Shown here piece by piece: positions 1-64,000 of a stretch of 64,000 nucleotides of DNA. The notes under the pieces are model-generated. The model did no database searches. It was given only the letters and a program-made list of their open reading frames with translations, and was not told the DNA's origin. The position numbers were made by a program, and so were the translations under genes. Position 1 is the first letter of the stretch; the number at the start of each line of letters is the position of its first letter. Source of the DNA: Paracoccus subflavus (GTDB lineage Bacteria; Pseudomonadota; Alphaproteobacteria; Rhodobacterales; Rhodobacteraceae); NCBI RefSeq assembly GCF_004310345.1, contig NZ_SISK01000008.1:62001-126000 (forward strand), written 5' to 3'.

Positions 1-44
1 AAATGTTCGAGATCGCCACCAAGCTGTACAAGAAGTCGCGCTGA
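1..44 (+). CDS. C-terminal end of an unidentified protein (partial)
   Basis: Only the last 13 codons are in the window; they read MFEIATKLYKKSR and end in TGA at 42-44, so the gene enters from the left edge. The basic tail is too short to assign to a family. It is followed at once by a GC-rich hairpin, which supports a genuine gene end. Confidence 0.4.
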   Translation, partial: MFEIATKLYKKSR

Positions 45-50
45 ACCCAT

Positions 51-76
51 GACGGCCGCCCCCCGCGGCGGCCGTC
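51..76. terminator. GC-rich hairpin after the left-edge gene
   Basis: GACGGCCGCC at 51-60 pairs perfectly with GGCGGCCGTC at 67-76 across a 6-nt loop. There is no T-run after the stem, so intrinsic termination is uncertain; it could be a weak terminator or an mRNA-stabilising stem. Confidence 0.4.
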
Positions 77-95
77 CCTATCAAGGGAGGCCTCG

Positions 96-728
96 ATGCC
101 CCGCCGCCAGTCCGACCTGCCCGTTGTTGCCGCCGCGCTTGCCCTGACCGTGGGGGCGGGCCTTGTCGCGGGCGCGCTTCTGAAATCCGATTCCCGGCGA
201 CCGCCCGACAGCGCGCCGGGCCGCACCGCACGCCGGTCCCGGTTCGGTGATTACCGGGTGGCCGGTCGCACCGTCACCATCAATGCCCCCCGGTCGGACA
301 TCTACCGGATGTGGAAAGACCCCGATCGTCTGGCGCAGTTCATGAAGGACCTGACGGCCGTTCAGGTCAGCGGCGACCAGATCACCTGGGTGATCGATTC
401 CCCCGCCGGCCGCCATGCCATCGAGACCCGTCTGGTCGAGGACCGCGAGAACGAGGCCCTGGCCTGGCGGTCGGTCGAGGGCGCCGAGATCGACATCGAG
501 GCCAAGGTCCAGTTGCGCGATGCCCCCGCCGGACGCGGCACCGAGGTCGAGGCCCATGTCGCGTGGAAGCCGCAGTCGGGCATCGTCGGCCAATGGGCTG
601 CGGCCCTGCGCGGCGCCGATCCCGGGATGCGCGGCCGACAGGAACTCAAGCGGCTCAAGATGCTGGTCGAAACCGGCGAAATCGCAACATCGGACAACCG
701 GCCCGATCAAGACAGAAAGGCAGGCTGA
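96..728 (+). CDS. SRPBCC-family (cyclase/dehydrase-like) protein, membrane-anchored
   Basis: The 210-residue product has an N-terminal hydrophobic segment (about residues 9-29) that could be a signal anchor. It is followed by an SRPBCC/polyketide-cyclase-like fold from about residue 50: R-TVTINAPRSDIYRMWKDP, then a beta-rich stretch and a final amphipathic helix. Proteins of this family bind hydrophobic ligands; in many proteobacteria this type sits beside general stress genes. The ATG at 96 follows an AGGGAGG ribosome site. Its TGA shares one base with the ATG of the downstream alcohol dehydrogenase (TGATG at 726-730), so the two are translationally coupled. The ligand is unknown and the function cannot be stated beyond the fold. 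Confidence 0.75.
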   Translation: MPRRQSDLPVVAAALALTVGAGLVAGALLKSDSRRPPDSAPGRTARRSRFGDYRVAGRTVTINAPRSDIYRMWKDPDRLAQFMKDLTAVQVSGDQITWVIDSPAGRHAIETRLVEDRENEALAWRSVEGAEIDIEAKVQLRDAPAGRGTEVEAHVAWKPQSGIVGQWAAALRGADPGMRGRQELKRLKMLVETGEIATSDNRPDQDRKAG

Positions 729-1927
729 TGCGCGCACTGACCTGGCATGGCAAACAGGACGTCCGCATGGAGACGGTTCCCGATCCCCAGATCGTCAACC
801 CGCGCGACGCCATCATCGAGGTGACGGCCACGGCGATCTGCGGGTCGGACCTGCACCTGTATAACGCCGTGATCCCCGGACTTCTGCCCGGCGACATCCT
901 GGGCCATGAATTCATGGGCCGCGTCGTCGAGGTGGGCCCGAAATCCACCTTGAAGAAGGGCGACCGGGTGGTCGTGCCCTTCACCATCTCGTGCGGAAGC
1001 TGCTTTTTCTGTTCGCAGCAGCTCTACTCGGCCTGCGACAACTCGAACCCGGTCGAAAAACAGGAAGCCTCGGAACTGCTCTACGGCCATCCCGTCAGCG
1101 GCCTCTTCGGCTTTTCGCACATGACCGGCGGCTATCCGGGCGGACAGGCCGAATACGTGCGGGTGCCCTTTTCCGACGTGGGCCCGATCGTGATCCCCGA
1201 CGGGGTGCCCGATGAACAGGTGCTGTTTTTGTCCGACATCCTGCCCACCGGCTGGATGGCCGCCGACAACTGCGACATCCGGGACGGCGACACTGTAGTG
1301 GTCTGGGGCTGCGGCCCGGTGGGGCTGTTCGCGATCCAGTCGGCCCTGCTGATGGGCGCGGGCCAGGTCATCGCCATCGACCATTACCCCGGCCGCCTGG
1401 ACCTGGCCCGCAAGCTGGGCGCCAAGGTCATCGACTTTCGCCAGACCCATGTCCTGGAGGCGTTGATGGAGATGACCGGCGGCATCGGGCCGGATGCCGT
1501 CATCGACGCGGTGGGCATGGAAAGCCACGGCTTTTCGCCCGACAACATGCTTGACACCGTCAAGCAGAAGGTCGGCATCGGCGCCGACCGCATCCATGCG
1601 CTGCGCATGGCGCTGATGGCCGTGCGCAAGGGAGGGCGGGTGTCGATCCCCGGCGTCTATGGCGGCATGGCCGACAAGTTTCCGATGGGCGCGCTGATGG
1701 AAAAGGGGCTTCAGGTGCGCACCGGCCAGACCCATGTGCAGAAATACACCCAGCAATTGTTGGACCGCATCCTGGAGGGTGAAATCGACACGACCTTCCT
1801 GATCTCGCACCGCCTGTCGCTCGAGGATGCCCCGACGGGATACAAGAACTTCTATGGCCAGCAGAACGACTGGACAAAGGTGGTTCTGAAGCCCGGCGCA
1901 GCCCGTCAAGAGGCCCGCGATGCCTGA
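728..1927 (+). CDS. Zinc-dependent alcohol dehydrogenase (MDR superfamily)
   Basis: The product of 399 residues is a medium-chain zinc dehydrogenase. Visible landmarks are the catalytic-zinc region ICGSDLHLY (Cys38), GHEFMGRVVEVG from residue 59, four structural-zinc cysteines at 89, 92, 95 and 103, and the nucleotide-binding segment WGCGPVGLFAIQ in the middle. Its length and architecture match the glutathione-independent formaldehyde-dehydrogenase-like or YycR-like group, which oxidises or reduces alcohols/aldehydes with NAD(P). The start at 728 is coupled to the SRPBCC gene by TGATG; longer in-frame openings upstream would run through that gene. Substrate is not predictable from sequence alone. 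Confidence 0.9.
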   Translation: MRALTWHGKQDVRMETVPDPQIVNPRDAIIEVTATAICGSDLHLYNAVIPGLLPGDILGHEFMGRVVEVGPKSTLKKGDRVVVPFTISCGSCFFCSQQLYSACDNSNPVEKQEASELLYGHPVSGLFGFSHMTGGYPGGQAEYVRVPFSDVGPIVIPDGVPDEQVLFLSDILPTGWMAADNCDIRDGDTVVVWGCGPVGLFAIQSALLMGAGQVIAIDHYPGRLDLARKLGAKVIDFRQTHVLEALMEMTGGIGPDAVIDAVGMESHGFSPDNMLDTVKQKVGIGADRIHALRMALMAVRKGGRVSIPGVYGGMADKFPMGALMEKGLQVRTGQTHVQKYTQQLLDRILEGEIDTTFLISHRLSLEDAPTGYKNFYGQQNDWTKVVLKPGAARQEARDA

Positions 1928-2120
1928 CAAGGACGGCGTCAGGGACAATGACCCCGGACCGGTGGACCGTTCCGCCGGATCGGCCGGGGAATCCACGGAT
2001 GTCGATTATGTCCGCGCCACGTCGCCGGTGCGCAGCCGGCTGGCCTGGCAGGTGCTGATCTGGCCGTTGGGCATGGTGCTGCTGATCGTGGCGGGGGCGA
2101 TCTGGGCCTTGTCACGATAA
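1920..2120 (+). CDS. Small single-pass membrane protein
   Basis: The 66-residue product has an acidic, polar N-terminal half and one C-terminal transmembrane helix (WQVLIWPLGMVLLIVAGAIW, about residues 43-62). The ATG lies 8 bases inside the end of the alcohol dehydrogenase gene, so it probably belongs to the same operon as its last member. I do not recognise a family; short TM proteins like this are frequent at operon ends in Paracoccus-like genomes. The overlap with a known gene end and typical base composition support it as real, but it is small. Confidence 0.55.
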   Translation: MPDKDGVRDNDPGPVDRSAGSAGESTDVDYVRATSPVRSRLAWQVLIWPLGMVLLIVAGAIWALSR

Positions 2121-2301
2121 CCGGCAGCCGACCATCAAGGCCAACACCACCGCGCAGGGGGCCGTGCGGTGTGGCCGTAATGGTCATAGTGGCGCATTTG
2201 TGATAGCCATGGTCATCGGACACAACACCTTGCATTCCAGTGGCGTGGACGAACCCCTGCCCGAACTCCGGCAGGCTCCGTAGAAAGAGGGTTTCTCCTT
2301 G

Positions 2302-2814
2302 ATGCAGCCTGCACCGACCCCCTCTCCTCCGATTCGCGCCGATGGACTGCAACTCGACGAACATCGCGACCGGCAGGAACGGTACTGGCGCGTGCAGCGC
2401 GCGGCATGGTGGGGGTTCGGGATCATCGTGCTGCTGGCGGTGCTGGGGCTGACGGGCAGCGGGGGGGTGTTCCAGACCCGGACCATAGGCTTTGGAACGG
2501 CAACGGTGGAACTGCCGCGGGTGACCCGGTGGGAAGGCTCGGACGAGCTGACCGTGACCTTTCACGACGCCGCCGACCGTCACGAGATTCGTATCGGCCA
2601 GCCCTTTTTCGACCGCTTCTCGATCGAGCGCATCCAGCCCGAGCCCTTGGAGAACGTGCTTTTGCCGGGTGCGCAATCTCTGGTCTTTCCATCGGCCGGC
2701 GATCCGCCGCATACTGTCAGGATCGACCTGCGCGCGGGGCATTTCGGCTGGACGGCATTCGACATGACCATCGGCGACCAGACCCGGCGCATCTCCCTGA
2801 TCGTTCTGCCCTGA
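2302..2814 (+). CDS. Hypothetical membrane-anchored protein upstream of YetF
   Basis: The 170-residue product starts at ATG 2302 (a TTG directly before it is a less likely start; GAGGG lies about 12 bases upstream). It has a charged N-terminus, one transmembrane segment at about residues 35-55 (AAWWGFGIIVLLAVLGLTG), then a beta-rich domain ending in RRISLIVLP that is probably periplasmic. I do not recognise the family. It is separated from the downstream DUF421 gene by only 8 bases. Proteins of this layout often accompany YetF-type genes, so a shared envelope role is plausible but unproven. Confidence 0.7.
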   Translation: MQPAPTPSPPIRADGLQLDEHRDRQERYWRVQRAAWWGFGIIVLLAVLGLTGSGGVFQTRTIGFGTATVELPRVTRWEGSDELTVTFHDAADRHEIRIGQPFFDRFSIERIQPEPLENVLLPGAQSLVFPSAGDPPHTVRIDLRAGHFGWTAFDMTIGDQTRRISLIVLP

Positions 2815-2822
2815 GGTTCCTG

Positions 2823-3272
2823 ATGGATTCGGTCATTCGCGGCATCGCCATCTATGTCGTTCTTCTGGCGGCGACGCGGCTGACGGGGCGTCGGACCCTG
2901 GCGCAGATGACGCCCTTCGACCTTGTGCTGCTGCTGATCATCGCCGAAACGACCCAGCAGGCCCTGCTGGGGGACGATTTCTCGATCACCAATGCCCTGG
3001 TGCTGATCGTGACGCTGTTTGCAACGGATGTCCTGCTGGCCTTTCTTAAGACCCGGTCGTTCCGCATTGCATCATGGCTGGACGGACATCCCACCGTCCT
3101 GATCAGCAACGGCCGGATCGACCATCACGCCCTGCGCCGGTCGCGGGTCAGCACGGACGAAATCCTGATGACCGCCCGAGAGCAGAATGGACTGAAGTCA
3201 CTGGACGAGATCGACGCCGCCGTTCTGGAAATCAGCGGCGGCATCAGCATCATTCCCAAAAAGGACGCCTGA
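2823..3272 (+). CDS. YetF/DUF421-family membrane protein
   Basis: The 149-residue product carries two to three N-terminal transmembrane helices, including LTGRRTLAQMTPFDLVLLLI, which is the hallmark opening of the DUF421 (YcaP/YetF) family. A small soluble domain follows with the motif HPTVLISNGRI and a C-terminal region (DEILMTAREQNGLKSLDEID) typical of the family. The family forms membrane proteins of poorly defined function, linked in Bacillus to membrane/spore envelope quality. The start is the ATG at 2823, 8 bases after the preceding gene's stop. Family assignment is firm; function is not. Confidence 0.88.
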   Translation: MDSVIRGIAIYVVLLAATRLTGRRTLAQMTPFDLVLLLIIAETTQQALLGDDFSITNALVLIVTLFATDVLLAFLKTRSFRIASWLDGHPTVLISNGRIDHHALRRSRVSTDEILMTAREQNGLKSLDEIDAAVLEISGGISIIPKKDA

Positions 3273-3300
3273 CGGGGGCAGCCCTAGGCTCCGGACACAC

Positions 3301-3840
3301 TCAAGTCCACGAGACGATGATCGTATCGATGGCGAGGGCTGAAGCGACGTTGATGGCCGGCTTGTCATAACGGGTGGCGACGCGTTGAGTGCCCTTCAGG
3401 CGACGAAGGCGCGCTCGATCCGGTTTCTGTCGCGGTCGGGATCAGCATCGTGGGGGATGGGCTGCTTTGCGCGATCTGGTCGAGGGGATGACGGCCCCTG
3501 TTCCGGACACCGCGAGGCGGACGCGCAGGCTGTTTGCGTCACAGCCCTTGTCGGCCAGCAGGCGGACGGAAGCGGGGCATGTGTCCAAAAGCGCCGGGGC
3601 TTTGGATAGGTCGGCGTGGGTTCCCCGGGCTGAGGGTGACCGCCACCGCTCGCCCGAAACCCTCTGCCAGAGCCTGGATTTTGGCGGACGGACCACCACG
3701 CGAGCGTCCGATGGCCCGAATTTTCGTCCCCTCTTTTCCGCCATGTGCCGAGCGATGGGCGCGCACCGCGGGGCTGTCGATGCTCAGGTTGCCACGGCAC
3801 GGCCCCCGCGCCCCTTGGCGCCCGCGCTGCGCCGGGGCTT
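3301..3840 (-). pseudogene. Degenerate IS5-type (IS427-like) transposase, 3' two-thirds
   Basis: No single frame is open, but joining frames on the minus strand gives clear IS5-family transposase blocks in the right order: IDSPAVRAHRSAHGGK, GTKIRAIGRSRGGPSAKIQ, VRLLADKGCDANSLR, VIPSTRSRKAAHPP, RDRNRIERAF, and finally RVATRYDKPAINVASALAID with IIVSWT before TGA at 3301-3303. At least three frameshifts separate the blocks. The N-terminal third is missing; where it should be, a fragment of a Ku gene is found. The element is therefore inactive. No convincing terminal inverted repeats were identified. Confidence 0.8.
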
Positions 3841-3957
3841 GCGGCTCAGGGTGTGAAAGCCGATCCGCTCGGATGTCGGTGTGGCGGCGTACAGCGCCAC
3901 GGGGCGACTGACCTTTCCGATTTTCAGGAAGCCTTTCCAGTTCGCCCTGGGTGCCAT
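3835..3957 (-). pseudogene. Truncated Ku gene (first ~41 codons)
   Basis: From the ATG at 3957 the minus strand reads [20 protein letters not shown], then [20 protein letters not shown], which is the characteristic N-terminus of bacterial Ku, the end-binding protein of non-homologous end joining. After about 41 codons the similarity stops and the sequence merges into transposase remnant. A full Ku protein has roughly 260-300 residues, so the rest has been lost, and no ligD is present in the window. The reading frame itself runs on to about 3784 without a stop, but those residues are not Ku-like. Confidence 0.75.
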
Positions 3958-4094
3958 GACCGCCTCCGACCCTGCCTGTCGGCGGAACGGCCAAGGGGCA
4001 GGGCAGCTCCGCAGGGCCATCACCGGACTGACATTTGTTGCCGGAACGGAAGGTCATGCGGGGCGGTTGACCCGTGAGGAACAGGGGGCCGGGC

Positions 4095-5144
4095 ATGGAT
4101 GGGGCATTCGATCTGACGGCAGGGCCACCAAGCGACGTCCCGGCCCGCCACCCCCTGCCCGGTCGCATCGCCATTGCCGTTCCGGCGCGCAACGAACAGG
4201 CCCGCCTGCCCCGCCTGTTGTCGGCCTTGGCGGCTGCGGCAGAATTCGGTTCCTGCCCTGTCAGCGCCTTGGTTCTTGCCAACAACTGCACCGACGATAC
4301 CGCCCGCGTGGCGCGTGCCTTTCGTCATCCCGCCCTGGCCGTCGAGACGGTCGAAACCGTCTTTCCCCCCGGGCAGGCCAATGCCGGACGGGCCAGGCGT
4401 CTGGCGATGGATCTGGCCTGGCGGGCCGATGCGCTGCTGATGACCACCGACGGTGACGCGACCCCCGCGCCCGGTTTCGTGGCGGCGGCACTGCGCCATG
4501 TCGCGCAGGGGGCCGATCTGGTCTGCGGCACCATCGGCACCGATGCCCGGCATGTGCTGGCAACCCCATCGGGCGCGCGCATCGCGGCCGCCGAAGGCGC
4601 CTATGGCGCCCTCGTCCACGAGATCCGCCATTGCATCGACCGGATGGCGGGGCGGCAACGGGCGGACGGCGACCGCCCCCATTACACGGAATCGGGCGCC
4701 GCGATCGCCATCCGGGGCGATGCCTATGCGGCCATCGGCGGCCTGCCCCCGATCGCCTCAAGCGAGGATCGCGCCCTGATCCACCAGGCTGAGCGGCATC
4801 GGCTGCGGATCCGCTATGCCCCCGACATGCACGCCCATGTCTCAGCCCGGCTGTTCGGCCGCGCCAGGGGCGGCATGGCCGAATGCCTGCGCCGCCGCAT
4901 GACGGACCCCGACCCCCTGGCCGATCAGGCGATGCTGCCCCTGTCCGTCCTGCGCCGATTGTGGGCGCAGGCCGTGGCGAGCCAGGCGCCGCTGTTTCCC
5001 GACCGGGCGGTGTGCTGCGGACCGCGGCTGCATGCCTCGGACCTGGAACGGCGCCTGCCGGGTCTGAAGGATTTCGTGGAACGGCGGGTCCGGCCCGAAT
5101 TTGCCCGCTGGATGAACGGCGCCCCCGCCATGGCGGTCGCATGA
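4095..5144 (+). CDS. Family 2 glycosyltransferase
   Basis: The 349-residue product has a GT2/GT-A fold: IAIAVPARNEQARLPRLLSAL near residue 25, NNCTDDTARVAR, and the nucleotide-sugar/metal-binding stretch MTTDGDATPAP near residue 118. No transmembrane segment is obvious, so it is probably cytoplasmic. ATG 4095 is preceded by a GGGGG-type ribosome site and preferred over GTG 4074. It is the first gene of a four-gene unit in which each stop overlaps the next start (ATGA at 5141). Coupling to an acyl-CoA-dehydrogenase-like protein, a PIG-L deacetylase and a methyltransferase suggests it makes a small glycan that is then modified. Sugar donor and acceptor are unknown. Confidence 0.85.
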   Translation: MDGAFDLTAGPPSDVPARHPLPGRIAIAVPARNEQARLPRLLSALAAAAEFGSCPVSALVLANNCTDDTARVARAFRHPALAVETVETVFPPGQANAGRARRLAMDLAWRADALLMTTDGDATPAPGFVAAALRHVAQGADLVCGTIGTDARHVLATPSGARIAAAEGAYGALVHEIRHCIDRMAGRQRADGDRPHYTESGAAIAIRGDAYAAIGGLPPIASSEDRALIHQAERHRLRIRYAPDMHAHVSARLFGRARGGMAECLRRRMTDPDPLADQAMLPLSVLRRLWAQAVASQAPLFPDRAVCCGPRLHASDLERRLPGLKDFVERRVRPEFARWMNGAPAMAVA

Positions 5145-6178
5145 CAGCGGCCGAACGGGCCGCCCGCCGCATTGCCGGGGCACCGCCGGACGGACCGGAC
5201 GGGCCGTCCGGTCACGCTCTGGCCGCCGCGCTGCGCGATACCGGCCTGCTGGCGGATTGCGAGGCTCTGGCCCATCACCCCGCCGATCCGCGCGACTTGG
5301 TTCATGCCCTGGCCGTCATCGGCCGGGCCAGCCTGTCGGCGGGCCGAATTCTTGAGGGGCATGTGAACGCGGTCAAGCTGCTGCACCTGCATGGCGGCCC
5401 GCTGGAGCCGATCCGCGACGGCAAGCTGCACGGCATCTGGGGCGCCGATGGTCCGGCGCCGGTGCGCATCGAAAACGGCGTCCTGCGTGGGCAAAAGTTG
5501 TTTTGCAGCGGCTCCGACGTTCTGGACCGGATCATCGTCACCGCACGGCAGGGCGACCGCCCGCAGCTTTTGTTGTTTACGCGCGACCAATTGGCAGACC
5601 GGCTGTTCCCGGACGAATGGCAGGTATCCGGGATGCGGGCCACGGCGTCGGGGCGCTGCGATCTGGACGGCCTCGCCGTGGCCGATGCGGTTCCCCTGGG
5701 CCAGCCGGGCGACTATCTGACCGAGCCGCATTTCCATGGCGGCGTCTGGCGCTATGCCGCCGTGCATCTGGGCGGGATGCGGGCGCTGATGTCGATCACC
5801 GCCGAGCAGTTGCAGGTCCGCGGTCAGGCCGACGCGCCCCTGCAGGCCATGCGCCTGCACCGGATGGTGACGGCCTGCGAAACCGCGCGGCTGTGGCTGG
5901 AACAGGCGGCCTGCGCGGTAGAGCGGCCCGAGGCCACGGCGGCGGATGCGGAAACCGCGATCCTGGCCCGGCTGAAGACGGCCGAGGAGGCGGCAACGGT
6001 CCTGTCGCTGGCCGATCAGGCGCTTGGCGCGGCGTCCTTTGCCACGCGCCATCCCGCCGACCGGATCCGGCGCGACCTGAACTTCTATCTGCGTCAGGCC
6101 GATCCGGACGGGCTGGCGATGGGATCGCTGGCCCGGACCCTGGCCGATCAGGCCCTGCGCGCCCGCTGGATCGGATGA
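5141..6178 (+). CDS. Acyl-CoA dehydrogenase-like protein
   Basis: The 345-residue product resembles acyl-CoA dehydrogenases. The N-terminal helical part is followed by LHGGPLEPIRDGKLHGIWGADGP and a beta domain with GQKLFCSGSDVLDRIIVTAR, and the C-terminal helical domain contains the conserved-looking tail LNFYLRQADPDG. It is shorter than typical members (about 380) and lacks an evident catalytic-base glutamate context I can place, so it may act on a non-fatty-acid substrate. ATG 5141 overlaps the stop of the glycosyltransferase, and its own TGA overlaps the PIG-L start. In this setting it may modify or supply an acyl group on the glycan; that is inference. Confidence 0.75.
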   Translation: MTAAERAARRIAGAPPDGPDGPSGHALAAALRDTGLLADCEALAHHPADPRDLVHALAVIGRASLSAGRILEGHVNAVKLLHLHGGPLEPIRDGKLHGIWGADGPAPVRIENGVLRGQKLFCSGSDVLDRIIVTARQGDRPQLLLFTRDQLADRLFPDEWQVSGMRATASGRCDLDGLAVADAVPLGQPGDYLTEPHFHGGVWRYAAVHLGGMRALMSITAEQLQVRGQADAPLQAMRLHRMVTACETARLWLEQAACAVERPEATAADAETAILARLKTAEEAATVLSLADQALGAASFATRHPADRIRRDLNFYLRQADPDGLAMGSLARTLADQALRARWIG

Positions 6179-6864
6179 GCGGTTTTCTGGATGCCCTGAC
6201 CGATGCGCCGTGGATCAGCGTGGCCGACCTGCTGGGCGACCGTCCCCTGGTGGTGATCGCGCCGCATCCCGACGATGAAACCCTGGGCTGCGGTGCGCTG
6301 CTGTTCGATGCCCATGCGCGGGGCAATCCCTGCCACGTCATCTGCGTGACCGACGGCAGCCGGTCCCATCCGGGATCGCGCGCCTGGCCCCCTGCCCGGC
6401 TGGCCGCCGAACGGCGCGCCGAATTCAACCGGGCGGTGGCGATCCTGGCCCCCGGCGCGGTCACGCATTGGCTGGGCCATCCCGACTGCGCGGCGCCGGA
6501 CGATACCGCGTCAGCCCAGGCCCTGACCCGGCTGATCCCGCACGGGGCATTCGCTTTCGCAAGCTGGGGAATGGACCCGCATATCGACCACCAACGGGTG
6601 GCGGCCCTGACCCGGCGTGTTGTCGCCGAAAGGCCCGATCTGGACCTGGGCTTTTATCCCATCTGGGGGCGCTTCACCAACCATAGCGCTCCGGCCCGGC
6701 TGGTTCTGGCATCCGCTGCCGCGCGCACGGCCAAGGCGCGCGCCCTGGCCTGCCACGGCACCCAGATGACCCGGCTGATCGACGACGATCCCGGCGGCTT
6801 TGTCATGGAGCCGTGGCGGCAAAGTCATTTCCTGATCCATCCCGAGGTGATCCTTGCCCCGTAA
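6175..6864 (+). CDS. PIG-L family N-acetylglucosaminyl deacetylase-like protein
   Basis: The 229-residue product shows the zinc-binding signature APHPDDETLGCGA (His31, Asp33, Asp34) and the distal motif MDPHIDHQRV that supplies the third ligand histidine in PIG-L/LmbE proteins. The family removes acetyl from N-acetylglucosamine-type groups on glycolipids, mycothiol precursors and similar compounds. Start ATG 6175 overlaps the previous stop, and the 3' end overlaps the following methyltransferase start. The combination with a GT2 enzyme upstream and an N-methyltransferase-like gene downstream suggests sequential deacetylation and methylation of an amino sugar. Confidence 0.88.
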   Translation: MSGFLDALTDAPWISVADLLGDRPLVVIAPHPDDETLGCGALLFDAHARGNPCHVICVTDGSRSHPGSRAWPPARLAAERRAEFNRAVAILAPGAVTHWLGHPDCAAPDDTASAQALTRLIPHGAFAFASWGMDPHIDHQRVAALTRRVVAERPDLDLGFYPIWGRFTNHSAPARLVLASAAARTAKARALACHGTQMTRLIDDDPGGFVMEPWRQSHFLIHPEVILAP

Positions 6865-7402
6865 ATCCGTTCTCGATCACCTGGCCCGGCTGTATGGCCG
6901 CAGCGACGATCCCTGGAACCATCGCACCAGTCCCTATGAGGCCAGGAAATATGCGGCCACGCTGGACACCATCGGCCCCGGCCCCTTTGGCAATGCCCTG
7001 GAGATCGGCTGCGGCAATGGCACGCTGTCCCGCAGGCTTGCCCCCCGCTGCCGCCGCCTGACGGCAATGGACGTGACCCCCGCCGCGGTCGAGGCAGCCC
7101 GGCGCCATCTGGCGGATCTGCCGCATGTCGCCGTGGTCCACGGCATGGCGCCCCGCGACCTGCCGGACGGTTCCTTCGATCTGATCCTGCTGTCCGAGGT
7201 CCTGTATTTCCTGACCCCCGACGATATTTCCCTGCTGGGCCATTGGCTGCGCGGCCATGCCGCGGGCCGCATCGTCGCCGTGAACTGGACCGGCCCCACG
7301 GACGAGGAACTGGACGGACCCCGCGCCGTGGCGCTGCTGGCCGGGGCGATCGGTCAGCCTGCCACCACGGACCACGCCGATTATCGCATCGACGTGTTCT
7401 GA
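6854..7402 (+). CDS. SAM-dependent methyltransferase (NodS-like)
   Basis: The 182-residue product has the class I methyltransferase motif I ALEIGCGNGTLSRRLA (from residue 48), an acidic motif II (AMDVTPAAVEAARRHL) and post-motif region FDLILLSEVLYFL. The opening LYGRSDDPWNHRTSPYEARK resembles the start of NodS/NoeI-type methyltransferases that methylate deacetylated chitooligosaccharides. The only plausible start is TTG 6854 inside the end of the PIG-L gene, giving a 11-base overlap. Its last 22 bases overlap the 3' end of the convergent minus-strand gene. Acting on the free amine made by the PIG-L enzyme is a reasonable inference. Confidence 0.85.
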   Translation: MPRKSVLDHLARLYGRSDDPWNHRTSPYEARKYAATLDTIGPGPFGNALEIGCGNGTLSRRLAPRCRRLTAMDVTPAAVEAARRHLADLPHVAVVHGMAPRDLPDGSFDLILLSEVLYFLTPDDISLLGHWLRGHAAGRIVAVNWTGPTDEELDGPRAVALLAGAIGQPATTDHADYRIDVF

Positions 7403-9663
7403 GACAGGATTTCGCGGGCCAGCGGTTCCTCGACGGTGCGCGCGCCGTCTGACGGGTCATGGCCCAGCAGCCCGTTCGGGCACAGACGGTCGTCGTCCCA
7501 GCCGGGATGGTTGGCGATGGGATAGAGGCAGATCCCCTCGACCCGGACGCCGCGTTCCCGCGCGCGGCGCACCTGATCGCTGACATAGCCGAACCAGGAC
7601 GCGCGCCGCGCGCCCTCGGTCCCCGTTTCGGCGATCATCAGCGGGCGGCTGTAACGCGCCGCGACCTCGACCAGCAGGTCGGACAGGGGCCGATACCGGG
7701 GGTGGTCCATGTCGATGGGCGGGCCGCCGTGGACCCACTGGTTGTTCCAGTAGTAATTGACCCCGACGATATCCAGCAGGGACGGATCGCCGCCAAGCTG
7801 CGGCCACATCCGGCCCGCGATCAGCTCGAACGCCTGGAACTGCGCGTCGTGATGGCCCTGCGCCTCCCAGAGGGGACGGCCGTTTTGCGGGTCATGGTGG
7901 ATCGCCAGCAGCGGTTCGGCATGGACAAATCGCGCCCGCGGATCGACCCCGCGCAGTTCGTGCATGGCGGCGATGGACGCGCGGGCGAGCTGGCACTTCA
8001 GTTCGTATCCGCGCCGGCAGGCGAAGGGATTCAGATACTGCGCGTCGCCCCCGGCCCAGGCGAAAAAGCTGATCTCGTTCACCGGGCACCAGAAGGGCAC
8101 GGCGTCGGTGATCTCCCGGTGATGCCGGGCCACCGCGCGCGAGAAGGCCGCGAAACGGTCCACAAAGGCCGGGGTCCAGATGTCCAGGCCGTCGGGCCAG
8201 CCGTAATGCAGCAGATCCCAGATCACCTGCGTGCCGGTGTCCCGCGCGGCCCGCATCATCGGCGTGAGGCTGGCAAAGTCGTATCGTCCGGGGGCGGTTT
8301 CGATCCGGTGCCACCGCACGCCGTCGCGGCAGGCGCGGATGCCCAGATCTGCGAGTTGCCGGTAATCCTGGGCGGCGTGGGCGCCGTGCCCGATGGCGTC
8401 GATCAGGTCCAGCCGCCGGCCATTGCGCAGCCGGTGGGACGATGCCTCCCATCCCCCCAGCACGAAGCTGGCGAATGTCGCGGGCGGCGGGGCGGGTTGC
8501 CGTTCGGCCAGAACCGTGTCGATCAGCGCCTGCCATTGCGGCACCACGACCTGCGCGGAATAGGCGGCATGGACATGATCCCGCAGGGCGGTTCCCAGCC
8601 GCTGGCGCAGGGGGGCGTCGTCCAGCAGCCGCGTGATGGCATCGGCCACGGCGGCGGGGTCTTCGTGCGGCACGAAGATGCCGCTGATGCCATCGGCGAT
8701 CTGCTGGAGGGCGCCGTTGTCGGGGGTGGCGATCACGGGCAGGCCCGCCGCCCCGGCCTCGGCGATGACATGGGGCATCCCCTCGCCGCGCGACAGCCAG
8801 CAGAAGATGTCCATGGCGGCCAGCAGGTCGGGCACGTCCTTGCGGTCGCCGGTAAAGATGGCACGCCTGCCCAGCGGTTCGGCCATCCGGCGCAAGTCAT
8901 CCGCGTATTCCGGCATGAAGGCATCCGGCCCGCCGACGATCAGAAAGCGCGCCTTGGGATGGACCGGCGCGATGCTCAGGGCGGCGGCGACAAGATCCTC
9001 GACCCGCTTCTTGCGGTCCAGCCGCCCGACCCAGCCGATCAGGATCTCATCAGGCGCCACGCCCAGGGACGCGCGGACCCCGTTGCGCCGGTCGGGGTGG
9101 AATTCGTCCAGATCGACCATCGACGGGATTTCCAGGGCGTCCCTCGGCCGATCGGACATCCGGCCCGCCGCCGCCGCCCGGATGCTGTCGCAGACCCCGA
9201 CATAGCGGGCGGTGAAATGCTTCGGTCCGGCCAGGGCCTCGGACACCAGACCGCCATGTTCGATCAGCGGCGGACGCAGCGCCATGCGTTCCAGCGCCGG
9301 ATAGATGTCGGCGACGTTCTGGCAGGACACGACCACATCAGCGTCCGCCAGCCTGCGGCGCAGATAGTCGATGGTGTCCTCGAACCCCAGGCCATAGGGG
9401 GTGGTGTCCACCTCCACGCCCAAATCGATCAGTTGCTGATGCGTTTGGTCGGGCATCCCCTCCTTGCGGAAACAGGGGATGACCGTGATGCGGTATCGCT
9501 CGCGCGGCAGGTTGCGGGCCAGCAGACGGATTTCCGTCTCCTCTCCCCCCACGACCAACCAGGCCATCACGAAGGTGATGCGGATCACCCTGTGCCCGTC
9601 ATGGGGCGCGGGAAAGGTTTCGGGGGGAACGAAGCCCCAGACCTGCGGGCCGTCCATGCTCAT
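7381..9663 (-). CDS. Fused GT4 glycosyltransferase and GH1-like glycoside hydrolase
   Basis: The 760-residue product joins two enzymes in one uninterrupted frame. Residues 25-390 form a GT4 (GT-B) glycosyltransferase: VVGGEETEIRLLARNLP, GWVGRLDRKKRVEDLV, and the donor-site region SRGEGMPHVIAEAGAAGLPV. From about residue 400 the sequence becomes a TIM-barrel glycosidase: GGWEASSHRLRNGRRLDL, WHRIETAPGRYDF, CPVNEISFFAW (acid/base Glu candidate) and MIAETGTEG (nucleophile Glu candidate), as in clan-A enzymes such as GH1. There is no internal Met at the joint, so this is a real fusion. Start ATG 9663 overlaps the stop of the upstream dehydrogenase gene. Confidence 0.85.
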   Translation of the reverse strand: MSMDGPQVWGFVPPETFPAPHDGHRVIRITFVMAWLVVGGEETEIRLLARNLPRERYRITVIPCFRKEGMPDQTHQQLIDLGVEVDTTPYGLGFEDTIDYLRRRLADADVVVSCQNVADIYPALERMALRPPLIEHGGLVSEALAGPKHFTARYVGVCDSIRAAAAGRMSDRPRDALEIPSMVDLDEFHPDRRNGVRASLGVAPDEILIGWVGRLDRKKRVEDLVAAALSIAPVHPKARFLIVGGPDAFMPEYADDLRRMAEPLGRRAIFTGDRKDVPDLLAAMDIFCWLSRGEGMPHVIAEAGAAGLPVIATPDNGALQQIADGISGIFVPHEDPAAVADAITRLLDDAPLRQRLGTALRDHVHAAYSAQVVVPQWQALIDTVLAERQPAPPPATFASFVLGGWEASSHRLRNGRRLDLIDAIGHGAHAAQDYRQLADLGIRACRDGVRWHRIETAPGRYDFASLTPMMRAARDTGTQVIWDLLHYGWPDGLDIWTPAFVDRFAAFSRAVARHHREITDAVPFWCPVNEISFFAWAGGDAQYLNPFACRRGYELKCQLARASIAAMHELRGVDPRARFVHAEPLLAIHHDPQNGRPLWEAQGHHDAQFQAFELIAGRMWPQLGGDPSLLDIVGVNYYWNNQWVHGGPPIDMDHPRYRPLSDLLVEVAARYSRPLMIAETGTEGARRASWFGYVSDQVRRARERGVRVEGICLYPIANHPGWDDDRLCPNGLLGHDPSDGARTVEEPLAREILSQNTSMR

Positions 9664-10766
9664 GCCTCGAACACGATCTGGAGGAAGTCTGGGCGTTCGG
9701 CCACCAGGCGGCGCAGGAAATCGGGCGCGTCGCCATAGGGCACCACATGGGTGATCATGTGCTGGCGGATCAGGTCGCCCTCGGCCGCCAGCAGGCGCAG
9801 CGTTTCCCGCGCCAGCCGCCGCTGGTCCCAGGCATGGGCCACCGGACGCGGCATCCGGTTGATCTGCGCGCAGCGGATCGCCAACCCGTTGTGGTGGAAT
9901 TCCTCGCCCAGACGGGCACCGTCCATGCCGCCCTGATAAAAGGCCAGGTCGATCACCGTTCCCTGCGGGCGCAAAGCCTGAAGGCAACGGTTGAGGCTGT
10001 CGGACCGCGCGCGCGTCTGGAACACGTATTCCGCACCCCGCCCGCCGACCTTGTGATGCCAGGCGGATTTGGCGTATCGCACGGCCTCGTCCTCGGCCAT
10101 GGCGGTGAATCCCATCCTGCGGGCGATGTCCTGACGGAAGGGCGAGGGGTCCACCACGACGATTTCCGAGGCCCCGCCAGCCCTGGCAAACAATGCGCAG
10201 AACAGGCCCACCGTGCCGCCGCCCCAGACCAGGACCGGGCGACCCTCGACCCCTGCCCCGAGGTTCGGGACATTCGCGCCGAACTGGTCGGCATCGGCGT
10301 GCAGAATGCCGTTCGCCGCGATCGGACCCATCTGCGCCACGAAGATGCCCAGCATCGGGTCCATGCCGTCGGGCATCTTCAGCAGCAGGTCATGGGCGGG
10401 GTTCGCGGTGTGCCCGGTCTTGTGGCCGAAGGTGGTGGCCACGACATCGCCCTTGGCGAAACCCGGCGCGCGGGCATCGACGACACGCGCGACCTCCATG
10501 TAGCCCAGGAAATTCACCGGGAAATGCGCCGACGGCTCTCCGGGGATGAACAGCCCCTGCCAGTCGTCCCAGCGGCTGTGCAGATAAGGGTTCGTGCCCT
10601 TCAGGAAGGTCAGCTCGGTCCCCGCCGACAGGCCGGTATACATCAGATCCAGCCGCACCTGCCCGTCGCCCGCCGGGCCTTCGTCATAGCCGAAGAAATA
10701 CGGCTCGCCCGGCCGTTCGATGCCCAGGGACCGGATATGGCGATGCTCATGCGGCATCAGGGGCAC
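9660..10766 (-). CDS. Zinc-type alcohol dehydrogenase-like oxidoreductase
   Basis: The 368-residue product is a medium-chain dehydrogenase/reductase relative: LMYTGLSAGTELTFLKGTNP at the N-terminus, GYMEVARVVDA, and a nucleotide-binding segment VLVWGGGTVGLFCALFARAG. The typical structural-zinc cysteines are absent, which places it with sugar-modifying members such as BchC-like or threonine-dehydrogenase-like proteins rather than classical ADH. It overlaps the upstream GT4-oxidoreductase gene by 20 bases and its stop overlaps the next start, so it is translated as part of the glycan operon. It probably oxidises or reduces a sugar intermediate. Confidence 0.8.
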   Translation of the reverse strand: MPLMPHEHRHIRSLGIERPGEPYFFGYDEGPAGDGQVRLDLMYTGLSAGTELTFLKGTNPYLHSRWDDWQGLFIPGEPSAHFPVNFLGYMEVARVVDARAPGFAKGDVVATTFGHKTGHTANPAHDLLLKMPDGMDPMLGIFVAQMGPIAANGILHADADQFGANVPNLGAGVEGRPVLVWGGGTVGLFCALFARAGGASEIVVVDPSPFRQDIARRMGFTAMAEDEAVRYAKSAWHHKVGGRGAEYVFQTRARSDSLNRCLQALRPQGTVIDLAFYQGGMDGARLGEEFHHNGLAIRCAQINRMPRPVAHAWDQRRLARETLRLLAAEGDLIRQHMITHVVPYGDAPDFLRRLVAERPDFLQIVFEA

Positions 10767-12840
10767 CTTGCGCAGCGGACGGACGAAAGATGGGCTGCGG
10801 GTCAGCCCGCAGCCCCTCCATCTTCACAAGGGCGCCGTCGCGGGCGGATTGCGCGACCGCGAGGGCCACGCGATGGGTCATCAGCGCCTCGGCATAGGGG
10901 CAGCGGATGCGGTTTTCGCGGCCCTGCACGGCCTCGATGAAATCGCGGTCCTCGCGCCAGACCGGATCGCCCTGGGCGGGACGCACGGGACGGCCGCGTC
11001 CCACATCCACCATCAGGTCGTGGTCGGTGATCTCCAACGCCATGCCATCGGCAAAGACATGCAGCCCGACGCGGTGGTTCCAACGCAGCAGGCAGGTGGC
11101 CGAAAGGTTGGCGATGGCGCCGCTGGCGAAGCGCAACGTGGCGGCCGTCGCCGTGGGCACGGTCAGGCCCTGGAAATCGGCGCGGTCGCGGCGGGCGGAC
11201 ATGCCGAACACCTCGGTCACGTCGCCGGCCAGGAACCGGGCGGCGTCGATCACATGGGTCGCCTGTTCGACCACCTGCCCGCCGCTGCGATCATGATCCC
11301 ACCACCATTGCGGAGGCGGGGTCTGGTCCAGCCAGAATCCCTGGATCAGATGCGGGGCGTTTTGCGCCAGATGGCCGCGCGCCTCGTCCATCGTGTCCAG
11401 GTATCGCCAGTGGTATCCGACGGCGGTGATCAGGCCCGCGGCCTCGACCTCGGCCGCGATCTCCTCGGCCAGGGCGATGTCCAGCGAGATGGGCTTTTCG
11501 ACGAAGAACGGCAGGCCCTTGGCGATGCAGGCGCGTTCGGGCGCGCCATGGGCAAAGGGCGGCACGCAGATATAGACGGCGTCAAGATCCCCGGCCGCCA
11601 GCATGGCGTTGTGATCGGGATAGGCGACGGCCCCGGTTGCCTCGGCTGCCTGCCGGGCGCGGTCCCTGTCCGGGTCGCAGACGGCGGCGATCTGCACGTC
11701 CTCCATGGTGCGCAGCACGCCGAAATGGCGATGCGCGATGCCGCCCGCGCCGATGAAGCCCAGCCTTGTCTTGGTCATTCCGTCCTCGCTTCGTTGCCGC
11801 GACACGCGGCGATAGATGTCCAGGGTGTCTGCCGCCATGCGCGCGGCGGTGAAAGTGGCGGCCCAGCGTTCGCGGCTGTTCCGGGCCACAGCGGCGCGGC
11901 GCGCGGGATCGGTCAGGGCCTGTGCCAGGGCATCGGCCAGGGCGCGTGACCGGCGGGGCGGCACAAGCCAGGGGTGATCCGGTCCCAGAGCCTCGGCGGT
12001 GCCGGGAACATCGGTGGCGACGACCGGCAGGCCGATGGCCATGGCCTCGAGGACCGCCAGGGGCAGCCCCTCGAACCCCGAGGGCAGAACCAGCAGGTCG
12101 GACCCCGCCATCAGCGCGGGCACGTCCTCGCGCCGGCCCAGAAAGCGGACATGATCGCCCAGCCCCAGCCGCACGGCCCAGCGGCGCAGGCGCGCCTCGC
12201 CCGGTCCCTGCCCCACCAGATCCAGCCGGGCGGCGAGGCCGCTTCGATGCAGCCGTGCAAGCGCCGCCAGCAATGTCCGGTGCAGTTTCTGCGGGGTAAA
12301 GCGACCCGCGCAAAGCAGCGTCATCCCGTCCCGATCCCCGCGACGCAAGCCGGGATCGGCGATGCCGTTGGGAACGACATGGACCGGAAGATCAGGGTTC
12401 ATCCTGCTCAGCACCGCCTGCCAGTCCTCCGCCACCCCCTGCGAGACCGCGATGATTGCGTCCACCTCGCGGCTGGCCCCGGCATAATGCCCGATCTGGT
12501 CGGCATCGGTCAGAAGCCAGGGAAGATGTTCGGTCCGGATGACCGCCCGGCCAGCCCGTGCCGCCGCCGCGACAAGACCGTGGCCTTCCCAGCCGATGCC
12601 GGCATGGACGTGGATCATGCATCCCGGATGGGCGGTGATAACGGCATCCGGGTCATCGGGGTGGAAAACCGTCGCCGCAAGCCCCCTCTGCCGCGCCCGC
12701 GCGGCAAGCCCCTGCCCGGCGGCGTGGTCGGGAAATCCCAGCGACGCCATGCCGGGCGGCAAGGCGGCGGCCAGGGTCAGCATGTGTTCGCCCACCCCCG
12801 AAGGCTCGGGGCTGTCGGTCACGATCAGGCAGCGCATCAA
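10747..12840 (-). CDS. Fused GT4 glycosyltransferase and Gfo/Idh/MocA oxidoreductase
   Basis: The 697-residue frame carries a GT4 glycosyltransferase (residues 1-350; CAGRFTPQKLHRTLLAAL, and SGFEGLPLAVLEAMAIGLPV at the donor site). It then continues, with no stop, into a Gfo/Idh/MocA NAD(P)-dependent sugar oxidoreductase (residues 355-697; RLGFIGAGGIAHRHFGVL and the catalytic-region motif FVEKPISLD). At the joint a good ribosome site (GAGGA) lies 5 bases before an internal ATG at 11778, so the oxidoreductase may also be made alone. The sequence ATGA occurs at that ATG, which is the overlap used by neighbours, so the fusion could stem from a one-base change upstream. Confidence 0.85.
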   Translation of the reverse strand: MMRCLIVTDSPEPSGVGEHMLTLAAALPPGMASLGFPDHAAGQGLAARARQRGLAATVFHPDDPDAVITAHPGCMIHVHAGIGWEGHGLVAAAARAGRAVIRTEHLPWLLTDADQIGHYAGASREVDAIIAVSQGVAEDWQAVLSRMNPDLPVHVVPNGIADPGLRRGDRDGMTLLCAGRFTPQKLHRTLLAALARLHRSGLAARLDLVGQGPGEARLRRWAVRLGLGDHVRFLGRREDVPALMAGSDLLVLPSGFEGLPLAVLEAMAIGLPVVATDVPGTAEALGPDHPWLVPPRRSRALADALAQALTDPARRAAVARNSRERWAATFTAARMAADTLDIYRRVSRQRSEDGMTKTRLGFIGAGGIAHRHFGVLRTMEDVQIAAVCDPDRDRARQAAEATGAVAYPDHNAMLAAGDLDAVYICVPPFAHGAPERACIAKGLPFFVEKPISLDIALAEEIAAEVEAAGLITAVGYHWRYLDTMDEARGHLAQNAPHLIQGFWLDQTPPPQWWWDHDRSGGQVVEQATHVIDAARFLAGDVTEVFGMSARRDRADFQGLTVPTATAATLRFASGAIANLSATCLLRWNHRVGLHVFADGMALEITDHDLMVDVGRGRPVRPAQGDPVWREDRDFIEAVQGRENRIRCPYAEALMTHRVALAVAQSARDGALVKMEGLRADPQPIFRPSAAQGAPDAA

Positions 12841-12844
12841 GCGG

Positions 12845-15181
12845 TCATGCCAGAGGCGCCAGGACGCCCGCCGCGGGCTGCCGCGCCGTCAGCCGCCGGT
12901 GGATGGCCAGAGCCTGCCCCACGACCTGATCCATGTTGTAATAGCGATAGCTTCCCAGGCGGCCCGCAAAGATCACGTCCGGCTCGGCGGCCGCAAGCGC
13001 GTCATACCGGCGGAACAGGGCCTGGTTCTCGGGACACGGGATCGGGTAATAGGGATCGCCCTCGGCCGAGGGGTATTCGTAGCTGATCGAGGTGCGGGCG
13101 TGGGTCTGCCCGGTCAGGTACTTGTATTCCGTGATGCGGGTATAGGGCACGTCCTCGGCCGGAAAGTTCACCACGCCCACCGGCTGGAACCGCGCCTCGT
13201 CCAGCGTCTCGTGCCGGAACCGCAGGCTGCGATAGGGCAGCGTGCCGAACCGGTGCCCGAAATAGGCGTCGATGGGGCCGGTATAGACAAGCTGCCGCCC
13301 CCGGTCCGCCGCGTCGAGATCGTGGAAGTCGGTGCCAAGGGCGATGTCGATGCCGGGATGGTCCAGCATCCGTTCGAACATCCGGGTATAGCCCTCCTTC
13401 GGCATGGCCTGATGCCTGTCGGTAAAGTAACGGTCGTCGGTATTGGTCCGGGTGGGAACCCGCGCCGTTACCGACTTGTCCAGTTGCGAAGGATCAAGAC
13501 CCCATTGCTTGCGGGTATAGCCCTGGAAAAAGGTTTCATAAAGCTCGGCCCCGATGGCGTTGACCACCACGTCGCGCGAGGTGCGGATGTCGCGCACGGG
13601 CTGCGCCTTGCGGGCCAGGAACGCCTCGGCCTCGGCCTCGGTTTGCATGTCCAGGCCGTAAAGGGCGTTCAGGGTCGTGCGGTTGATGGGCATGGGCACC
13701 GACTTGTCGCCCACCCGCGCCAGCACCCGATGTTCGTAGGGACGCCATTCGGTGAACCGGCCCAGCCAGGAAAACACCTCGTCGCTGTTGGTGTGAAAGA
13801 TATGAGGGCCATAGCGGTGGATCAGGATGCCGGCTTCGTCCAGGCAGTCATAGGCATTGCCCCCGATGTGGTTGCGCTTGTCCACCAGCAGCACCCGCTT
13901 GCCCGACACCTCGGCGAACTGCCGCGCCAGCACGGACCCGGCAAAGCCCGCGCCACAGATCGTCACGTCGTGCTTTTTCGCCCCCCGCAGGACCGGCGGC
14001 ACCGGAATGTTGACCGGCTGGGCGGGCATCAGCCGGGCATGGACGGCCCGGTCCAGATGCAGGCGCATCTGGCGGAAGGTGTTGTCCCAGCTCAGATCGG
14101 CCAGCAGGCGGTCGGCCGCGTCCCGCCAATCCCCTGCGCCCTTGCGCAGGGCCATAGCCGCGTCGCAGGCGCGCACAAAGGTCGGGGCGTCGCCGGCGAT
14201 CCGCACCGCCTCAAGCCCGCCATAATAGCGCAGCACGTCGCGCACCGGCGTGGAGACGACCGGCACGCCCCCCGCCAGATATTCCGGCGTCTTGGTGGGC
14301 GAGATGAAGCGCGTGGCCTCGTTCATGGCGAAGGGCATCAGAGCCACGTCCCAGCCCGACAGATAGGCCGGCAACTGGTCATAGCCACGCTGCCCCAGCC
14401 AGTGGATATTGGACGCGCGAGGCAGATCCCCGGGCGCGATCTTGGCAAGCGGGCCGACCATGATGACCGACCAATCGGGACGGGCCGCGGCCAGGGCCGC
14501 GATCAGCCCCAGATCCAGCCGTTCGTCGATCACGCCGTAATATCCCAGACGCGGACGCGGCAGGCCGGCCTGATCCTCGGGCTCGGCCATGACGCCCCGC
14601 GCCTGGGCAAAATGCGCCGTATCGACCGACGAGGGAAACGGGTGGATGTTGCCGTGCCGCCCGGCCTTGGCCTCGTAGATGGAATGGCCGCCGGTAAAGA
14701 CCACATCGGCCGCCGCCATCAGCGCCGCTTCGTTCGCGGCCATTTCGGGCGGCGCAAAGCGGAAGGCCGACAACTCGTCCATGCAGTCATAGACCACGGC
14801 GGCGGCATCGACATGGGCCGCCACGGGCCACATCATCGGCGTATAGAACCACAGGACCGGACGATGGATGCCGGTCAAGCCCATCATCTGATCCAGCAGC
14901 CGCGACAGCGCGCGGGCCTGATCGGCGGGCGACCAGCGGGCGGGGACGCGGGGGCGGATCGACTGGACGGTCGTGCCCTCGAAGGCGTGGAATTCCAGAT
15001 AGGGCAGATGATGGTCGGTCGGGATCGCCTCCTCCCAGAAGAACAGCCGATAATCGGCCGCAAAGCGCGACATCAGGTGCTGCGGGCGTTGCAGCACGAA
15101 ATCCCAGCGAAGATGGGAAAAGCAGATCAGGGCGGGGCGGACCGGTGCGGAAAAGGGGATCACAGGGTTGGCGTCGTTCAT
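12845..15181 (-). CDS. Fused glycosyltransferase and UDP-galactopyranose mutase
   Basis: The 778-residue product has an N-terminal GT-B-type glycosyltransferase (about residues 15-395; VLQRPQHLMSRFAADYRLFF, PTKTPEYLAGGVPVVSTPV) and a full UDP-galactopyranose mutase (residues 404-778). Mutase landmarks are the FAD-binding ICGAGFAGSVLARQFAE, NHIGGNAYDCLDEAGILIH, FFQGYTRKQWG and RTNTDDRYFTD. The mutase makes UDP-galactofuranose, so the fused transferase may use galactofuranose directly. The start is ATG 15181, overlapping the stop of the upstream glycosyltransferase; the frame is open further upstream but that part lies inside the neighbour. It argues for galactofuranose in the locus product. 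Confidence 0.88.
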   Translation of the reverse strand: MNDANPVIPFSAPVRPALICFSHLRWDFVLQRPQHLMSRFAADYRLFFWEEAIPTDHHLPYLEFHAFEGTTVQSIRPRVPARWSPADQARALSRLLDQMMGLTGIHRPVLWFYTPMMWPVAAHVDAAAVVYDCMDELSAFRFAPPEMAANEAALMAAADVVFTGGHSIYEAKAGRHGNIHPFPSSVDTAHFAQARGVMAEPEDQAGLPRPRLGYYGVIDERLDLGLIAALAAARPDWSVIMVGPLAKIAPGDLPRASNIHWLGQRGYDQLPAYLSGWDVALMPFAMNEATRFISPTKTPEYLAGGVPVVSTPVRDVLRYYGGLEAVRIAGDAPTFVRACDAAMALRKGAGDWRDAADRLLADLSWDNTFRQMRLHLDRAVHARLMPAQPVNIPVPPVLRGAKKHDVTICGAGFAGSVLARQFAEVSGKRVLLVDKRNHIGGNAYDCLDEAGILIHRYGPHIFHTNSDEVFSWLGRFTEWRPYEHRVLARVGDKSVPMPINRTTLNALYGLDMQTEAEAEAFLARKAQPVRDIRTSRDVVVNAIGAELYETFFQGYTRKQWGLDPSQLDKSVTARVPTRTNTDDRYFTDRHQAMPKEGYTRMFERMLDHPGIDIALGTDFHDLDAADRGRQLVYTGPIDAYFGHRFGTLPYRSLRFRHETLDEARFQPVGVVNFPAEDVPYTRITEYKYLTGQTHARTSISYEYPSAEGDPYYPIPCPENQALFRRYDALAAAEPDVIFAGRLGSYRYYNMDQVVGQALAIHRRLTARQPAAGVLAPLA

Positions 15182-16350
15182 CGCATGGTCCTTGCATGGC
15201 GGATTTCGGTCAGTACATCGGTCAGCACCGCCATGCTGGGTTGCCACCCCCAGCGTGACAGCGCGACCGGCCGGGGGTCATAGCGCCCATAGTCGCGCAG
15301 CAGCATGTCAAGCGTCTGGGCGAAATCGGCGCCTTCGTGGGCGATCGCGCCGGTTTCCGGGGTCACGAACTGCAAACCGCAGGTCAGCCGGGCATTGGCC
15401 AGAACCGGCAGCCCCGCCAACTGGTATTCGGTCAAGATCGCGGGCGCGCCGTCATCCACCCCACAGACCACGCCCACGCGGGCGCGGTTGATCTGGCGGT
15501 TCACCTCGTCATGGGGCACGCCGGGGGGGCCGACGATTTCCAGATCCAGGCCCTCGCGGGCAGAGCGGTCACGGAATTCATCGGCCTGATGGCCATAGCC
15601 CACCACCAGCAGCCCGCGCGTGCCGGGCCTGCGGGCCATGGCGTCGAACAGGATATCGTGGCGCTTGTAGGGCTGCGCGCAGGCCACATAGACCACGTCG
15701 CGATCCTTGTCGGCCCCGGTGGGAAAGAATGTCTCGCCCGAGGCAAAGGCCGGGCCGATGGGCAGAACCAGCGTGCGCGCGCCGGGAACCCTGGATTCGA
15801 TCTCGCGCGATTGCCAGTCGGCGCCGGTCAGGAACAGGTCAAAGCGCATGGCCAGATCGTCCGGGATGCGCAAGGCGGGTGCGTCGATAGAGTTGTAGAT
15901 CTTCAACGACCCCGCGCAGGCCTCCAGCAGGGCTGCGTCCACCCCGATGCCCCAGACGCACAGGATGTCGGGCGCGCCCACCGTCCTGACGAATTCCACC
16001 GCCTCGGCCGAGGAATAGGGGGCGGGGCCGTCGGCACGAAAGACCCGCCGGATCAGGGCCGGGCTGTCGGGATCGGGTGTCCCGTCCCGCAACCCCCGGT
16101 CGCGGTCGGATTCCCCGTCGCGCCCTGCAAAACTCCAGACCTCGGCATGATCGACAAGACCGCTGGCGACCGCCGCCAGTGGCAGACGTTGCAGATAACC
16201 GCCGATCACCGCTGGGGAATCAGGGCGACTGGCGCCCGGAATGGCGGCCTCTGTCCAGAAACCAGCCGGGGGCCGGGAATGGGACGGAAAAGGCGGAACC
16301 TGCGAACAATAGTCGGAAATCGCAGCAATCCAGCCCGGCATATGGTCCAT
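15178..16350 (-). CDS. Glycosyltransferase, first gene of the fused-transferase operon
   Basis: The product of about 390 residues has a weak N-terminal acceptor domain and a clear GT-B C-terminal domain: DVVYVACAQPYKRHDILFDA, LVVGYGHQADEFRDR, and the donor-site stretch TEYQLAGLPVLANARLTCG. The start is uncertain: ATG 16350 and ATG 16341 are possible, and a GTG at 16383 would extend the frame. It is the promoter-proximal gene of the minus-strand operon and its TGA overlaps the mutase fusion start. The specific linkage is unknown. Confidence 0.75.
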   Translation of the reverse strand: MDHMPGWIAAISDYCSQVPPFPSHSRPPAGFWTEAAIPGASRPDSPAVIGGYLQRLPLAAVASGLVDHAEVWSFAGRDGESDRDRGLRDGTPDPDSPALIRRVFRADGPAPYSSAEAVEFVRTVGAPDILCVWGIGVDAALLEACAGSLKIYNSIDAPALRIPDDLAMRFDLFLTGADWQSREIESRVPGARTLVLPIGPAFASGETFFPTGADKDRDVVYVACAQPYKRHDILFDAMARRPGTRGLLVVGYGHQADEFRDRSAREGLDLEIVGPPGVPHDEVNRQINRARVGVVCGVDDGAPAILTEYQLAGLPVLANARLTCGLQFVTPETGAIAHEGADFAQTLDMLLRDYGRYDPRPVALSRWGWQPSMAVLTDVLTEIRHARTMR

Positions 16351-16460
16351 CCTGTTCAAGCAATCGTTAACATGGATGTTCACGAAAGGTTGCGTTGATT
16401 TTAGTTAACCATCTTATCCGATGCAGCCTGCAATCCCTTGGGGGAAAGGCGGGCAGGCGG

Positions 16461-17150
16461 ATGGGCTTTCAGCCGAATGACATGGCCGTGGTGATCGGCG
16501 CCTCTGGCGGGATCGGCGGAGCGATGGTGGCCGAACTGACCCGGCGCCGGACGTTCCACCAGGTGATCGGGCTGTCCCGCCCCGACCTGGACCTGACCGA
16601 TCACGGCAGCATCGCCCGTGCCGCGGCACGGGTCGCCCATTACGGCACGCCCGCCTTTGTCCTGGTGGCGACCGGCCTGCTGCACGGCGCGGGAATCACC
16701 CCCGAAAAGACCCTCCGCAACCTGGACCCCACAGCAATGGCGCAATCGTTTGCCATCAACGCCATTGGCCCGGCCCTGGTCCTGCGCCATTTTCTGCCCC
16801 TCTTGCCGCGCGACCGACGGGCCGTGACTGCGGTTCTGTCGGCCAAGGTCGGCAGCATCGGCGACAACCGGCTGGGGGGGTGGTATTCCTATCGCGCGTC
16901 AAAGGCCGCCCTGAACCAGATCATCCGCACAGCGTCCGTGGAACTGCGCCGCACCCACCCCCGGGCGATCTGCGCGGCCTTCCATCCGGGCACGGTCGAA
17001 ACCGGCCTGTCGCAGCCTTTCGCCAAGACCGGCCTGGCGGTGCAGTCCGCGTCCCAAGCCGCCCGCGCCCTGCTGGACAGCATCGACCGGCTGGAGCCGC
17101 AACACAGCGGCGGCTTTTTCGACCGCTTCGGCGAACCCTTGCCGTGGTAG
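16461..17150 (+). CDS. Short-chain dehydrogenase/reductase (C-factor-like)
   Basis: The 229-residue product is a classical SDR: nucleotide-binding AVVIGASGGIGGAMVAEL near the N-terminus, a serine region (AVLSAKVGSIGDN), and the catalytic YxxxK in WYSYRASKAALNQI. The C-terminal HPGTVETGLSQPF is like the CsgA/C-factor subgroup. ATG 16461 is preceded by GGCAGGCGG; an upstream TTG would add residues without homology. It is divergent from the glycan operon, with about 110 bp between, so the shared intergenic stretch probably holds both promoters. Substrate not known. Confidence 0.85.
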   Translation: MGFQPNDMAVVIGASGGIGGAMVAELTRRRTFHQVIGLSRPDLDLTDHGSIARAAARVAHYGTPAFVLVATGLLHGAGITPEKTLRNLDPTAMAQSFAINAIGPALVLRHFLPLLPRDRRAVTAVLSAKVGSIGDNRLGGWYSYRASKAALNQIIRTASVELRRTHPRAICAAFHPGTVETGLSQPFAKTGLAVQSASQAARALLDSIDRLEPQHSGGFFDRFGEPLPW

Positions 17151-17220
17151 GCCCTGCCCGGCCCGGCCCGGAACCGGCGACCTGTGCGTCCGTTGCCCCC
17201 GACAGGCAGGGAGCCCGCGC

Positions 17221-17550
17221 ATGAGATCGCATGACGACATCTGGTCCGAATGGCAGAGACTGGTGAACATGGCGCCCTCCGAACTGCGCGACTGGCTGGA
17301 TACGGATGACAGCCGATCGGTGGGGGACAGCGGCGGCCAGGGCGAAAGCACCGGCCACAAGTCGGGCCGCCACATCCTGCGCATCAAGGACAAGAAAAAG
17401 GCCGATCTGAGCGATGACGACTGGGCGCACATGGCCAAGGTGGTGGGTTATATCAAGCGTCATACCAGCCAAGGCGGGCCGAGGGACGACAAGGAACACA
17501 GCAAGTGGCGGTTCTCGCTGATGAACTGGGGCCATGATCCACTGAAGTGA
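17221..17550 (+). CDS. DUF3140-family protein
   Basis: The 109-residue product matches the DUF3140 pattern along its whole length: LVNMAPSELRDWLDTDDSRS, GESTGHKSGRHILRIKDKKK, DDDWAHMAKVVGYIKRH and the nearly invariant end WRFSLMNWGHDPLK. These small soluble proteins of unknown role often bind or are predicted to bind DNA. ATG 17221 directly follows a GGCAGGGAG ribosome site. It faces the PRC-barrel gene with a strong hairpin between. Confidence 0.9.
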   Translation: MRSHDDIWSEWQRLVNMAPSELRDWLDTDDSRSVGDSGGQGESTGHKSGRHILRIKDKKKADLSDDDWAHMAKVVGYIKRHTSQGGPRDDKEHSKWRFSLMNWGHDPLK

Positions 17551-17572
17551 GCCAGGCGCCCGTCACGAAAAA

Positions 17573-17601
17573 GGCCCGGATCGAACTGGTCGATCCGGGC
17601 C
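17573..17601. terminator. Hairpin between convergent DUF3140 and PRC-barrel genes
   Basis: GGCCCGGATCGA at 17573-17584 pairs perfectly with TCGATCCGGGCC at 17590-17601 over a 5-nt loop. An AAAAA run precedes it on the plus strand, giving a U-tract for minus-strand transcription. It is well placed to end both converging transcripts. Confidence 0.75.
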
Positions 17602-17623
17602 CGGGAAGGAAATCGACCAGGCG

Positions 17624-18322
17624 TCAGCCCATGTCGTTCCATTCGAACTCGGGCGCGTTTTCCAACTGTTCGCGGGTCGAGGTGAAGACGATGAAGTAAT
17701 CGCCCTGGCTGTCGCCATCGCGGATCAGACGCAGTTGATCCATCGACACCGAAACCGACCGCGCGCCCAGGCCCAGGAAGCCTCCGATATCGACGATAAC
17801 GGCGCGGACCTGCCCGGTGGTGCTGTCGATCACCAGATCGTTGATGGTGCCGATGTCATTCCATTCTGCATCGACGTCGTTATAGGTCGCCGCCGTATCG
17901 ACGTCCGTTTCGGACACATACAGGTTCTTGCCGATAAAGGTTTCCGCCGACACGTCGGTCGCAGTCGCGGTATAGCCAAAGCCCATGTCGGTTCCGGTCG
18001 CCGCGCCGGTGGCGGCGGTCGTCGCGGTATCGGTGGGCGCAACGGTGTCCATGGTCGCGGGCGCAGTCGTGCCGTCCGCCGGCATGGTGGTCGTCGCGGT
18101 GCCGTCGGCTGCGGGGGCGGTGCCGTCGGCCGGCATGGTGCCCATCCCATCGGCGGGCATGGTGCCCATGCCGTCGGCAGGCGCGGCGGTCGTGCCCTCG
18201 GGGGCCGGCGTGGTGGTCGTGGAATCGGCGGGCGCGGTGCCGGCTTCATGGTTGGCCGCCTGCGCCAGGCCGGGTGCGGCCAGCAGCGCGATCAGGGCCG
18301 TCGTCGTCAGCATCTTGTTCAT
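17624..18322 (-). CDS. Secreted PRC-barrel protein with a low-complexity linker
   Basis: The 232-residue product begins with a signal peptide (MLTTTALIALLAAPGLAQA, cleavage after AQA). A long Ala/Thr/Pro/Asp/Gly linker with repeated MPADG units (about residues 25-110) follows, and then a PRC-barrel domain (ETFIGKNLYVSE, WNDIGTINDLVID, QVRAVIVDIGGFLGLGARSV). PRC-barrel proteins of this secreted type are common in Rhodobacterales and Rhizobiales and are thought to act in the periplasm or envelope. ATG 18322 has an AGAGG ribosome site; an extended start at 18370 would spoil the signal peptide. The linker is unusually repetitive and probably variable between strains. Confidence 0.88.
   Translation of the reverse strand: MNKMLTTTALIALLAAPGLAQAANHEAGTAPADSTTTTPAPEGTTAAPADGMGTMPADGMGTMPADGTAPAADGTATTTMPADGTTAPATMDTVAPTDTATTAATGAATGTDMGFGYTATATDVSAETFIGKNLYVSETDVDTAATYNDVDAEWNDIGTINDLVIDSTTGQVRAVIVDIGGFLGLGARSVSVSMDQLRLIRDGDSQGDYFIVFTSTREQLENAPEFEWNDMG
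18132..18179. repeat. Two tandem 24-bp repeats in the PRC-barrel linker
   Basis: Positions 18132-18155 and 18156-18179 are near-identical 24-bp units (GGCATGGTGCCCAT followed by CC/GC CATCGGCG-type ends) that encode MPADGMGT repeats on the minus strand. Partial copies flank them. Such a repeat can expand or contract by slippage. Confidence 0.7.
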
Positions 18323-18451
18323 GTCAAACCTCTTTTGCCGAAAGTCTTGGAACAACCGTCCGAACGGCATAGGGTTCCCCCAAATATCCGTGTGCGCCCG
18401 GTTCCGGTGACTGGGGGGGGTCGTTATTCCCGGAACCTCCGGACCCGCCGC

Positions 18452-18973
18452 TCAGGCGTCGTCGCGGCCCGGCCGCCAGGCATCGCGATGGCGCGACTGG
18501 CGGCGCGCCAGAACCCCCGACCGGTGCAACTGTGCCTTGAGGTCATCGACGGGTGGCGCATAAACAAAGCCGAAGCTGACGCAGTCCTCGCGCCCTTCGA
18601 CCGCATGATGCAGGCGATGCGCCTGATACAGACGGCGCAAATAGCCGCGTCTGGGCACCGCACGGAACGGCCAGCGTTGGTGGACAAGCCCGTCATGGAC
18701 AAAGAAATAGATGACGCCGTAAACGCTCATCCCCACGGCGACCCACCACAGCGGCGGCCACCAGCGGCTGCCCAGGGCGAACAGCGCAATGGCAAAGACG
18801 GAAAAGACCACCGCATAGAGGTCATTCTTCTCGAACGTCCCCTCGTGGTCGTGGTCGTGGTGCGACTTGTGCCAGCCCCATCCCCAGGAACCATGCATGA
18901 TCCAGCGGTGGACGGAATAGGCAAATCCCTCCATCGCGATCACGGTGGCTAGGACGATCAGCAGTTCGGTCAT
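18452..18973 (-). CDS. crtZ: Beta-carotene hydroxylase
   Basis: The 173-residue product is CrtZ, a di-iron membrane hydroxylase that adds 3-hydroxyls to beta-ionone rings (beta-carotene to zeaxanthin, canthaxanthin to astaxanthin). The histidine clusters are all present: HRWIMHG, HKSHHDHDH, HDGLVHQRWPF and HRLHHAVEGRE, along with several hydrophobic helices. Length and sequence fit Paracoccus CrtZ with a slightly longer, arginine-rich tail. ATG 18973 overlaps the crtW stop (ATGA), so both are translated from one mRNA. No crtY, crtI, crtB or crtE is in the window. Confidence 0.95.
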   Translation of the reverse strand: MTELLIVLATVIAMEGFAYSVHRWIMHGSWGWGWHKSHHDHDHEGTFEKNDLYAVVFSVFAIALFALGSRWWPPLWWVAVGMSVYGVIYFFVHDGLVHQRWPFRAVPRRGYLRRLYQAHRLHHAVEGREDCVSFGFVYAPPVDDLKAQLHRSGVLARRQSRHRDAWRPGRDDA

Positions 18974-19695
18974 GGCTCTGCCCTCCGCGCACGCGGTAGC
19001 GCCCACCACGGCACGGATGGATGCAAGTGGTGTTCGTGGTGAAAGCCGCCGAAATGAAAGCAGGTCAGCAGCGACAGCGGAACGGCCAGCGGGGTCGATC
19101 GCGCATTGTGCCGGTCCGGGAACGCCTCGCCGTCCTCCCGGTGGGGCAGCCAGGTGCCGAACACGAAAAGCTGCATCGAGGCCAGGATCGAAGGAACTGC
19201 CCAGAACGCCACATAGGGCCAGCGCGGCCCCAGGATCAGGGCATAGAGGATCACCGCCGTTCCCAGGACAAAGAATTCCCGCCAGCCGAAATAGGTCCGC
19301 ACGAAATCGACATACCAGGCCACCACGCCCCGCCGGCCGTGGCCGAAGTCGGGATCGTCGTCGGTTCCCGGATGACGGTGGTGGCTCATGTGCTTGACGA
19401 TCATCCTGCGCCACGAAAACCCGGCATACAGTGTCAACGCCAGCCCGCCGATGGCCGCGTTCAGCGCGGGGCGTCCCGGCGCCACGGCGCCGTGCATGGC
19501 ATCGTGGGCCACGATGAACAGCCCCACCGACAACCATGTCAGCCCGATCAGGCAGGCCGCGGCCAGCCAGGGGCGGGCCGGCGCATCCAGAAACCAGACG
19601 GAAAAGACATGCAGCCCGATCCAGGCCAGGAACACCCCGGTCGCCAGGGTCAGGCTGACCATCGCGGTCAAAGGTTGGGGGCGGGGAGGCGGCAT
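18970..19695 (-). CDS. crtW: Beta-carotene ketolase
   Basis: The 241-residue product is CrtW, the membrane di-iron 4,4'-ketolase that makes canthaxanthin and, with CrtZ, astaxanthin. Its iron-binding boxes are HDAMH (64-68), HMSHHRH (102-108) and HHEHH (219-223), and FVFGTWLPHR and DRHNARS are family hallmarks. The start is taken at ATG 19695 because it gives the family's usual length of about 242; ATG 19716 is an alternative, and neither has a strong ribosome site. It is divergent from the acyl-CoA synthetase gene and overlaps crtZ by 4 bases. Confidence 0.95.
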   Translation of the reverse strand: MPPPRPQPLTAMVSLTLATGVFLAWIGLHVFSVWFLDAPARPWLAAACLIGLTWLSVGLFIVAHDAMHGAVAPGRPALNAAIGGLALTLYAGFSWRRMIVKHMSHHRHPGTDDDPDFGHGRRGVVAWYVDFVRTYFGWREFFVLGTAVILYALILGPRWPYVAFWAVPSILASMQLFVFGTWLPHREDGEAFPDRHNARSTPLAVPLSLLTCFHFGGFHHEHHLHPSVPWWALPRARRAEP

Positions 19696-19934
19696 GGCGG
19701 GTCTCGGGTATGGCATCGAAGAAAACAGTCTATCCCCGGAACAGAGCGAAAACCAGATGCGGTGCAGTGACGCGGCAAGGCTGGCCGGCCGGATCGGCAG
19801 GGGGGCGGGATACGCAGGACAATGACGCCAGGTCGTTGAATGACGACACTTCCATGACATGGGATCGGCGACTTGACACCCTCCGGCACACCTCACACAG
19901 TCTTGACGGGGATGGCCGTCCGGCCGAGGCGGCC

Positions 19935-21659
19935 ATGAAGGGGAGCAGGATCGACGTGCAGGGAACGGCGCTGACTGCCGGGGATTTGGGCGGCTTCGAC
20001 TGGCGGATTCCGGTCGATTTCAACATCGGCGTGGCCGTTTGCGACCATTGGGCCGCGCGCGATCCCGACCGCCTTGCCATTATCGAGGTGGACGAGAACG
20101 GGGTTGCGACGCAGCACGATTACCGCCGCCTGTCGGCGCGGGCCGCGCAACTGTCGCATGTCCTGGCCGGTCAGGGCATCGCGCTGCACCGACCGGGCGT
20201 GGCCGGCGACCGGGTGGCCGTGTTGATGCCGCAGTCGCTGGACACCGCCGTGGCCCATATCGCCGTGACGCGGATGGGGGGCGTTTCGCTGCCGCTGTTC
20301 GTGCTGTTCGGGCCCGAGGCGCTGCGCCATCGGTTGCGCGATTCCGCCGCCGCCGCGATTGTCACGGGCGCGGCCAGCCTGGATGTCCTGGCCGGGATTG
20401 CTGCCGACCTGCCAGATCTGCGCCTGATCCTGTGCAAGGACATGCCCAAGGGTGCCGAGGTCCGGTTCCCAGGCACCAGGATCGTCGATCTGGACGCCGC
20501 TTTAGCCGGTCAGCCGGACCGCTATCCCGCCGCGCCGACGGGGGCGGACGATCCCGCGATCCTCATCTATACCTCTGGAACCACGGGCAACCCCAAGGGC
20601 GCGCTGCACGCCCATCGCGTTCTGCTGGGCCATCTGCCGGGGGTCGAGGTCAGCCACAATCTGCTGCCGCAGCCGGGTGACCGGTTGTGGACCCCGGCGG
20701 ACTGGGCCTGGATCGGCGGTCTTCTGGATGTCCTTCTGCCCGGCCTTTATCACGGCGTGACCGTTGTCGCCTGCCGGTTCCGCAAATTCACCGCCCAGGC
20801 CGCCTTCGACCTGATGCGCGACCAGGGCGTCCAGAACGCGTTCCTGCCGCCCACCGCGCTGAAGCTGATGCGGCTGGAACCCCGCGCCGCCGAATGGGGC
20901 CTGCGTCTGCGGTCCTTGGCCAGCGGGGGCGAACCCGTGGGCCGCGAACTGCTGGACTGGGGCCGGCAGGTATTCGGCACCACCATCAACGAATTCTACG
21001 GCCAGACCGAATGCAACATGATCGTGTCGGCCTGCTGTGCCGTCGAGGCCCCCGTGCCCGGCACCATGGGCCGCGCCGCTCCGGGCCATCATGTGGCGGT
21101 GATCGACCCCGACACCGGCCGCGTCCTGCCCGACGGGACCGAGGGCGAAATCGCCGTCCGGGCCCCCGATCCGGTGATGTTTCTGGAATACTGGAACAAC
21201 CCCGCGGCCACGCAGGCCAAGTTCGTGGACGGGCCGGGCGGCCGCTGGCTAAAGACCGGCGACCGGGGCACGCGGCGCGCCGACGGGCGGTTCGCCTTTG
21301 TCGGGCGGGACGACGACGTGATCTCTTCGGCAGGCTACCGGATCGGCCCGGCCGAGATCGAGGATTGCCTGCTGCGCCATCCCGCCGTCCGGATGGCGGG
21401 CGTGGTGGGTCAGCCAGACCCGGTGCGCGGCCATGTCGTTGCGGCCTTCGTGACCCTGACTGATGGCCATGCCCCCGGCGACGACCTGGCCCGCGACATT
21501 GCCCAGCATGTGAAACGCCGCCTTGCGGCATACGAATATCCCCGCGCCGTCCATTTCATCGACGAGATGCCCATGACCACCACCGGCAAGATCATCCGCG
21601 CCGACCTGCGCCGCATGGCGGAACGGTTTGCCGCCAGCCCCGAGGCCAGCCATGAGTGA
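19935..21659 (+). CDS. AMP-forming acyl-CoA synthetase
   Basis: The product of about 574 residues is an ANL-superfamily ligase that activates a carboxylic acid to its CoA thioester. It has the P-loop-like YTSGTTGNPKGALHAH, the aromatic/adenine region NEFYGQTECNM, GDRGTRRADGRFAFVGRDDD and the C-terminal catalytic-lysine motif MTTTGKIIRADLR. Its overall look is of the medium-chain/acetyl-CoA-synthetase-like group. The start is ambiguous: ATG 19935 fits the family N-terminus (FDWRIPVDFNIGVAVCDHWA follows), while ATG 19854 would add 27 residues. Its stop overlaps the downstream enoyl-CoA hydratase start by 8 bases, and a TRAP transporter follows. Confidence 0.88.
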   Translation: MKGSRIDVQGTALTAGDLGGFDWRIPVDFNIGVAVCDHWAARDPDRLAIIEVDENGVATQHDYRRLSARAAQLSHVLAGQGIALHRPGVAGDRVAVLMPQSLDTAVAHIAVTRMGGVSLPLFVLFGPEALRHRLRDSAAAAIVTGAASLDVLAGIAADLPDLRLILCKDMPKGAEVRFPGTRIVDLDAALAGQPDRYPAAPTGADDPAILIYTSGTTGNPKGALHAHRVLLGHLPGVEVSHNLLPQPGDRLWTPADWAWIGGLLDVLLPGLYHGVTVVACRFRKFTAQAAFDLMRDQGVQNAFLPPTALKLMRLEPRAAEWGLRLRSLASGGEPVGRELLDWGRQVFGTTINEFYGQTECNMIVSACCAVEAPVPGTMGRAAPGHHVAVIDPDTGRVLPDGTEGEIAVRAPDPVMFLEYWNNPAATQAKFVDGPGGRWLKTGDRGTRRADGRFAFVGRDDDVISSAGYRIGPAEIEDCLLRHPAVRMAGVVGQPDPVRGHVVAAFVTLTDGHAPGDDLARDIAQHVKRRLAAYEYPRAVHFIDEMPMTTTGKIIRADLRRMAERFAASPEASHE

Positions 21660-22422
21660 TCCCGTCCTGTTCGAAACGCATGGCGCCATCGCCGTCCTGA
21701 CGCTGAACCGCCCCGAGGCCCGCAATGCCGTGGATGCGGCCCTTGGCGATGCGCTGCGCGCGGCGGTGGACCGGATCGAGGATGATCCCGGCATCCGCGT
21801 CGGCGTCCTATGCGGGGCGGGGCCGGCCTTTTGCGCGGGCATGGACCTCAAGGCCTTTGCCGCCGGGGCAGGCGATGCGATCCTGAACGGGCCGGGCGGG
21901 CTTGGCGGGTTGGTGCGGCGGGCCCGGACCAAGCCGCTGATCGCCGCCGTGCATGGCCCCGCGCTTGCCGGCGGGTTCGAGCTGGCGCTTGCCTGCGACA
22001 TGATCGTGGCGGGGCCGGGCGCCCGCTTCGGCCTGCCCGAACCCCGGCGCGGGCTGATTGCGGGCGCTGGCGGGGTGTTCCGCCTGGCCGCCCGCATCCC
22101 GCCCCACCGCGCGGCCGAGATCCTGCTGACCGGCCGCATCATCGACGGGGACGAGGCCTGGTCGCTGGGCCTTGTCAGCCGCCGGACGGACGACCCTGAC
22201 CCGCGCGAGGCCGCCGTGGCACTGGCCGCCGAAATCGCGGATTGCGCGCCCCTGTCCATCACCGCAACGCTGGAGCTGATGCGGGCCGCCGAACGGGCGG
22301 CCGAGCCCGCGCTGTGGGCGGAAAACGACCGGCTGCTGGCGCCGATGGCCGGATCGGCCGACGCGCGGGAAGGCGCCGTGGCCTTTGCCGAACGCCGCCC
22401 GCCCCGCTGGCAGGGGCGTTGA
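21652..22422 (+). CDS. Enoyl-CoA hydratase/isomerase-family protein
   Basis: The 256-residue product is a crotonase-fold enzyme. The oxyanion-hole segments are CAGMDLKAFA and GPALAGGFELALACDMIVA, and RPEARNAVDAAL near the start is typical. The usual second catalytic glutamate region reads GLPEPRRGLIAGAGGVFRL, which fits hydratase-like members. It is coupled to the acyl-CoA synthetase (8-base overlap) and precedes TRAP transporter genes by about 60 bases, so it likely acts on the CoA ester formed from the imported acid. Confidence 0.88.
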   Translation: MSDPVLFETHGAIAVLTLNRPEARNAVDAALGDALRAAVDRIEDDPGIRVGVLCGAGPAFCAGMDLKAFAAGAGDAILNGPGGLGGLVRRARTKPLIAAVHGPALAGGFELALACDMIVAGPGARFGLPEPRRGLIAGAGGVFRLAARIPPHRAAEILLTGRIIDGDEAWSLGLVSRRTDDPDPREAAVALAAEIADCAPLSITATLELMRAAERAAEPALWAENDRLLAPMAGSADAREGAVAFAERRPPRWQGR

Positions 22423-22484
22423 ATGCCGGAACGAACGATGCCCGGCGGCCATGGCGCCCCGCGCAGAACCTTGGAGGAACCACC

Positions 22485-23006
22485 TTGCCGATCATCCGCC
22501 TGATCGACGCCATCAACGAGATCGTCGGCCGAATCGTGTCGGTCGCCGCCATCGTCTTTGCCGGGATCATCATCTATGACGTGACGATGCGCTATTTCCT
22601 GGGGCAGCCGACCCGCTGGTCATTCGACGTGACCAAGCAGCTTTACGGATTCTACTTCATCATGCTGGGCGGATACGCGCTGCGCCACCAGGCTCATGTG
22701 CGGGTAGACCTGCTGACCGCGCGGATGGGCCATACCATGCGCCGCTGGACCGAAATCCTCGGCTATCTGATCTTCTTCTTTCCCTTTGCCTGGATCTTCG
22801 CCCGGCGCTCATGGGACTTTGCCATGACCTCGTGGAACCAGGGCGAAGTCACCTATGGCGCGGTGCAACTGCCCGTCTATCCGCTGAAGATGGCGATGTT
22901 CGCGGCCGCCGTGCTGCTGCTGATCCAGGGCATCAGCGAGGTGCTGAAGCTGTTGCTGGACAAGACCGACCACCTTGAAAATCTGGAGCCGATGGATGTC
23001 CGGTGA
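22485..23006 (+). CDS. TRAP transporter small membrane subunit (DctQ type)
   Basis: The 173-residue product has four transmembrane helices and the family's early motif (VTMRYFLGQPTRWSFDVTKQ). It is the small integral subunit of a tripartite ATP-independent periplasmic transporter. The start is TTG 22485, placed 8 bases after a strong GGAGGA site; no ATG fits. It overlaps the DctM start by 11 bases. Confidence 0.9.
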   Translation: MPIIRLIDAINEIVGRIVSVAAIVFAGIIIYDVTMRYFLGQPTRWSFDVTKQLYGFYFIMLGGYALRHQAHVRVDLLTARMGHTMRRWTEILGYLIFFFPFAWIFARRSWDFAMTSWNQGEVTYGAVQLPVYPLKMAMFAAAVLLLIQGISEVLKLLLDKTDHLENLEPMDVR

Positions 23007-24321
23007 AACGATCGGCCTGATCATGGCGGGCCTGCTGCTGCTGGGCCTGTTCATGGGGCACCCGCTGGCCTTTGTCCTGGGCGGTACCGCCGTCCTGGGC
23101 GCCGTGATCGCCGGCAAGCCGATGGTGCTGGGCATCGTCATCAACCGGATCTTCGGCGACGTTCTGGACAACTATGTCCTGATCGCCATTCCGCTGTTCG
23201 TGCTGATGGCCCGGTTCCTGTCGGACAGCGGCGTGACCGACCGCATGTTCGAGGCGCTGCGCCACCTGATGGCCCGCGTCACCGGGGGCCTGGGGCTGGC
23301 GGTCGTATTCATCTCGATCCTGCTGGCGGCGACCACGGGGATCATCGGCGCCTCGATCACGGTGATGGGGATGATGGCCCTGCGCCCGATGCTGCAATAC
23401 GGATACGATCCGCGCATGGCCACCGGACTGATCGCCGCCTCGGGCTGCCTGGGCATCCTGATCCCGCCGTCGATCATGCTGATCCTGATGGCCTCTTATG
23501 CGCCGGGCCTGTCGGTGGGCCAGTTGTTCGCGGGCGCCATGCTGCCGGGGGTGCTGCTGGGGGTGATGTATGCCATCTATGTGGCCCTGATCGCCTGGCT
23601 GAAACCCGACTGGGCGCCCCCGGTGCGGGACGAGGAACAGATCAGCCGCGGCGCCATGTGGCGGATGCTGATGGCCGAGGCGGTGCCGCCGCTGGTGCTG
23701 ATCCTGGGCATCCTGGGATCGCTGCTGGCAGGGATCGCCACCGCGACCGAGGCCAGTGCCATCGGCGCGGCCCTCGCTCTGGTGATCGTGATCGCGCGCG
23801 GCCGTTTCCAATGGGCGACCTTTTATTCGGCGCTTCTGGAAACCGGGCGCACAAGCGCCATGATCCTGTTCATCGTGGTCGGCGCCACGGCCTTTACCGG
23901 GGTCTTCAACATCACCGGCGGGCTGCGCGCCAGCCAGGACCTGATGCGCGGCATCGCCGACGATCCCTATACGCTGGTGCTGCTGATGCTTGTGGTGGTG
24001 TTCGTGCTGGGAATGTTTCTCGACTGGACGGGCATCGTGCTGCTGTCGTTCCCGATCTTCCTGCCGCTGGTGGGCGAGATGGGGATCGACCCGCTGTGGT
24101 TCGTGGTGCTGATGGCCGTGGTGTTGCAGACCAGCTTTCTGTCGCCGCCCTTCGGCTATGCGCTGTTCTATATGCGGGCCATATCGCCGCCCCATGTCAC
24201 CACCGGGCAGATCATCGGGGGCGTGATGCCCTTTATCGGGCTGATCATCGTGATGTGCGGCCTGATCATCGCCTTTCCGGCCCTGGTCACGTGGCTGCCG
24301 CAAACCCTTTACGGCGGCTGA
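22996..24321 (+). CDS. TRAP transporter large permease (DctM type)
   Basis: The 441-residue product has about twelve transmembrane helices and DctM signatures: FMGHPLAFVLGGTAVLG near the N-terminus, the GGLGLAVVFISILLAATTG region, and ASGCLGILIPPSIMLILMA, the conserved proline-rich loop. It drives solute symport with the Q and P subunits. ATG 22996 has a GGAG site and overlaps dctQ; the following dctP is 35 bases downstream. Confidence 0.93.
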   Translation: MSGETIGLIMAGLLLLGLFMGHPLAFVLGGTAVLGAVIAGKPMVLGIVINRIFGDVLDNYVLIAIPLFVLMARFLSDSGVTDRMFEALRHLMARVTGGLGLAVVFISILLAATTGIIGASITVMGMMALRPMLQYGYDPRMATGLIAASGCLGILIPPSIMLILMASYAPGLSVGQLFAGAMLPGVLLGVMYAIYVALIAWLKPDWAPPVRDEEQISRGAMWRMLMAEAVPPLVLILGILGSLLAGIATATEASAIGAALALVIVIARGRFQWATFYSALLETGRTSAMILFIVVGATAFTGVFNITGGLRASQDLMRGIADDPYTLVLLMLVVVFVLGMFLDWTGIVLLSFPIFLPLVGEMGIDPLWFVVLMAVVLQTSFLSPPFGYALFYMRAISPPHVTTGQIIGGVMPFIGLIIVMCGLIIAFPALVTWLPQTLYGG

Positions 24322-24356
24322 GGCCCGCACCGCGCTTTTTCATCAAGGAGGAACCC

Positions 24357-25445
24357 ATGAAAGCCTTTTCCACCCCTGCCGTTCTGGCATTGACCCTGGG
24401 CGCCGCGCCGGCATTGGCCGAGAACTGGACCATGACCTCGGTCTGGCCATCCAGCCTTGAACTGATCGAGATCGACCGGAAATGGGTCGAGACCGTGAAC
24501 GCCCTGGTCGACGACGAGGTGCTGACCATCGAGTTCTTCGAGGGCGGCAGCCTGGTTCCTGCGGGCGAGGTTTTCGGGGCGGTCGAAAGCGGCACGGTGC
24601 AGGCGGGCGCGGACTGGCCCGGATACTGGGCCGGGCGCGACGCCGCGTTCTCGCCGCTGGCCACGACCTCCAGCCTGTTTAACGCCGTCGATTACATCAA
24701 CTGGATCCGCGAATGGGGCGGGCAGGAGCTGTATGACGAGGTCTATGGGAAATTCGGCATGGTCTATCTGCCCTATGGCGTGACCAACAACGAATCCGGA
24801 TTCCGCACCGTCGACAAGCCGATCAGCACGATCGAGGATCTGCAGGGGATGCGCCTGCGCCTGTCCGGCCTGGAACAGGGGCGGTTGCTGGAAAAGCTGG
24901 GCGGCAGCCAGGTCAGCATGGCGGGCGGCGAGATCTATCAGTCGCTGGAACGCGGCGTCGTGGACGGGGCTGAGTTCTCTACCCCCAATGTCGATTTCTC
25001 GGGGGGCTTCCAGCAGGTCACGAAATACTGGTCCACGCCCGGCTGGCACCAGTCATCGTCGGTCTTTGGCGTGATGATCAACAAGGCGTCCTGGGACGCC
25101 CTGGACGAGGACACCCAGCAGCGCCTGCGCGTTGCCGCCGATGCCACGATGCTGTGGAGCCTGTCATTCACCGAACGCCGCGCGACCGAGGCCTATGCCC
25201 AGTTCCAGGAAGCGGGGACCGAGATCACCCGCATGGACGACGCCGCGCTTGAGCAGATCCAGCAGCTTGCCAACCAGACTATCCAGGAGGTCGCCTGCGA
25301 GAACCCGACGGCGGCCAAGGTCTATGCAAGCCAGCTCCGTTATCTGGAAAACTACGGCACCTGGCGCGAAGCCTCGGCCCCTTTCAACCTGGGCCGCAGC
25401 CCGAACGGCCCGGATCTGGCAGCGATCGAGGCCTGCGCGAACTGA
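24357..25445 (+). CDS. TRAP transporter periplasmic solute-binding protein (DctP type)
   Basis: The 362-residue product begins with a signal peptide (MKAFSTPAVLALTLGAAPALA) and continues as a DctP-family receptor; GMRLRLSGLEQGRLLEKLGG and the EIYQSLERGVVDGAEFSTP region are the family's helix and substrate-arginine context. ATG 24357 follows AAGGAGGAA, an excellent ribosome site. The coupling of this transporter to an acyl-CoA synthetase and a hydratase suggests the solute is a carboxylate that is converted to a CoA ester; its identity is not deducible here. Confidence 0.92.
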   Translation: MKAFSTPAVLALTLGAAPALAENWTMTSVWPSSLELIEIDRKWVETVNALVDDEVLTIEFFEGGSLVPAGEVFGAVESGTVQAGADWPGYWAGRDAAFSPLATTSSLFNAVDYINWIREWGGQELYDEVYGKFGMVYLPYGVTNNESGFRTVDKPISTIEDLQGMRLRLSGLEQGRLLEKLGGSQVSMAGGEIYQSLERGVVDGAEFSTPNVDFSGGFQQVTKYWSTPGWHQSSSVFGVMINKASWDALDEDTQQRLRVAADATMLWSLSFTERRATEAYAQFQEAGTEITRMDDAALEQIQQLANQTIQEVACENPTAAKVYASQLRYLENYGTWREASAPFNLGRSPNGPDLAAIEACAN

Positions 25446-25506
25446 CGCGCCGCCCCGAAGCCTGCATCAGCCCGGGCGCAAACCGGCCCGGCGGGGAAAG
25501 GACGAA

Positions 25507-25534
25507 AAAAGGGCGCAGAGGACCGCGCCCTTTT
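25507..25534. terminator. Bidirectional terminator between dctP and eryG
   Basis: AAAAGGGCGC at 25507-25516 pairs with GCGCCCTTTT at 25525-25534 over an 8-nt loop. T-tracts on both strands fit termination of both the TRAP operon and the convergent ABC transporter operon. Confidence 0.85.
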
Positions 25535-25554
25535 CAGCGATACGCCGGATGGTC

Positions 25555-26505
25555 CTATTCGCCCAGGACGAAGGGAGCCGTCATCCGGTCCACGTTCTCG
25601 GCGTTGACGAGCACGCAATCGAACAGTTGCTTTTCCGCATCCGCCCCGGTTTCGCCGGTCTTGATGACGTTGTCGGCCTGGCGCACCGCCTCGGCGGCAA
25701 AGACGGCCACGGGCTGCAACACGGTATAGGCCATCTCGCCGGCCTTGACCGCCTCGACCGCATCGGGCGACCCGTCAAAGCCGCCGACGACCATGCCGTC
25801 CAGGCGCCCCGCCTCCTTGAGGGCGGCGATGGCGCCCAGGGCCATCTCGTCATTGCCCGAGATCACGCCGGTCACGTCGGGATTGGCCTGCAACAAGGAC
25901 TGCATCTTCTGGTAACCCTGGGTGCGGTCCCAGTTGGCAACCTCCTGCCCGACCTTTTCGAATTCGGGATACTGGCTCAGCACCGTCTCGAAGCCGTTGG
26001 ACCGGGTCTGGGCGTTGTTGTCGGACGGCGCTCCGAACAGTTCGACGAACTTGCCGCCTTCGGTGCCCATGGCCTCGACCCAGGCCTGCGCGCCAAGCGC
26101 CGCGCCCTGGGCGTTGTTCGACACAAGCTGTGCCTTGGCCAGGCCTTCCTGGTTGATCTCGGCATTGACCAGGATCACCGGAATGCCCGCATCCACCGCC
26201 TTTTGCACCGCGCCGACCGAGCCGTCGGCATTGGCCGGGTCCAGGATGATGGCGACCGACTGGTTGGTGATCGCCGTGTCGATCAGGGTGCTTTCGGTAT
26301 TGGTGTCGCCGCGATGCGCGGCCACGTTGGCGGTATAGCCCATCTCCTCGGCGGTGGCCTTGGCGACTTCGCCTTCGGTGAACCAGTAGGGGTTGGCCGG
26401 GTCGTTGACGATGATCGTCATCAGCCCCTCGGCCTGCGCCCCGGCGGCCATCATCGGCATGGCGACGGCGGCGGCCAGCAGCGCGCGGCGGGTCATGGTG
26501 AACAT
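25555..26505 (-). CDS. eryG: Sugar/polyol ABC transporter substrate-binding protein
   Basis: The 316-residue product has a signal peptide (RRALLAAAVAMPMMAAGAQA) and a ribose-binding-protein fold: IIVNDPANPYWFTEGEVAKA, IILDPANADGSVGAVQKAVD, and ISGNDEMALGAIAALKEAGR. It would capture a sugar or polyol in the periplasm for the permease and ATPase encoded directly upstream. ATG 26505 has a GGGAGAGAG site. The assignment to erythritol rests on the divergent eryABCD-like genes; by sequence alone it is a generic RbsB-type protein. Confidence 0.8.
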   Translation of the reverse strand: MFTMTRRALLAAAVAMPMMAAGAQAEGLMTIIVNDPANPYWFTEGEVAKATAEEMGYTANVAAHRGDTNTESTLIDTAITNQSVAIILDPANADGSVGAVQKAVDAGIPVILVNAEINQEGLAKAQLVSNNAQGAALGAQAWVEAMGTEGGKFVELFGAPSDNNAQTRSNGFETVLSQYPEFEKVGQEVANWDRTQGYQKMQSLLQANPDVTGVISGNDEMALGAIAALKEAGRLDGMVVGGFDGSPDAVEAVKAGEMAYTVLQPVAVFAAEAVRQADNVIKTGETGADAEKQLFDCVLVNAENVDRMTAPFVLGE

Positions 26506-26593
26506 GGATTCTCTCTCCCTTGGGTGATTGGACTGCCGCGATCGGGCAGGATTGCCGCCCGGACCCCCGGCCCGGACGGAAAGACTGGGGCCG

Positions 26594-27625
26594 TCAGGAC
26601 TTGCGCCCGCCGCGCCCGTACTGGATCGAGTTCATCAGCACGGCCAGCACGATCACCGCGCCGGTGAACACCGTCTGCCAGTAGGAACTGACGCCGATGA
26701 TGACCAGGCCCGCCGACAGGAACCCGATGACGAAGGCGCCCAGCATCGTGCCGCGCACGCCGCCGCGCCCGCCGGTCAGGGCCGCGCCGCCGATCACCAC
26801 CGCCGCGATGGCGGTCAGTTCATAGGTGGTGCCCGCCGTCGGCCCCGCCGAGGTCAGTTGCGAGGCCAGCACCAGCCCCGCCACCGCCGCAAGCGCCCCC
26901 GAGATGGTATAGACGGTGATCTTGACCCGGCGCACCGGCACGCCCGAGAGTTCCGCCGCCCGTTCGTTGCCGCCCGAGGCGTAAAGCCAGCGGCCAAAGG
27001 CCGAGCGCGACAGCATCAGCCCGGTCAGGATCGCCACCACGGCCAGCACGATCACGCTGATCGGAACGCCGCCGATCCGGTTGAACCCCAGCCAGTTGAA
27101 GCCCGTGTTGCCCAGGGCTTCCTGTCCGCGCAGGTTGTTGTAGGTCAGCCCGTTCGTCATCAGCAGGGCGACCCCGCGCGCGACATACATGACGCCCAGC
27201 GTGGCGACAAAGGGCGGCACCTTGAAGAACGCGACCAGCACCCCGTTCAGCGCGCCCACCAGGGCGCCGACGGCAACCGTCAGCACCACCACGGCCCAGA
27301 CGGGCGGATACAGGATCACCCCCGCCCAGGGCAGTTCGATCCCCTGCATCATCGCCCCCGCGCAGACCCCGCAGAGCGCCAGGATGGATCCGACCGACAG
27401 GTCGATGCCGCCGTTCAGGATCACCAGCAGCATGCCCACCGACAGGATCCCGTAGATCGCCACCTGCGACGCCATGATCAGGAAGTTGGACAGGGTAAAG
27501 TAGTTCGGCGACAGCACCGAAAAGACGGCGATGATGGCGATCAGCGCGAAAAAGGCGCGGCCTTCCAGCAGCAGGCGGCCAAGGCTGAAGCCGTTTTGCC
27601 GGGGCGCGGTGGTGGTGGCTGACAT
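26594..27625 (-). CDS. eryF: Sugar/polyol ABC transporter permease
   Basis: The 343-residue product is an RbsC-type permease with about eight to ten transmembrane helices and the signature LFALIAIIA-type opening, NGGIDLSVGSILALCGVCAG and GGNERAAELSGVPVRRVK. ATG 27625 is preferred because GAGGAAACAGG precedes it; a GTG at 27643 is weaker. It lies between the ATPase and the binding protein, 25 bases after the former. Confidence 0.85.
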   Translation of the reverse strand: MSATTTAPRQNGFSLGRLLLEGRAFFALIAIIAVFSVLSPNYFTLSNFLIMASQVAIYGILSVGMLLVILNGGIDLSVGSILALCGVCAGAMMQGIELPWAGVILYPPVWAVVVLTVAVGALVGALNGVLVAFFKVPPFVATLGVMYVARGVALLMTNGLTYNNLRGQEALGNTGFNWLGFNRIGGVPISVIVLAVVAILTGLMLSRSAFGRWLYASGGNERAAELSGVPVRRVKITVYTISGALAAVAGLVLASQLTSAGPTAGTTYELTAIAAVVIGGAALTGGRGGVRGTMLGAFVIGFLSAGLVIIGVSSYWQTVFTGAVIVLAVLMNSIQYGRGGRKS

Positions 27626-27650
27626 TCCTGTTTCCTCGTTCACTGGCCCG

Positions 27651-29179
<1,529 letters not shown>

Positions 29180-29183
<4 letters not shown>

Positions 29184-29833
29184 TGGACCGCGACCTCGAC
29201 CGGGGTGATCATCCAGTTCTTGGGGTTGATCAGGCGAAACGCGCCGGTGACGGTGACGGACTTGCCGGTCAGGTTGGCGGTGTCGATGCCGTCCAGCACG
29301 GCGGCCTTCATGGCGCGGTTGATGCCCGATCCCGCGTCCTGGTATTCGATCTGGTTCTTGAAGGCGCCAAAGGCGATGTCGCCCGGCGCGTCGCGCAGAT
29401 CGGTGCCGTTGATCGCCGGGCCGGTCTGGACCCGGACGGCGATGTCCCCCGGCATCCCCTCGACCGCAAGGGGATAGACGCCGGCGCGCGGCTCGCCAGC
29501 CACGCCCGTGACCCGAACGAAGAGAATGGCCCCGGTCGAGGAGGGCGTGCCATAGGTTTCGGCCGCCGCATCCTTGTCGGCCAGCACGGCCTGGCCCAGC
29601 GTCGGGGCGTCCACCGCCCTTTCCCGGACAAGGGCCTGGATGCGCGGGAATTCGGCCTGGCCATAGGCGTCGGGCGAAAAGGCCTGCACCCGGACATCTG
29701 CCTCGGACCCGATGGGGACCACGGTGGTATCCAGCGCGATGGCCCCCAGAACAACAACGGCAACGGCAAGCCCGGCAACCAGCCTGCGCCGGCCCGGCGC
29801 GCGCGGCGCCACGGAAACACCGTCCCGGATCAT
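29180..29833 (-). CDS. DUF2291-family membrane-anchored protein of the polyol transporter operon
   Basis: The 217-residue product has one N-terminal transmembrane segment (RRRLVAGLAVAVVVLGAIAL) and a periplasmic domain of DUF2291 type, with the end NPKNWMITPVEVAVQ. This family occurs as the first gene of many RbsABC-like operons and is often called an ABC-transporter-associated lipoprotein; its function is not known. ATG 29833 is the best start, although the frame runs upstream into the regulatory region. It is the promoter-proximal gene of the leftward operon. Confidence 0.8.
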
Positions 29834-30182
29834 GGCCTTGGCCCCCGCGGGCAAGGCCAGCAGCCCGGCCCGCCAGTCGCGGGCGGGATCGGATGCGGCA
29901 CAGCCGCGCTTTCTGCCACCGACATGACCATCATCCCCCCCCTTGCCCTTGCCGCCCATCCCCGACCCTTCGTCATGGTCGAGGCGAGTTCAGCCCGCCT
30001 GCAGGGCATACTGCGCAGAGAGTATCTGAAATTAATTTCTATGTCTGCAAAAAAATGCATTCCGGCATCGGGCAGGATCGTGTATGACACATCAAACGGC
30101 GCAGGACGTGTTGGGATGCCTGCGGCAGGGGGAATGGGAATGCAGGCCGGGTCATTCAATCCCGTGCAGGGTGGCAGTGTCC
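29834..30182. promoter_or_regulatory. Divergent promoter region of the polyol cluster
   Basis: These 349 bases separate the leftward transporter operon from the rightward catabolic operon and hold no supported gene. The segment 30020-30060 is strikingly AT-rich against its surroundings and contains the palindrome at 30028-30039, so both promoters probably lie near here. Confidence 0.6.
30028..30039. promoter_or_regulatory. Candidate operator palindrome for EryD
   Basis: GAAATTAATTTC is a perfect 12-bp palindrome in the divergent region between the DUF2291 gene and eryA, flanked by GCAGA on the left and TCTGC on the right at unequal distances. The SorC-family regulator encoded by eryD is the obvious candidate protein to bind it. 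Confidence 0.45.
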
Positions 30183-31763
30183 ATGCCGGGGCGTGACATC
30201 CTGATCGGAATCGACGCGGGAACGTCGGTGATCAAGGCTGTGGCCTTCGACCTGCGCGGGCATCAGGTCGGTCTCTTTGCCGTGCCCAACCGTTACAGTG
30301 CCGGGCCCGACGGATCGGCCATTCAATCCCTGCCCCGGACATGGGACGATTGCGCGGCGGCGCTGCGGGGCCTGGGCGGGCAGATCGAGGGACTGGCCCG
30401 GCGGACGGCGGCCCTGTCGGTGACGGCCCAGGGGGACGGGACCTGGCTGGTGGGGCGCGATGGTCCGGTGGGCGATGCCTGGCTGTGGCTGGACGCCCGC
30501 GCGGCACCGACGGTGGCGCGGCTGGCGGCCGGACCCGCCAACCGCGCACGGTTCGAGGCGACGGGGACAGGGCTGAACACATGCCAGCAGGGCGCGCAGA
30601 TGGCCCATATGGATGCGCATCACCCCGAATTCCTGGATGCCGCGCAGGTGGCGCTGCATTGCAAGGACTGGCTGTATCTGAACCTGACCGGGGTGCGCGC
30701 CACCGACCCGTCCGAGGCCAGCTTCACCTTTGGCAATTTCCGCACCCGCCGATACGACGACGCGGTGATCGACGCGCTTGGCCTGACCCATCGCCGCGAC
30801 CTGCTGCCGCCCATCATCGACGGCACCCAGGTCACGCATCCTCTGACCGCCGACGCCGCGCGCCAGACGGGCCTGCTGGCCGGAACGCCGGTCTGCCTGG
30901 GCTATGTGGACATGGTGATGACCGCGCTTGGCGCGGGCGTCCATGATGGGGCGGCGGGCGACGTGGCCTGTTCGACCGTGGGATCGACGGGCGTCCACCT
31001 GCGCGCCGTCCGCGCGCAGGACGTGCATCTGAACCCCGAGGGCACGGGCTATGTCATCTGCCTGCCGATCCCCGGCATCGTCACGCAGGTCCAGACCAAC
31101 ATGGCCGCGACGCTGAACCTGGACTGGGTTCTGGGGCTGGCGGCCGGGCTGATGACCGACATGGGCCATGCCGCGACCCCCCGCGACCTGATGGGCCGGA
31201 TCGAACCCTGGCTGGCGCAGTCCCGGCCCGGCCAGATCGTCTATCACCCCTATATCTCGGACGCGGGCGAACGCGGACCCTTCGTCGATGCCGACGCCCG
31301 CGCGGGCTTTGTGGGCCTGTCGGCGGGCCACCGCTATCCCGACCTGATCCGCGCCGTGGCCGAGGGCTTGGGCATGGCCATGCGCGATTGCTATGCCGCC
31401 ATGGGTCCGCTGCCGTCCGAACTGCGGCTGACGGGCGGTGCCGCCCGGTCGCGCGGGTTGCGCGGCATCCTGTCGGCCAGCCTGAACGCCCCCGTCCGCG
31501 TGTCCGACCGCGACGAGGCCGGGGCGGCCGGCGCCGCGATGATGGCCGCCGTCGCCATCGGCGCCTATCCCGACATGGCGTCCTGCATCGCGGAATGGGT
31601 CACCCCCCTGCTCGGCCATGCCGAGCCACCCGACCCGGCGCTTGTTACGGCCTATGACGCGTTGTTCAGCGCATTCTCGGCATCCAGGCAGGCCCTGCCG
31701 CCTGCCTGGGATTCCCTGGCGGCGGCCCGATCCCTGAAAGGAACCCCTCATGACCCCGGATAA
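30183..31763 (+). CDS. eryA: Erythritol kinase (FGGY family)
   Basis: The 526-residue product is an FGGY carbohydrate kinase: ILIGIDAGTSVIKAVAFDL at the N-terminus, a middle with CQQGAQMAHMD and LHCKDWLYLNLTGVRATDPS, and the ATP-binding tail ELRLTGGAARSRGLRG. The blocks LWLDARAAPTV, EASFTFGNFRTR and YHPYISDAGERGPF are like those I recall of Brucella and Sinorhizobium EryA. The enzyme phosphorylates erythritol. ATG 30183 matches the family N-terminus; the frame is open upstream to 30084. It overlaps eryB by 14 bases. Confidence 0.85.
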   Translation: MPGRDILIGIDAGTSVIKAVAFDLRGHQVGLFAVPNRYSAGPDGSAIQSLPRTWDDCAAALRGLGGQIEGLARRTAALSVTAQGDGTWLVGRDGPVGDAWLWLDARAAPTVARLAAGPANRARFEATGTGLNTCQQGAQMAHMDAHHPEFLDAAQVALHCKDWLYLNLTGVRATDPSEASFTFGNFRTRRYDDAVIDALGLTHRRDLLPPIIDGTQVTHPLTADAARQTGLLAGTPVCLGYVDMVMTALGAGVHDGAAGDVACSTVGSTGVHLRAVRAQDVHLNPEGTGYVICLPIPGIVTQVQTNMAATLNLDWVLGLAAGLMTDMGHAATPRDLMGRIEPWLAQSRPGQIVYHPYISDAGERGPFVDADARAGFVGLSAGHRYPDLIRAVAEGLGMAMRDCYAAMGPLPSELRLTGGAARSRGLRGILSASLNAPVRVSDRDEAGAAGAAMMAAVAIGAYPDMASCIAEWVTPLLGHAEPPDPALVTAYDALFSAFSASRQALPPAWDSLAAARSLKGTPHDPG

Positions 31764-33267
31764 CGACATGATCGACCTGTTCGTCATCGGCGGCGGCATC
31801 AACGGCGCGGGGGTGGCCCGCGACGCCGCCGGGCGGGGGCTGAAGGTCGTTCTGTGCGAAAAGGACGACCTGGCGCAGGGCACCTCGTCCCGGTCGGGCA
31901 AGCTGGTCCATGGCGGGCTGCGCTATCTGGAATATCATGAATTCCGCCTGGTGCGCGAGGCGCTGATCGAACGCGAGGTGCTGCTGGCCGCGGCCCCGCA
32001 CATCATCTGGCCGATGCGCTTCGTGCTGCCCCATTCGCCCGACGACCGCCCCGCCTGGCTGGTCCGTCTGGGCCTGTTCCTGTACGACCATCTGGGCGGG
32101 CGCAACAAGCTGCCGGGCACACGCACGCTGGATCTGCGCCGCGACCCCGAGGGCGCGCCGCTGCTGGACCGGTATCACAAGGGCTTCGAATACAGCGACT
32201 GCTGGGTCGATGACGCCCGGCTGGTGGTGCTGAACGCCGTCGGCGCCGCCGAAAAGGGCGCCACGGTCCTGACCCGCAGCCCCTGCGTCTCGGCCCGGCG
32301 CGCGGACGGCGCCTGGACCGTCCAGACCCGCAATCAGGTCACGGGCGAGGTTCGCACCTTTCGCGCCCGTTGCCTTGTTAACTGCGCCGGACCCTGGGTG
32401 TCGCAGGTCATCAACAACGTCGCGGGCGCCAATTCCAGCCGCAACGTCCGGCTGGTCAAGGGCAGCCACATCATCGTCCCGAAGTGGTGGTCGGGCAGCC
32501 AAGCCTATCTGGTGCAGAACCACGACAGGCGGGTGATCTTCATCAACCCCTACGAAGGCGACAAGGCGCTGATCGGCACGACCGACATTCCCTGGGACGA
32601 CCGGGCCGAGGACGTGGCGATCTCGGACGACGAGATCGACTATCTGCTGGCCGCCGTGAACCGCTATTTCAAGGAAAAGCTGCGCCGGACGGACGTATTG
32701 CAGTCCTTTTCGGGCGTCCGGCCGCTGTTCGACGACGGCAAGGGCAACCCTTCGGCGGTGACGCGCGATTACGTGTTTGACCTGGACACGACCGGGGGCG
32801 CCCCGCTGCTGAACGTCTTCGGCGGCAAGATCACCACCTTTCGCGAACTGGCCGAACGCGGGATGCACCGGCTGCGGGACATCTTTCCGGCGATGGGACC
32901 GGACTGGACGGCCGAGGCCCCCCTGCCCGGAGGCGAGATCGCCAATGCGGACTTCGAATCCTTCCTGAACCTGCTGCGCGAATTGCATCCCTGGATGCCC
33001 CGCCCGCTGGTGGTGCATTACGCCCGTCTTTACGGCGCGCGGACCAAGGACGTGGTCGCCGGCGCAATGGGCATGGCGGGCCTTGGCCGGCATTTCGGCG
33101 GCACGCTCTATGAAGCCGAGGCCCGTTATCTGGTGGCCCGCGAATGGGCGCAGACGCCCGACGACATCCTGACGCGGCGCACCAAGCATTACCTGCACCT
33201 GACCCCCGCCGAACAGGACGCCTTCGCCGACTGGTTCGCCGGGTCGGATCTGGCGCGGGCCGCGTGA
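31750..33267 (+). CDS. eryB: Erythritol-phosphate dehydrogenase (GlpD-like)
   Basis: The 505-residue product is a GlpD-family FAD flavoprotein: FVIGGGINGAGVARDAAGRG, then SSRSGKLVHGGLRYLEYHEF, and the C-terminal GGKITTFRELAERGM. In the erythritol pathway this subgroup oxidises erythritol phosphate to a tetrulose phosphate; alone, a glycerol-3-phosphate dehydrogenase role would also fit. ATG 31750 has AAAGGA upstream, lies inside the end of eryA, and the stop overlaps a GTG just before eryC. Position between the kinase and the epimerase favours EryB. Confidence 0.83.
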   Translation: MTPDNDMIDLFVIGGGINGAGVARDAAGRGLKVVLCEKDDLAQGTSSRSGKLVHGGLRYLEYHEFRLVREALIEREVLLAAAPHIIWPMRFVLPHSPDDRPAWLVRLGLFLYDHLGGRNKLPGTRTLDLRRDPEGAPLLDRYHKGFEYSDCWVDDARLVVLNAVGAAEKGATVLTRSPCVSARRADGAWTVQTRNQVTGEVRTFRARCLVNCAGPWVSQVINNVAGANSSRNVRLVKGSHIIVPKWWSGSQAYLVQNHDRRVIFINPYEGDKALIGTTDIPWDDRAEDVAISDDEIDYLLAAVNRYFKEKLRRTDVLQSFSGVRPLFDDGKGNPSAVTRDYVFDLDTTGGAPLLNVFGGKITTFRELAERGMHRLRDIFPAMGPDWTAEAPLPGGEIANADFESFLNLLRELHPWMPRPLVVHYARLYGARTKDVVAGAMGMAGLGRHFGGTLYEAEARYLVAREWAQTPDDILTRRTKHYLHLTPAEQDAFADWFAGSDLARAA

Positions 33268-33272
33268 CCGCC

Positions 33273-34205
33273 ATGGCCCTGACGCTGTCGCTGAACACCA
33301 ACCCGCTGGTCAACCGCTTCGCCGAACCCGATGATCTGATCGACACGGTCGCGCGCGACCTGCGCATCCGCGACCTGCAACTGACGCATGAGTTCATCAA
33401 CCCCGGCTGGCCCGCCCCGGTGATCCGCCGGCTGACGCGGGCCATGGGCGCGGCATTGGACCGAACCGGCGTGCGTGTCACCAGCGGCATGACCGGCCCC
33501 TATGGTCGCCTCAACCATTTCGGCCACCCCGACCGCGACGTGCGGCGATACTATGTGGACTGGTTCAAGACCTTTGCCGACATCATCGGCGATCTGGGCG
33601 GCACGTCGGTGGGCACGCAATTCGCGATCTTCACCTATCGGGACTTTGACGATCCGCAGCGGCGCGAGGATCTGATCCAGACCGCCATCGATTGCTGGGC
33701 CGAGGTCGCGGAGCATGCCAAGGCCGCGGGACTGTCCCATGTCTTCTGGGAACCGATGAGCGTGGGCCGCGAGTTCGGCGAAACCATCGCCGCCTGCATG
33801 GCCCTTCAGGACCGGCTGACGGCGGCCGGCATGGCGATCCCGATGTGGATGATGGCCGACATCGACCACGGCGACGTGACCAGCCCCGATCCCGACGACA
33901 CCGACCCCTATGCCTGGGCGCGCGCGGTGCCCCGGGTCAGCCCGATCATCCACATCAAGCAGTCGATGATGGACAAGTCGGGCCACCGCCCCTTTACCGC
34001 CGAATTCAACGCCAAGGGCCGCGTCCAGCCCGAACCTCTGCTGGCCGCCCTTGCCGAAGGGGGCGCCGTGGACAACGAAATCTGCCTGGAGCTGTCCTTC
34101 AAGGAGCGCGAGCCGAACGACCGTCAGGTGATCGCCCAGATCGCCGAAAGCGTGGGTTTCTGGGCGCCGCATATCGACAGCGGCGCGAGCGATTTGCGGG
34201 TTTGA
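33273..34205 (+). CDS. eryC: Tetrulose-phosphate racemase/isomerase, TIM-barrel
   Basis: The 310-residue product is a xylose-isomerase-like TIM-barrel protein: SLNTNPLVNRFAEPDDLIDT, a glutamate region SHVFWEPMSVGREF, WMMADIDHGDVTS, and HIKQSMMDKSGHRPFTAEFN. In Brucella, EryC isomerises the tetrulose phosphate produced by EryB. The start is ATG 33273; GTG 33264, which overlaps the eryB stop, is an alternative. The order kinase, dehydrogenase, EryC is that of ery operons. Confidence 0.82.
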   Translation: MALTLSLNTNPLVNRFAEPDDLIDTVARDLRIRDLQLTHEFINPGWPAPVIRRLTRAMGAALDRTGVRVTSGMTGPYGRLNHFGHPDRDVRRYYVDWFKTFADIIGDLGGTSVGTQFAIFTYRDFDDPQRREDLIQTAIDCWAEVAEHAKAAGLSHVFWEPMSVGREFGETIAACMALQDRLTAAGMAIPMWMMADIDHGDVTSPDPDDTDPYAWARAVPRVSPIIHIKQSMMDKSGHRPFTAEFNAKGRVQPEPLLAALAEGGAVDNEICLELSFKEREPNDRQVIAQIAESVGFWAPHIDSGASDLRV

Positions 34206-34206
34206 C

Positions 34207-35355
34207 ATGATCGCGCCCTTTGCCTTTGCCACCGCGACCGGGGTCCTGTTCGGCAGGGGTCAGTCATCGGCGGCGGCGGCGCGGGTGGCCGGGCTGGGAC
34301 AGCAGGTGCTGCTGGTTTACGGGCGCGACGCGGGGCGGGCGGTCTGGCTGGCCGATGCCCTTGCCCGGCAAGGCTGCGCAGTCACGGGCTTTTCCGTTCC
34401 CCGCGAACCCGACACCGCGCTGATCGAGGATGGGCGGGATGCGGCAGCAGGCGCCCAGGTCGTCGTGGCCCTTGGCGGCGGCGCGGTGATCGACGCGGGC
34501 AAGGCGATCGCCGCGCTTGTTCCCGCCACCCGCCCGATCAGGGACCATCTCGAGGTCGTGGGACGGGGCCTGCCGCTGGACCACCCGCCCCTGCCCGTCG
34601 TCGCGATCCCCACCACGGCGGGCACCGGGGCCGAGGTCACGCGCAACGCCGTGATCGGCGTGCCTGAACACCGCCGCAAGGTCAGCCTGCGCGATACGCG
34701 AATGCTGCCGCGTCTGGCCATCGTCGATCCTGCGCTGACCGACGACTGCCCGCGCGGGGTGACGCTGGCCTCGGGCCTGGATGCGATCACGCAGGTGATC
34801 GAACCCTATGTCTGCACCCGCGCCAATCCGTTGACCGACGCGCTGTGCCGCGACGCGATCCCGCGCGGCCTGTCGGCGATCCGGCGGTTGATGGAGGGCG
34901 AAGACCCTGACGCGCGCGACGACATGGCCTGGGTATCGCTGTGCGGGGGGCTGGCCCTTGCCAATGCGGGTCTTGGGGCGGTCCACGGGCTTGCCGGCCC
35001 CCTTGGCGGGCTGACCGGGGCGCCGCATGGCGCGATCTGCGGGGTGCTGTTGCCGCATGTGCTGATGGCGAACCGCCGCGCCGCGACCGACCCCGAGGCC
35101 GTGGAGCGGCTGGATCAGGTCGCCCGCTGGATCGGCGCGGCCTTTGACGCGCCTCTCGCCTCGATGCCCGAGGCCGCGCGGGCGCTTGCCGACTGGTCCC
35201 ACGATGCGGGCCTGCCGGCGCTGTCTGCCCTGGGTGTCGCCCCCGAGGCGCAGGCCGTCGCGGCCGAGACGGCGGCGGCCTCCTCCTCGATGAAGGCCAA
35301 TCCGGCGGCGCTGACCCCCGGCACGCTGCGCCGGATCATGGAGGATGCGGGCTGA
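34207..35355 (+). CDS. Iron-containing alcohol dehydrogenase
   Basis: The 382-residue product is a group III iron-type dehydrogenase: VVALGGGAVIDAGKAIAAL, IPTTAGTGAEVTRNAVIG, and the metal-binding histidines in GAVHGLAGPLGGLTGAPHGAICG. It begins 2 bases after eryC and overlaps eryD by one base, so it is a cotranscribed member of the polyol operon. Standard eryABCD operons do not have this gene between C and D as far as I know. It might oxidise or reduce a polyol, aldehyde or tetrose intermediate; the maleylacetate-reductase branch is an alternative by fold. Confidence 0.85.
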   Translation: MIAPFAFATATGVLFGRGQSSAAAARVAGLGQQVLLVYGRDAGRAVWLADALARQGCAVTGFSVPREPDTALIEDGRDAAAGAQVVVALGGGAVIDAGKAIAALVPATRPIRDHLEVVGRGLPLDHPPLPVVAIPTTAGTGAEVTRNAVIGVPEHRRKVSLRDTRMLPRLAIVDPALTDDCPRGVTLASGLDAITQVIEPYVCTRANPLTDALCRDAIPRGLSAIRRLMEGEDPDARDDMAWVSLCGGLALANAGLGAVHGLAGPLGGLTGAPHGAICGVLLPHVLMANRRAATDPEAVERLDQVARWIGAAFDAPLASMPEAARALADWSHDAGLPALSALGVAPEAQAVAAETAAASSSMKANPAALTPGTLRRIMEDAG

Positions 35356-36302
35356 TGGCGCGGCATGGCGGGACCGACCCCGAACACAGCCTGGCGATCC
35401 GCGCGGCCTGGCTGCACTATGCGGGCGGGCTGACGCAGGCGGCGGTGGCCAAGCGGCTGGGCCTGCCGGGCGTCAAGGCGCATCGCCTGATCGCCCGTGC
35501 CGTGGCCGAAGGGATGGTCAAGGTGTCCATCGACGGCGAGATCGTCGAATGCGCAGCGCTGGAACACCGGCTTTGCGAGCGTTTCGGCCTGGACTTCTGC
35601 GAGGTCGCCCCCGATCTGGGCGAAGACGGGATCCCCCTGCGCGCCCTGGGGCTGGCTGGCGCCGCCTTTCTGCGACGGATCATCGCGCGGGGCGAGGACC
35701 GGGTGATCGGCCTGGGCCACGGCCGCACGCTGGCCGCCGTGGTCCAGCAACTGCCGCGCATCGACGCCGGGGCGGTCCGGTTCGTATCGGTCCTGGGCGG
35801 CCTGACCCGTCATTACGCGGCAAACCCCCATGACGTGATGCACAGCCTGGCCCGCAAGACCGGCGCGCAGGCCTTTGTCCTGCCGGTGCCCTTTTTCGCC
35901 AACAGCGAGGCCGACCGTGCGGTGCTGCTGGACCAGCCCGGCGTGCGCGAGATTTTCGACCTGTCGAACAGCGCCAGCCTGAAATTCGTGGGCATGGGAA
36001 CGGCGGATATGGGCGCGCAACTGGTAGCGTCCGGCATGATCGAGGCGCGCGAGATCGCCGAGATCAGCAAAGCGGGCGGCGTGGCCGAGATGATGGGCCA
36101 TTTCTTCGACGCCGCCGGAAACCTGCTGGATACCACGCTCAGCGCGCGAACGCTGTCGGTGGAACTGGCCGGGGGCGATCACCGGATCGTGGCGATCGCG
36201 GGCGGACCCGAAAAGACCGCCGCAATCCGCGCCGTATTGAACAGCGGTCTTTTGTCCGGGCTGATCACCGACGAGGCATCGGCAAGCGCCTTGATGTCCT
36301 GA
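35355..36302 (+). CDS. eryD: SorC-family transcriptional regulator of the erythritol operon
   Basis: The 315-residue product has an N-terminal helix-turn-helix (HYAGGLTQAAVAKRLGLPGV, KAHRLIARAVAEGMV) and the sugar-phosphate-binding SorC/DeoR effector domain (GLGHGRTLAAVVQQLP, LPVPFFANSEADRAVL, GMGTADMGAQLVASGM). Brucella EryD is the repressor of the ery genes. TGATG at 35353-35357 couples it to the dehydrogenase gene. It probably controls the divergent region at 30 kb in response to a pathway intermediate. Confidence 0.85.
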   Translation: MARHGGTDPEHSLAIRAAWLHYAGGLTQAAVAKRLGLPGVKAHRLIARAVAEGMVKVSIDGEIVECAALEHRLCERFGLDFCEVAPDLGEDGIPLRALGLAGAAFLRRIIARGEDRVIGLGHGRTLAAVVQQLPRIDAGAVRFVSVLGGLTRHYAANPHDVMHSLARKTGAQAFVLPVPFFANSEADRAVLLDQPGVREIFDLSNSASLKFVGMGTADMGAQLVASGMIEAREIAEISKAGGVAEMMGHFFDAAGNLLDTTLSARTLSVELAGGDHRIVAIAGGPEKTAAIRAVLNSGLLSGLITDEASASALMS

Positions 36303-36330
36303 CCGCCGCCCGCACAGGCCGAGGCGGCGG
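36303..36330. terminator. Hairpin between convergent eryD and glyA
   Basis: CCGCCGCC at 36303-36310 pairs with GGCGGCGG at 36323-36330 over a 12-nt loop, immediately after the eryD stop. No T-run follows, so termination strength is uncertain. Confidence 0.4.
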
Positions 36331-36368
36331 CGCGCTGTCCATGACGATGCAGGACCGACGCTCTCGTG

Positions 36369-37634
36369 TCAGTCCCGATAGATCGGGAAGCGGTTGCAGA
36401 TCGCAAGGACTTCGGCACGTATCTCGGCCTCGATCGCCGCATCGCCACCGGGGTTCTGGCCAAGCGCGCGCAGCACCCGCAGGATTATGGCGCCGATCTG
36501 GCGGAACTCGGCCTCGGCGAAACCGCGGGTGGTTCCCGCCGAACTGCCCAGCCGGATGCCGGAGGTGACAAAGGGCTTTTCCGGGTCGAACGGAATGGCG
36601 TTCTTGTTGCAGGTCAGGCCCGCGCGTTCCAGGGCGATTTCCGCCGCCTTGCCGGTCACGCCCAGCGGCCGCAGGTCGCACAGCACCATGTGGCAGTCGG
36701 TGCCGCCCGACACGATGCCCACGCCGCCCTTGGCCAGTGCATCGGCCAGGGCGCGGGCATTGGCGATGACGCAGGCGCCATAATCGGCAAAGGAGGGTTG
36801 CAGCGCCTCGCCGAAGGCCACGGCCTTGGCGGCAATCACATGCATCAGCGGGCCGCCCTGGTTGCCGGGAAACACCGCCGAATTCAGCTTTTTCGCCAGC
36901 CCCTCGTCATTGGTCAGGATCACGCCGCCGCGCGGGCCGCGCAGCGTCTTGTGCGTGGTCGAGGTGACGACATGGGCGTGCGGCACCGGGTTGGGGTAAT
37001 GCCCGCCGGCGATCAGCCCCGCGTAATGAGCCATGTCCACCATCAGAAAGGCCCCCACCTCGTCGGCGATGGCCCGGAAGGCGGCAAAGTCGATCTGGCG
37101 CGGATAGGCGGATGCGCCCGCCACGATCAGCTTGGGCCGGGTTTCCAGGGCCTTGGCGCGCACCTTGTCCATGTCGACCAGATGGGTGTCGGGCTCGACC
37201 TCATAGGAGACGACGTCGAACCACTTGCCCGACATGGTCACCGGCGATCCGTGCGTCAGGTGCCCGCCATGGGCCAGCGACAGGCCCATGATCCGGTCGC
37301 CGGGCGACAGCAGCGCCAGGAACACCGCCTGGTTGGCCTGTGCGCCGGAATGCGGCTGGACATTGGCATGACCGGCGCCGAACAGCCGCTTCAGCCGGTC
37401 GATGGCGATCTCCTCGATCTCGTCCACGAACTCGCAGCCGCCGTAATAGCGTTTGCCGGGATACCCTTCGGCATATTTGTTCGTCAGCACCGAGCCTTGC
37501 GCGATCAGCACGTCGCGGCTGACGATGTTTTCGGACGCGATGAGTTCGATCTGGTCCTGCTGGCGCGCCAGTTCGCGCCCGATGGCGGCGGCGACGGCAT
37601 CGTCCGTCAGGGTGGGGGTCTTGGCGTCAAGCAT
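36369..37634 (-). CDS. glyA: Serine hydroxymethyltransferase
   Basis: The 421-residue product is SHMT, which interconverts serine and glycine with tetrahydrofolate C1 units. Family blocks are [35 protein letters not shown], and the PLP site [16 protein letters not shown] with the lysine at 229. It ends the sarcosine-oxidase operon, 22 bases after soxG, where it can use the glycine and methylene-tetrahydrofolate formed by that oxidase. Length is standard and the start is ATG 37634. Confidence 0.96.
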
Positions 37635-37656
37635 TCTTCATCTCCCTCGGGATCGG

Positions 37657-38187
37657 TCACAGACCTGCATGGAATTCGGTTTCCACCTGGGCCAGCAGCG
37701 CCCGCACATGGGGGGCGAAGCTGCGCCAGACATCCATGCGGAATTCGGCCGGGCCGTCGCGCCACACTATCACGGTGGCGCTGTCGAAGACAGTCCGGGC
37801 CGCCGTGCCGACCGCCATGGCCGCGACATCGCGCGGACAGCAGGTCGTCAGCGCGTCCACCGCCGCCGGGCCGGACAGGCGCAGGGTGATTTCCCGGTCG
37901 CTGATGTCCACAAGGCTGTGCGGCGCATCCGAATAAACCGCGCGGGCGGCCTTTGGCAGCCCGGCGCCTTCGGGCGCGGTGATCAGCCATTCGTCGGGAC
38001 CCAGGCACAGCGCCTCGGCGCCATGGGCGGCGGCGCGTGCGCCCACGCGGGACGGCAGGTCAAGGCCCATCGCCCGGGCCAGCGTCGCGCGATGGGCGGG
38101 CTTGACCCGCAGGGACAGGCGCAAGCCGGGGGCGATTTCCTCGATCAGGATGGGCGAGGCATGGAATTGATGCTTTTCATAGGTCAT
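37657..38187 (-). CDS. soxG: Sarcosine oxidase gamma subunit
   Basis: The 176-residue product has SoxG features: LRLSLRVKPAHRATLARAMG, LGPDEWLITAPEG, and HSLVDISDREITLRLSGPAA. It is the small subunit of heterotetrameric sarcosine oxidase, related to part of the glycine-cleavage T fold. ATG 38187 lies 12 bases after the soxA stop, with a GGAGAGACGG site. Confidence 0.93.
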   Translation of the reverse strand: MTYEKHQFHASPILIEEIAPGLRLSLRVKPAHRATLARAMGLDLPSRVGARAAAHGAEALCLGPDEWLITAPEGAGLPKAARAVYSDAPHSLVDISDREITLRLSGPAAVDALTTCCPRDVAAMAVGTAARTVFDSATVIVWRDGPAEFRMDVWRSFAPHVRALLAQVETEFHAGL

Positions 38188-38199
38188 CGCCGTCTCTCC

Positions 38200-41181
38200 T
38201 TATGCCTTCAGCCGCGTGTTGTCGGGATCGTAGAACACGGTCGAGGTGATCTTGGCCTTGCGCACCCCGTCCGGCATCGGGACGAACACCGTCTCGCCCA
38301 TCCGGTCGAACCCGCCCTCGATCACCGCCATGGCGATGGGATGGCCCATGGTCGAATGATAGGACGAGGTGACGTGACCCACCATCTTCATGGGCGTCTG
38401 TTGGTCCGGATCCAGCACGATCTGCGCGCCTTCCTGCAGCAGGCTGCCGTCCTCGGTCAGCAGGCCGACCAGTTGCTTGCGGCCCTTGGCGACGATGTCG
38501 GGACGCGACAGGGACCGCTTGCCGACAAAATCCGCTTTGGCCTTGCCGATGGCCCAATCCAGGCCCGCGTCCGCAGGCGTCACGGTGCCGTCGGTGTCCT
38601 GGCCCACGATGATATAGCCCTTCTCGGCCCGCAGCACATGCATCGTCTCGGTGCCGTAGGGGCAGATGTCATAGGGCCTGCCGGCCTCCATCAGCGCCGT
38701 CCACAGCGTCAGGCCGTGGCGGGCGGGCACGTTCACCTCGAAGCCGATCTCGCCGGTGAAGGACAGGCGGAACAGGCGCGCGGGCAGGCCGGCGACGGTG
38801 CAGTCGGCGCAGGACATGTGCGGGAAATCGTTCCAGTCCACCCCCTGGACCAGCGGTTGCAGCATCCTCAAAGCGTTCGGCCCGTTCAGCGCGACCGTGG
38901 CCCATTGTTCGGTGGTCGAGGTCAGCCAGACGTCCAGATCCGGCCATTCGGTTTGCAGGTAATCCTCCATCATCGTCAGCACGCGGGCGGCGCCGCCGGT
39001 CGTCGTGGTGACGTGGAACAGGTCGGGGGACAGCCGTCCGATCACCCCGTCGTCGCGGATGAAGCCGTCCTCGCCCAAGAGCAGGCCATAGCGGCAGCGG
39101 CCCGGTTGAAGCTTGGTCCAGGGATTGGTGTACAGGCGGTTCATGAATTCGACCGCATCCGGCCCCGCGACCTCGATCTTGCCCAGGGTGGATGCGTCGA
39201 AGATGCCCAGGGATGCCCGTGTCGCCTTGCATTCGCGCAAGACGGCTTCGTGCATGTCCTCGCCCGGTTTCGGGAAATACCAGGCCCGGAGCCATTGCGC
39301 GACGGGTTCGAACACCGCGCCGTTCGCCTCGGCCCAGGGGTCGATGGGGGTCTTGCGGGTCGGCTGGAAGGTCTCGCCGCGCAGGTATCCGCAGAAGGCG
39401 CCGAAGCTGGTCGGCGTATAGGGCGGGCGGAAGGTGGTCAGGCCCACCTGCGGGGGCGCCTTGCCAAGCGCGTCGGCGGCGATCATCAGCCCGTTGATGT
39501 TGGACATCTTGCCCTGGTCGGTCGCCATGCCGTTGGTGGTATAGCGCTTGACATGCTCGATCGACCGCATCCCCTCGCGCACGGCCAGGCGGATGTCCTT
39601 GGCGGTCACGTCGTTCTGGAAGTCGACAAAGGCGCGCGCCTTGCCCGGATTGCCGTCGGTCGGCAGCTCGGCATGGCTGGTGCCCGTGCCGGGGCGGTCG
39701 TTCGTGACATGGAATCCCGCCGGGTGGCCCACGCGACCCAGCCCTTCAAGCGCGCGCAGACCCGCCGCCGCGCCATCGGCCAGCACCGGGTCATAGCCCC
39801 ACAGCCCGCGCCCGGCGCCCGCGATCTCCACCTCCTCGGTCTTGCGGTCGGGCAGGAAGGTCTGGCCGCCCCCGTCCCAGACCAGCGATCCCCTGGTATG
39901 GGAAAACAGGTGCAGCGAGGGCGTCCAGCCGCCGCACATCAGCAGGCAGTCGCAGGGAACGGTCCGGCCCCCGCCGACGGTGCCGCCCCGGACGGCGGCA
40001 GCGCGGACGGATTTCACGCGCAGACGGCCTGTCGTGGTGGTGACGGTGTGGCCCGCCAGCACCTCGATCCCCCGGCTGCGGGCGCCATCCAACAGGTCGG
40101 GGCGCACCTCATCGCGGGTGTCGATGATCGCCGCGACGCGGGCGCCGTTGTCGGCCAGATCGAAGGCGGCGTGATAGGCGCTGTCATGGCTGGTGACGAC
40201 CGCCGGGGTGTCGCCCACCCGGACGCCATACTTGTGCAGATAGGTTTGCGCGGCGCCGGCCAGCATCACGCCCGGACGGTCGTTGCCGTCGAACACCAGC
40301 GGCTTTTCCAAAGCGCCTTGGGCCAGAACCACCTGCCGGGCACGGACCCGCCACAGGCGTTCGCGCGGCGCGCCCTTGGGCGGGCTGTCCAGGTGGTCGG
40401 TCAGCCGCTGGCACAGTCCCACCATGTTCTGATGGTAATAGCCGATGGCGGTGGTCCGGGTCATCAGCCGCACCCCCGCCGCGCGCAGGCGGCCCAGTTG
40501 CGCGTCGATCCAGTCCCAGGCGGACTTGCCGTCGATCTGCACGGCGGGATCGGACAGCAGCGATCCGCCCATCTCGGGGTTCTCGTCCACCAGCGTCACG
40601 TCTGCGCCCGATTGCGCGGCCGCCATGGCGGCGGCGATGCCTGCAGGACCGGCGCCCACGATCAGAACGTCGGTGTGCAGATAGCGGCTGGCATAATGGT
40701 CGGGATCGGGTTCGGTCGGCGACTTGCCCAGGCCGGCAGCGCCCCGGATCACGGGTTCATACACCTTGTCCCAGAACGACTTCGGCCACATGAAGGTCTT
40801 GTAGTAGAACCCGGCCGAGAACAGCATATAGGCCCGGTCGTTGATCGCGCCCAGATCGAAGGACAGCGAGGGCCACTTGTTCTGGCTTTCGGCGACCAGT
40901 CCGGCGCGCAGCTCCTGCACGGTGGCGCGGGTGTTGGGTTCGAACCGCCCCTTGCCGCGGCTGGTGCCGATCAGCGCGTTCGGTTCCTCGGACCCTGCCG
41001 TGACCGCACCGCGCGGACGGTGATACTTGAAGGAGCGGCCCATCAGGTGAACGCCGTTGGCCAGCAGGGCGGATGCGACCGTATCGCCGCGCAGTCCCGC
41101 ATAGATCTTGGCGTCGAAGGTGAACGACACGGGCGCGCCATGATCGACGCGGCCCTTGCCGGGGATGCGATAGCGGCTCAT
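38200..41181 (-). CDS. soxA: Sarcosine oxidase alpha subunit
   Basis: The 993-residue product starts with a 2Fe-2S-like/heterotetramer N-terminus (DHGAPVSFTFDAKIYAG, FKYHRPRGAVTAG). An NAD-binding pyridine nucleotide-disulphide fold follows (VLIVGAGPAGIAAAMAAAQS), then ALEKPLVFDGNDRPGVMLAG. The C-terminal third is a GCV_T-like folate-binding domain (RLYTNPWTKLQPGRCRYGLL, LNGPNALRMLQPL, LFRLSFTGEIGFEV). It oxidatively demethylates sarcosine with SoxB, D and G. ATG 41181 overlaps the soxD stop. Confidence 0.96.
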   Translation of the reverse strand: MSRYRIPGKGRVDHGAPVSFTFDAKIYAGLRGDTVASALLANGVHLMGRSFKYHRPRGAVTAGSEEPNALIGTSRGKGRFEPNTRATVQELRAGLVAESQNKWPSLSFDLGAINDRAYMLFSAGFYYKTFMWPKSFWDKVYEPVIRGAAGLGKSPTEPDPDHYASRYLHTDVLIVGAGPAGIAAAMAAAQSGADVTLVDENPEMGGSLLSDPAVQIDGKSAWDWIDAQLGRLRAAGVRLMTRTTAIGYYHQNMVGLCQRLTDHLDSPPKGAPRERLWRVRARQVVLAQGALEKPLVFDGNDRPGVMLAGAAQTYLHKYGVRVGDTPAVVTSHDSAYHAAFDLADNGARVAAIIDTRDEVRPDLLDGARSRGIEVLAGHTVTTTTGRLRVKSVRAAAVRGGTVGGGRTVPCDCLLMCGGWTPSLHLFSHTRGSLVWDGGGQTFLPDRKTEEVEIAGAGRGLWGYDPVLADGAAAGLRALEGLGRVGHPAGFHVTNDRPGTGTSHAELPTDGNPGKARAFVDFQNDVTAKDIRLAVREGMRSIEHVKRYTTNGMATDQGKMSNINGLMIAADALGKAPPQVGLTTFRPPYTPTSFGAFCGYLRGETFQPTRKTPIDPWAEANGAVFEPVAQWLRAWYFPKPGEDMHEAVLRECKATRASLGIFDASTLGKIEVAGPDAVEFMNRLYTNPWTKLQPGRCRYGLLLGEDGFIRDDGVIGRLSPDLFHVTTTTGGAARVLTMMEDYLQTEWPDLDVWLTSTTEQWATVALNGPNALRMLQPLVQGVDWNDFPHMSCADCTVAGLPARLFRLSFTGEIGFEVNVPARHGLTLWTALMEAGRPYDICPYGTETMHVLRAEKGYIIVGQDTDGTVTPADAGLDWAIGKAKADFVGKRSLSRPDIVAKGRKQLVGLLTEDGSLLQEGAQIVLDPDQQTPMKMVGHVTSSYHSTMGHPIAMAVIEGGFDRMGETVFVPMPDGVRKAKITSTVFYDPDNTRLKA

Positions 41182-41486
41182 TCGGCGGCCTCCCGGGTCA
41201 GGGTGGGGTTGTTCAGGTCGGGCCTTGCCTCGCCCGCCTTGTAGGTCATCAGGAACCGGTCGCTGACCGTGTCGCGCAGGGCGTTGAAGAACCGCCCGCA
41301 GCCGACATGGCGCCAGCGTTCGTAATGCGGGCCGCGCGCGTTGGTGCGGATGAACAGGAAGTCGCGCCATTCCGCGTCCGACAGCGCGGACGGGTCGGCG
41401 GGCCGGGCGATATGCGCCTCTCCGGCATAGGTGAATTCCAGCTCGGGCAGGGTGTCGTCGCAATAGGGGCAGTGGATCAGCAGCAT
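41178..41486 (-). CDS. soxD: Sarcosine oxidase delta subunit
   Basis: The 102-residue product is SoxD, the zinc-binding small subunit: HCPYCDDTLPELEFTYAGEA with CxxC, and HVGCGRFFNALRDTVSD with His and Cys that complete the site. Length is standard. It lies between soxB (25 bases upstream) and soxA (4-base overlap), the classical order BDAG. Confidence 0.95.
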   Translation of the reverse strand: MLLIHCPYCDDTLPELEFTYAGEAHIARPADPSALSDAEWRDFLFIRTNARGPHYERWRHVGCGRFFNALRDTVSDRFLMTYKAGEARPDLNNPTLTREAAE

Positions 41487-41510
41487 GGCGGGTTCCTCAA
41501 TGCGCGCAGA

Positions 41511-42764
41511 TCAGTGCGCGACGGCGGCGGCGGCGGCTTCGTCGATCAGCCGGCCGGTGGCAAAGCGTTCCAGCGTGAAGGGCGCGTTCAGCGGGTGCGG
41601 CTCGTCTTTGGCGACGGTCCAGGCCAGCAGATGCGCGGCCCCCGGCGTGGCCTTGAAGCCGCCGGTGCCCCAGCCGCAGTTGACATACAGCCCCTTGATC
41701 GGCGTCTTGCCCAGGATGGCGCTGCGGTCGGGCGTCACATCGACGATGCCCCCCCATTTGCGCAGCATCCGCATCCGGGTGAAGATCGGAAACACCTCGC
41801 AGATGGCGGCCACGGTGTGTTCGATCAGCGGCAGACCGCCGCGCTGGCTATAGCTGGTGTACTGGTCGGTGCCCGATCCGATCACCAGTTCGCCCTTGTC
41901 GGACTGGCTGATATAGGCGTGGACGGTGTTCGACATGACGACGCAGGGAAAGATCGGCTTGACCGGCTCGCTGACAAGCGCCTGAAGCGGAAAGCTTTCC
42001 AGCGGCATCCGCAGCCCGGCGCTGTCCATCACCACGCTGGTGTTGCCCGCCGCCGAGACCGCGACCTTTTTCGCGCGGATGAAGCCCTTGGCGGTCTCGA
42101 CGCCGATCACCGCCCCGTCCGGCCCGCGCCGGATCGCGGTGACCGCGCAGTTCTGGATGATGTCCACGCCCCGGGCTGCCGCCGCGCGGGCATAGCCCCA
42201 GGCCACCGCGTCATGGCGCGCCGTGCCCGCCCGCATCTGCAAGGCCGCGCCCATCACCGGATAGCGGGCATCGAGGCTGATGTTCAGCGGCGGGCAGAAT
42301 TCCTTGGCTTCGGCCGCGGTCAGCCAGCGGTTGTCCACGCCGTTCAGCCGGTTCGAATGAACGTGACGCTGAAAGGACTGCACGTCATGGACATTGTGCG
42401 CCAGCATCATCACGCCGCGTTTGGAATACATGACGTTGTAGTTCAGATCCCGGGACAGGTCGTCCCACAGATCCAGCGCGTGGTCATAGAGCTTGGCGCT
42501 TTCGTCATAGAGATAGTTCGACCGGATGATGGTGGTGTTGCGCCCCGTGTTGCCGCCGCCCAGCCAGCCCTTGTCGATCACCGCGACATTGGTGATGCCG
42601 TGTTCTTTCGCCAGATAGTAGGCCGCGCCCAGGCCGTGCCCGCCCGCACCCACGATCACCACGTCGTATTCGGCCCTGGGCTGGCTGTCCGGCCACTGTT
42701 CGCGCCAGCCCTTGTGGCCGTTGAGCGCCTGTTTCAGCAGCGAGAAGGCGGAAAAATGGGTCAT
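41511..42764 (-). CDS. soxB: Sarcosine oxidase beta subunit
   Basis: The 417-residue product is SoxB, which binds the FAD and a covalent FMN: VVIVGAGGHGLGAAYYLAKE, KGWLGGGNTGRNTTIIRSNY, and the C-terminal NCGWGTGGFKATPGAAHLL. ATG 42764 gives the family's usual length; an upstream in-frame start at 42815 adds 17 residues without homology. It is first in the operon and is preceded by direct repeats at 42834-42863. Confidence 0.95.
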   Translation of the reverse strand: MTHFSAFSLLKQALNGHKGWREQWPDSQPRAEYDVVIVGAGGHGLGAAYYLAKEHGITNVAVIDKGWLGGGNTGRNTTIIRSNYLYDESAKLYDHALDLWDDLSRDLNYNVMYSKRGVMMLAHNVHDVQSFQRHVHSNRLNGVDNRWLTAAEAKEFCPPLNISLDARYPVMGAALQMRAGTARHDAVAWGYARAAAARGVDIIQNCAVTAIRRGPDGAVIGVETAKGFIRAKKVAVSAAGNTSVVMDSAGLRMPLESFPLQALVSEPVKPIFPCVVMSNTVHAYISQSDKGELVIGSGTDQYTSYSQRGGLPLIEHTVAAICEVFPIFTRMRMLRKWGGIVDVTPDRSAILGKTPIKGLYVNCGWGTGGFKATPGAAHLLAWTVAKDEPHPLNAPFTLERFATGRLIDEAAAAAVAH

Positions 42765-42833
42765 GGCGGGCCGAACCTTCGATTCCAGGGGTGGCGCCAC
42801 CATGCCCCGAGCCATCCCCGCCTGACGGAAGGC

Positions 42834-42863
42834 TTGCGTCAGCGAAATGTCAGATTTGCGTCA
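42834..42863. promoter_or_regulatory. Direct repeats upstream of soxB
   Basis: TTGCGTCA occurs at 42834-42841 and again at 42856-42863, start points 22 bases apart (about two helical turns), just upstream of soxB and at the end of the LysR gene. Spacing on one face of the DNA suggests a regulator site for the sox operon. Confidence 0.35.
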
Positions 42864-43793
42864 CCCTTCCTCGACCGGATGAATGTTGTTCGTCATGAGC
42901 CAGGGCGGATTTTCGGCATACATGTCGCGGATCAGCCTTTTGACCAGATCCAGGTACCGAGAGGTGTCGCCCGAACGGTGATACAGGATCACCGGCGATG
43001 TCGCCCCCGGACTGTCGATCACCCGATAACTCAGGTCCGACCGCATCTGCCGCGCCGACGACGGAATGATGCAAATCCCCGACTGCGCGGCCACAAGCCC
43101 CAGGGCGGTCTGGATCTCGCGGACCTCCAGCACGTCGCCGGGCCGCGCCTCGGCCTCGTGCAGCAGGTGCAGGACATGGTCCGCATAGCTGGGCCGCGGC
43201 TCTTTGGGATAGACGATCAGCTTCTGCCTGGCCAGGGCCTCCAGAGGCAGGGGCATCGCATCCCTGGCCAGGGGCACGTCCGGCGGCAGGGCGACCACCA
43301 GCCGTTCTTCGCGCAGGACGGTGCTGACGATCCCCGCATCGATATGTTTCAGACGCCCGAAGCCCATGTCGATCCGCCCTTCCTTCAGCGCGGGGATCTG
43401 CTGGATCGACAGCATCTCCAGCAACTGGATATCCAGATCCGGCGCGTTCTGGCGCAACTTGCGCACAAGCGTCGGCAACCCCCCGTAAAGGGTCGAGGCG
43501 ACAAAACCGATGGACAGAAGCTGGTTGCGGTTCTGTCCCACGCGCCGTGTGGCATCCTTCATCTGATCCACGCGGCCCAGAACCTGCAACGATTGTTCAT
43601 ACAACAGGCGGCCCGCATCGGTCAGGCGGATCGGCCGGGTTTTCCGCAGAAACAGGGCGACGCCCAGTTCCTCCTCGAGCAACTGGATCTGACGGCTAAG
43701 GGGGGGCTGCGCGATGTGGAGCTGTTCCGCCGCCCGGGTGAAGTTCCGTTCCCGCGCCACCGCCACGAAATAGCGCAACTGCCGCAGATCCAT
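42861..43793 (-). CDS. LysR-family regulator of the catechol/benzoate operon (CatR/BenM type)
   Basis: The 310-residue product has the LysR helix-turn-helix in MDLRQLRYFVAVARERNFTR and AAEQLHIAQPPLSRQIQLLE, and a muconate-type effector domain (IGFVASTLYGGLPTLVRKLR, GFGRLKHIDAGIVSTVL). CatR, CatM and BenM activate cat and ben genes with cis,cis-muconate or benzoate. It is divergent from catB with 165 bp between, holding an ATAC-N7-GTAT box. ATG 43793 follows a GGGG-type site. Confidence 0.88.
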   Translation of the reverse strand: MDLRQLRYFVAVARERNFTRAAEQLHIAQPPLSRQIQLLEEELGVALFLRKTRPIRLTDAGRLLYEQSLQVLGRVDQMKDATRRVGQNRNQLLSIGFVASTLYGGLPTLVRKLRQNAPDLDIQLLEMLSIQQIPALKEGRIDMGFGRLKHIDAGIVSTVLREERLVVALPPDVPLARDAMPLPLEALARQKLIVYPKEPRPSYADHVLHLLHEAEARPGDVLEVREIQTALGLVAAQSGICIIPSSARQMRSDLSYRVIDSPGATSPVILYHRSGDTSRYLDLVKRLIRDMYAENPPWLMTNNIHPVEEG

Positions 43794-43886
43794 ACCCGTT
43801 ACCCCTTTCAAGCCACCGACCCGCCTTGTCGCGGCCTGCATTTCCTGAAATTCCGGCTGCGGCTTCTGACCCGGATGTCCAGCACA

Positions 43887-43901
43887 ATACCTTTCCGGTA
43901 T
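43887..43901. promoter_or_regulatory. CatM/BenM-type operator box
   Basis: ATAC at 43887-43890, seven bases, then GTAT at 43898-43901 is an exact match to the ATAC-N7-GTAT consensus known for BenM and CatM of Acinetobacter. A further ATAC half-site follows at about 43906. It lies in the middle of the 165-bp divergent region between the LysR gene and catB. Confidence 0.7.
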
Positions 43902-43958
43902 ATTAATACATGGAAACGGTGTTGGACGAAAGACCCATGCCGATGTCATCTTTCCGAC

Positions 43959-45146
43959 ATGAACCAGTCCTTCGCCCCCCGCCCCCATACCGACACCGCC
44001 AGCCCCGTCGTCACCGGGGTGGACACGGTGATCCTGGATCTGCCGACGATCCGGCCGCACAAGCTGTCGGTCGCCACCATGAACGGCCAGGTGCTGATGC
44101 TGGTGCGCGTGCATTGCAGCGACGGCATCACCGGCATCGGCGAGGGCACCACCATCGGCGGCCTCGCCTATGGCGGGGAAAGCCCTGAAAGCATGAAGGT
44201 CAACATCGACACCTGGTTCGCCCCGGTGATGGTCGGTCAGGACGCGACGCGTGTGCAGGCGCTGATGGCGCGACTGGGCAGGATGGTCAAGGACAACCGC
44301 TTTGCCAAATCCGCCGTGGAATGCGCGCTGCTGGACGCCCATGGCAAACGTCTGGGCCTGCCGGTCAGCGAACTGCTGGGCGGACGCCGCCGCGACCGGC
44401 TGCCGGTGGCCTGGACGCTGGCCTCGGGCGACACCGACCGCGACATCGCCGAGGCGGAACGGATGCTGGATCTGCGCCGGCACAATATCTTCAAGCTGAA
44501 GATCGGTGCCCGCGCCATCCGCGACGACATCGCCCATGTTGCCCGCATCAAGACGGCGCTCGGCGACCGGGGCGCGGTGCGGGTGGACGTGAACATGGCC
44601 TGGTCCGAAGGGGAGGCGGCCTTCGGCATGGCCGCCCTGGCCGATGCGGGCTGCGAACTGGTGGAACAGCCCGTGGCCTCTGCCGCGGCCCTGACGCGGC
44701 TGGTGCGCCGTTTCCCCGTGGCGCTGATGGCCGACGAATCGCTGACCGGCCCGGAAAGCGCCTTTGACCTGGCCCGCGTGCAAGGCGCCGATGTCTTTGC
44801 CGTCAAGCTGGAACAAAGCGGCGGCGCCTTCAACGCGCTACGCGTCGCGGCCATCGCCGATGCGGCGGGGATCGGGCTTTACGGCGGCACCATGCTGGAA
44901 GGCGCGGTGGGCACGGTGATCTCGGCCCATGCCTTTGCCACCTTCGCCAACCTGCAATGGGGCACCGAACTGTTCGGCCCGCTGCTGCTGACCGAGGACA
45001 TCCTGCAAACGCCGCTGGACTACCGCGACTTTGAACTGATCGTCCCCGCCGGTCCCGGCCTTGGCGTGACGCTGGATGACGACCGGGTGGCCTTCTTCGC
45101 CCGCGACGGCATCCGCAGGACGATCAGCCTGCCCGGAAAGGAATGA
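43959..45146 (+). CDS. catB: Muconate cycloisomerase
   Basis: The 395-residue product is an enolase-superfamily cycloisomerase that turns cis,cis-muconate into muconolactone. The TIM-barrel motifs are the catalytic-lysine pair in NIFKLKIGARAI, the metal-ligand aspartate in RVDVNMAW, ELVEQPV and MADESLTG. The N-terminus (SVATMNGQVLMLVRVHCSDG, GIGEGTTIGGLAYGGESPE) is like CatB. ATG 43959 lies close after the operator region. It is followed 2 bases later by catC. Chloromuconate specificity is possible but the ben/cat context favours catB. Confidence 0.93.
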   Translation: MNQSFAPRPHTDTASPVVTGVDTVILDLPTIRPHKLSVATMNGQVLMLVRVHCSDGITGIGEGTTIGGLAYGGESPESMKVNIDTWFAPVMVGQDATRVQALMARLGRMVKDNRFAKSAVECALLDAHGKRLGLPVSELLGGRRRDRLPVAWTLASGDTDRDIAEAERMLDLRRHNIFKLKIGARAIRDDIAHVARIKTALGDRGAVRVDVNMAWSEGEAAFGMAALADAGCELVEQPVASAAALTRLVRRFPVALMADESLTGPESAFDLARVQGADVFAVKLEQSGGAFNALRVAAIADAAGIGLYGGTMLEGAVGTVISAHAFATFANLQWGTELFGPLLLTEDILQTPLDYRDFELIVPAGPGLGVTLDDDRVAFFARDGIRRTISLPGKE

Positions 45147-45148
45147 CC

Positions 45149-45439
45149 ATGCTGTTTCATGTCACCATGGATGTGAATATCCCCCGCGACCTGTCCGCCG
45201 ATGACCGGGCCGAGATCCTGGCACGCGAAAAGACCTATTCGCAGGATTTGCAGCGCCAGGGCACGTGGCGCCACATTTGGCGGATCGCAGGGCACTATGC
45301 CAACGTCAGCATCTTCGACGTCCGCGACAACGCCGAACTGCACGACATCCTGTCGGGCCTGCCCTTGTTTCCCTTCATGGACATCAAGGTAACGCCGCTG
45401 CTGCGCCATCCGTCGGCCATCCGCGACGACGACAGGTGA
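45149..45439 (+). CDS. catC: Muconolactone delta-isomerase
   Basis: The 96-residue product matches CatC: LFHVTMDVNIPRDLSADDRA, GTWRHIWRIAGHYANVSIFD, and a conserved PLFPFMDIKVTPL end. It converts muconolactone to beta-ketoadipate enol-lactone. ATG 45149 has GGAAAGGA at a proper distance and gives the usual length; ATG 45143 adds two residues. Confidence 0.95.
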   Translation: MLFHVTMDVNIPRDLSADDRAEILAREKTYSQDLQRQGTWRHIWRIAGHYANVSIFDVRDNAELHDILSGLPLFPFMDIKVTPLLRHPSAIRDDDR

Positions 45440-45448
45440 TCCGACCCC

Positions 45449-45472
45449 CGGACCGGCGGGGGAGCCGGTCCG
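45449..45472. other. Hairpin between catC and catA
   Basis: CGGACCGGC at 45449-45457 pairs with GCCGGTCCG at 45464-45472 around a GGGGGA loop. There is no T-run, so it may be a processing or attenuating structure rather than a terminator. Confidence 0.5.
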
Positions 45473-45509
45473 ACCCAGTTTCCCTATGAATCCAGGAGGA
45501 GAAAAACCC

Positions 45510-46448
45510 ATGACCGTCAAGATCTTCGACCGCCCCGATGTGCAGGCATTCCTGCGCGAACTGAGCGGCCTGAACAATGGCGATGGCAACCCGCGCATGA
45601 AAGAGATCACGCACCGCCTGATGTCCGACCTGTTCCGCGCCATCGACGACCTGAACATCACCCCCGACGAATACTGGATGGGCGTTGCCTGGCTGAACGA
45701 CCTGGGCGCCGCCGGTCAGGCCGGCCTGGTCTCGCCCGGCCTGGGGATCGATCATTTCCTGGACGAGCGTCTGGACGCCATCGACGCCGACCTGGGGATC
45801 GAGAACCCGACCCCGCGCACCATCGAAGGCCCGCTCTATGTGGCCGGCGCCCCGGAATCGGTGGGCTTTGCCCGCCTGGACGACGGCACCGACACCGATG
45901 GCCACACGCTGATCATGCATGGCACAGTCCACGACGCGACCGGCAGGCCCCTGCCCGGCGCCAAGGTCGAGGTCTGGCACTGCGACACGCGCGGCTTTTA
46001 TTCGCATTTCGACCCGACCGGCAAGCAGGCGCCCTTCAACATGCGCCGCACGATCATCACCGACGACCAGGGCCGCTACAGGTTCCAGAGCATCCTGCCC
46101 TCGGGCTATGGCGTGCCGCCCGGCAGCCCGACCGAAAAGCTGCTGACGGCCCTTGGCCGCCATGGTCAGCGCCCGGCCCATATCCATTTCTTCGTCAGCG
46201 GTGACGGACACCGCAAGCTGACCACCCAGATCAACATCGAGGGTGATCCGCTGATCGACGACGACTTTGCCTATGCCACCCGCGATGGCCTGGTGCCCCA
46301 TGTCGTCGAGCGCACGGACGAGGACAGCATTCATGCCAACGGCCTGAACGGTCCCTTTGCCGAGATCAGCTTCGACATCCACCTGACCGCCCTGATTGAC
46401 GGTCTGGACAACCAGATCAACGAACAGCGCCGCCGCGCCGCGGCCTGA
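45510..46448 (+). CDS. catA: Catechol 1,2-dioxygenase
   Basis: The 312-residue product is an intradiol non-haem iron(III) dioxygenase opening catechol to cis,cis-muconate. The four iron ligands are at Tyr164, Tyr200, His224 and His226, in [20 protein letters not shown] and [10 protein letters not shown], the same numbering I recall for the Acinetobacter enzyme. The N-terminal helical dimerisation domain is intact ([20 protein letters not shown]). ATG 45510 has an AGGAGGAG site. It sits between catC and benA. Confidence 0.95.
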
Positions 46449-46460
46449 CCCGACGATCCG

Positions 46461-46483
46461 GGGCGGCCCCGAAACGGCCGCCC
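46461..46483. other. Hairpin between catA and benA
   Basis: GGGCGGCC at 46461-46468 pairs with GGCCGCCC at 46476-46483 over a 7-nt loop, 12 bases after the catA stop. It may terminate a part of transcripts or mark a boundary before a separate ben promoter in the remaining 80 bases. Confidence 0.45.
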
Positions 46484-46564
46484 TGCCCCGCCATTCCGCA
46501 GCCCAACAACGACATCAGAGCAGGGGCCGGCCGCCAAGGCGCCGCCCCTGGGGAGGAGACACGC

Positions 46565-47929
46565 ATGTCCGCGATCATCGAAAAGGCCCGCGACCTGGAG
46601 CAGTTGCTGGCAAACGCCGTGCAGGACGACGCTGAGGCCGGCCAGTTCCGCTGCCGCCGCGACATCTTCACCGACGAAGATCTGTTCGCACTGGAAATGA
46701 AGCACATCTTCGAGGGCAACTGGGTCTATCTGGCGCATGAAAGCCAGATCCCGGAAGTGAACGACTATTACACCACCTGGATCGGCCGCCAGCCGATCGT
46801 CATCACCCGCGACAAGTCCGGCACCCTGAACGCCGTCATCAACGCCTGCGCCCACAAGGGGGCGATGCTGTGCCGCCGCAAGCAGGGCAACAAGGGCAGC
46901 TTCACCTGTCCGTTCCACGGCTGGACCTTTTCCAATACCGGCAAGCTTCTGAAGGTCAAGGACGCCAAGACCACCCAGTATCCCGACCAGTTCAACCAGG
47001 ACGGCTCGCACGACCTGACCCGCGTGGCCCGGTTCGAGAGCTATCGCGGCTTCCTGTTCGGCAGCCTGAACCCCGACGTGACGCCGCTAACGGAGTTCCT
47101 GGGCGAAACCACCCTCATCATCGACCAGATCGTCGATCAGGCCCCCGAGGGGCTGGAGGTTCTGCGCGGCAATTCGTCCTATATCTATGATGGCAACTGG
47201 AAGTTGCAGATGGAAAACGGCTGCGACGGCTATCACGTCAGCTCGGTCCATTGGAACTATGCCACCACCATGGAACGGCGCAGCGAAACCGGCACCAAGG
47301 CGGTCGATGCGAACAGTTGGTCCAAGTCGGTCGCCGGTGTTTATGGCTTCGAGAACGGCCACATCCTGCTGTGGACCAACACCCGCAACCCCGAGGTGCG
47401 TCCCGTCTGGAACCGCCGCGACGAGCTGGTATCCCGGCTGGGCGAGGAAAAGGCCGGCTTCATCGTCAACCAGACCCGCAACCTGGGCATCTATCCGAAC
47501 GTGTTCCTGATGGACCAGTTCAGCACCCAGATCCGCGTCGTCCGGCCCCTGGCGGTGGACAAGACCGAAGTCACCATCTTCTGCTTTGCCCCCCGGAACG
47601 AATCCGCCGAGGACCGCACCACCCGCATCCGCCAGTACGAGGATTTCTTCAACGTCTCGGGCATGGGCACCTCCGACGACCTGGAAGAATTCCGGGCCTG
47701 CCAGACCGCCTATGCCGCGCCCCTGTGGAACGACATGTCGCGCGGCGCCCCCCTGTGGATCCAGGGCCCCGATGACAATGCCCGCCGCATGGGTCTGAAC
47801 CCGCTTCTGTCGGGCGAACGCAGCGAGGACGAGGGCCTGTTCGTCTGCCAGCACGAATACTGGGCCAAGGCCATGCGCCAGGCGCTCGCCACCGAAAAGG
47901 CAGGCATCAAGGCAGGAGAAGCGGCATGA
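46565..47929 (+). CDS. benA: Benzoate 1,2-dioxygenase large (alpha) subunit
   Basis: The 454-residue product is a Rieske ring-hydroxylating oxygenase. The 2Fe-2S cluster ligands are Cys95, His97, Cys115 and His118 ([17 protein letters not shown]), and the mononuclear iron site is Asp221, His224 and His229 ([14 protein letters not shown]). With BenB and BenC it dihydroxylates benzoate. ATG 46565 follows GGGGAGGAG. It overlaps benB by 4 bases. A related toluate specificity cannot be excluded from sequence alone. Confidence 0.94.
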
Positions 47930-48435
47930 GCCTGGATCACACCCCCGCAGCCATCGACTATCGCACCATCTGCGCCTTTCTGTATCGCGAGGCGCGCCTG
48001 CTGGACGATCGTCAGTGGGACGAATGGCTGACCTGCTATGCGCCGGATGCGTCCTACTGGATGCCGGCCTGGGACGACAACGACCTGACCACCGATGACC
48101 CGCAGTCCGAAATCTCGCTGATGTATTATCCCAACCGCGAGGGGCTCGAGGACCGGGTGTTCCGCATCAAGACCGAACGGTCGGGCGCGTCCACGCCCGA
48201 GCCGCGCACCAGCCACACGGTGTCGAACGTCGAGGTGGTCGAGGACCGGGGAACCGAGGTGGACGTGCGCTACAACTTCCACACGCTGAACCACCGCTAC
48301 AAGACCACGGACCAGTTCTTCGGAACCATGTTCGTGACCCTGCGCCAGGACGGCGAAGGACTGCGCATCGCCGCCAAGAAGATCGTCCTGAAGAACGACT
48401 ACATCCGCCAGGTCATCGACGTCTATCACGTCTGA
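47926..48435 (+). CDS. benB: Benzoate 1,2-dioxygenase small (beta) subunit
   Basis: The 169-residue product is a SnoaL/NTF2-like beta subunit: [20 protein letters not shown], then [20 protein letters not shown] and a conserved tail [17 protein letters not shown]. It forms the alpha3beta3 oxygenase with BenA. The overlap ATGA with benA supports equimolar synthesis. Confidence 0.94.
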
Positions 48436-48477
48436 CGGCCGCCAGTGACCCCGCACAACCGCAAGGAGGAGGCGACC

Positions 48478-49503
48478 ATGTGCTACACGATCGCACTGAA
48501 TTTCGAGGACGGGGTCACCCGCTTCGTCGACTGCAAGCCCGGAGAAAAGGTTCTCGATGCGGCGTTCCGCAACAAGATCAACCTGCCGATGGACTGTTCG
48601 GACGGCGTTTGCGGCACCTGCAAATGCCGCGCCGAAAGCGGGTCCTATGATCTGGGCGAAGACTATATCGACGACGCCCTGACCGGGGACGAGGCCGCCC
48701 AGGGCCTGGTCCTGACCTGCCAGATGGTGCCGTCCTCGGATTGCGTGCTGTCGGTGCCGGTGACGGCCACATCCTGCAAGACGGGCCAGCAGGTCTTTGC
48801 CGCCACCGTGACGCGGATCGAACCGCATCACGACGCCGCCGTGGTCCTGGAACTGGCTGTGAACGAAGGGGCTGCGCCCGCCTTCCTGCCCGGCCAGTAT
48901 GTCAACATCGGCGTGCCCGGCAGCGGCGACCACCGGTCCTATTCCTTCAGCACGGCGCCGGGCGACCGCAGCCTGGGCTTTCTGATCAAGAAGATCCCCG
49001 ACGGGCTGATGAGCGGCTGGCTGGCCCGCGCCAGGCCGGGCGACCGGCTGGACCTGACCGGGCCGATGGGCAGTTTCTATCTGCGCGACGGCGACGGCCC
49101 GCTGCTGTTTCTGGCGGGCGGCACCGGGCTTGCGCCCTTTCTGTCGATGCTGGAGGTTCTGGCCCGCGCCGGATCGCGCCGTCACATCCACCTGATCTAT
49201 GGCGTGACACGGGATCTGGATCTGGTTCTGGTCGATCAGATCGCGGCCTATGCCAGCCGATTGCCGAATTTCACCTTCGCCACGGTGGTCGCCGATCCCG
49301 CATCGGATCACCCGCGCAAGGGATGGGTCACCCAGCACATGCCCGAGGACATGCTGACCGCCGGCGAGGTCGATGTCTATCTGTGCGGCCCCCCGCAGAT
49401 GGTCGATGCCGTGCGCCATTACCTGGACGAGAACGCCATCCGCCCGGCCAGCTTCCATTACGAGAAGTTCACGCCCAATGCGCCGCTGAAGGCCACCGCA
49501 TGA
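48478..49503 (+). CDS. benC: Benzoate 1,2-dioxygenase reductase
   Basis: The 341-residue product joins a plant-type 2Fe-2S ferredoxin domain (Cys40, Cys45, Cys48 and Cys81 in CSDGVCGTCKC and LTCQM) to a FAD-binding domain (DHRSYSFSTAPG) and an NAD domain (LLFLAGGTGLAPFLSMLEV, VYLCGPPQMVDAV). It passes electrons from NADH to BenAB. ATG 48478 has AAGGAGGAGG. Its stop overlaps benD. Confidence 0.95.
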   Translation: MCYTIALNFEDGVTRFVDCKPGEKVLDAAFRNKINLPMDCSDGVCGTCKCRAESGSYDLGEDYIDDALTGDEAAQGLVLTCQMVPSSDCVLSVPVTATSCKTGQQVFAATVTRIEPHHDAAVVLELAVNEGAAPAFLPGQYVNIGVPGSGDHRSYSFSTAPGDRSLGFLIKKIPDGLMSGWLARARPGDRLDLTGPMGSFYLRDGDGPLLFLAGGTGLAPFLSMLEVLARAGSRRHIHLIYGVTRDLDLVLVDQIAAYASRLPNFTFATVVADPASDHPRKGWVTQHMPEDMLTAGEVDVYLCGPPQMVDAVRHYLDENAIRPASFHYEKFTPNAPLKATA

Positions 49504-50300
49504 CCGGGTCCGCTTTGGGGGGTGCGGTCTTTGCCGGCCGCTTTACGGGCAAGGTTCTGGTCGTGACCGGGGCCGCGCAGGGGATCGGCCGCGCCGTGGC
49601 CCTGCGCGCGGCGGCCGAGGGCGGCCGCGTGATGCTGGTGGACCGCGCCGATTTCGTAGCGGATGTGGCCGCCGAGGCCGGAGGTGGCGCGGCGGCCTTT
49701 GTCGCCGATCTGGAAACCTGGGATGGCGCCGACGCGGCCATGCGACAGGCCGTCAAGGTCTTTGGCCATATCGACATCCTCATCAACAATGTCGGCGGCG
49801 CGATCCGGATGCGGCCCTTTGCCGAATTCGGTCCCGCCCAGATCGACGCCGAGATCCGCCGATCGCTGATGCCGACCCTGTACGGTTGCCATGCGGTGCT
49901 GCCGCATCTGCTGGCGCGCGGTGGCGGCACCATCGTCAACGTGTCGTCGAACGCCACCCGCGGCATCCACCGCGTGCCCTATTCGGCGGCCAAGGGCGGC
50001 GTGAACGCCATCACGCAGTCGCTGGCCATGGAACTGGCGCCGCACAACATCCGCGTCGTGGCCACCGCCCCGGGCGGCACCGAGGCCCCGCCCCGCCGCG
50101 TGCCCCGCAACGCCGAAGGCGAGAGCCCCGACGAACGGCAATGGATGGCCGAGGTCGTGGACCAGGTGAAGCAGTCGGCCTTCATGAAACGCTATGGCAC
50201 CATCGACGAACAGGCCGCGCCGATCCTGTTTTTGGCCTCAGACGAGGCGTCCTACATCACCGCCGCCGTTCTGCCCGTCGCCGGGGGCGACAACGGATGA
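49500..50300 (+). CDS. benD: 1,6-dihydroxycyclohexa-2,4-diene-1-carboxylate dehydrogenase
   Basis: The 266-residue product is a classical SDR: VLVVTGAAQGIGRAVALRAA, NNVGGAIRMRPFAEF, IVNVSSNATRGIHRVPYSAA with the YxxxK completed by KGG. In this operon it oxidises the benzoate cis-diol to catechol with loss of CO2. ATG 49500 overlaps benC by 4 bases; BenK follows 60 bases downstream. Confidence 0.93.
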   Translation: MTGSALGGAVFAGRFTGKVLVVTGAAQGIGRAVALRAAAEGGRVMLVDRADFVADVAAEAGGGAAAFVADLETWDGADAAMRQAVKVFGHIDILINNVGGAIRMRPFAEFGPAQIDAEIRRSLMPTLYGCHAVLPHLLARGGGTIVNVSSNATRGIHRVPYSAAKGGVNAITQSLAMELAPHNIRVVATAPGGTEAPPRRVPRNAEGESPDERQWMAEVVDQVKQSAFMKRYGTIDEQAAPILFLASDEASYITAAVLPVAGGDNG

Positions 50301-50360
50301 ATGCCGCCCGGCGCGACACGGTCTGATCGTCATTTCAACACAACAGGGAGGAGAGAAGGA

Positions 50361-51692
50361 ATGCGCAACATCGAGGTGGGCGAGGCGATAGACCAAAGCC
50401 CGTTCGGACGATTCCAGTGGATGGTGGTGGCGCTGTGCGGCGCGCTGCTGATCGTGGACGGATACGACGTTTTCGTGGCGGGAACCGTGCTGCCGACGCT
50501 GATCGCGGAATGGGGCCTGACCAAGCCGCAGGCCGGCGCGCTGCAGGCCTGGGCGCTGTTCGGAATGATGTTCGGCGCGCTGATCCTGGGACCGCTGGCC
50601 GACCGGATCGGACGCAAGAAGGGCGTGGCGATCAGCTTTGTGCTGTTCACCACCGCCACCACGCTGACGGGTTTCGCCAACACCCCCGAACAGTTCAAGG
50701 TGCTGCGTTTCATCGCGGGCCTGGGCTGCGGCGGGCTGATGCCCAACGCGGTCGCCTTGATGAACGAATATGCGCCAAAACGTCTGCGCGGCACCATGGT
50801 CGCCCTGATGTTTTCGGGATATTCCATCGGCGGGATGCTGGCGGCGGGCCTGGGCATCGGCATCATCCCCGGCTTTGGCTGGCAGCCCATGTTCTTTGCC
50901 GCCGCGATCCCGCTGCTGATGCTGCCGCTGATCCTGTGGAAGCTGCCCGAATCGCTGGGCTTCCTGATCGGTCAGGGCAAGCAGGACGAGGCGAAGCGCA
51001 TCTTTGCCAAGGTCGATCCCGGCACGATCCTGGGCCCCGATGACCGTCTGGTCTTTACCGAAACCAAGGGCGCCAGGGCCTCGGTCGCGGAACTGTTCCG
51101 TCACGGCCGCAGCCTGCGCACGACCATGCTGTGGGTGTCGTTCTTCTGCTGCCTGCTGCTGGTTTATCTGCTGTCCTCGTGGCTGCCCAAGGTGCTGCAA
51201 GAGGCGGGCTATGCCGAACGTGCCAGCCTTTTGTCGCTGTTCTCACTGAACTTCGGCGGCATGGCGGGGGCGATTCTCGGCGGCCGGATGGGCGACCGCT
51301 TCGGCCTGCCCAGGGTTGTCGTGGGCTTTTTCCTGGCGGCGGCGCTGTCCATCGCCCTGATCGGCGCGAACCCTGCCCCCGGCCTGCTGTTCCTGCTGGT
51401 CTTTGTCGCGGGTGCCACCACCATCGGCACGCAGATCCTGCTCTATGCCAGCGTGGCGCAGCTTTACAACCTGTCGGTGCGCGGGGCGGGACTCGGCTGG
51501 GCTTCGGGCGTGGGCCGGATCGGCGCCATCGTCGGCCCGACACTGGGCGGGGTGCTGCTGGCGCGCGAACTGCCGCTGGGCCAGAACTTTCTGATCTTCG
51601 CGATCCCCGCCGCCGTTTCGGCAGGTGCGATGCTGGTCTTTGCCCTTAGCAACAGCCGCGCGCGCGACAGGGTGCACCTGGCCCCCGCCTGA
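50361..51692 (+). CDS. benK: Benzoate/aromatic acid MFS transporter
   Basis: The 443-residue product is a twelve-helix MFS permease of the aromatic acid:H+ symporter family: DGYDVFVAGTVLPTLIAEWG near helix 1 and LADRIGRKKGVAISFVLFTT in the loop after helix 2 are typical. It likely brings benzoate into the cell for benABCD. The ATG at 50361 has GGAGGAGAGAAGGA. A strong terminator follows the gene. Confidence 0.9.
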   Translation: MRNIEVGEAIDQSPFGRFQWMVVALCGALLIVDGYDVFVAGTVLPTLIAEWGLTKPQAGALQAWALFGMMFGALILGPLADRIGRKKGVAISFVLFTTATTLTGFANTPEQFKVLRFIAGLGCGGLMPNAVALMNEYAPKRLRGTMVALMFSGYSIGGMLAAGLGIGIIPGFGWQPMFFAAAIPLLMLPLILWKLPESLGFLIGQGKQDEAKRIFAKVDPGTILGPDDRLVFTETKGARASVAELFRHGRSLRTTMLWVSFFCCLLLVYLLSSWLPKVLQEAGYAERASLLSLFSLNFGGMAGAILGGRMGDRFGLPRVVVGFFLAAALSIALIGANPAPGLLFLLVFVAGATTIGTQILLYASVAQLYNLSVRGAGLGWASGVGRIGAIVGPTLGGVLLARELPLGQNFLIFAIPAAVSAGAMLVFALSNSRARDRVHLAPA

Positions 51693-51719
51693 TCCCGGTC
51701 GGCTTTCCCGCCTCTGGAC

Positions 51720-51749
51720 GGGCCTGCCCCTTGGGGGGCAGGCCCTTTT
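51720..51749 (+). terminator. Rho-independent terminator after benK
   Basis: GGGCCTGCCCC at 51720-51730 pairs with GGGGCAGGCCC at 51735-51745 over a TTGG loop, followed by TTTT. It ends the cat-ben-benK transcript just before the 3' end of the minus-strand parB gene. Confidence 0.9.
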
Positions 51750-51752
51750 CCG

Positions 51753-52859
51753 TCACCCTTCGATCTGGTCCAGCAGCGAGGCCACGGCCATTTCCAGCTT
51801 GCGCCGGTCGATGGCCGAGAAATCGCGCGGCAGGCGGATCTCCAGCCGGCCATTGGCGGCGACGCATTTCGCCTGGCCTTGCGGACGCGCCAGTTGAAAG
51901 GTGGTCTTTGCCCTGCCCTCGCGCAGCGGCGCCGCACCGGGCCGGACGGGTTCGTCGGCCCCGTCCCCCGCATCACCCCCCTGCCCCGCATAGCGCCGCA
52001 GAACATCCATCTCGTCCTTGATGGACCGCGTGTCCCAGTTGCGAAACTCGCCGGCGATGGCCGTGGCCAGGCCCGGGATCTCGGACAGCCGCTGCGACAG
52101 GGCCAGACCAAGCGCACGCGGAATTTCCTGCGGATAGAACAGCACCTCGCCCAATGCCTGCACTACTGGAATAAAATTGCGTATATAACTGCGCTTTTGA
52201 TAACCTGCCGATTTGAACAAAATCGCCACTGCGCGATCAGGGTCGTGTTCGGCCGTATGGGGATCCATCGCATAATGCAGCGCGAGCTGGGCCATCTCGG
52301 CGAACGAGATGTCCTTGCGGACCATGTTTTCGTCCACCATCCGGCGGTAAAGCTGTTCCAGCGCATCCCCGCGCGCCACGATCCCCGCCGGAATCCGGCC
52401 CCAGGTTTCCGCGTCGCCGGTTTCCTTGAGCAATTCGCGATAGGCCGACAGCCGGCGCCATCCCTGGATCAGCTCGTACCGCCCGTCCCTGCCCTGTTCG
52501 ACCCGGATCGGGTTCGACAAGCCGATGTCGCGGATCGACTGGACCAGTTCGGCCAGTTCGAAATCCGCCGCGGGCGCCCGGTCGCGGATCAGCTTGTGCG
52601 TGTCGATCGAATCCAGCGCGATCAGATCGACGATCAGCCCGGCACGCTTCAGCCGCACATGCTCTTGCGCCAGGGCATCGTTTTCGGCGCGGATCTGGGC
52701 CTCGACCTGGGCGCGTTCGCGGCTGGATTCGGCGGTTTCCGTGATCGCCGTGGCCATCGGTCCGCGGCGCTGCGGGGCGGATTCGTCCTTCCCCGCGGGG
52801 AAGACCTCGGGTTCCCCGGCAGGAATTTCAATATCGAACATGCGACGCTTGCGGCTCAT
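51753..52859 (-). CDS. parB: ParB-family plasmid partition protein
   Basis: The 368-residue product is a ParB/RepB-like DNA-binding partition protein. The central ParB/Srx fold has ALDSIDTHKLIRDRAP, FELAELVQSIRDIGLSNPIR and YELIQGWRRLSAYRELL. A helical domain with an HTH-like FAEMAQLALHYAMDPHTAEH, and a C-terminal segment, follow. It is expected to bind a centromere-like site and cooperate with ParA. ATG 52859 overlaps the parA stop. The gene is not obviously RepB of a RepABC system, because repC is absent and the initiator is different. Confidence 0.88.
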   Translation of the reverse strand: MSRKRRMFDIEIPAGEPEVFPAGKDESAPQRRGPMATAITETAESSRERAQVEAQIRAENDALAQEHVRLKRAGLIVDLIALDSIDTHKLIRDRAPAADFELAELVQSIRDIGLSNPIRVEQGRDGRYELIQGWRRLSAYRELLKETGDAETWGRIPAGIVARGDALEQLYRRMVDENMVRKDISFAEMAQLALHYAMDPHTAEHDPDRAVAILFKSAGYQKRSYIRNFIPVVQALGEVLFYPQEIPRALGLALSQRLSEIPGLATAIAGEFRNWDTRSIKDEMDVLRRYAGQGGDAGDGADEPVRPGAAPLREGRAKTTFQLARPQGQAKCVAANGRLEIRLPRDFSAIDRRKLEMAVASLLDQIEG

Positions 52860-54175
52860 GCCTTGTCCTCCAGCGTGGTCCAGGCCGCCAGAACATGCGA
52901 CCGGAATTCCTCATAGGCCTGATCAAAGGTGGCACGCGCCCGGCGCCACGTCCCCCTGGTCATTTCCCGATAATCGATCTCGTAGATGGAACTGAGAAAA
53001 CGGCCCGACTGTTCAACCGCACGGGTCAGCTCGATCGGATGCTGGGCCATGCGCCCGTCGAACACCTGGCGGAACGCGCCCAGCATGGCCTGATGCAGAT
53101 CGTTAGACGGTTCGAACCGGGTCATCAGAAAGCGGATGTCGGCAAAGGCCTTGGGCAGCGCGATCTTCCCCGTGGGGAAGTTTTCGAACCCGTGCGAGAG
53201 ATCCTCGAGCGCCTCGGCAAGCTGGCCGATGAAGCTGGTGGTCGAATCGTATTCCCAATAGCCGGGACCAGAGGGGATATACAGCATGTCGGCCGCAAAG
53301 ACCGCGTTCATGGACTGATAGCCGATGGCCGGTGGGCAATCGAACAGGATCAGGTCATAGGCATCGTCCGTCAGCGAATCCAGAAAGCGCGAGACCGCAC
53401 CGAAAAAGGTCCATTCGGGATTGAGGTGGCGGTACTGGGCACTGGCGAATTCGACAAAGGCGGCGTTGGCGCAGCTTGGCACGATATCGATGGTGGGCCA
53501 GGCTGTCGGCTTGATGAAGTCGCCCGGACGCAACGACCCGAGGCCCATGTCCCGGATCGAGGCCGGCAGCTTGCGCCGGGGCAGGGCGGTGCCGCTCTCG
53601 GCCCCGGCGGCGGCGGTGTTCATCCGGTCGGTTTCGCGTTCCAGATCGCGGGCCATGATGCCCCAGACGGTATGATCCTCTCCCACGTCATTGAGGCCCA
53701 TGGAATGCGACAGCGTGGCCTGGGGATCGAAATCCACCACCAGAACCCGATACCCGTCAAGCGCAGCGGCATGGGCAAAGTGCAGCGCCACCGTCGATTT
53801 GCCCGCGCCGCCCTTGAAATTGGCGATGGCCGCGCGGAAGGCACGGCGGTTCGCGGGGCGGGGCGGCATCAGCGAACGCTTGTTGACCTTGATGCGGCGG
53901 CGCAGCTCGTTGATCTCGTCCAGGGAAAACCACCGCTGCCGTCCGTCCTCCTCGACTTCCCCGAGGGGAAGGTTCGGATCGGCCGCAAGCTTGCCCCTGA
54001 AGGTGGACTGATTCATCCGGAATATCAGCTCGGCCACCTCCCAGCTTGAAAAGCGGCGCAGGGTCTTTTCGTTGTCGGGGCTGAAGGTCTGCCGTCGGAT
54101 CCAGCCCTGCATCTTGAGCGACTGGGACTGGAGACGGGAAAGGTCTTGATGGGTGTACATCCGGGGCCTTTGCAT
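52856..54175 (-). CDS. parA: ParA-family plasmid partition ATPase
   Basis: The 439-residue product has an N-terminal MerR-like DNA-binding part (RRFSSWEVAELIFRMNQSTF) and a ParA ATPase domain with deviant Walker A FKGGAGKSTVA (residues 120-130), LVVDFDPQATLSHSMG and ILFDCPPAIGYQSM. It segregates the replicon with ParB and may autoregulate. The start is ATG 54175, with ATG 54160 possible. The gene is transcribed away from the origin candidate and divergent to the initiator gene. Confidence 0.9.
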   Translation of the reverse strand: MQRPRMYTHQDLSRLQSQSLKMQGWIRRQTFSPDNEKTLRRFSSWEVAELIFRMNQSTFRGKLAADPNLPLGEVEEDGRQRWFSLDEINELRRRIKVNKRSLMPPRPANRRAFRAAIANFKGGAGKSTVALHFAHAAALDGYRVLVVDFDPQATLSHSMGLNDVGEDHTVWGIMARDLERETDRMNTAAAGAESGTALPRRKLPASIRDMGLGSLRPGDFIKPTAWPTIDIVPSCANAAFVEFASAQYRHLNPEWTFFGAVSRFLDSLTDDAYDLILFDCPPAIGYQSMNAVFAADMLYIPSGPGYWEYDSTTSFIGQLAEALEDLSHGFENFPTGKIALPKAFADIRFLMTRFEPSNDLHQAMLGAFRQVFDGRMAQHPIELTRAVEQSGRFLSSIYEIDYREMTRGTWRRARATFDQAYEEFRSHVLAAWTTLEDKA

Positions 54176-54542
54176 GGACGCTAAATTGGGACACCATGGA
54201 TTTTACGCCGGATTTGCATATCTGGTAAAGACGGATTTAGATAAGAAATATCCGCAGCATCCGTGCGTCTGGATTTCATGCCATTCCGGGTGGCACGCAG
54301 ACCGCTTCCGCTAGAGCACAAGAACTGGGGGACATGCCAGGGAGCGCTACCGCAGATTGGGGGACATTTCCTTCCTAATAGGGGACGCCCAAGGAGTCCT
54401 CCAATACCAGTGATACCGTTTTTTATGCCGCAGTAATACGGTGGCTTCGCCCATTCCATCGAATCGCTTGACAGGATCGTGGCCCCGGACGCTAATGGCG
54501 GAAAGACGCCGAAAAGCGTTCCAGTAGGGTCGGAAAGATCGA
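54176..54542. other. Candidate replication origin (367-bp intergenic region)
   Basis: The region between divergent parA and the initiator gene holds no supported gene. It contains four imperfect copies of a GGGGACA-type motif (separate entry), four copies of GGATTT (54198, 54210, 54233 and 54271), and AT-rich stretches around 54205-54255 that stand out in a GC-rich window. No exact DnaA box TTATCCACA was seen. Position, repeats and base composition fit an origin and the promoters of both flanking genes. Confidence 0.6.
54184..54389. repeat. Iteron-like TTGGGGGACA repeats
   Basis: Related direct copies are AATTGGGACACCA (54184-54195 region), CTGGGGGACAT (54325-54335), TTGGGGGACATTT (54357-54369) and AATAGGGGACGCC (54377-54389). 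All are in the same orientation upstream of the initiator gene. Direct repeats of this kind are the usual binding sites of plasmid initiators. Confidence 0.5.
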
Positions 54543-55259
54543 ATGCCGCAACAGCGGAAAGGGCAGGACGAGCAGATGCAGCGGTTCAGGGCCGGCGGCC
54601 GCCTCGCGGCCGCGAAGAAATACGATATCCTGTCGGCGATGATGGCCCATGCCCTGGCCGGGGGTGCTGCGGAACAGCGGCTGGTGCTGCGGCTGATGGC
54701 GCTGATAACCACCCGATACAACTGGCAGAACAACGATCTGAGCGTGGCGCAGCGCGAGATCGCACGACTGTGGTGCGTGGACGAACGCACGGTCAAACGT
54801 GACATGGCGCGGCTGCGCGCCTGCGGCTGGGTGGTTGTCAAGCGGCAGGGCGCGCGGGGCAGGGTGTCGGTCCTGGGGCTGGATCTGGATCGGATCTTGG
54901 CCGACACGCGGCCTGCCTGGGCCAATATCGGACCCGATTACGTCGCCCGGCTGACCGGCGGCGGCGACCCGGCGCCCGGCCCCGATCGCACGGTTATACC
55001 CTTTCGCCGTTCAGACATCACCGCGGACGGCAGTGTCTGGGGCCTTGCCCGCGTCCGCCTTGCGGCCGAGGACGCAACGCTGTTCGAGGCTTGGTTCGCC
55101 CCCCTGGCGGACGGGGGGGTGGAGGGCGATTGCCTGACGCTGATCGCGCCCAGCCGGTTCCATGCCGCCTATCTGCGCACGCATCTGGCGGTCCGGCTGC
55201 GGCAGGCGGTGATGCGCGGCCATCCGGGCATCACCAGATTGCGGATCGAACCGTCCTAG
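54543..55259 (+). CDS. Replication initiator of DnaA-like replicon type
   Basis: The 238-residue product combines an N-terminal winged-helix initiator-like part (ITTRYNWQNNDLSVAQREIA, VDERTVKRDMARLRACGWVV) with a C-terminal stretch like the first domain of DnaA (WGLARVRLAAEDATLFEAWF, LIAPSRFHAAYLRTHLAVRL). This layout recalls the DnaA-like replicases of Rhodobacterales plasmids. It is divergent from parA-parB across the repeats. ATG 54543 is used; the ribosome site is weak. Assignment to a particular compatibility group would need alignment. Confidence 0.75.
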   Translation: MPQQRKGQDEQMQRFRAGGRLAAAKKYDILSAMMAHALAGGAAEQRLVLRLMALITTRYNWQNNDLSVAQREIARLWCVDERTVKRDMARLRACGWVVVKRQGARGRVSVLGLDLDRILADTRPAWANIGPDYVARLTGGGDPAPGPDRTVIPFRRSDITADGSVWGLARVRLAAEDATLFEAWFAPLADGGVEGDCLTLIAPSRFHAAYLRTHLAVRLRQAVMRGHPGITRLRIEPS

Positions 55260-55262
55260 CGG

Positions 55263-55436
55263 TCAGGCCCTGGACAGCGCCTGAAGGGTGGCGCAGGTCG
55301 GCGTGATCCCCAGACGGCGCAGGTCGCCAGCCGCCGGGGCATGATGCGCGCGAATGGCGGCCGCAGCCGAGATGGCGGCATCCATCACGTCCAGAAACGC
55401 CCCGATGCGGTTCAGAACGGTGCGGAGGACGGTCAT
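55263..55436 (-). CDS. Small protein of unknown function beside the replication gene
   Basis: The 57-residue product MTVLRTVLNRIGAFLDVMDA, followed by AISAAAAIRAHHAPAAGDLR and RLGIT, looks like a small alphaproteobacterial protein with a short amphipathic helix and a DUF1127-like RRLGI ending. ATG 55436 is preceded by an AGAGAG-type ribosome site. Its 3' end faces that of the initiator gene, 3 bases away. Family membership is only a suggestion. Confidence 0.5.
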   Translation of the reverse strand: MTVLRTVLNRIGAFLDVMDAAISAAAAIRAHHAPAAGDLRRLGITPTCATLQALSRA

Positions 55437-55581
55437 GATAGGGCTCTCTTTCTGTCGCTGTGTGACAGGCAAGAGATGGGGCCCGGGGTGTTGCGCCGCA
55501 ACGCGGCACCGGCTCAGACCGGATATGCGCGGACTGCATGGGCGCAGCCGGAAAAAGCCCGGCGGACGGGGGGCAGGGGGG

Positions 55582-57095
<1,514 letters not shown>

Positions 57096-57099
<4 letters not shown>

Positions 57100-57602
57100 T
57101 CCGGCGCCCCCCTTAGCAGCGACCAGACCAGCCGCTCCAGCGGTCCGGCGGGCAGGGCCAGTTGCAGCAGGCCCGCAAAGACCAGATAGACCATCAGGGC
57201 GAAGGCGATGCCCAGCGGCACGGTCAGCGCCAGGTTGCGTTTGCCGAAGGCGCGGGCGGTGGCCGCGAACAGCAGGCCGGTGGCAATCGAAAACCCCGCC
57301 GTGGCCAGCAGCGCAAGCTGCGCGGCAAGCCCGCCCACGATCCACAGGATCGGACCCGTGTTCTGCGGTTCGCGCGCGGCCCGGCCCTGCCGGAACGCCT
57401 CGACCGCCGACCAGAGCGACAGCGCGCCCAGGCCCAGGGCGATCCAGCGGGGCACGTCGGCGGGGCCGACCCCGGCATAGCCGCCCGCCTGGGGAAGGCG
57501 CGCCGCATCCCGCCAGATCACGACGGCCACCGCTGCCAGGATCAGGGCCACGATCAGCGTCGCCCCGTCGGGGCGACGCGTCCGGGGTGCCGGCCGGGTC
57601 AT
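57096..57602 (-). CDS. tctB: Tripartite tricarboxylate transporter small membrane subunit
   Basis: The 168-residue product has four transmembrane helices and the TctB pattern ([20 protein letters not shown], ending in a [16 protein letters not shown] region). ATG 57602 overlaps the tctC stop and its own stop overlaps tctA, giving strict coupling of the three genes. Confidence 0.85.
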
Positions 57603-58543
57603 TCCACCAGACCGATGTCCTGCAAGACGGCTTGGGTGGCGGCGATGTCCTGGTCCAGTTGGGTCTGGAAATCGGCGCCCGACAGATAGGTATCGGCCCA
57701 GCCGCGCGCGGCCAGGGCGTCCTGCCAGGTCGGGGACTGGACCATCCGTTCGATGTCGGCCGTGATGGCTGCCTTCTGGTCGTCGGTGATGCCCGGCGCG
57801 GCGGCGACCATGCGCCAGTTCTGCATTTCGACGTCCAGACCGGCCTCTTTCAGGGTCGGCGCGTCCACGCCCTCGATCCGCTCGCCCGAGGATACGGCCA
57901 GGATGCGCAGTGTGCCCGCGTCGGCCTGCGCCTTGAATTCGCCCAGCGAGGAAATGCCCGCCGTCACCTGCGAGCCCAGGATTGCGGCCAGGGCCTCGCC
58001 ACCGCCGGAAAAGGCGATGTAGTTGATCTTGGTGGGATCGACCCCCGCCGCCTTGGCGATCAGGCCCACGGCGATGTGGTCGGCCCCGCCCGCCGATCCG
58101 CCCGCCCAACTGACGGCGCCCGGATCGGCCTTGAGCATCTCGACTAGTTGGCCGATGTCCTGGATCTCGGATGCGACAGGGACCACGATCGCCTCGTATT
58201 CGCCGGTCAGGCGGGCGATGGGGGTCACGTCTGCCAGCGACACGGGCGACTTGTTGGTCAGGATCGCCCCCACCATGACATAGCCGCCGACGATCAACTG
58301 GTCCGGCTGGCCCTGGGCATTGGCGGCGAACTGCGCCAGGCCCACGGTGCCGCCCGCGCCCGGAACGTTCTGGACCTGCACGGACTCCGAGATCCCTTCG
58401 GCCTGCAGGGCCTCCTGCATGGTGCGGGCGGTCTGGTCCCATCCGCCGCCGGGGGCGGCCGGGGCGATGATGGTGTAATCCTCGGCCATGGCCGGAACCG
58501 CCAGAGCGGCTGCGATCAGCCCGGCGAAAAAGGTCTGCTTCAT
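57599..58543 (-). CDS. tctC: Tripartite tricarboxylate transporter periplasmic binding protein
   Basis: The 314-residue product has a signal peptide ([16 protein letters not shown]) and a TctC/Bug fold: [40 protein letters not shown], and [20 protein letters not shown]. It delivers the substrate to TctAB. ATG 58543 is used; GGAGG lies a little far upstream. The substrate may be a di- or tricarboxylate or a sugar acid; the remnant UxaA-type gene just upstream hints at a sugar acid. Confidence 0.9.
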
Positions 58544-58650
58544 TGGTCTTTTCAACCTCCCCTATGCGCGCCCGATCCATCGCGCGCGCCTGTCGAACAG
58601 GCCGAACCTGTCATCACCGGGGCGTCATCGTCCAGCAAAAAGACGAATCG

Positions 58651-58842
58651 TCACATCACCGCGCCGATCTGCCAGGGCAGGATTTCGTGCCGCCCCTATC
58701 CCAGATCCTCGGATTTGGCCCTTTGCCCTGAGGCCAGGTCAAGGATGGCGCGAAAGACCTGGGCGCCCTTGTCTTCCGGCGACACGCCCTTGACGATGTC
58801 GCCGCAGGTGATGTCCCTGTCGTCCTGCATCTGCCGGAACAG
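58651..58842 (-). pseudogene. C-terminal remnant of a UxaA-family (altronate/galactarate) dehydratase
   Basis: The minus strand from 58842 reads LFRQMQDDRDITCGDIVKGV, then SPEDKGAQVFRAILDLASGQ, RAKSEDLG, a TAG (58696-58698), then GRHEILPWQIGAVM and TGA. This is the typical end of UxaA-family sugar-acid dehydratases, where a Tyr codon normally stands at the TAG. A stop also lies just before the fragment, and nothing of the remaining ~400 residues is present. It is a relic, not an expressed gene. Confidence 0.75.
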
Positions 58843-58855
58843 ACCGCGTCAACCG

Positions 58856-59617
58856 TCAGCGGCTCAGCCGCTGGGCCTGCGCCGCCGTCAGATAGCCGGT
58901 GGCCGGGGCATCGTTGGCCCGCTGCCAGCCGGAGATGGCGCCCCGTGTGCCGCGACCGAAGATGCCGTCCACACCCCGCGTATCAAAGCCGCGCCGCGTC
59001 AGCCCGGCCTGGATGGCCAGACGCTGCTGGCGCGACAGCCGCAGGTTTGCCTCGGCCTGCGCGGCGCTTGCCACCGAGGTGGCGGCGGCCGGCTGTCCGG
59101 CGGTCGCGGTGCCTGCCGCCGGTGCCGCCGCGGCCGTTCCGCGCAGCAGCTCGTTGGCCTGGGCGCGGTTCAGCACGCCGGTCTGGGTATAGCCCCGGTC
59201 GCGCTGCCACAGCCCGATGGCGCGCCGCGTGCTGGGACCGAAACTGGCGTCGATGCCGCCGGTGGTGTAGCCGAGCGCGTTCAGCCGCCGCTGCACCACC
59301 AGCCGCTGGTCGCGCGTCAGGTCGACACCGCCGCCGCCATAGGGATTGGCCGGCGCGGCGGCGGTTGTCCTGCCGCCCAGCCGCTGGATCTGCTGGCGCG
59401 CCTCGGCGGCATAGATGCCTTGCGGGAACTGTTGCAGATAGGACTGATAGGCGCGCAGGGTGCCCGCCTGCTGCGCCTGGGCAAAGGTGGCGCGGTCCTG
59501 TTCCTGGCGCAGATATTCCTGCGCCACGCCCGTCACGATATCGCCCAGATCCTGCGCCTGCACGGGCGCCGCCAGGGCTGCGGCGGCAACGGCTGCCAGA
59601 AGCGTCTTCCTGACCAT
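58856..59617 (-). CDS. Secreted protein with two peptidoglycan-binding domains
   Basis: The 253-residue product has a signal peptide (MVRKTLLAAVAAAALAAPVQ), a helical part rich in Gln, and two PG_binding_1 repeats: VVQRRLNALGYTTGGIDASF with GPSTRRAIGLWQRDRG, and AIQAGLTRRGFDTRGVDGIF with GRGTRGAISGWQRAND. An Ala/Thr/Pro linker joins them. It is likely periplasmic and binds cell wall; no catalytic domain is seen. ATG 59617 is preferred after GGGGGA. Confidence 0.88.
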   Translation of the reverse strand: MVRKTLLAAVAAAALAAPVQAQDLGDIVTGVAQEYLRQEQDRATFAQAQQAGTLRAYQSYLQQFPQGIYAAEARQQIQRLGGRTTAAAPANPYGGGGVDLTRDQRLVVQRRLNALGYTTGGIDASFGPSTRRAIGLWQRDRGYTQTGVLNRAQANELLRGTAAAAPAAGTATAGQPAAATSVASAAQAEANLRLSRQQRLAIQAGLTRRGFDTRGVDGIFGRGTRGAISGWQRANDAPATGYLTAAQAQRLSR

Positions 59618-59728
59618 CGGAAAATCCCCCAAAGATTCGATCTGCCCCTGATTGGGGCGTCCGAATACAGCGCCGGATCAGGGGCTTCAGTTCCATCGCC
59701 GGCAAGCAGCCGCCGCCGGGGACTGCGC

Positions 59729-60667
59729 CTAACCCTGCGGGGTCATGGCCTTGCGCGGGCGGTTGCGTTCCAGTCCCAGGCGATGTTCGCGCCAGATGAT
59801 CGCGATTCCCGCCAGAATCACCAGGCTTGCCCCGGCCAGCACCACCAGGGTCGGCGCTTCGGCAAAGACATACCAGCCGATGGCGATAGCCAGGATCATC
59901 GAGACATATTCGAAGGGTGCCACCAGCGAGGCGTCGGCATGACGATAGGCCGAAGTCAGCAGGATCTGTGCCAGTCCCCCCAAAAGGCCGCTGCCCACCA
60001 GCAGCAGCGCCGTCGCCCTGTCAGGCATGACCCAGCCAAAGGGCAGGGTCAGCAGGCCAAGCACCGCCGAGGTGGCGGAAAACCAGAACACGATGGCCGA
60101 GGTCTGTTCCGTGGCCACCAGCTTGCGCACGAAGACCTGGGCAAGCGCCGCGCCCACCGCCCCGCCCAGGGCCACCACCGCGCCCAGCGTCCGGGCGGGG
60201 TCGGGACCGGCGCCCACGCCCACGCGCAGTTGCGGCGACAGCACGATCAGCACGCCGGTCAGGCCGATGCCGACCATGGACAAGCGGAACAGGCGCACGT
60301 CCTCGCCCAGAAACATCGCCGCAAAGATCACCACCAGCAGGGGCGCGGCATAGCCGATGGCCGTCGCCTCGGGAAAGGACAGCAAGGACAGCGCCCAGAA
60401 GTTCAGCCCCATCGACGCCGTGCCCACCAGGCCGCGATAGACATGGCCCAGGGGCCGCACGGTGCGCAGCCCCGTGCGCAACTGCCCGCGCAGGGCAAGC
60501 CAGGCCAGGATCACCGGGATGGCGAACAACGACCGGAAGAACACCTGCTGACCCGCCGGCACGGCGGCATCGCCCGAGGTGGCCTTGATCATGGCCGCCA
60601 TGACCGTGAACACGGCCACGCTGGCGCATTTCAGCAGGATGCCCTGCATCGGGTTGGACTGGGGCAT
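59729..60667 (-). CDS. EamA-family DMT transporter
   Basis: The 312-residue product has ten transmembrane helices in two EamA halves, e.g. QQVFFRSLFAIPVILAWLAL, FPEATAIGYAAPLLVVIFAA, AYRHADASLVAPFEYVSMIL. Members export or import metabolites such as amino acids. ATG 60667 is chosen; an in-frame upstream start would add 20 residues unlike the family. It is transcribed in the same direction as the glycosyltransferase genes but separated by about 85 bases. Confidence 0.88.
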   Translation of the reverse strand: MPQSNPMQGILLKCASVAVFTVMAAMIKATSGDAAVPAGQQVFFRSLFAIPVILAWLALRGQLRTGLRTVRPLGHVYRGLVGTASMGLNFWALSLLSFPEATAIGYAAPLLVVIFAAMFLGEDVRLFRLSMVGIGLTGVLIVLSPQLRVGVGAGPDPARTLGAVVALGGAVGAALAQVFVRKLVATEQTSAIVFWFSATSAVLGLLTLPFGWVMPDRATALLLVGSGLLGGLAQILLTSAYRHADASLVAPFEYVSMILAIAIGWYVFAEAPTLVVLAGASLVILAGIAIIWREHRLGLERNRPRKAMTPQG

Positions 60668-60751
60668 GGAACGGACCGCCGCGTTGCCGGACGCGTCCTT
60701 GCTAGGCCCGCAGGGACGCCGCGACAAGGCCTGGCTTGCAGATCGTGCAGA

Positions 60752-61882
60752 TCACGATGCGGCGACCGCGCGGGCCGAGGCCGGGACCGCGCACAGATCC
60801 CAGGTCGGATAGGCCGCCGCCGGGGCGGATTGGGCCAAGCCCGCGATGGCCGCATCGTACTGTTGTTCGTATCCCGCGATCATCCGGTCGATGGTGAAAT
60901 GATCCAGAACCCGTTCCCGCGGAATACCCCTGGGGATCGACAGCGCCGCTTGGGCGGCATCGGCCAGACCTTCGGCATCGGCCAGGGCGGCGAACCGGCC
61001 CGCCGGACCGATCACCTCGCGCGCGGCGCCCATGTCCAGGGCGGCGACGGGCAGGCCGCAGCACATCGCCTCGATGGCGGCAAGGCCGAAGGGCTCGTCC
61101 CAGAGCGGCGTGAACATCAGGACCGAGGCGCGGCCGAATTCCCGGGCCAGATCCGGCCCCGGCAGATGGCCGCCATAGCGGATGCCGCCGTTCAGGAAGG
61201 GCAGGATCCGGGCGGCAAAATAGTTCTGGTCCTCGACCGCGCCGAACAGCGTCAGGGGAATGCCCGCCAGGGCGGCGGCGCGGACCGCCAGATGGGCGCC
61301 CTTGTTGGGCGTGATGCGCCCGGCCCAGACCGCGCTGCCGTCGCCCTTGGGCGAAAACGGCCACAGCGCCGGATCTATGCCGTTGTGGACCACGGCGGCC
61401 TGCGGGGGCGGGTCGTCGTTCCACCAGCTTGCGATCTGCCGGGCCGAGGTCACGGTGAACCGCGACCAGGGCGCCGCGCTGTCCAGCACCGCCCGGTGCA
61501 GCGCGTCGAACGGCGGCACATGCAGCGAGGTCACGCAGGACAGGCGGTGTGCGCGGGACAGCCGGGGCGGATAGCGGTGCAGGCTGTTGTTGTGGATCAC
61601 GTCGAACCCGCCGTCCAGCAGCGCCGCCGCCACGCGGGCATGGGCCGCATCCAGCAGGGCGTTGACGGCGGGCGTGCCCGGCGCGTGATCGCGGTCATAG
61701 CCATGGGGCAGGACCGGCCACAGGGCGCCCGCGTCCGCGTCGCTGTCGCCGGACGCAAACAGCGTCACATCATGCCCCCGCGCGGCAAGCCCGCGCGCCA
61801 GATGCCAGGAATGCGCCTCCATCCCGCCCTTGAAGGGGGGTGCGATGGGATGGCGCAGATGGGCCAGAAGGGCGATACGCAT
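60752..61882 (-). CDS. GT4-family glycosyltransferase
   Basis: The 376-residue product is a GT-B glycosyltransferase. The N-terminus has PPFKGGMEAHSWHLARGLAA, typical of GT4; the C-terminal half has WAGRITPNKGAHLAVRAAAL and the donor site LWDEPFGLAAIEAMCCGLPV. It lies 12 bases after the upstream fused glycosyltransferase gene and is probably co-transcribed with it. Together they seem to be a second small glycan locus at the right edge. Confidence 0.88.
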   Translation of the reverse strand: MRIALLAHLRHPIAPPFKGGMEAHSWHLARGLAARGHDVTLFASGDSDADAGALWPVLPHGYDRDHAPGTPAVNALLDAAHARVAAALLDGGFDVIHNNSLHRYPPRLSRAHRLSCVTSLHVPPFDALHRAVLDSAAPWSRFTVTSARQIASWWNDDPPPQAAVVHNGIDPALWPFSPKGDGSAVWAGRITPNKGAHLAVRAAALAGIPLTLFGAVEDQNYFAARILPFLNGGIRYGGHLPGPDLAREFGRASVLMFTPLWDEPFGLAAIEAMCCGLPVAALDMGAAREVIGPAGRFAALADAEGLADAAQAALSIPRGIPRERVLDHFTIDRMIAGYEQQYDAAIAGLAQSAPAAAYPTWDLCAVPASARAVAAS

Positions 61883-61894
61883 GGCGGTCGGCGG

Positions 61895-64000
61895 TTATTC
61901 GGCGGCGGGCAGCAGCATGGATTTCTGCGCCTGATCGACCATCCGGCGCTGTTCGGCCGTATGTGCCGCGGACTTGCCCAGCCGTTCGTTCAGCAGGTCG
62001 ATGACCCGGCGGGTGTTGGCATAAGGCTGGTCCGACTGCTGGCGGCACAGCGCCAGATGCTCCTCGGTCGGGTCGCCCAGGATCGCCAGCCCGGCGGGCC
62101 TGTTCTCGATCAGGCCCATCAGGCCAAAGCAGTAAAGCCAATGCTCCATGGTCCGGTGGCCCCATTTCTGGCGGAACAGTTCGGCGTTGCGGACCACGGA
62201 TTCGACGTGGTGGACCGGCGGCATGAAATGGGGGTGATATTGGTGATACACCCGCGCGCCCTGCACCCAGTTGATCGGGATCATCAGGGCGTCCAGGGTA
62301 CGGCCGAAATCCGTATCCTCGCCGCCATAGCCCACATATCGGTCGTCGAACCCGCCCGAGCGGGCGAAATCGTCGGAATGGATCGCAAAGTTCAGCGACC
62401 AGAAGCAGCGGTAATCGTTGCAGCGTTCGACGGGCCGGGCGGGCGGACCGGCGCGGTCGGAATGCTTGACGGCGATCCGCGCGAAGCGGTCGAAGTCGAT
62501 GCCGCCCTCGGTCGCGCCACCGGGCAGATACAGAACCTCGCCCATCATCAGGCCCGCGCCGGGGGCGCAGGTCTGCGCGTAATCGGCGATCAGGGTGGGC
62601 GCGGGGATGCAGTCCACGTCGATAAAGGCCAGAACCTCGCCCAGCCCCTCGCGCGCCGCGGCGTTGCGGGCGCGGGCCAGGGGCAGGTCATCGCCGGGGA
62701 TCAGGATCTGGCGGATGGGAAAGGGCGCCTCGGGCAGGTCGGCATAGGGGTCCGCCGCCATCACCCCGATCACCAGATCGACGGGCGGCTGGGTCTGCTG
62801 CACCAGACCCCGGATCAGGTTTCGCAGGTGATCCCCCCGGCCGCGGGCGATGGTCAGGGCGGAAACGGTGCGAAAGGTCGGATCGGACATGGCGGGTTCC
62901 GGGGTTGGGGTGATCCGCGCATCGTCGGGCCAGAGACGGGCGATCAGCCCCTCGAGCCACTGCGCGGCGTGACGATCGGCATCGGGCGTCACCATCGCCG
63001 CCTGACGGGCAGGGTCGTGGCGGGCCTTGGCCTCGTCCAGGGCAACCGTCCAGGCATGGGCGGACGACGGCAGGTGCGGGCGCATCACGGCCACCCCGGC
63101 CCGGTCAAGGCAGACGGCCTTGCGGACCTGTTCGTCGAAATAGCGCCATTCGGGCACGGCAATCCACGGCTTGCCCGCTGACAGGATCTGCTGGCAGGTG
63201 GTGTTGCCGGTCGAGGCGATCACGACATCGGCGGCGGCGATGAAGTCCGGGGCATTGTCTACCCAGCCGTGATGGACCAGATTCGCAGGCTCGGTCGCGT
63301 GCCAGTCGCGCGCGATGTCGCCGATGGTCAGAAACCGCATGTCGGGAAAGGTCCGCGCGGCCACCCCCAAGGGCGCCTGGGCGAAACCGTTGCCCCCCGC
63401 CCCCGACACCACCACGGCCACCGGAATGTCCCTGTCCAGCCCCAGCCGCTGCCGGGCCGTGTCGCGGTCGGGCAGCCGCGCGTCGATGCCGATGCCGGGC
63501 GCCCAATGGGTCTTGTCCCGCATCCAGCCGGGCCAGTCGTCCTGCGCCAGTTCGGCGGCAAAGGGCGCGATCAGACCCGCCGCGCCGCGATAGGCCGCCC
63601 TATGGCCCGGATCGCCCCGGTCGCCGTGCTGGAGCACCTTGACATGGGGAACCGAACAGAGCCGCGCGACCTGCGCCACCTCGGCCGACACGTCGCAGAT
63701 CATCAGTGCCGGATCGGCCCGGTCGAACCAGTCGGCCAGGATCGCCATGGCCTTGCGGATGCCGGGCCATCCCAGCGGCGCGCAATGCATCGTGTCCGGC
63801 GTGGGAATGTGGTCCATGGCCCCGGCTTCGTCGCCGCGCCGTTCGAACAGCGAGGGGATGCGGCAGACCCGGACATTGGGGCGCAGCGGCGGAAAGAGGT
63901 CGTCGCGCGCGCAAAAGATCGTTACGGGCCGCGCGGCGGGCAGGGCGTTGACGATGGCGGCGCAGCGTTCGGCATGGCCGCGGCCCTGGTGATGGACGAA
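61895..64000 (-). CDS. Fused double glycosyltransferase (GT-B plus GT2), partial at its 5' end
   Basis: The frame is open to the right edge, giving 701 codons; the first residues visible are FVHHQGRGHAERCAAIVNAL, which look like the opening of a MurG/GT28-like GT-B enzyme, so the true start is only slightly beyond the window. The GT-B part contains VVVSGAGGNGFAQAP and VVIASTGNTTCQQILSAGKP. An internal Met at 62890 begins a GT2 domain (ALTIARGRGDHLRNLIRGLV, LAFIDVDCIPAPTLIADYAQ, YGGEDTDFGRTLD). No ribosome site is evident at the internal Met, so a bifunctional fused protein is likely. Confidence 0.85.
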   Translation of the reverse strand, partial: FVHHQGRGHAERCAAIVNALPAARPVTIFCARDDLFPPLRPNVRVCRIPSLFERRGDEAGAMDHIPTPDTMHCAPLGWPGIRKAMAILADWFDRADPALMICDVSAEVAQVARLCSVPHVKVLQHGDRGDPGHRAAYRGAAGLIAPFAAELAQDDWPGWMRDKTHWAPGIGIDARLPDRDTARQRLGLDRDIPVAVVVSGAGGNGFAQAPLGVAARTFPDMRFLTIGDIARDWHATEPANLVHHGWVDNAPDFIAAADVVIASTGNTTCQQILSAGKPWIAVPEWRYFDEQVRKAVCLDRAGVAVMRPHLPSSAHAWTVALDEAKARHDPARQAAMVTPDADRHAAQWLEGLIARLWPDDARITPTPEPAMSDPTFRTVSALTIARGRGDHLRNLIRGLVQQTQPPVDLVIGVMAADPYADLPEAPFPIRQILIPGDDLPLARARNAAAREGLGEVLAFIDVDCIPAPTLIADYAQTCAPGAGLMMGEVLYLPGGATEGGIDFDRFARIAVKHSDRAGPPARPVERCNDYRCFWSLNFAIHSDDFARSGGFDDRYVGYGGEDTDFGRTLDALMIPINWVQGARVYHQYHPHFMPPVHHVESVVRNAELFRQKWGHRTMEHWLYCFGLMGLIENRPAGLAILGDPTEEHLALCRQQSDQPYANTRRVIDLLNERLGKSAAHTAEQRRMVDQAQKSMLLPAAE

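What the first reader, a model, noticed from the sequence alone, without database searches (positions are those of the whole stretch)
4095..16350. Convergent pair of operons with a Nod-factor-like modification set plus galactofuranose enzymes
Four coupled genes (GT2, acyl-CoA-dehydrogenase-like, PIG-L deacetylase, NodS-like methyltransferase) converge on an operon of glycosyltransferases fused to a glycosidase, a Gfo/Idh oxidoreductase and UDP-galactopyranose mutase, plus a further ADH-like enzyme. Making a glycan, deacetylating an amino sugar and methylating the amine is the logic of lipochitooligosaccharide synthesis, but no NodC, NodA or export genes are seen. The product could be an undescribed surface or secreted glycan containing galactofuranose. 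Domain calls are direct; the pathway is inference.
Basis: partly seen in the sequence, partly recalled or inferred. Interest (0 to 1): 0.75.

Follow-up and report, generated by a model that had tools for sequence, protein, structure and literature searches.

The report
Stress-induced amino-sugar and galactofuranose cassettes
Two neighbouring sets of bacterial genes look like separate mobile kits for building and modifying an unknown sugar compound; one of them carries the switch of the general stress response, and in radiation-resistant Deinococcus bacteria parts of the two kits are fused into one protein, so they probably serve the same unknown product.

Summary
The genes are as described; the window is from a Paracoccus. 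The + strand set (GT2, acyl-CoA-dehydrogenase-like flavoenzyme, PIG-L, NodS-like methyltransferase) and the - strand set (GT4; GT-UDP-galactopyranose mutase; GT4-Gfo/Idh; ADH; GT4-GH1-like) are two separate conserved cassettes, not one pathway fixed in the genus: 20 and 31 of 121 genus genomes carry them, 7 both, 5.1 expected. They are not a Nod-factor system (no NodA; the methyltransferase scores 79 bits against the NodS cut-off of 300). So the cassettes are separable but probably functionally linked. Most likely they make a stress-induced, cytosolically assembled glycoside or glycolipid with a de-N-acetylated, N-methylated amino sugar, decorated with galactofuranose where both are present. 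The product is inferred, not shown.

The parts
4043..4068 (+). EcfG-type general-stress-response promoter GGAAC-N18-GTT; ends 26 bases before the GT2 ATG at 4095
   Evidence: same motif before GT2 in 18 of 20 close Paracoccus loci, shuffles 0.22 of 20 on average, largest 2
4095..5144 (+). GT2 glycosyltransferase, first gene of cassette A
   Evidence: PF13641 41 bits; no membrane segment by hydropathy
5141..6178 (+). acyl-CoA-dehydrogenase-fold flavoenzyme, family profile nearest to DszC-type monooxygenases
   Evidence: PF00441; profile A2 against PDB sequences: DszC 1.4e-18, acyl-CoA dehydrogenases from 3.7e-15, DnmZ 1.2e-10
6175..6864 (+). PIG-L de-N-acetylase, the only PIG-L match in the genome at E <= 0.001
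   Evidence: PF02585; HPDDE and HxDH motif residues invariant in 23 sequences, with one change at the P/A next to them
6854..7402 (+). NodS-like SAM methyltransferase
   Evidence: PF05401 66.6 bits; NCBIfam NodS 79.1 against cut-off 300; PDB 4isc 1.1e-19, NodS 3ofj 2.6e-15
7381..9663 (-). GT4 + GH1-like domain fusion, last gene of cassette B
   Evidence: PF13692 103 bits; GH domain 7384-8502 modelled at pLDDT 90.8, GH1 fold Z 35.4
9660..10757 (-). zinc-type (MDR) dehydrogenase
   Evidence: PF00107
10747..12837 (-). GT4 + Gfo/Idh/MocA oxidoreductase fusion
   Evidence: PF00534 125 bits, PF01408 85 bits
12845..15181 (-). TuaH-like glycosyltransferase + UDP-galactopyranose mutase fusion
   Evidence: PF03275 263 bits; TIGR00031 374 bits, cut-off 303.75; TuaH 73.8 bits, cut-off 550
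15178..16383 (-). GT4 glycosyltransferase, first gene of cassette B
   Evidence: PF00534 38 bits; found at this place in other loci
17170..17194 (+). second EcfG-type site, before a 109-aa ORF at 17221-17550
18354..18378 (-). third EcfG-type site, at the start of the ORF of a PRC-barrel gene (17624-18370 -)

Best explanation
Two mobile, separable biosynthetic cassettes meet here. Cassette A (GT2, DszC-like flavoenzyme, PIG-L, NodS-like methyltransferase) is switched on by the alphaproteobacterial general stress response through an EcfG-type promoter: the GT2 adds an N-acetylated sugar to an unknown acceptor, PIG-L removes the acetyl group, the methyltransferase methylates the freed amine and the flavoenzyme oxidises the product. 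Cassette B makes UDP-galactofuranose and uses it through its fused transferase, with three more transferases or transferase domains, two oxidoreductases and an intact-looking GH1-like domain. All nine enzymes look soluble, so the compound is built in the cytosol, more likely as a small glycoside or glycolipid than as a polymer. Each cassette is found alone in most hosts; where both are present (this genome, some Paracoccus, some Deinococcus) they act on the same compound. Shown: gene content, conservation, promoter motif, stress sigma locus, fusion. Inferred: every reaction, their order, the product and its role, and that the promoter is used.
For: Four genes together in 30 of 30 Paracoccus loci examined, down to 35% identity and in two gene orders, and annotated or matched side by side in Novosphingobium, Deinococcus, Bradyrhizobium, Sulfitobacter, Roseivivax, Komagataeibacter, Jiella, Sphingomonas and Acinetobacter. 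EcfG motif before GT2 in 18 of 20 close loci, the most frequent spaced pair in an unbiased count, shuffle mean 0.22; other ORFs of those loci 14 of 213. Published motifs: GGAAC-N17-20-GTT (PMC6599016) and GGAAC-N16-CGTT (PMC7083833) (passages). NepR in the own genome at 52.7 bits, between PhyR-like and EcfG-like ORFs that I named from their translations, with one GGAAC-N18-GTT upstream (71 of 200 shuffles also have one). Catalase, Mn-catalase, Dps, Ku/LigD or otsAB lie near cassette A in 8 of 19 annotated plasmid regions viewed. GH domain fused to the flavoenzyme in 7 Deinococcus plasmid records, 53% identical to the window's GH domain over 354 aa, with GT and mutase genes in the same cluster in 3 of the 7.
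Against: No co-occurrence beyond chance in the genus (7 against 5.1) or class. The EcfG motif is missing in 9 of 10 loci of the divergent Paracoccus group and in 14 of 20 loci of other genera of the family; cassette B has no such site within 100 bases in the window (one lies 151 bases before its first ORF, inside the next gene) nor in any named Paracoccus locus, so shared regulation is not shown. Four of 7 Deinococcus fusion records have no GT and mutase genes in the stretch viewed. Eleven of 19 regions viewed have no such stress gene within the count, and no control was made for how often such genes lie near any gene. The flavoenzyme's reaction rests on a profile ranking; its single-sequence model was useless (pLDDT 42).
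Confidence: 0.58

Rival explanations
1. Surface polysaccharide: the cassettes tailor a capsule, exopolysaccharide or LPS made by polymerase and export genes elsewhere in the genome.
For: Galactofuranose and several GTs are typical of surface glycans (general knowledge). In the divergent Paracoccus group cassette A often lies next to a GT4-like, a GT2-like and a longer GT2-like protein (named from translations; clusters 7, 8 and 5 in 6, 6 and 8 loci), and in Azospirillum and Skermanella a gene with ABC transporter membrane and ATPase domains follows the GT/mutase/GH genes.
Against: No export, polymerase or priming gene in either cassette in the window; no membrane segments; the cassettes lie among varied neighbours.
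Confidence: 0.25
2. The two operons are accidental neighbours in a stress island and make unrelated products.
For: No co-occurrence excess; 0 of 33 named operon B loci carry the flavoenzyme; cassette A is on plasmids in many hosts.
Against: GH-flavoenzyme fusion in 7 Deinococcus records with GT and mutase genes in the same cluster in 3; touching in 2 and about 4 kb apart in 1 of the 7 Paracoccus genomes that have both, in two arrangements.
Confidence: 0.25
3. Nod-factor-like lipochitooligosaccharide synthesis.
For: Transferase, deacetylase and NodS-like methyltransferase together.
Against: NodA absent from the own genome, found in 2 of 4 rhizobial control genomes; NodS score far below cut-off; the deacetylase is PIG-L, not NodB's family (recalled); GT2 has no membrane segments.
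Confidence: 0.02

Closest known systems
Nod-factor tailoring (NodC/NodB/NodA/NodS)
   Same: sugar transfer, de-N-acetylation, N-methylation by a NodS-like enzyme (chemistry inferred here)
   Different: no NodA, a PIG-L instead of a NodB, a GT2 without membrane segments, an extra flavoenzyme, an EcfG-type promoter; nod box, NodB, NodC and NodIJ were not searched for
Mycothiol and bacillithiol synthesis (MshA/MshB, BshA/BshB)
   Same: transferase followed by PIG-L deacetylase in a stress-related setting
   Different: GT2 instead of GT4 in cassette A; PIG-L scores 29.1 bits against BshB1 cut-off 182.5 and 19.6 against MshB 224.35; methyltransferase and flavoenzyme added, no ligase in the cassette
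DszC/SfnB-type monooxygenases and amino-sugar nitrososynthases (DnmZ, 3mxl)
   Same: acyl-CoA-dehydrogenase superfamily; DszC is the best PDB profile match, SfnB the best NCBIfam match at 32.1 bits, cut-off 430.9
   Different: short (345 aa), distant, substrate unknown
Galactofuranose glycan loci with glf
   Same: UDP-galactopyranose mutase above cut-off, with transferases
   Different: mutase fused to a TuaH-like transferase and tied to a GH1-like domain; no export genes in the window
EcfG (general stress response) regulon of Alphaproteobacteria
   Same: promoter consensus and a phyR-nepR-ecfG-like locus in the genome
   Different: I saw no cassette A-like operon in the passages of the two regulon papers that I viewed (PMC6599016, PMC7083833); their supplements were not read

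Membership tests
Nod-factor biosynthesis | NodA acyltransferase in the genome | tested here: not met
   0 matches in own genome; 2 of 4 rhizobial genomes match at E 8e-97 and 3e-101, the other 2 do not
Nod-factor biosynthesis | methyltransferase above the NodS equivalog cut-off | tested here: not met
   79.1 bits, cut-off 300
Nod-factor biosynthesis | membrane chitin synthase NodC | tested here: inconclusive
   the cassette's GT2 has no membrane segment; genome not searched for NodC
UDP-galactopyranose mutase | score above TIGR00031 cut-off | tested here: met
   374.4 bits, cut-off 303.75
PIG-L de-N-acetylases | Pfam cut-off and motifs H-x-D-D-E and H-x-D-H | tested here: met
   74.7 to 78.1 bits, cut-off 28.2; H31, D33, D34, E35, H136, D138, H139 invariant in 23 sequences; metal role recalled
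Acyl-CoA dehydrogenase | catalytic glutamate | tested here: inconclusive
   no conserved Glu at the two usual places in alignment A2; the places are recalled, and the C-terminal one is projected, not aligned directly
DszC-type flavin monooxygenase | reduced-flavin monooxygenase activity | not testable with these tools
   nearest PDB profile matches only
Glycoside hydrolase family 1 | GH1 fold with two catalytic carboxylates | tested here: met
   Z 35.4, 351 residues, rmsd 3.0 to 8znv; N142-E143 and E292 invariant in 15 sequences; that these are the catalytic pair is inferred from motif
Glycoside hydrolase family 1 | Pfam PF00232 match | tested here: not met
   no match for the window's domain; 4 of 14 alignment members match at up to 0.1, best E 0.00049
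EcfG regulon | promoter motif at the start of the operon, conserved | tested here: met
   18 of 20 close Paracoccus loci, 1 of 10 divergent ones
EcfG regulon | transcription depends on ecfG | not testable with these tools
   no expression data
Mycothiol/bacillithiol pathways | PIG-L above BshB1/BshB2/MshB cut-offs | tested here: not met
   29.1, 28 and 19.6 bits against 182.5, 195.25 and 224.35

The most novel reading that the evidence does not exclude
A class of stress-induced small glycoconjugates, so far unseen, in which an amino sugar is de-N-acetylated, N-methylated and N-oxygenated by a DszC/nitrososynthase-like flavoenzyme and can be capped with galactofuranose; versions of it are shared by Alphaproteobacteria, Acinetobacter, Deinococcus, Rubrobacter and Nostoc and protect against oxidation or drying.
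Probability: 0.2. Interest if true: 0.8.

Novelty: new variant of a known kind. Interest (0 to 1): 0.55.

Why it matters
A four-gene unit that is kept together across phyla, often sits among catalases, Dps and DNA end-joining genes and carries a stress-type promoter points to a common but unnamed stress metabolite or glycan. The Deinococcus fusion links it to galactofuranose and gives laboratory species in which one deletion and mass spectrometry could find the compound.

Tried and rejected
Two operons as one conserved pathway: rejected as a fixed unit on counts, kept as a functional link because of the fusion. The class searches scored only 5, 7 and 2 candidates per genome, so absences there are soft; searches agree except for one genome (G397, PIG-L only). 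The 11 genomes include some that match the mutase half alone.

Nod-factor reading: rejected. The first NodA search rang nowhere, so it was repeated with rhizobial genomes as positive control; two of four of these did not ring either.

Flavoenzyme structure: single-sequence prediction failed (pLDDT 42.4) and was not used for a fold search. Counting of DszC residue numbers gave His97 and Ser163 as the partners of two invariant residues of A2; I recalled another histidine number from memory, could not check it (one search found no paper), and draw nothing from it.

Literature: searches for the gene set (no paper with the terms asked; 85, 86: listings only, nothing on the set in titles and abstract starts) and for galactofuranose or stress regulon links (listings). 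Passages only were seen of PMC6599016 and PMC7083833. 'Not described' therefore means not found in these searches; most subscription journals and all supplements were out of reach. In PMC6599016 a run of glycosyltransferase genes (#3505-3509) and a Zn-alcohol dehydrogenase (#2499) are EcfG-dependent; I could not tell whether they are homologues of either cassette.

Rows dropped: of 37 genus genomes with a flavoenzyme hit at E <= 1e-10, 30 were examined; G001 (68% identical fragment at a contig end, not among the 20), G093, G061, G136, G114, G088 and G052 were not. In one search one named locus at a contig end (L053) was dropped, leaving 33 of 34. Of the 20 family loci (best match of each of 20 genomes, own genome left out) 15 have all four genes; L274 and L288 are cut by contig ends, L285 shows PIG-L and flavoenzyme only, L286 and L287 PIG-L only. 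The region of Nostoc has no annotation and is not in the count of 19.

Full report
What is there. The + strand genes overlap by a few bases each (4095-5144, 5141-6178, 6175-6864, 6854-7402) and run tail to tail, with a 22-base overlap, into a - strand operon of five genes (16383 down to 7381). Call these cassette A and cassette B. The genus is Paracoccus: the nearest named relatives are Paracoccus, and contigs of 'same genus' genomes have the lengths of named Paracoccus contigs (G024:C55 163233 and G003:C9 113866 bases). The assembly is 3.18 Mb with one PIG-L match in all. None of the nine proteins has an obvious membrane segment by hydropathy (largest 19-residue mean 1.75).

Cassette A is a real unit. 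The 30 Paracoccus loci examined that have the flavoenzyme (window, L034, L179-L206) also have GT2, PIG-L and the methyltransferase beside it, 30 of 30, in two gene orders and down to 35% identity; 7 further genomes with hits were not fetched. Fifteen of 20 loci from other genera of the family, picked by PIG-L, have all four. Plasmid records show flavoenzyme, PIG-L and methyltransferase with a GT2 (in either orientation) in Novosphingobium, Deinococcus, Bradyrhizobium, Sulfitobacter, Roseivivax, Komagataeibacter, Jiella, Sphingomonas and Acinetobacter. Rubrobacter has a polysaccharide deacetylase gene and no annotated PIG-L, Nostoc has the four homologues by tblastn, and Methylobacterium sp. 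FF17 has the flavoenzyme without the others. One class genome has the genes split over two places (G403).

Cassette A carries a stress-type promoter. GGAAC-N18-GTT lies at 4043-4068 and ends 26 bases before the GT2 start codon. In the 20 genus genomes whose flavoenzyme is at least 59% identical over most of its length, 18 have GGAAC-N17/18-GTT starting within 115 bases of the projected GT2 start; an unbiased count of spaced pairs puts this pair first; shuffled sequences give 0.22 of 20, at most 2. Other ORFs of the same loci have it in 14 of 213 cases, among them a PRC-barrel gene and, by names that I recall from the translations, Ku-like and catalase-like genes. The divergent group has it in 1 of 10 and loci of other genera in 6 of 20, at up to about 205 bases. 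The published EcfG motifs are GGAAC-N17-20-GTT (PMC6599016) and GGAAC-N16-CGTT (PMC7083833), seen as passages. The own genome has NepR (52.7 bits) between ORFs that I read as PhyR and EcfG from their translations, and one GGAAC-N18-GTT lies upstream of NepR (chance alone gives one in 71 of 200 shuffles of that stretch). Two more sites stand before neighbouring genes in the window (17170, 18354). Over the whole window the motif is only mildly enriched, 9 against 4.2 expected, 3 of 100 shuffles reaching 9. Catalase, Mn-catalase, Dps, Ku/LigD or otsAB lie near cassette A or its relatives in 8 of 19 annotated plasmid regions viewed (yes; not counted: 38, 43, 77-79, 82, 84, 92, 104, 106, 107, where 43 has a 'general stress protein' and 104 a catalase-family gene about 11 kb away); no control was made.

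What the enzymes of cassette A look like. PIG-L keeps H-x-D-D-E and H-x-D-H in all 23 sequences aligned. The methyltransferase is nearest in the PDB to 4isc and then to NodS but far below NCBI's NodS cut-off. The flavoenzyme family profile ranks DszC-type desulfurisation monooxygenases first (1.4e-18) and acyl-CoA dehydrogenases next (3.7e-15); nitrososynthases are also hit (DnmZ 1.2e-10, 3mxl 5.1e-9). I therefore favour an oxygenase over an acyl-CoA dehydrogenase, but this is a ranking, not a test.

Cassette B. The UDP-galactopyranose mutase is above its cut-off and fused to a TuaH-like transferase. The GH domain was modelled from 15 sequences (pLDDT 90.8) and is a GH1 fold (Z 35.4 over 351 residues) with N142-E143 and E292 invariant, so it may be an active retaining enzyme, as hydrolase or transglycosidase. 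Cassette B has EcfG-like sites within 400 bases in 8 of 33 named loci (shuffle mean 0.63, largest 3), none of the 8 a Paracoccus; of 7 unnamed Paracoccus loci two have one, at -351 and -142; in the window one lies 151 bases before the first ORF, inside the next gene.

Are A and B linked? Against: in 121 genus genomes A (20) and B (31, by ADH at 74% identity or more) coincide in 7, 5.1 expected, P 0.22; counting the divergent A too, 34 and 31 coincide in 11, 8.7 expected, P 0.20. In 385 class genomes 7 have PIG-L of A and 11 the mutase profile, and only the own genome both. None of 33 named B loci has A in the stretch held. For: of the 7 genus genomes with both, A and B touch in two (window, G021) and lie about 4 kb apart, divergent, in a third (G131); in the other four they are on different contigs. 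In Deinococcus gobiensis the flavoenzyme gene codes for 782 residues, of which the first half is 53% identical to the window's GH domain and the second half 34% to the window's flavoenzyme. It is followed by PIG-L, methyltransferase, a reversed GT2 and then split homologues of the GT (52%) and mutase (62%). Seven Deinococcus plasmid records have this fusion over at least 80% of its length: PIG-L is next to it in 5, one gene away in D. wulumuqiensis, not seen in D7000; GT and mutase genes are in the same cluster in gobiensis, AJ005 and D7000 and not in the stretch viewed in the other four. The GH domain also travels with GT and mutase as separate genes (QL22, actinosclerus, Skermanella, Mesorhizobium ciceri), with the GT-mutase fusion (Azospirillum), and in Pantoea is in one protein with the GT and an amine-oxidase-like domain. 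I read this as a fusion link: A and B are separable kits that work on one compound where they meet.

Mechanism. GT2 adds an N-acetylated sugar; PIG-L frees the amine; the methyltransferase methylates it; the flavoenzyme oxidises it. Cassette B adds galactofuranose and other sugars, the Gfo/Idh and ADH enzymes altering a sugar at the keto level and the GH1-like domain trimming or transferring. Each step is inferred from family. The lack of membrane, polymerase and export parts favours a small compound; the transporter-like gene behind the Azospirillum and Skermanella clusters and the extra transferase-like genes near the divergent A cassettes leave a surface glycan possible.

Verdict. The finding gains a likely regulator and a fusion link and loses the claim that the pair is conserved as one unit. 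No description of the gene set turned up in the searches listed under Tried and rejected.

Noticed in passing
18452-19896 (-): Fatty-acid-hydroxylase-like and desaturase-like genes lie end to end; by recalled motif they resemble carotenoid CrtZ and CrtW.
   Followed up: no
17170-17550 (+): A 109-aa ORF with an EcfG-type site about 50 bases upstream, next to a PRC-barrel gene with another site: perhaps a small stress island beside cassette B.
   Followed up: partly
2406-3272 (+): ORF with DUF421/YetF domains before cassette A; a DUF421 gene also lies near cassette A in Acinetobacter johnsonii.
   Followed up: no
L260:9998-13711, L261:9992-13720: Single proteins of about 1240 aa in Pantoea sp. 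and Acinetobacter venetianus plasmids with GH1-like and GT domains homologous to cassette B; the Pantoea one ends in an amine-oxidase-like domain.
   Followed up: partly
L262:7553-12915, L264:7442-13006: Azospirillum and Skermanella: GT and mutase (fused or separate), GH1-like gene and a protein with ABC transporter membrane and ATPase domains in a row.
   Followed up: partly
G792: Three PIG-L matches of this family in one genome, two of them with an internal stop.
   Followed up: no
L242, L243 (G403): Cassette A split: flavoenzyme with methyltransferase at one place, PIG-L with GT2-like genes about 283 kb away.
   Followed up: no
L207 3394-5616, L210 12352-14415, L252 5570-7750, L255 399-2477: A catalase gene of about 2.1-2.2 kb lies near cassette A in Novosphingobium, Sulfitobacter, Sphingomonas and Acinetobacter.
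   Followed up: partly
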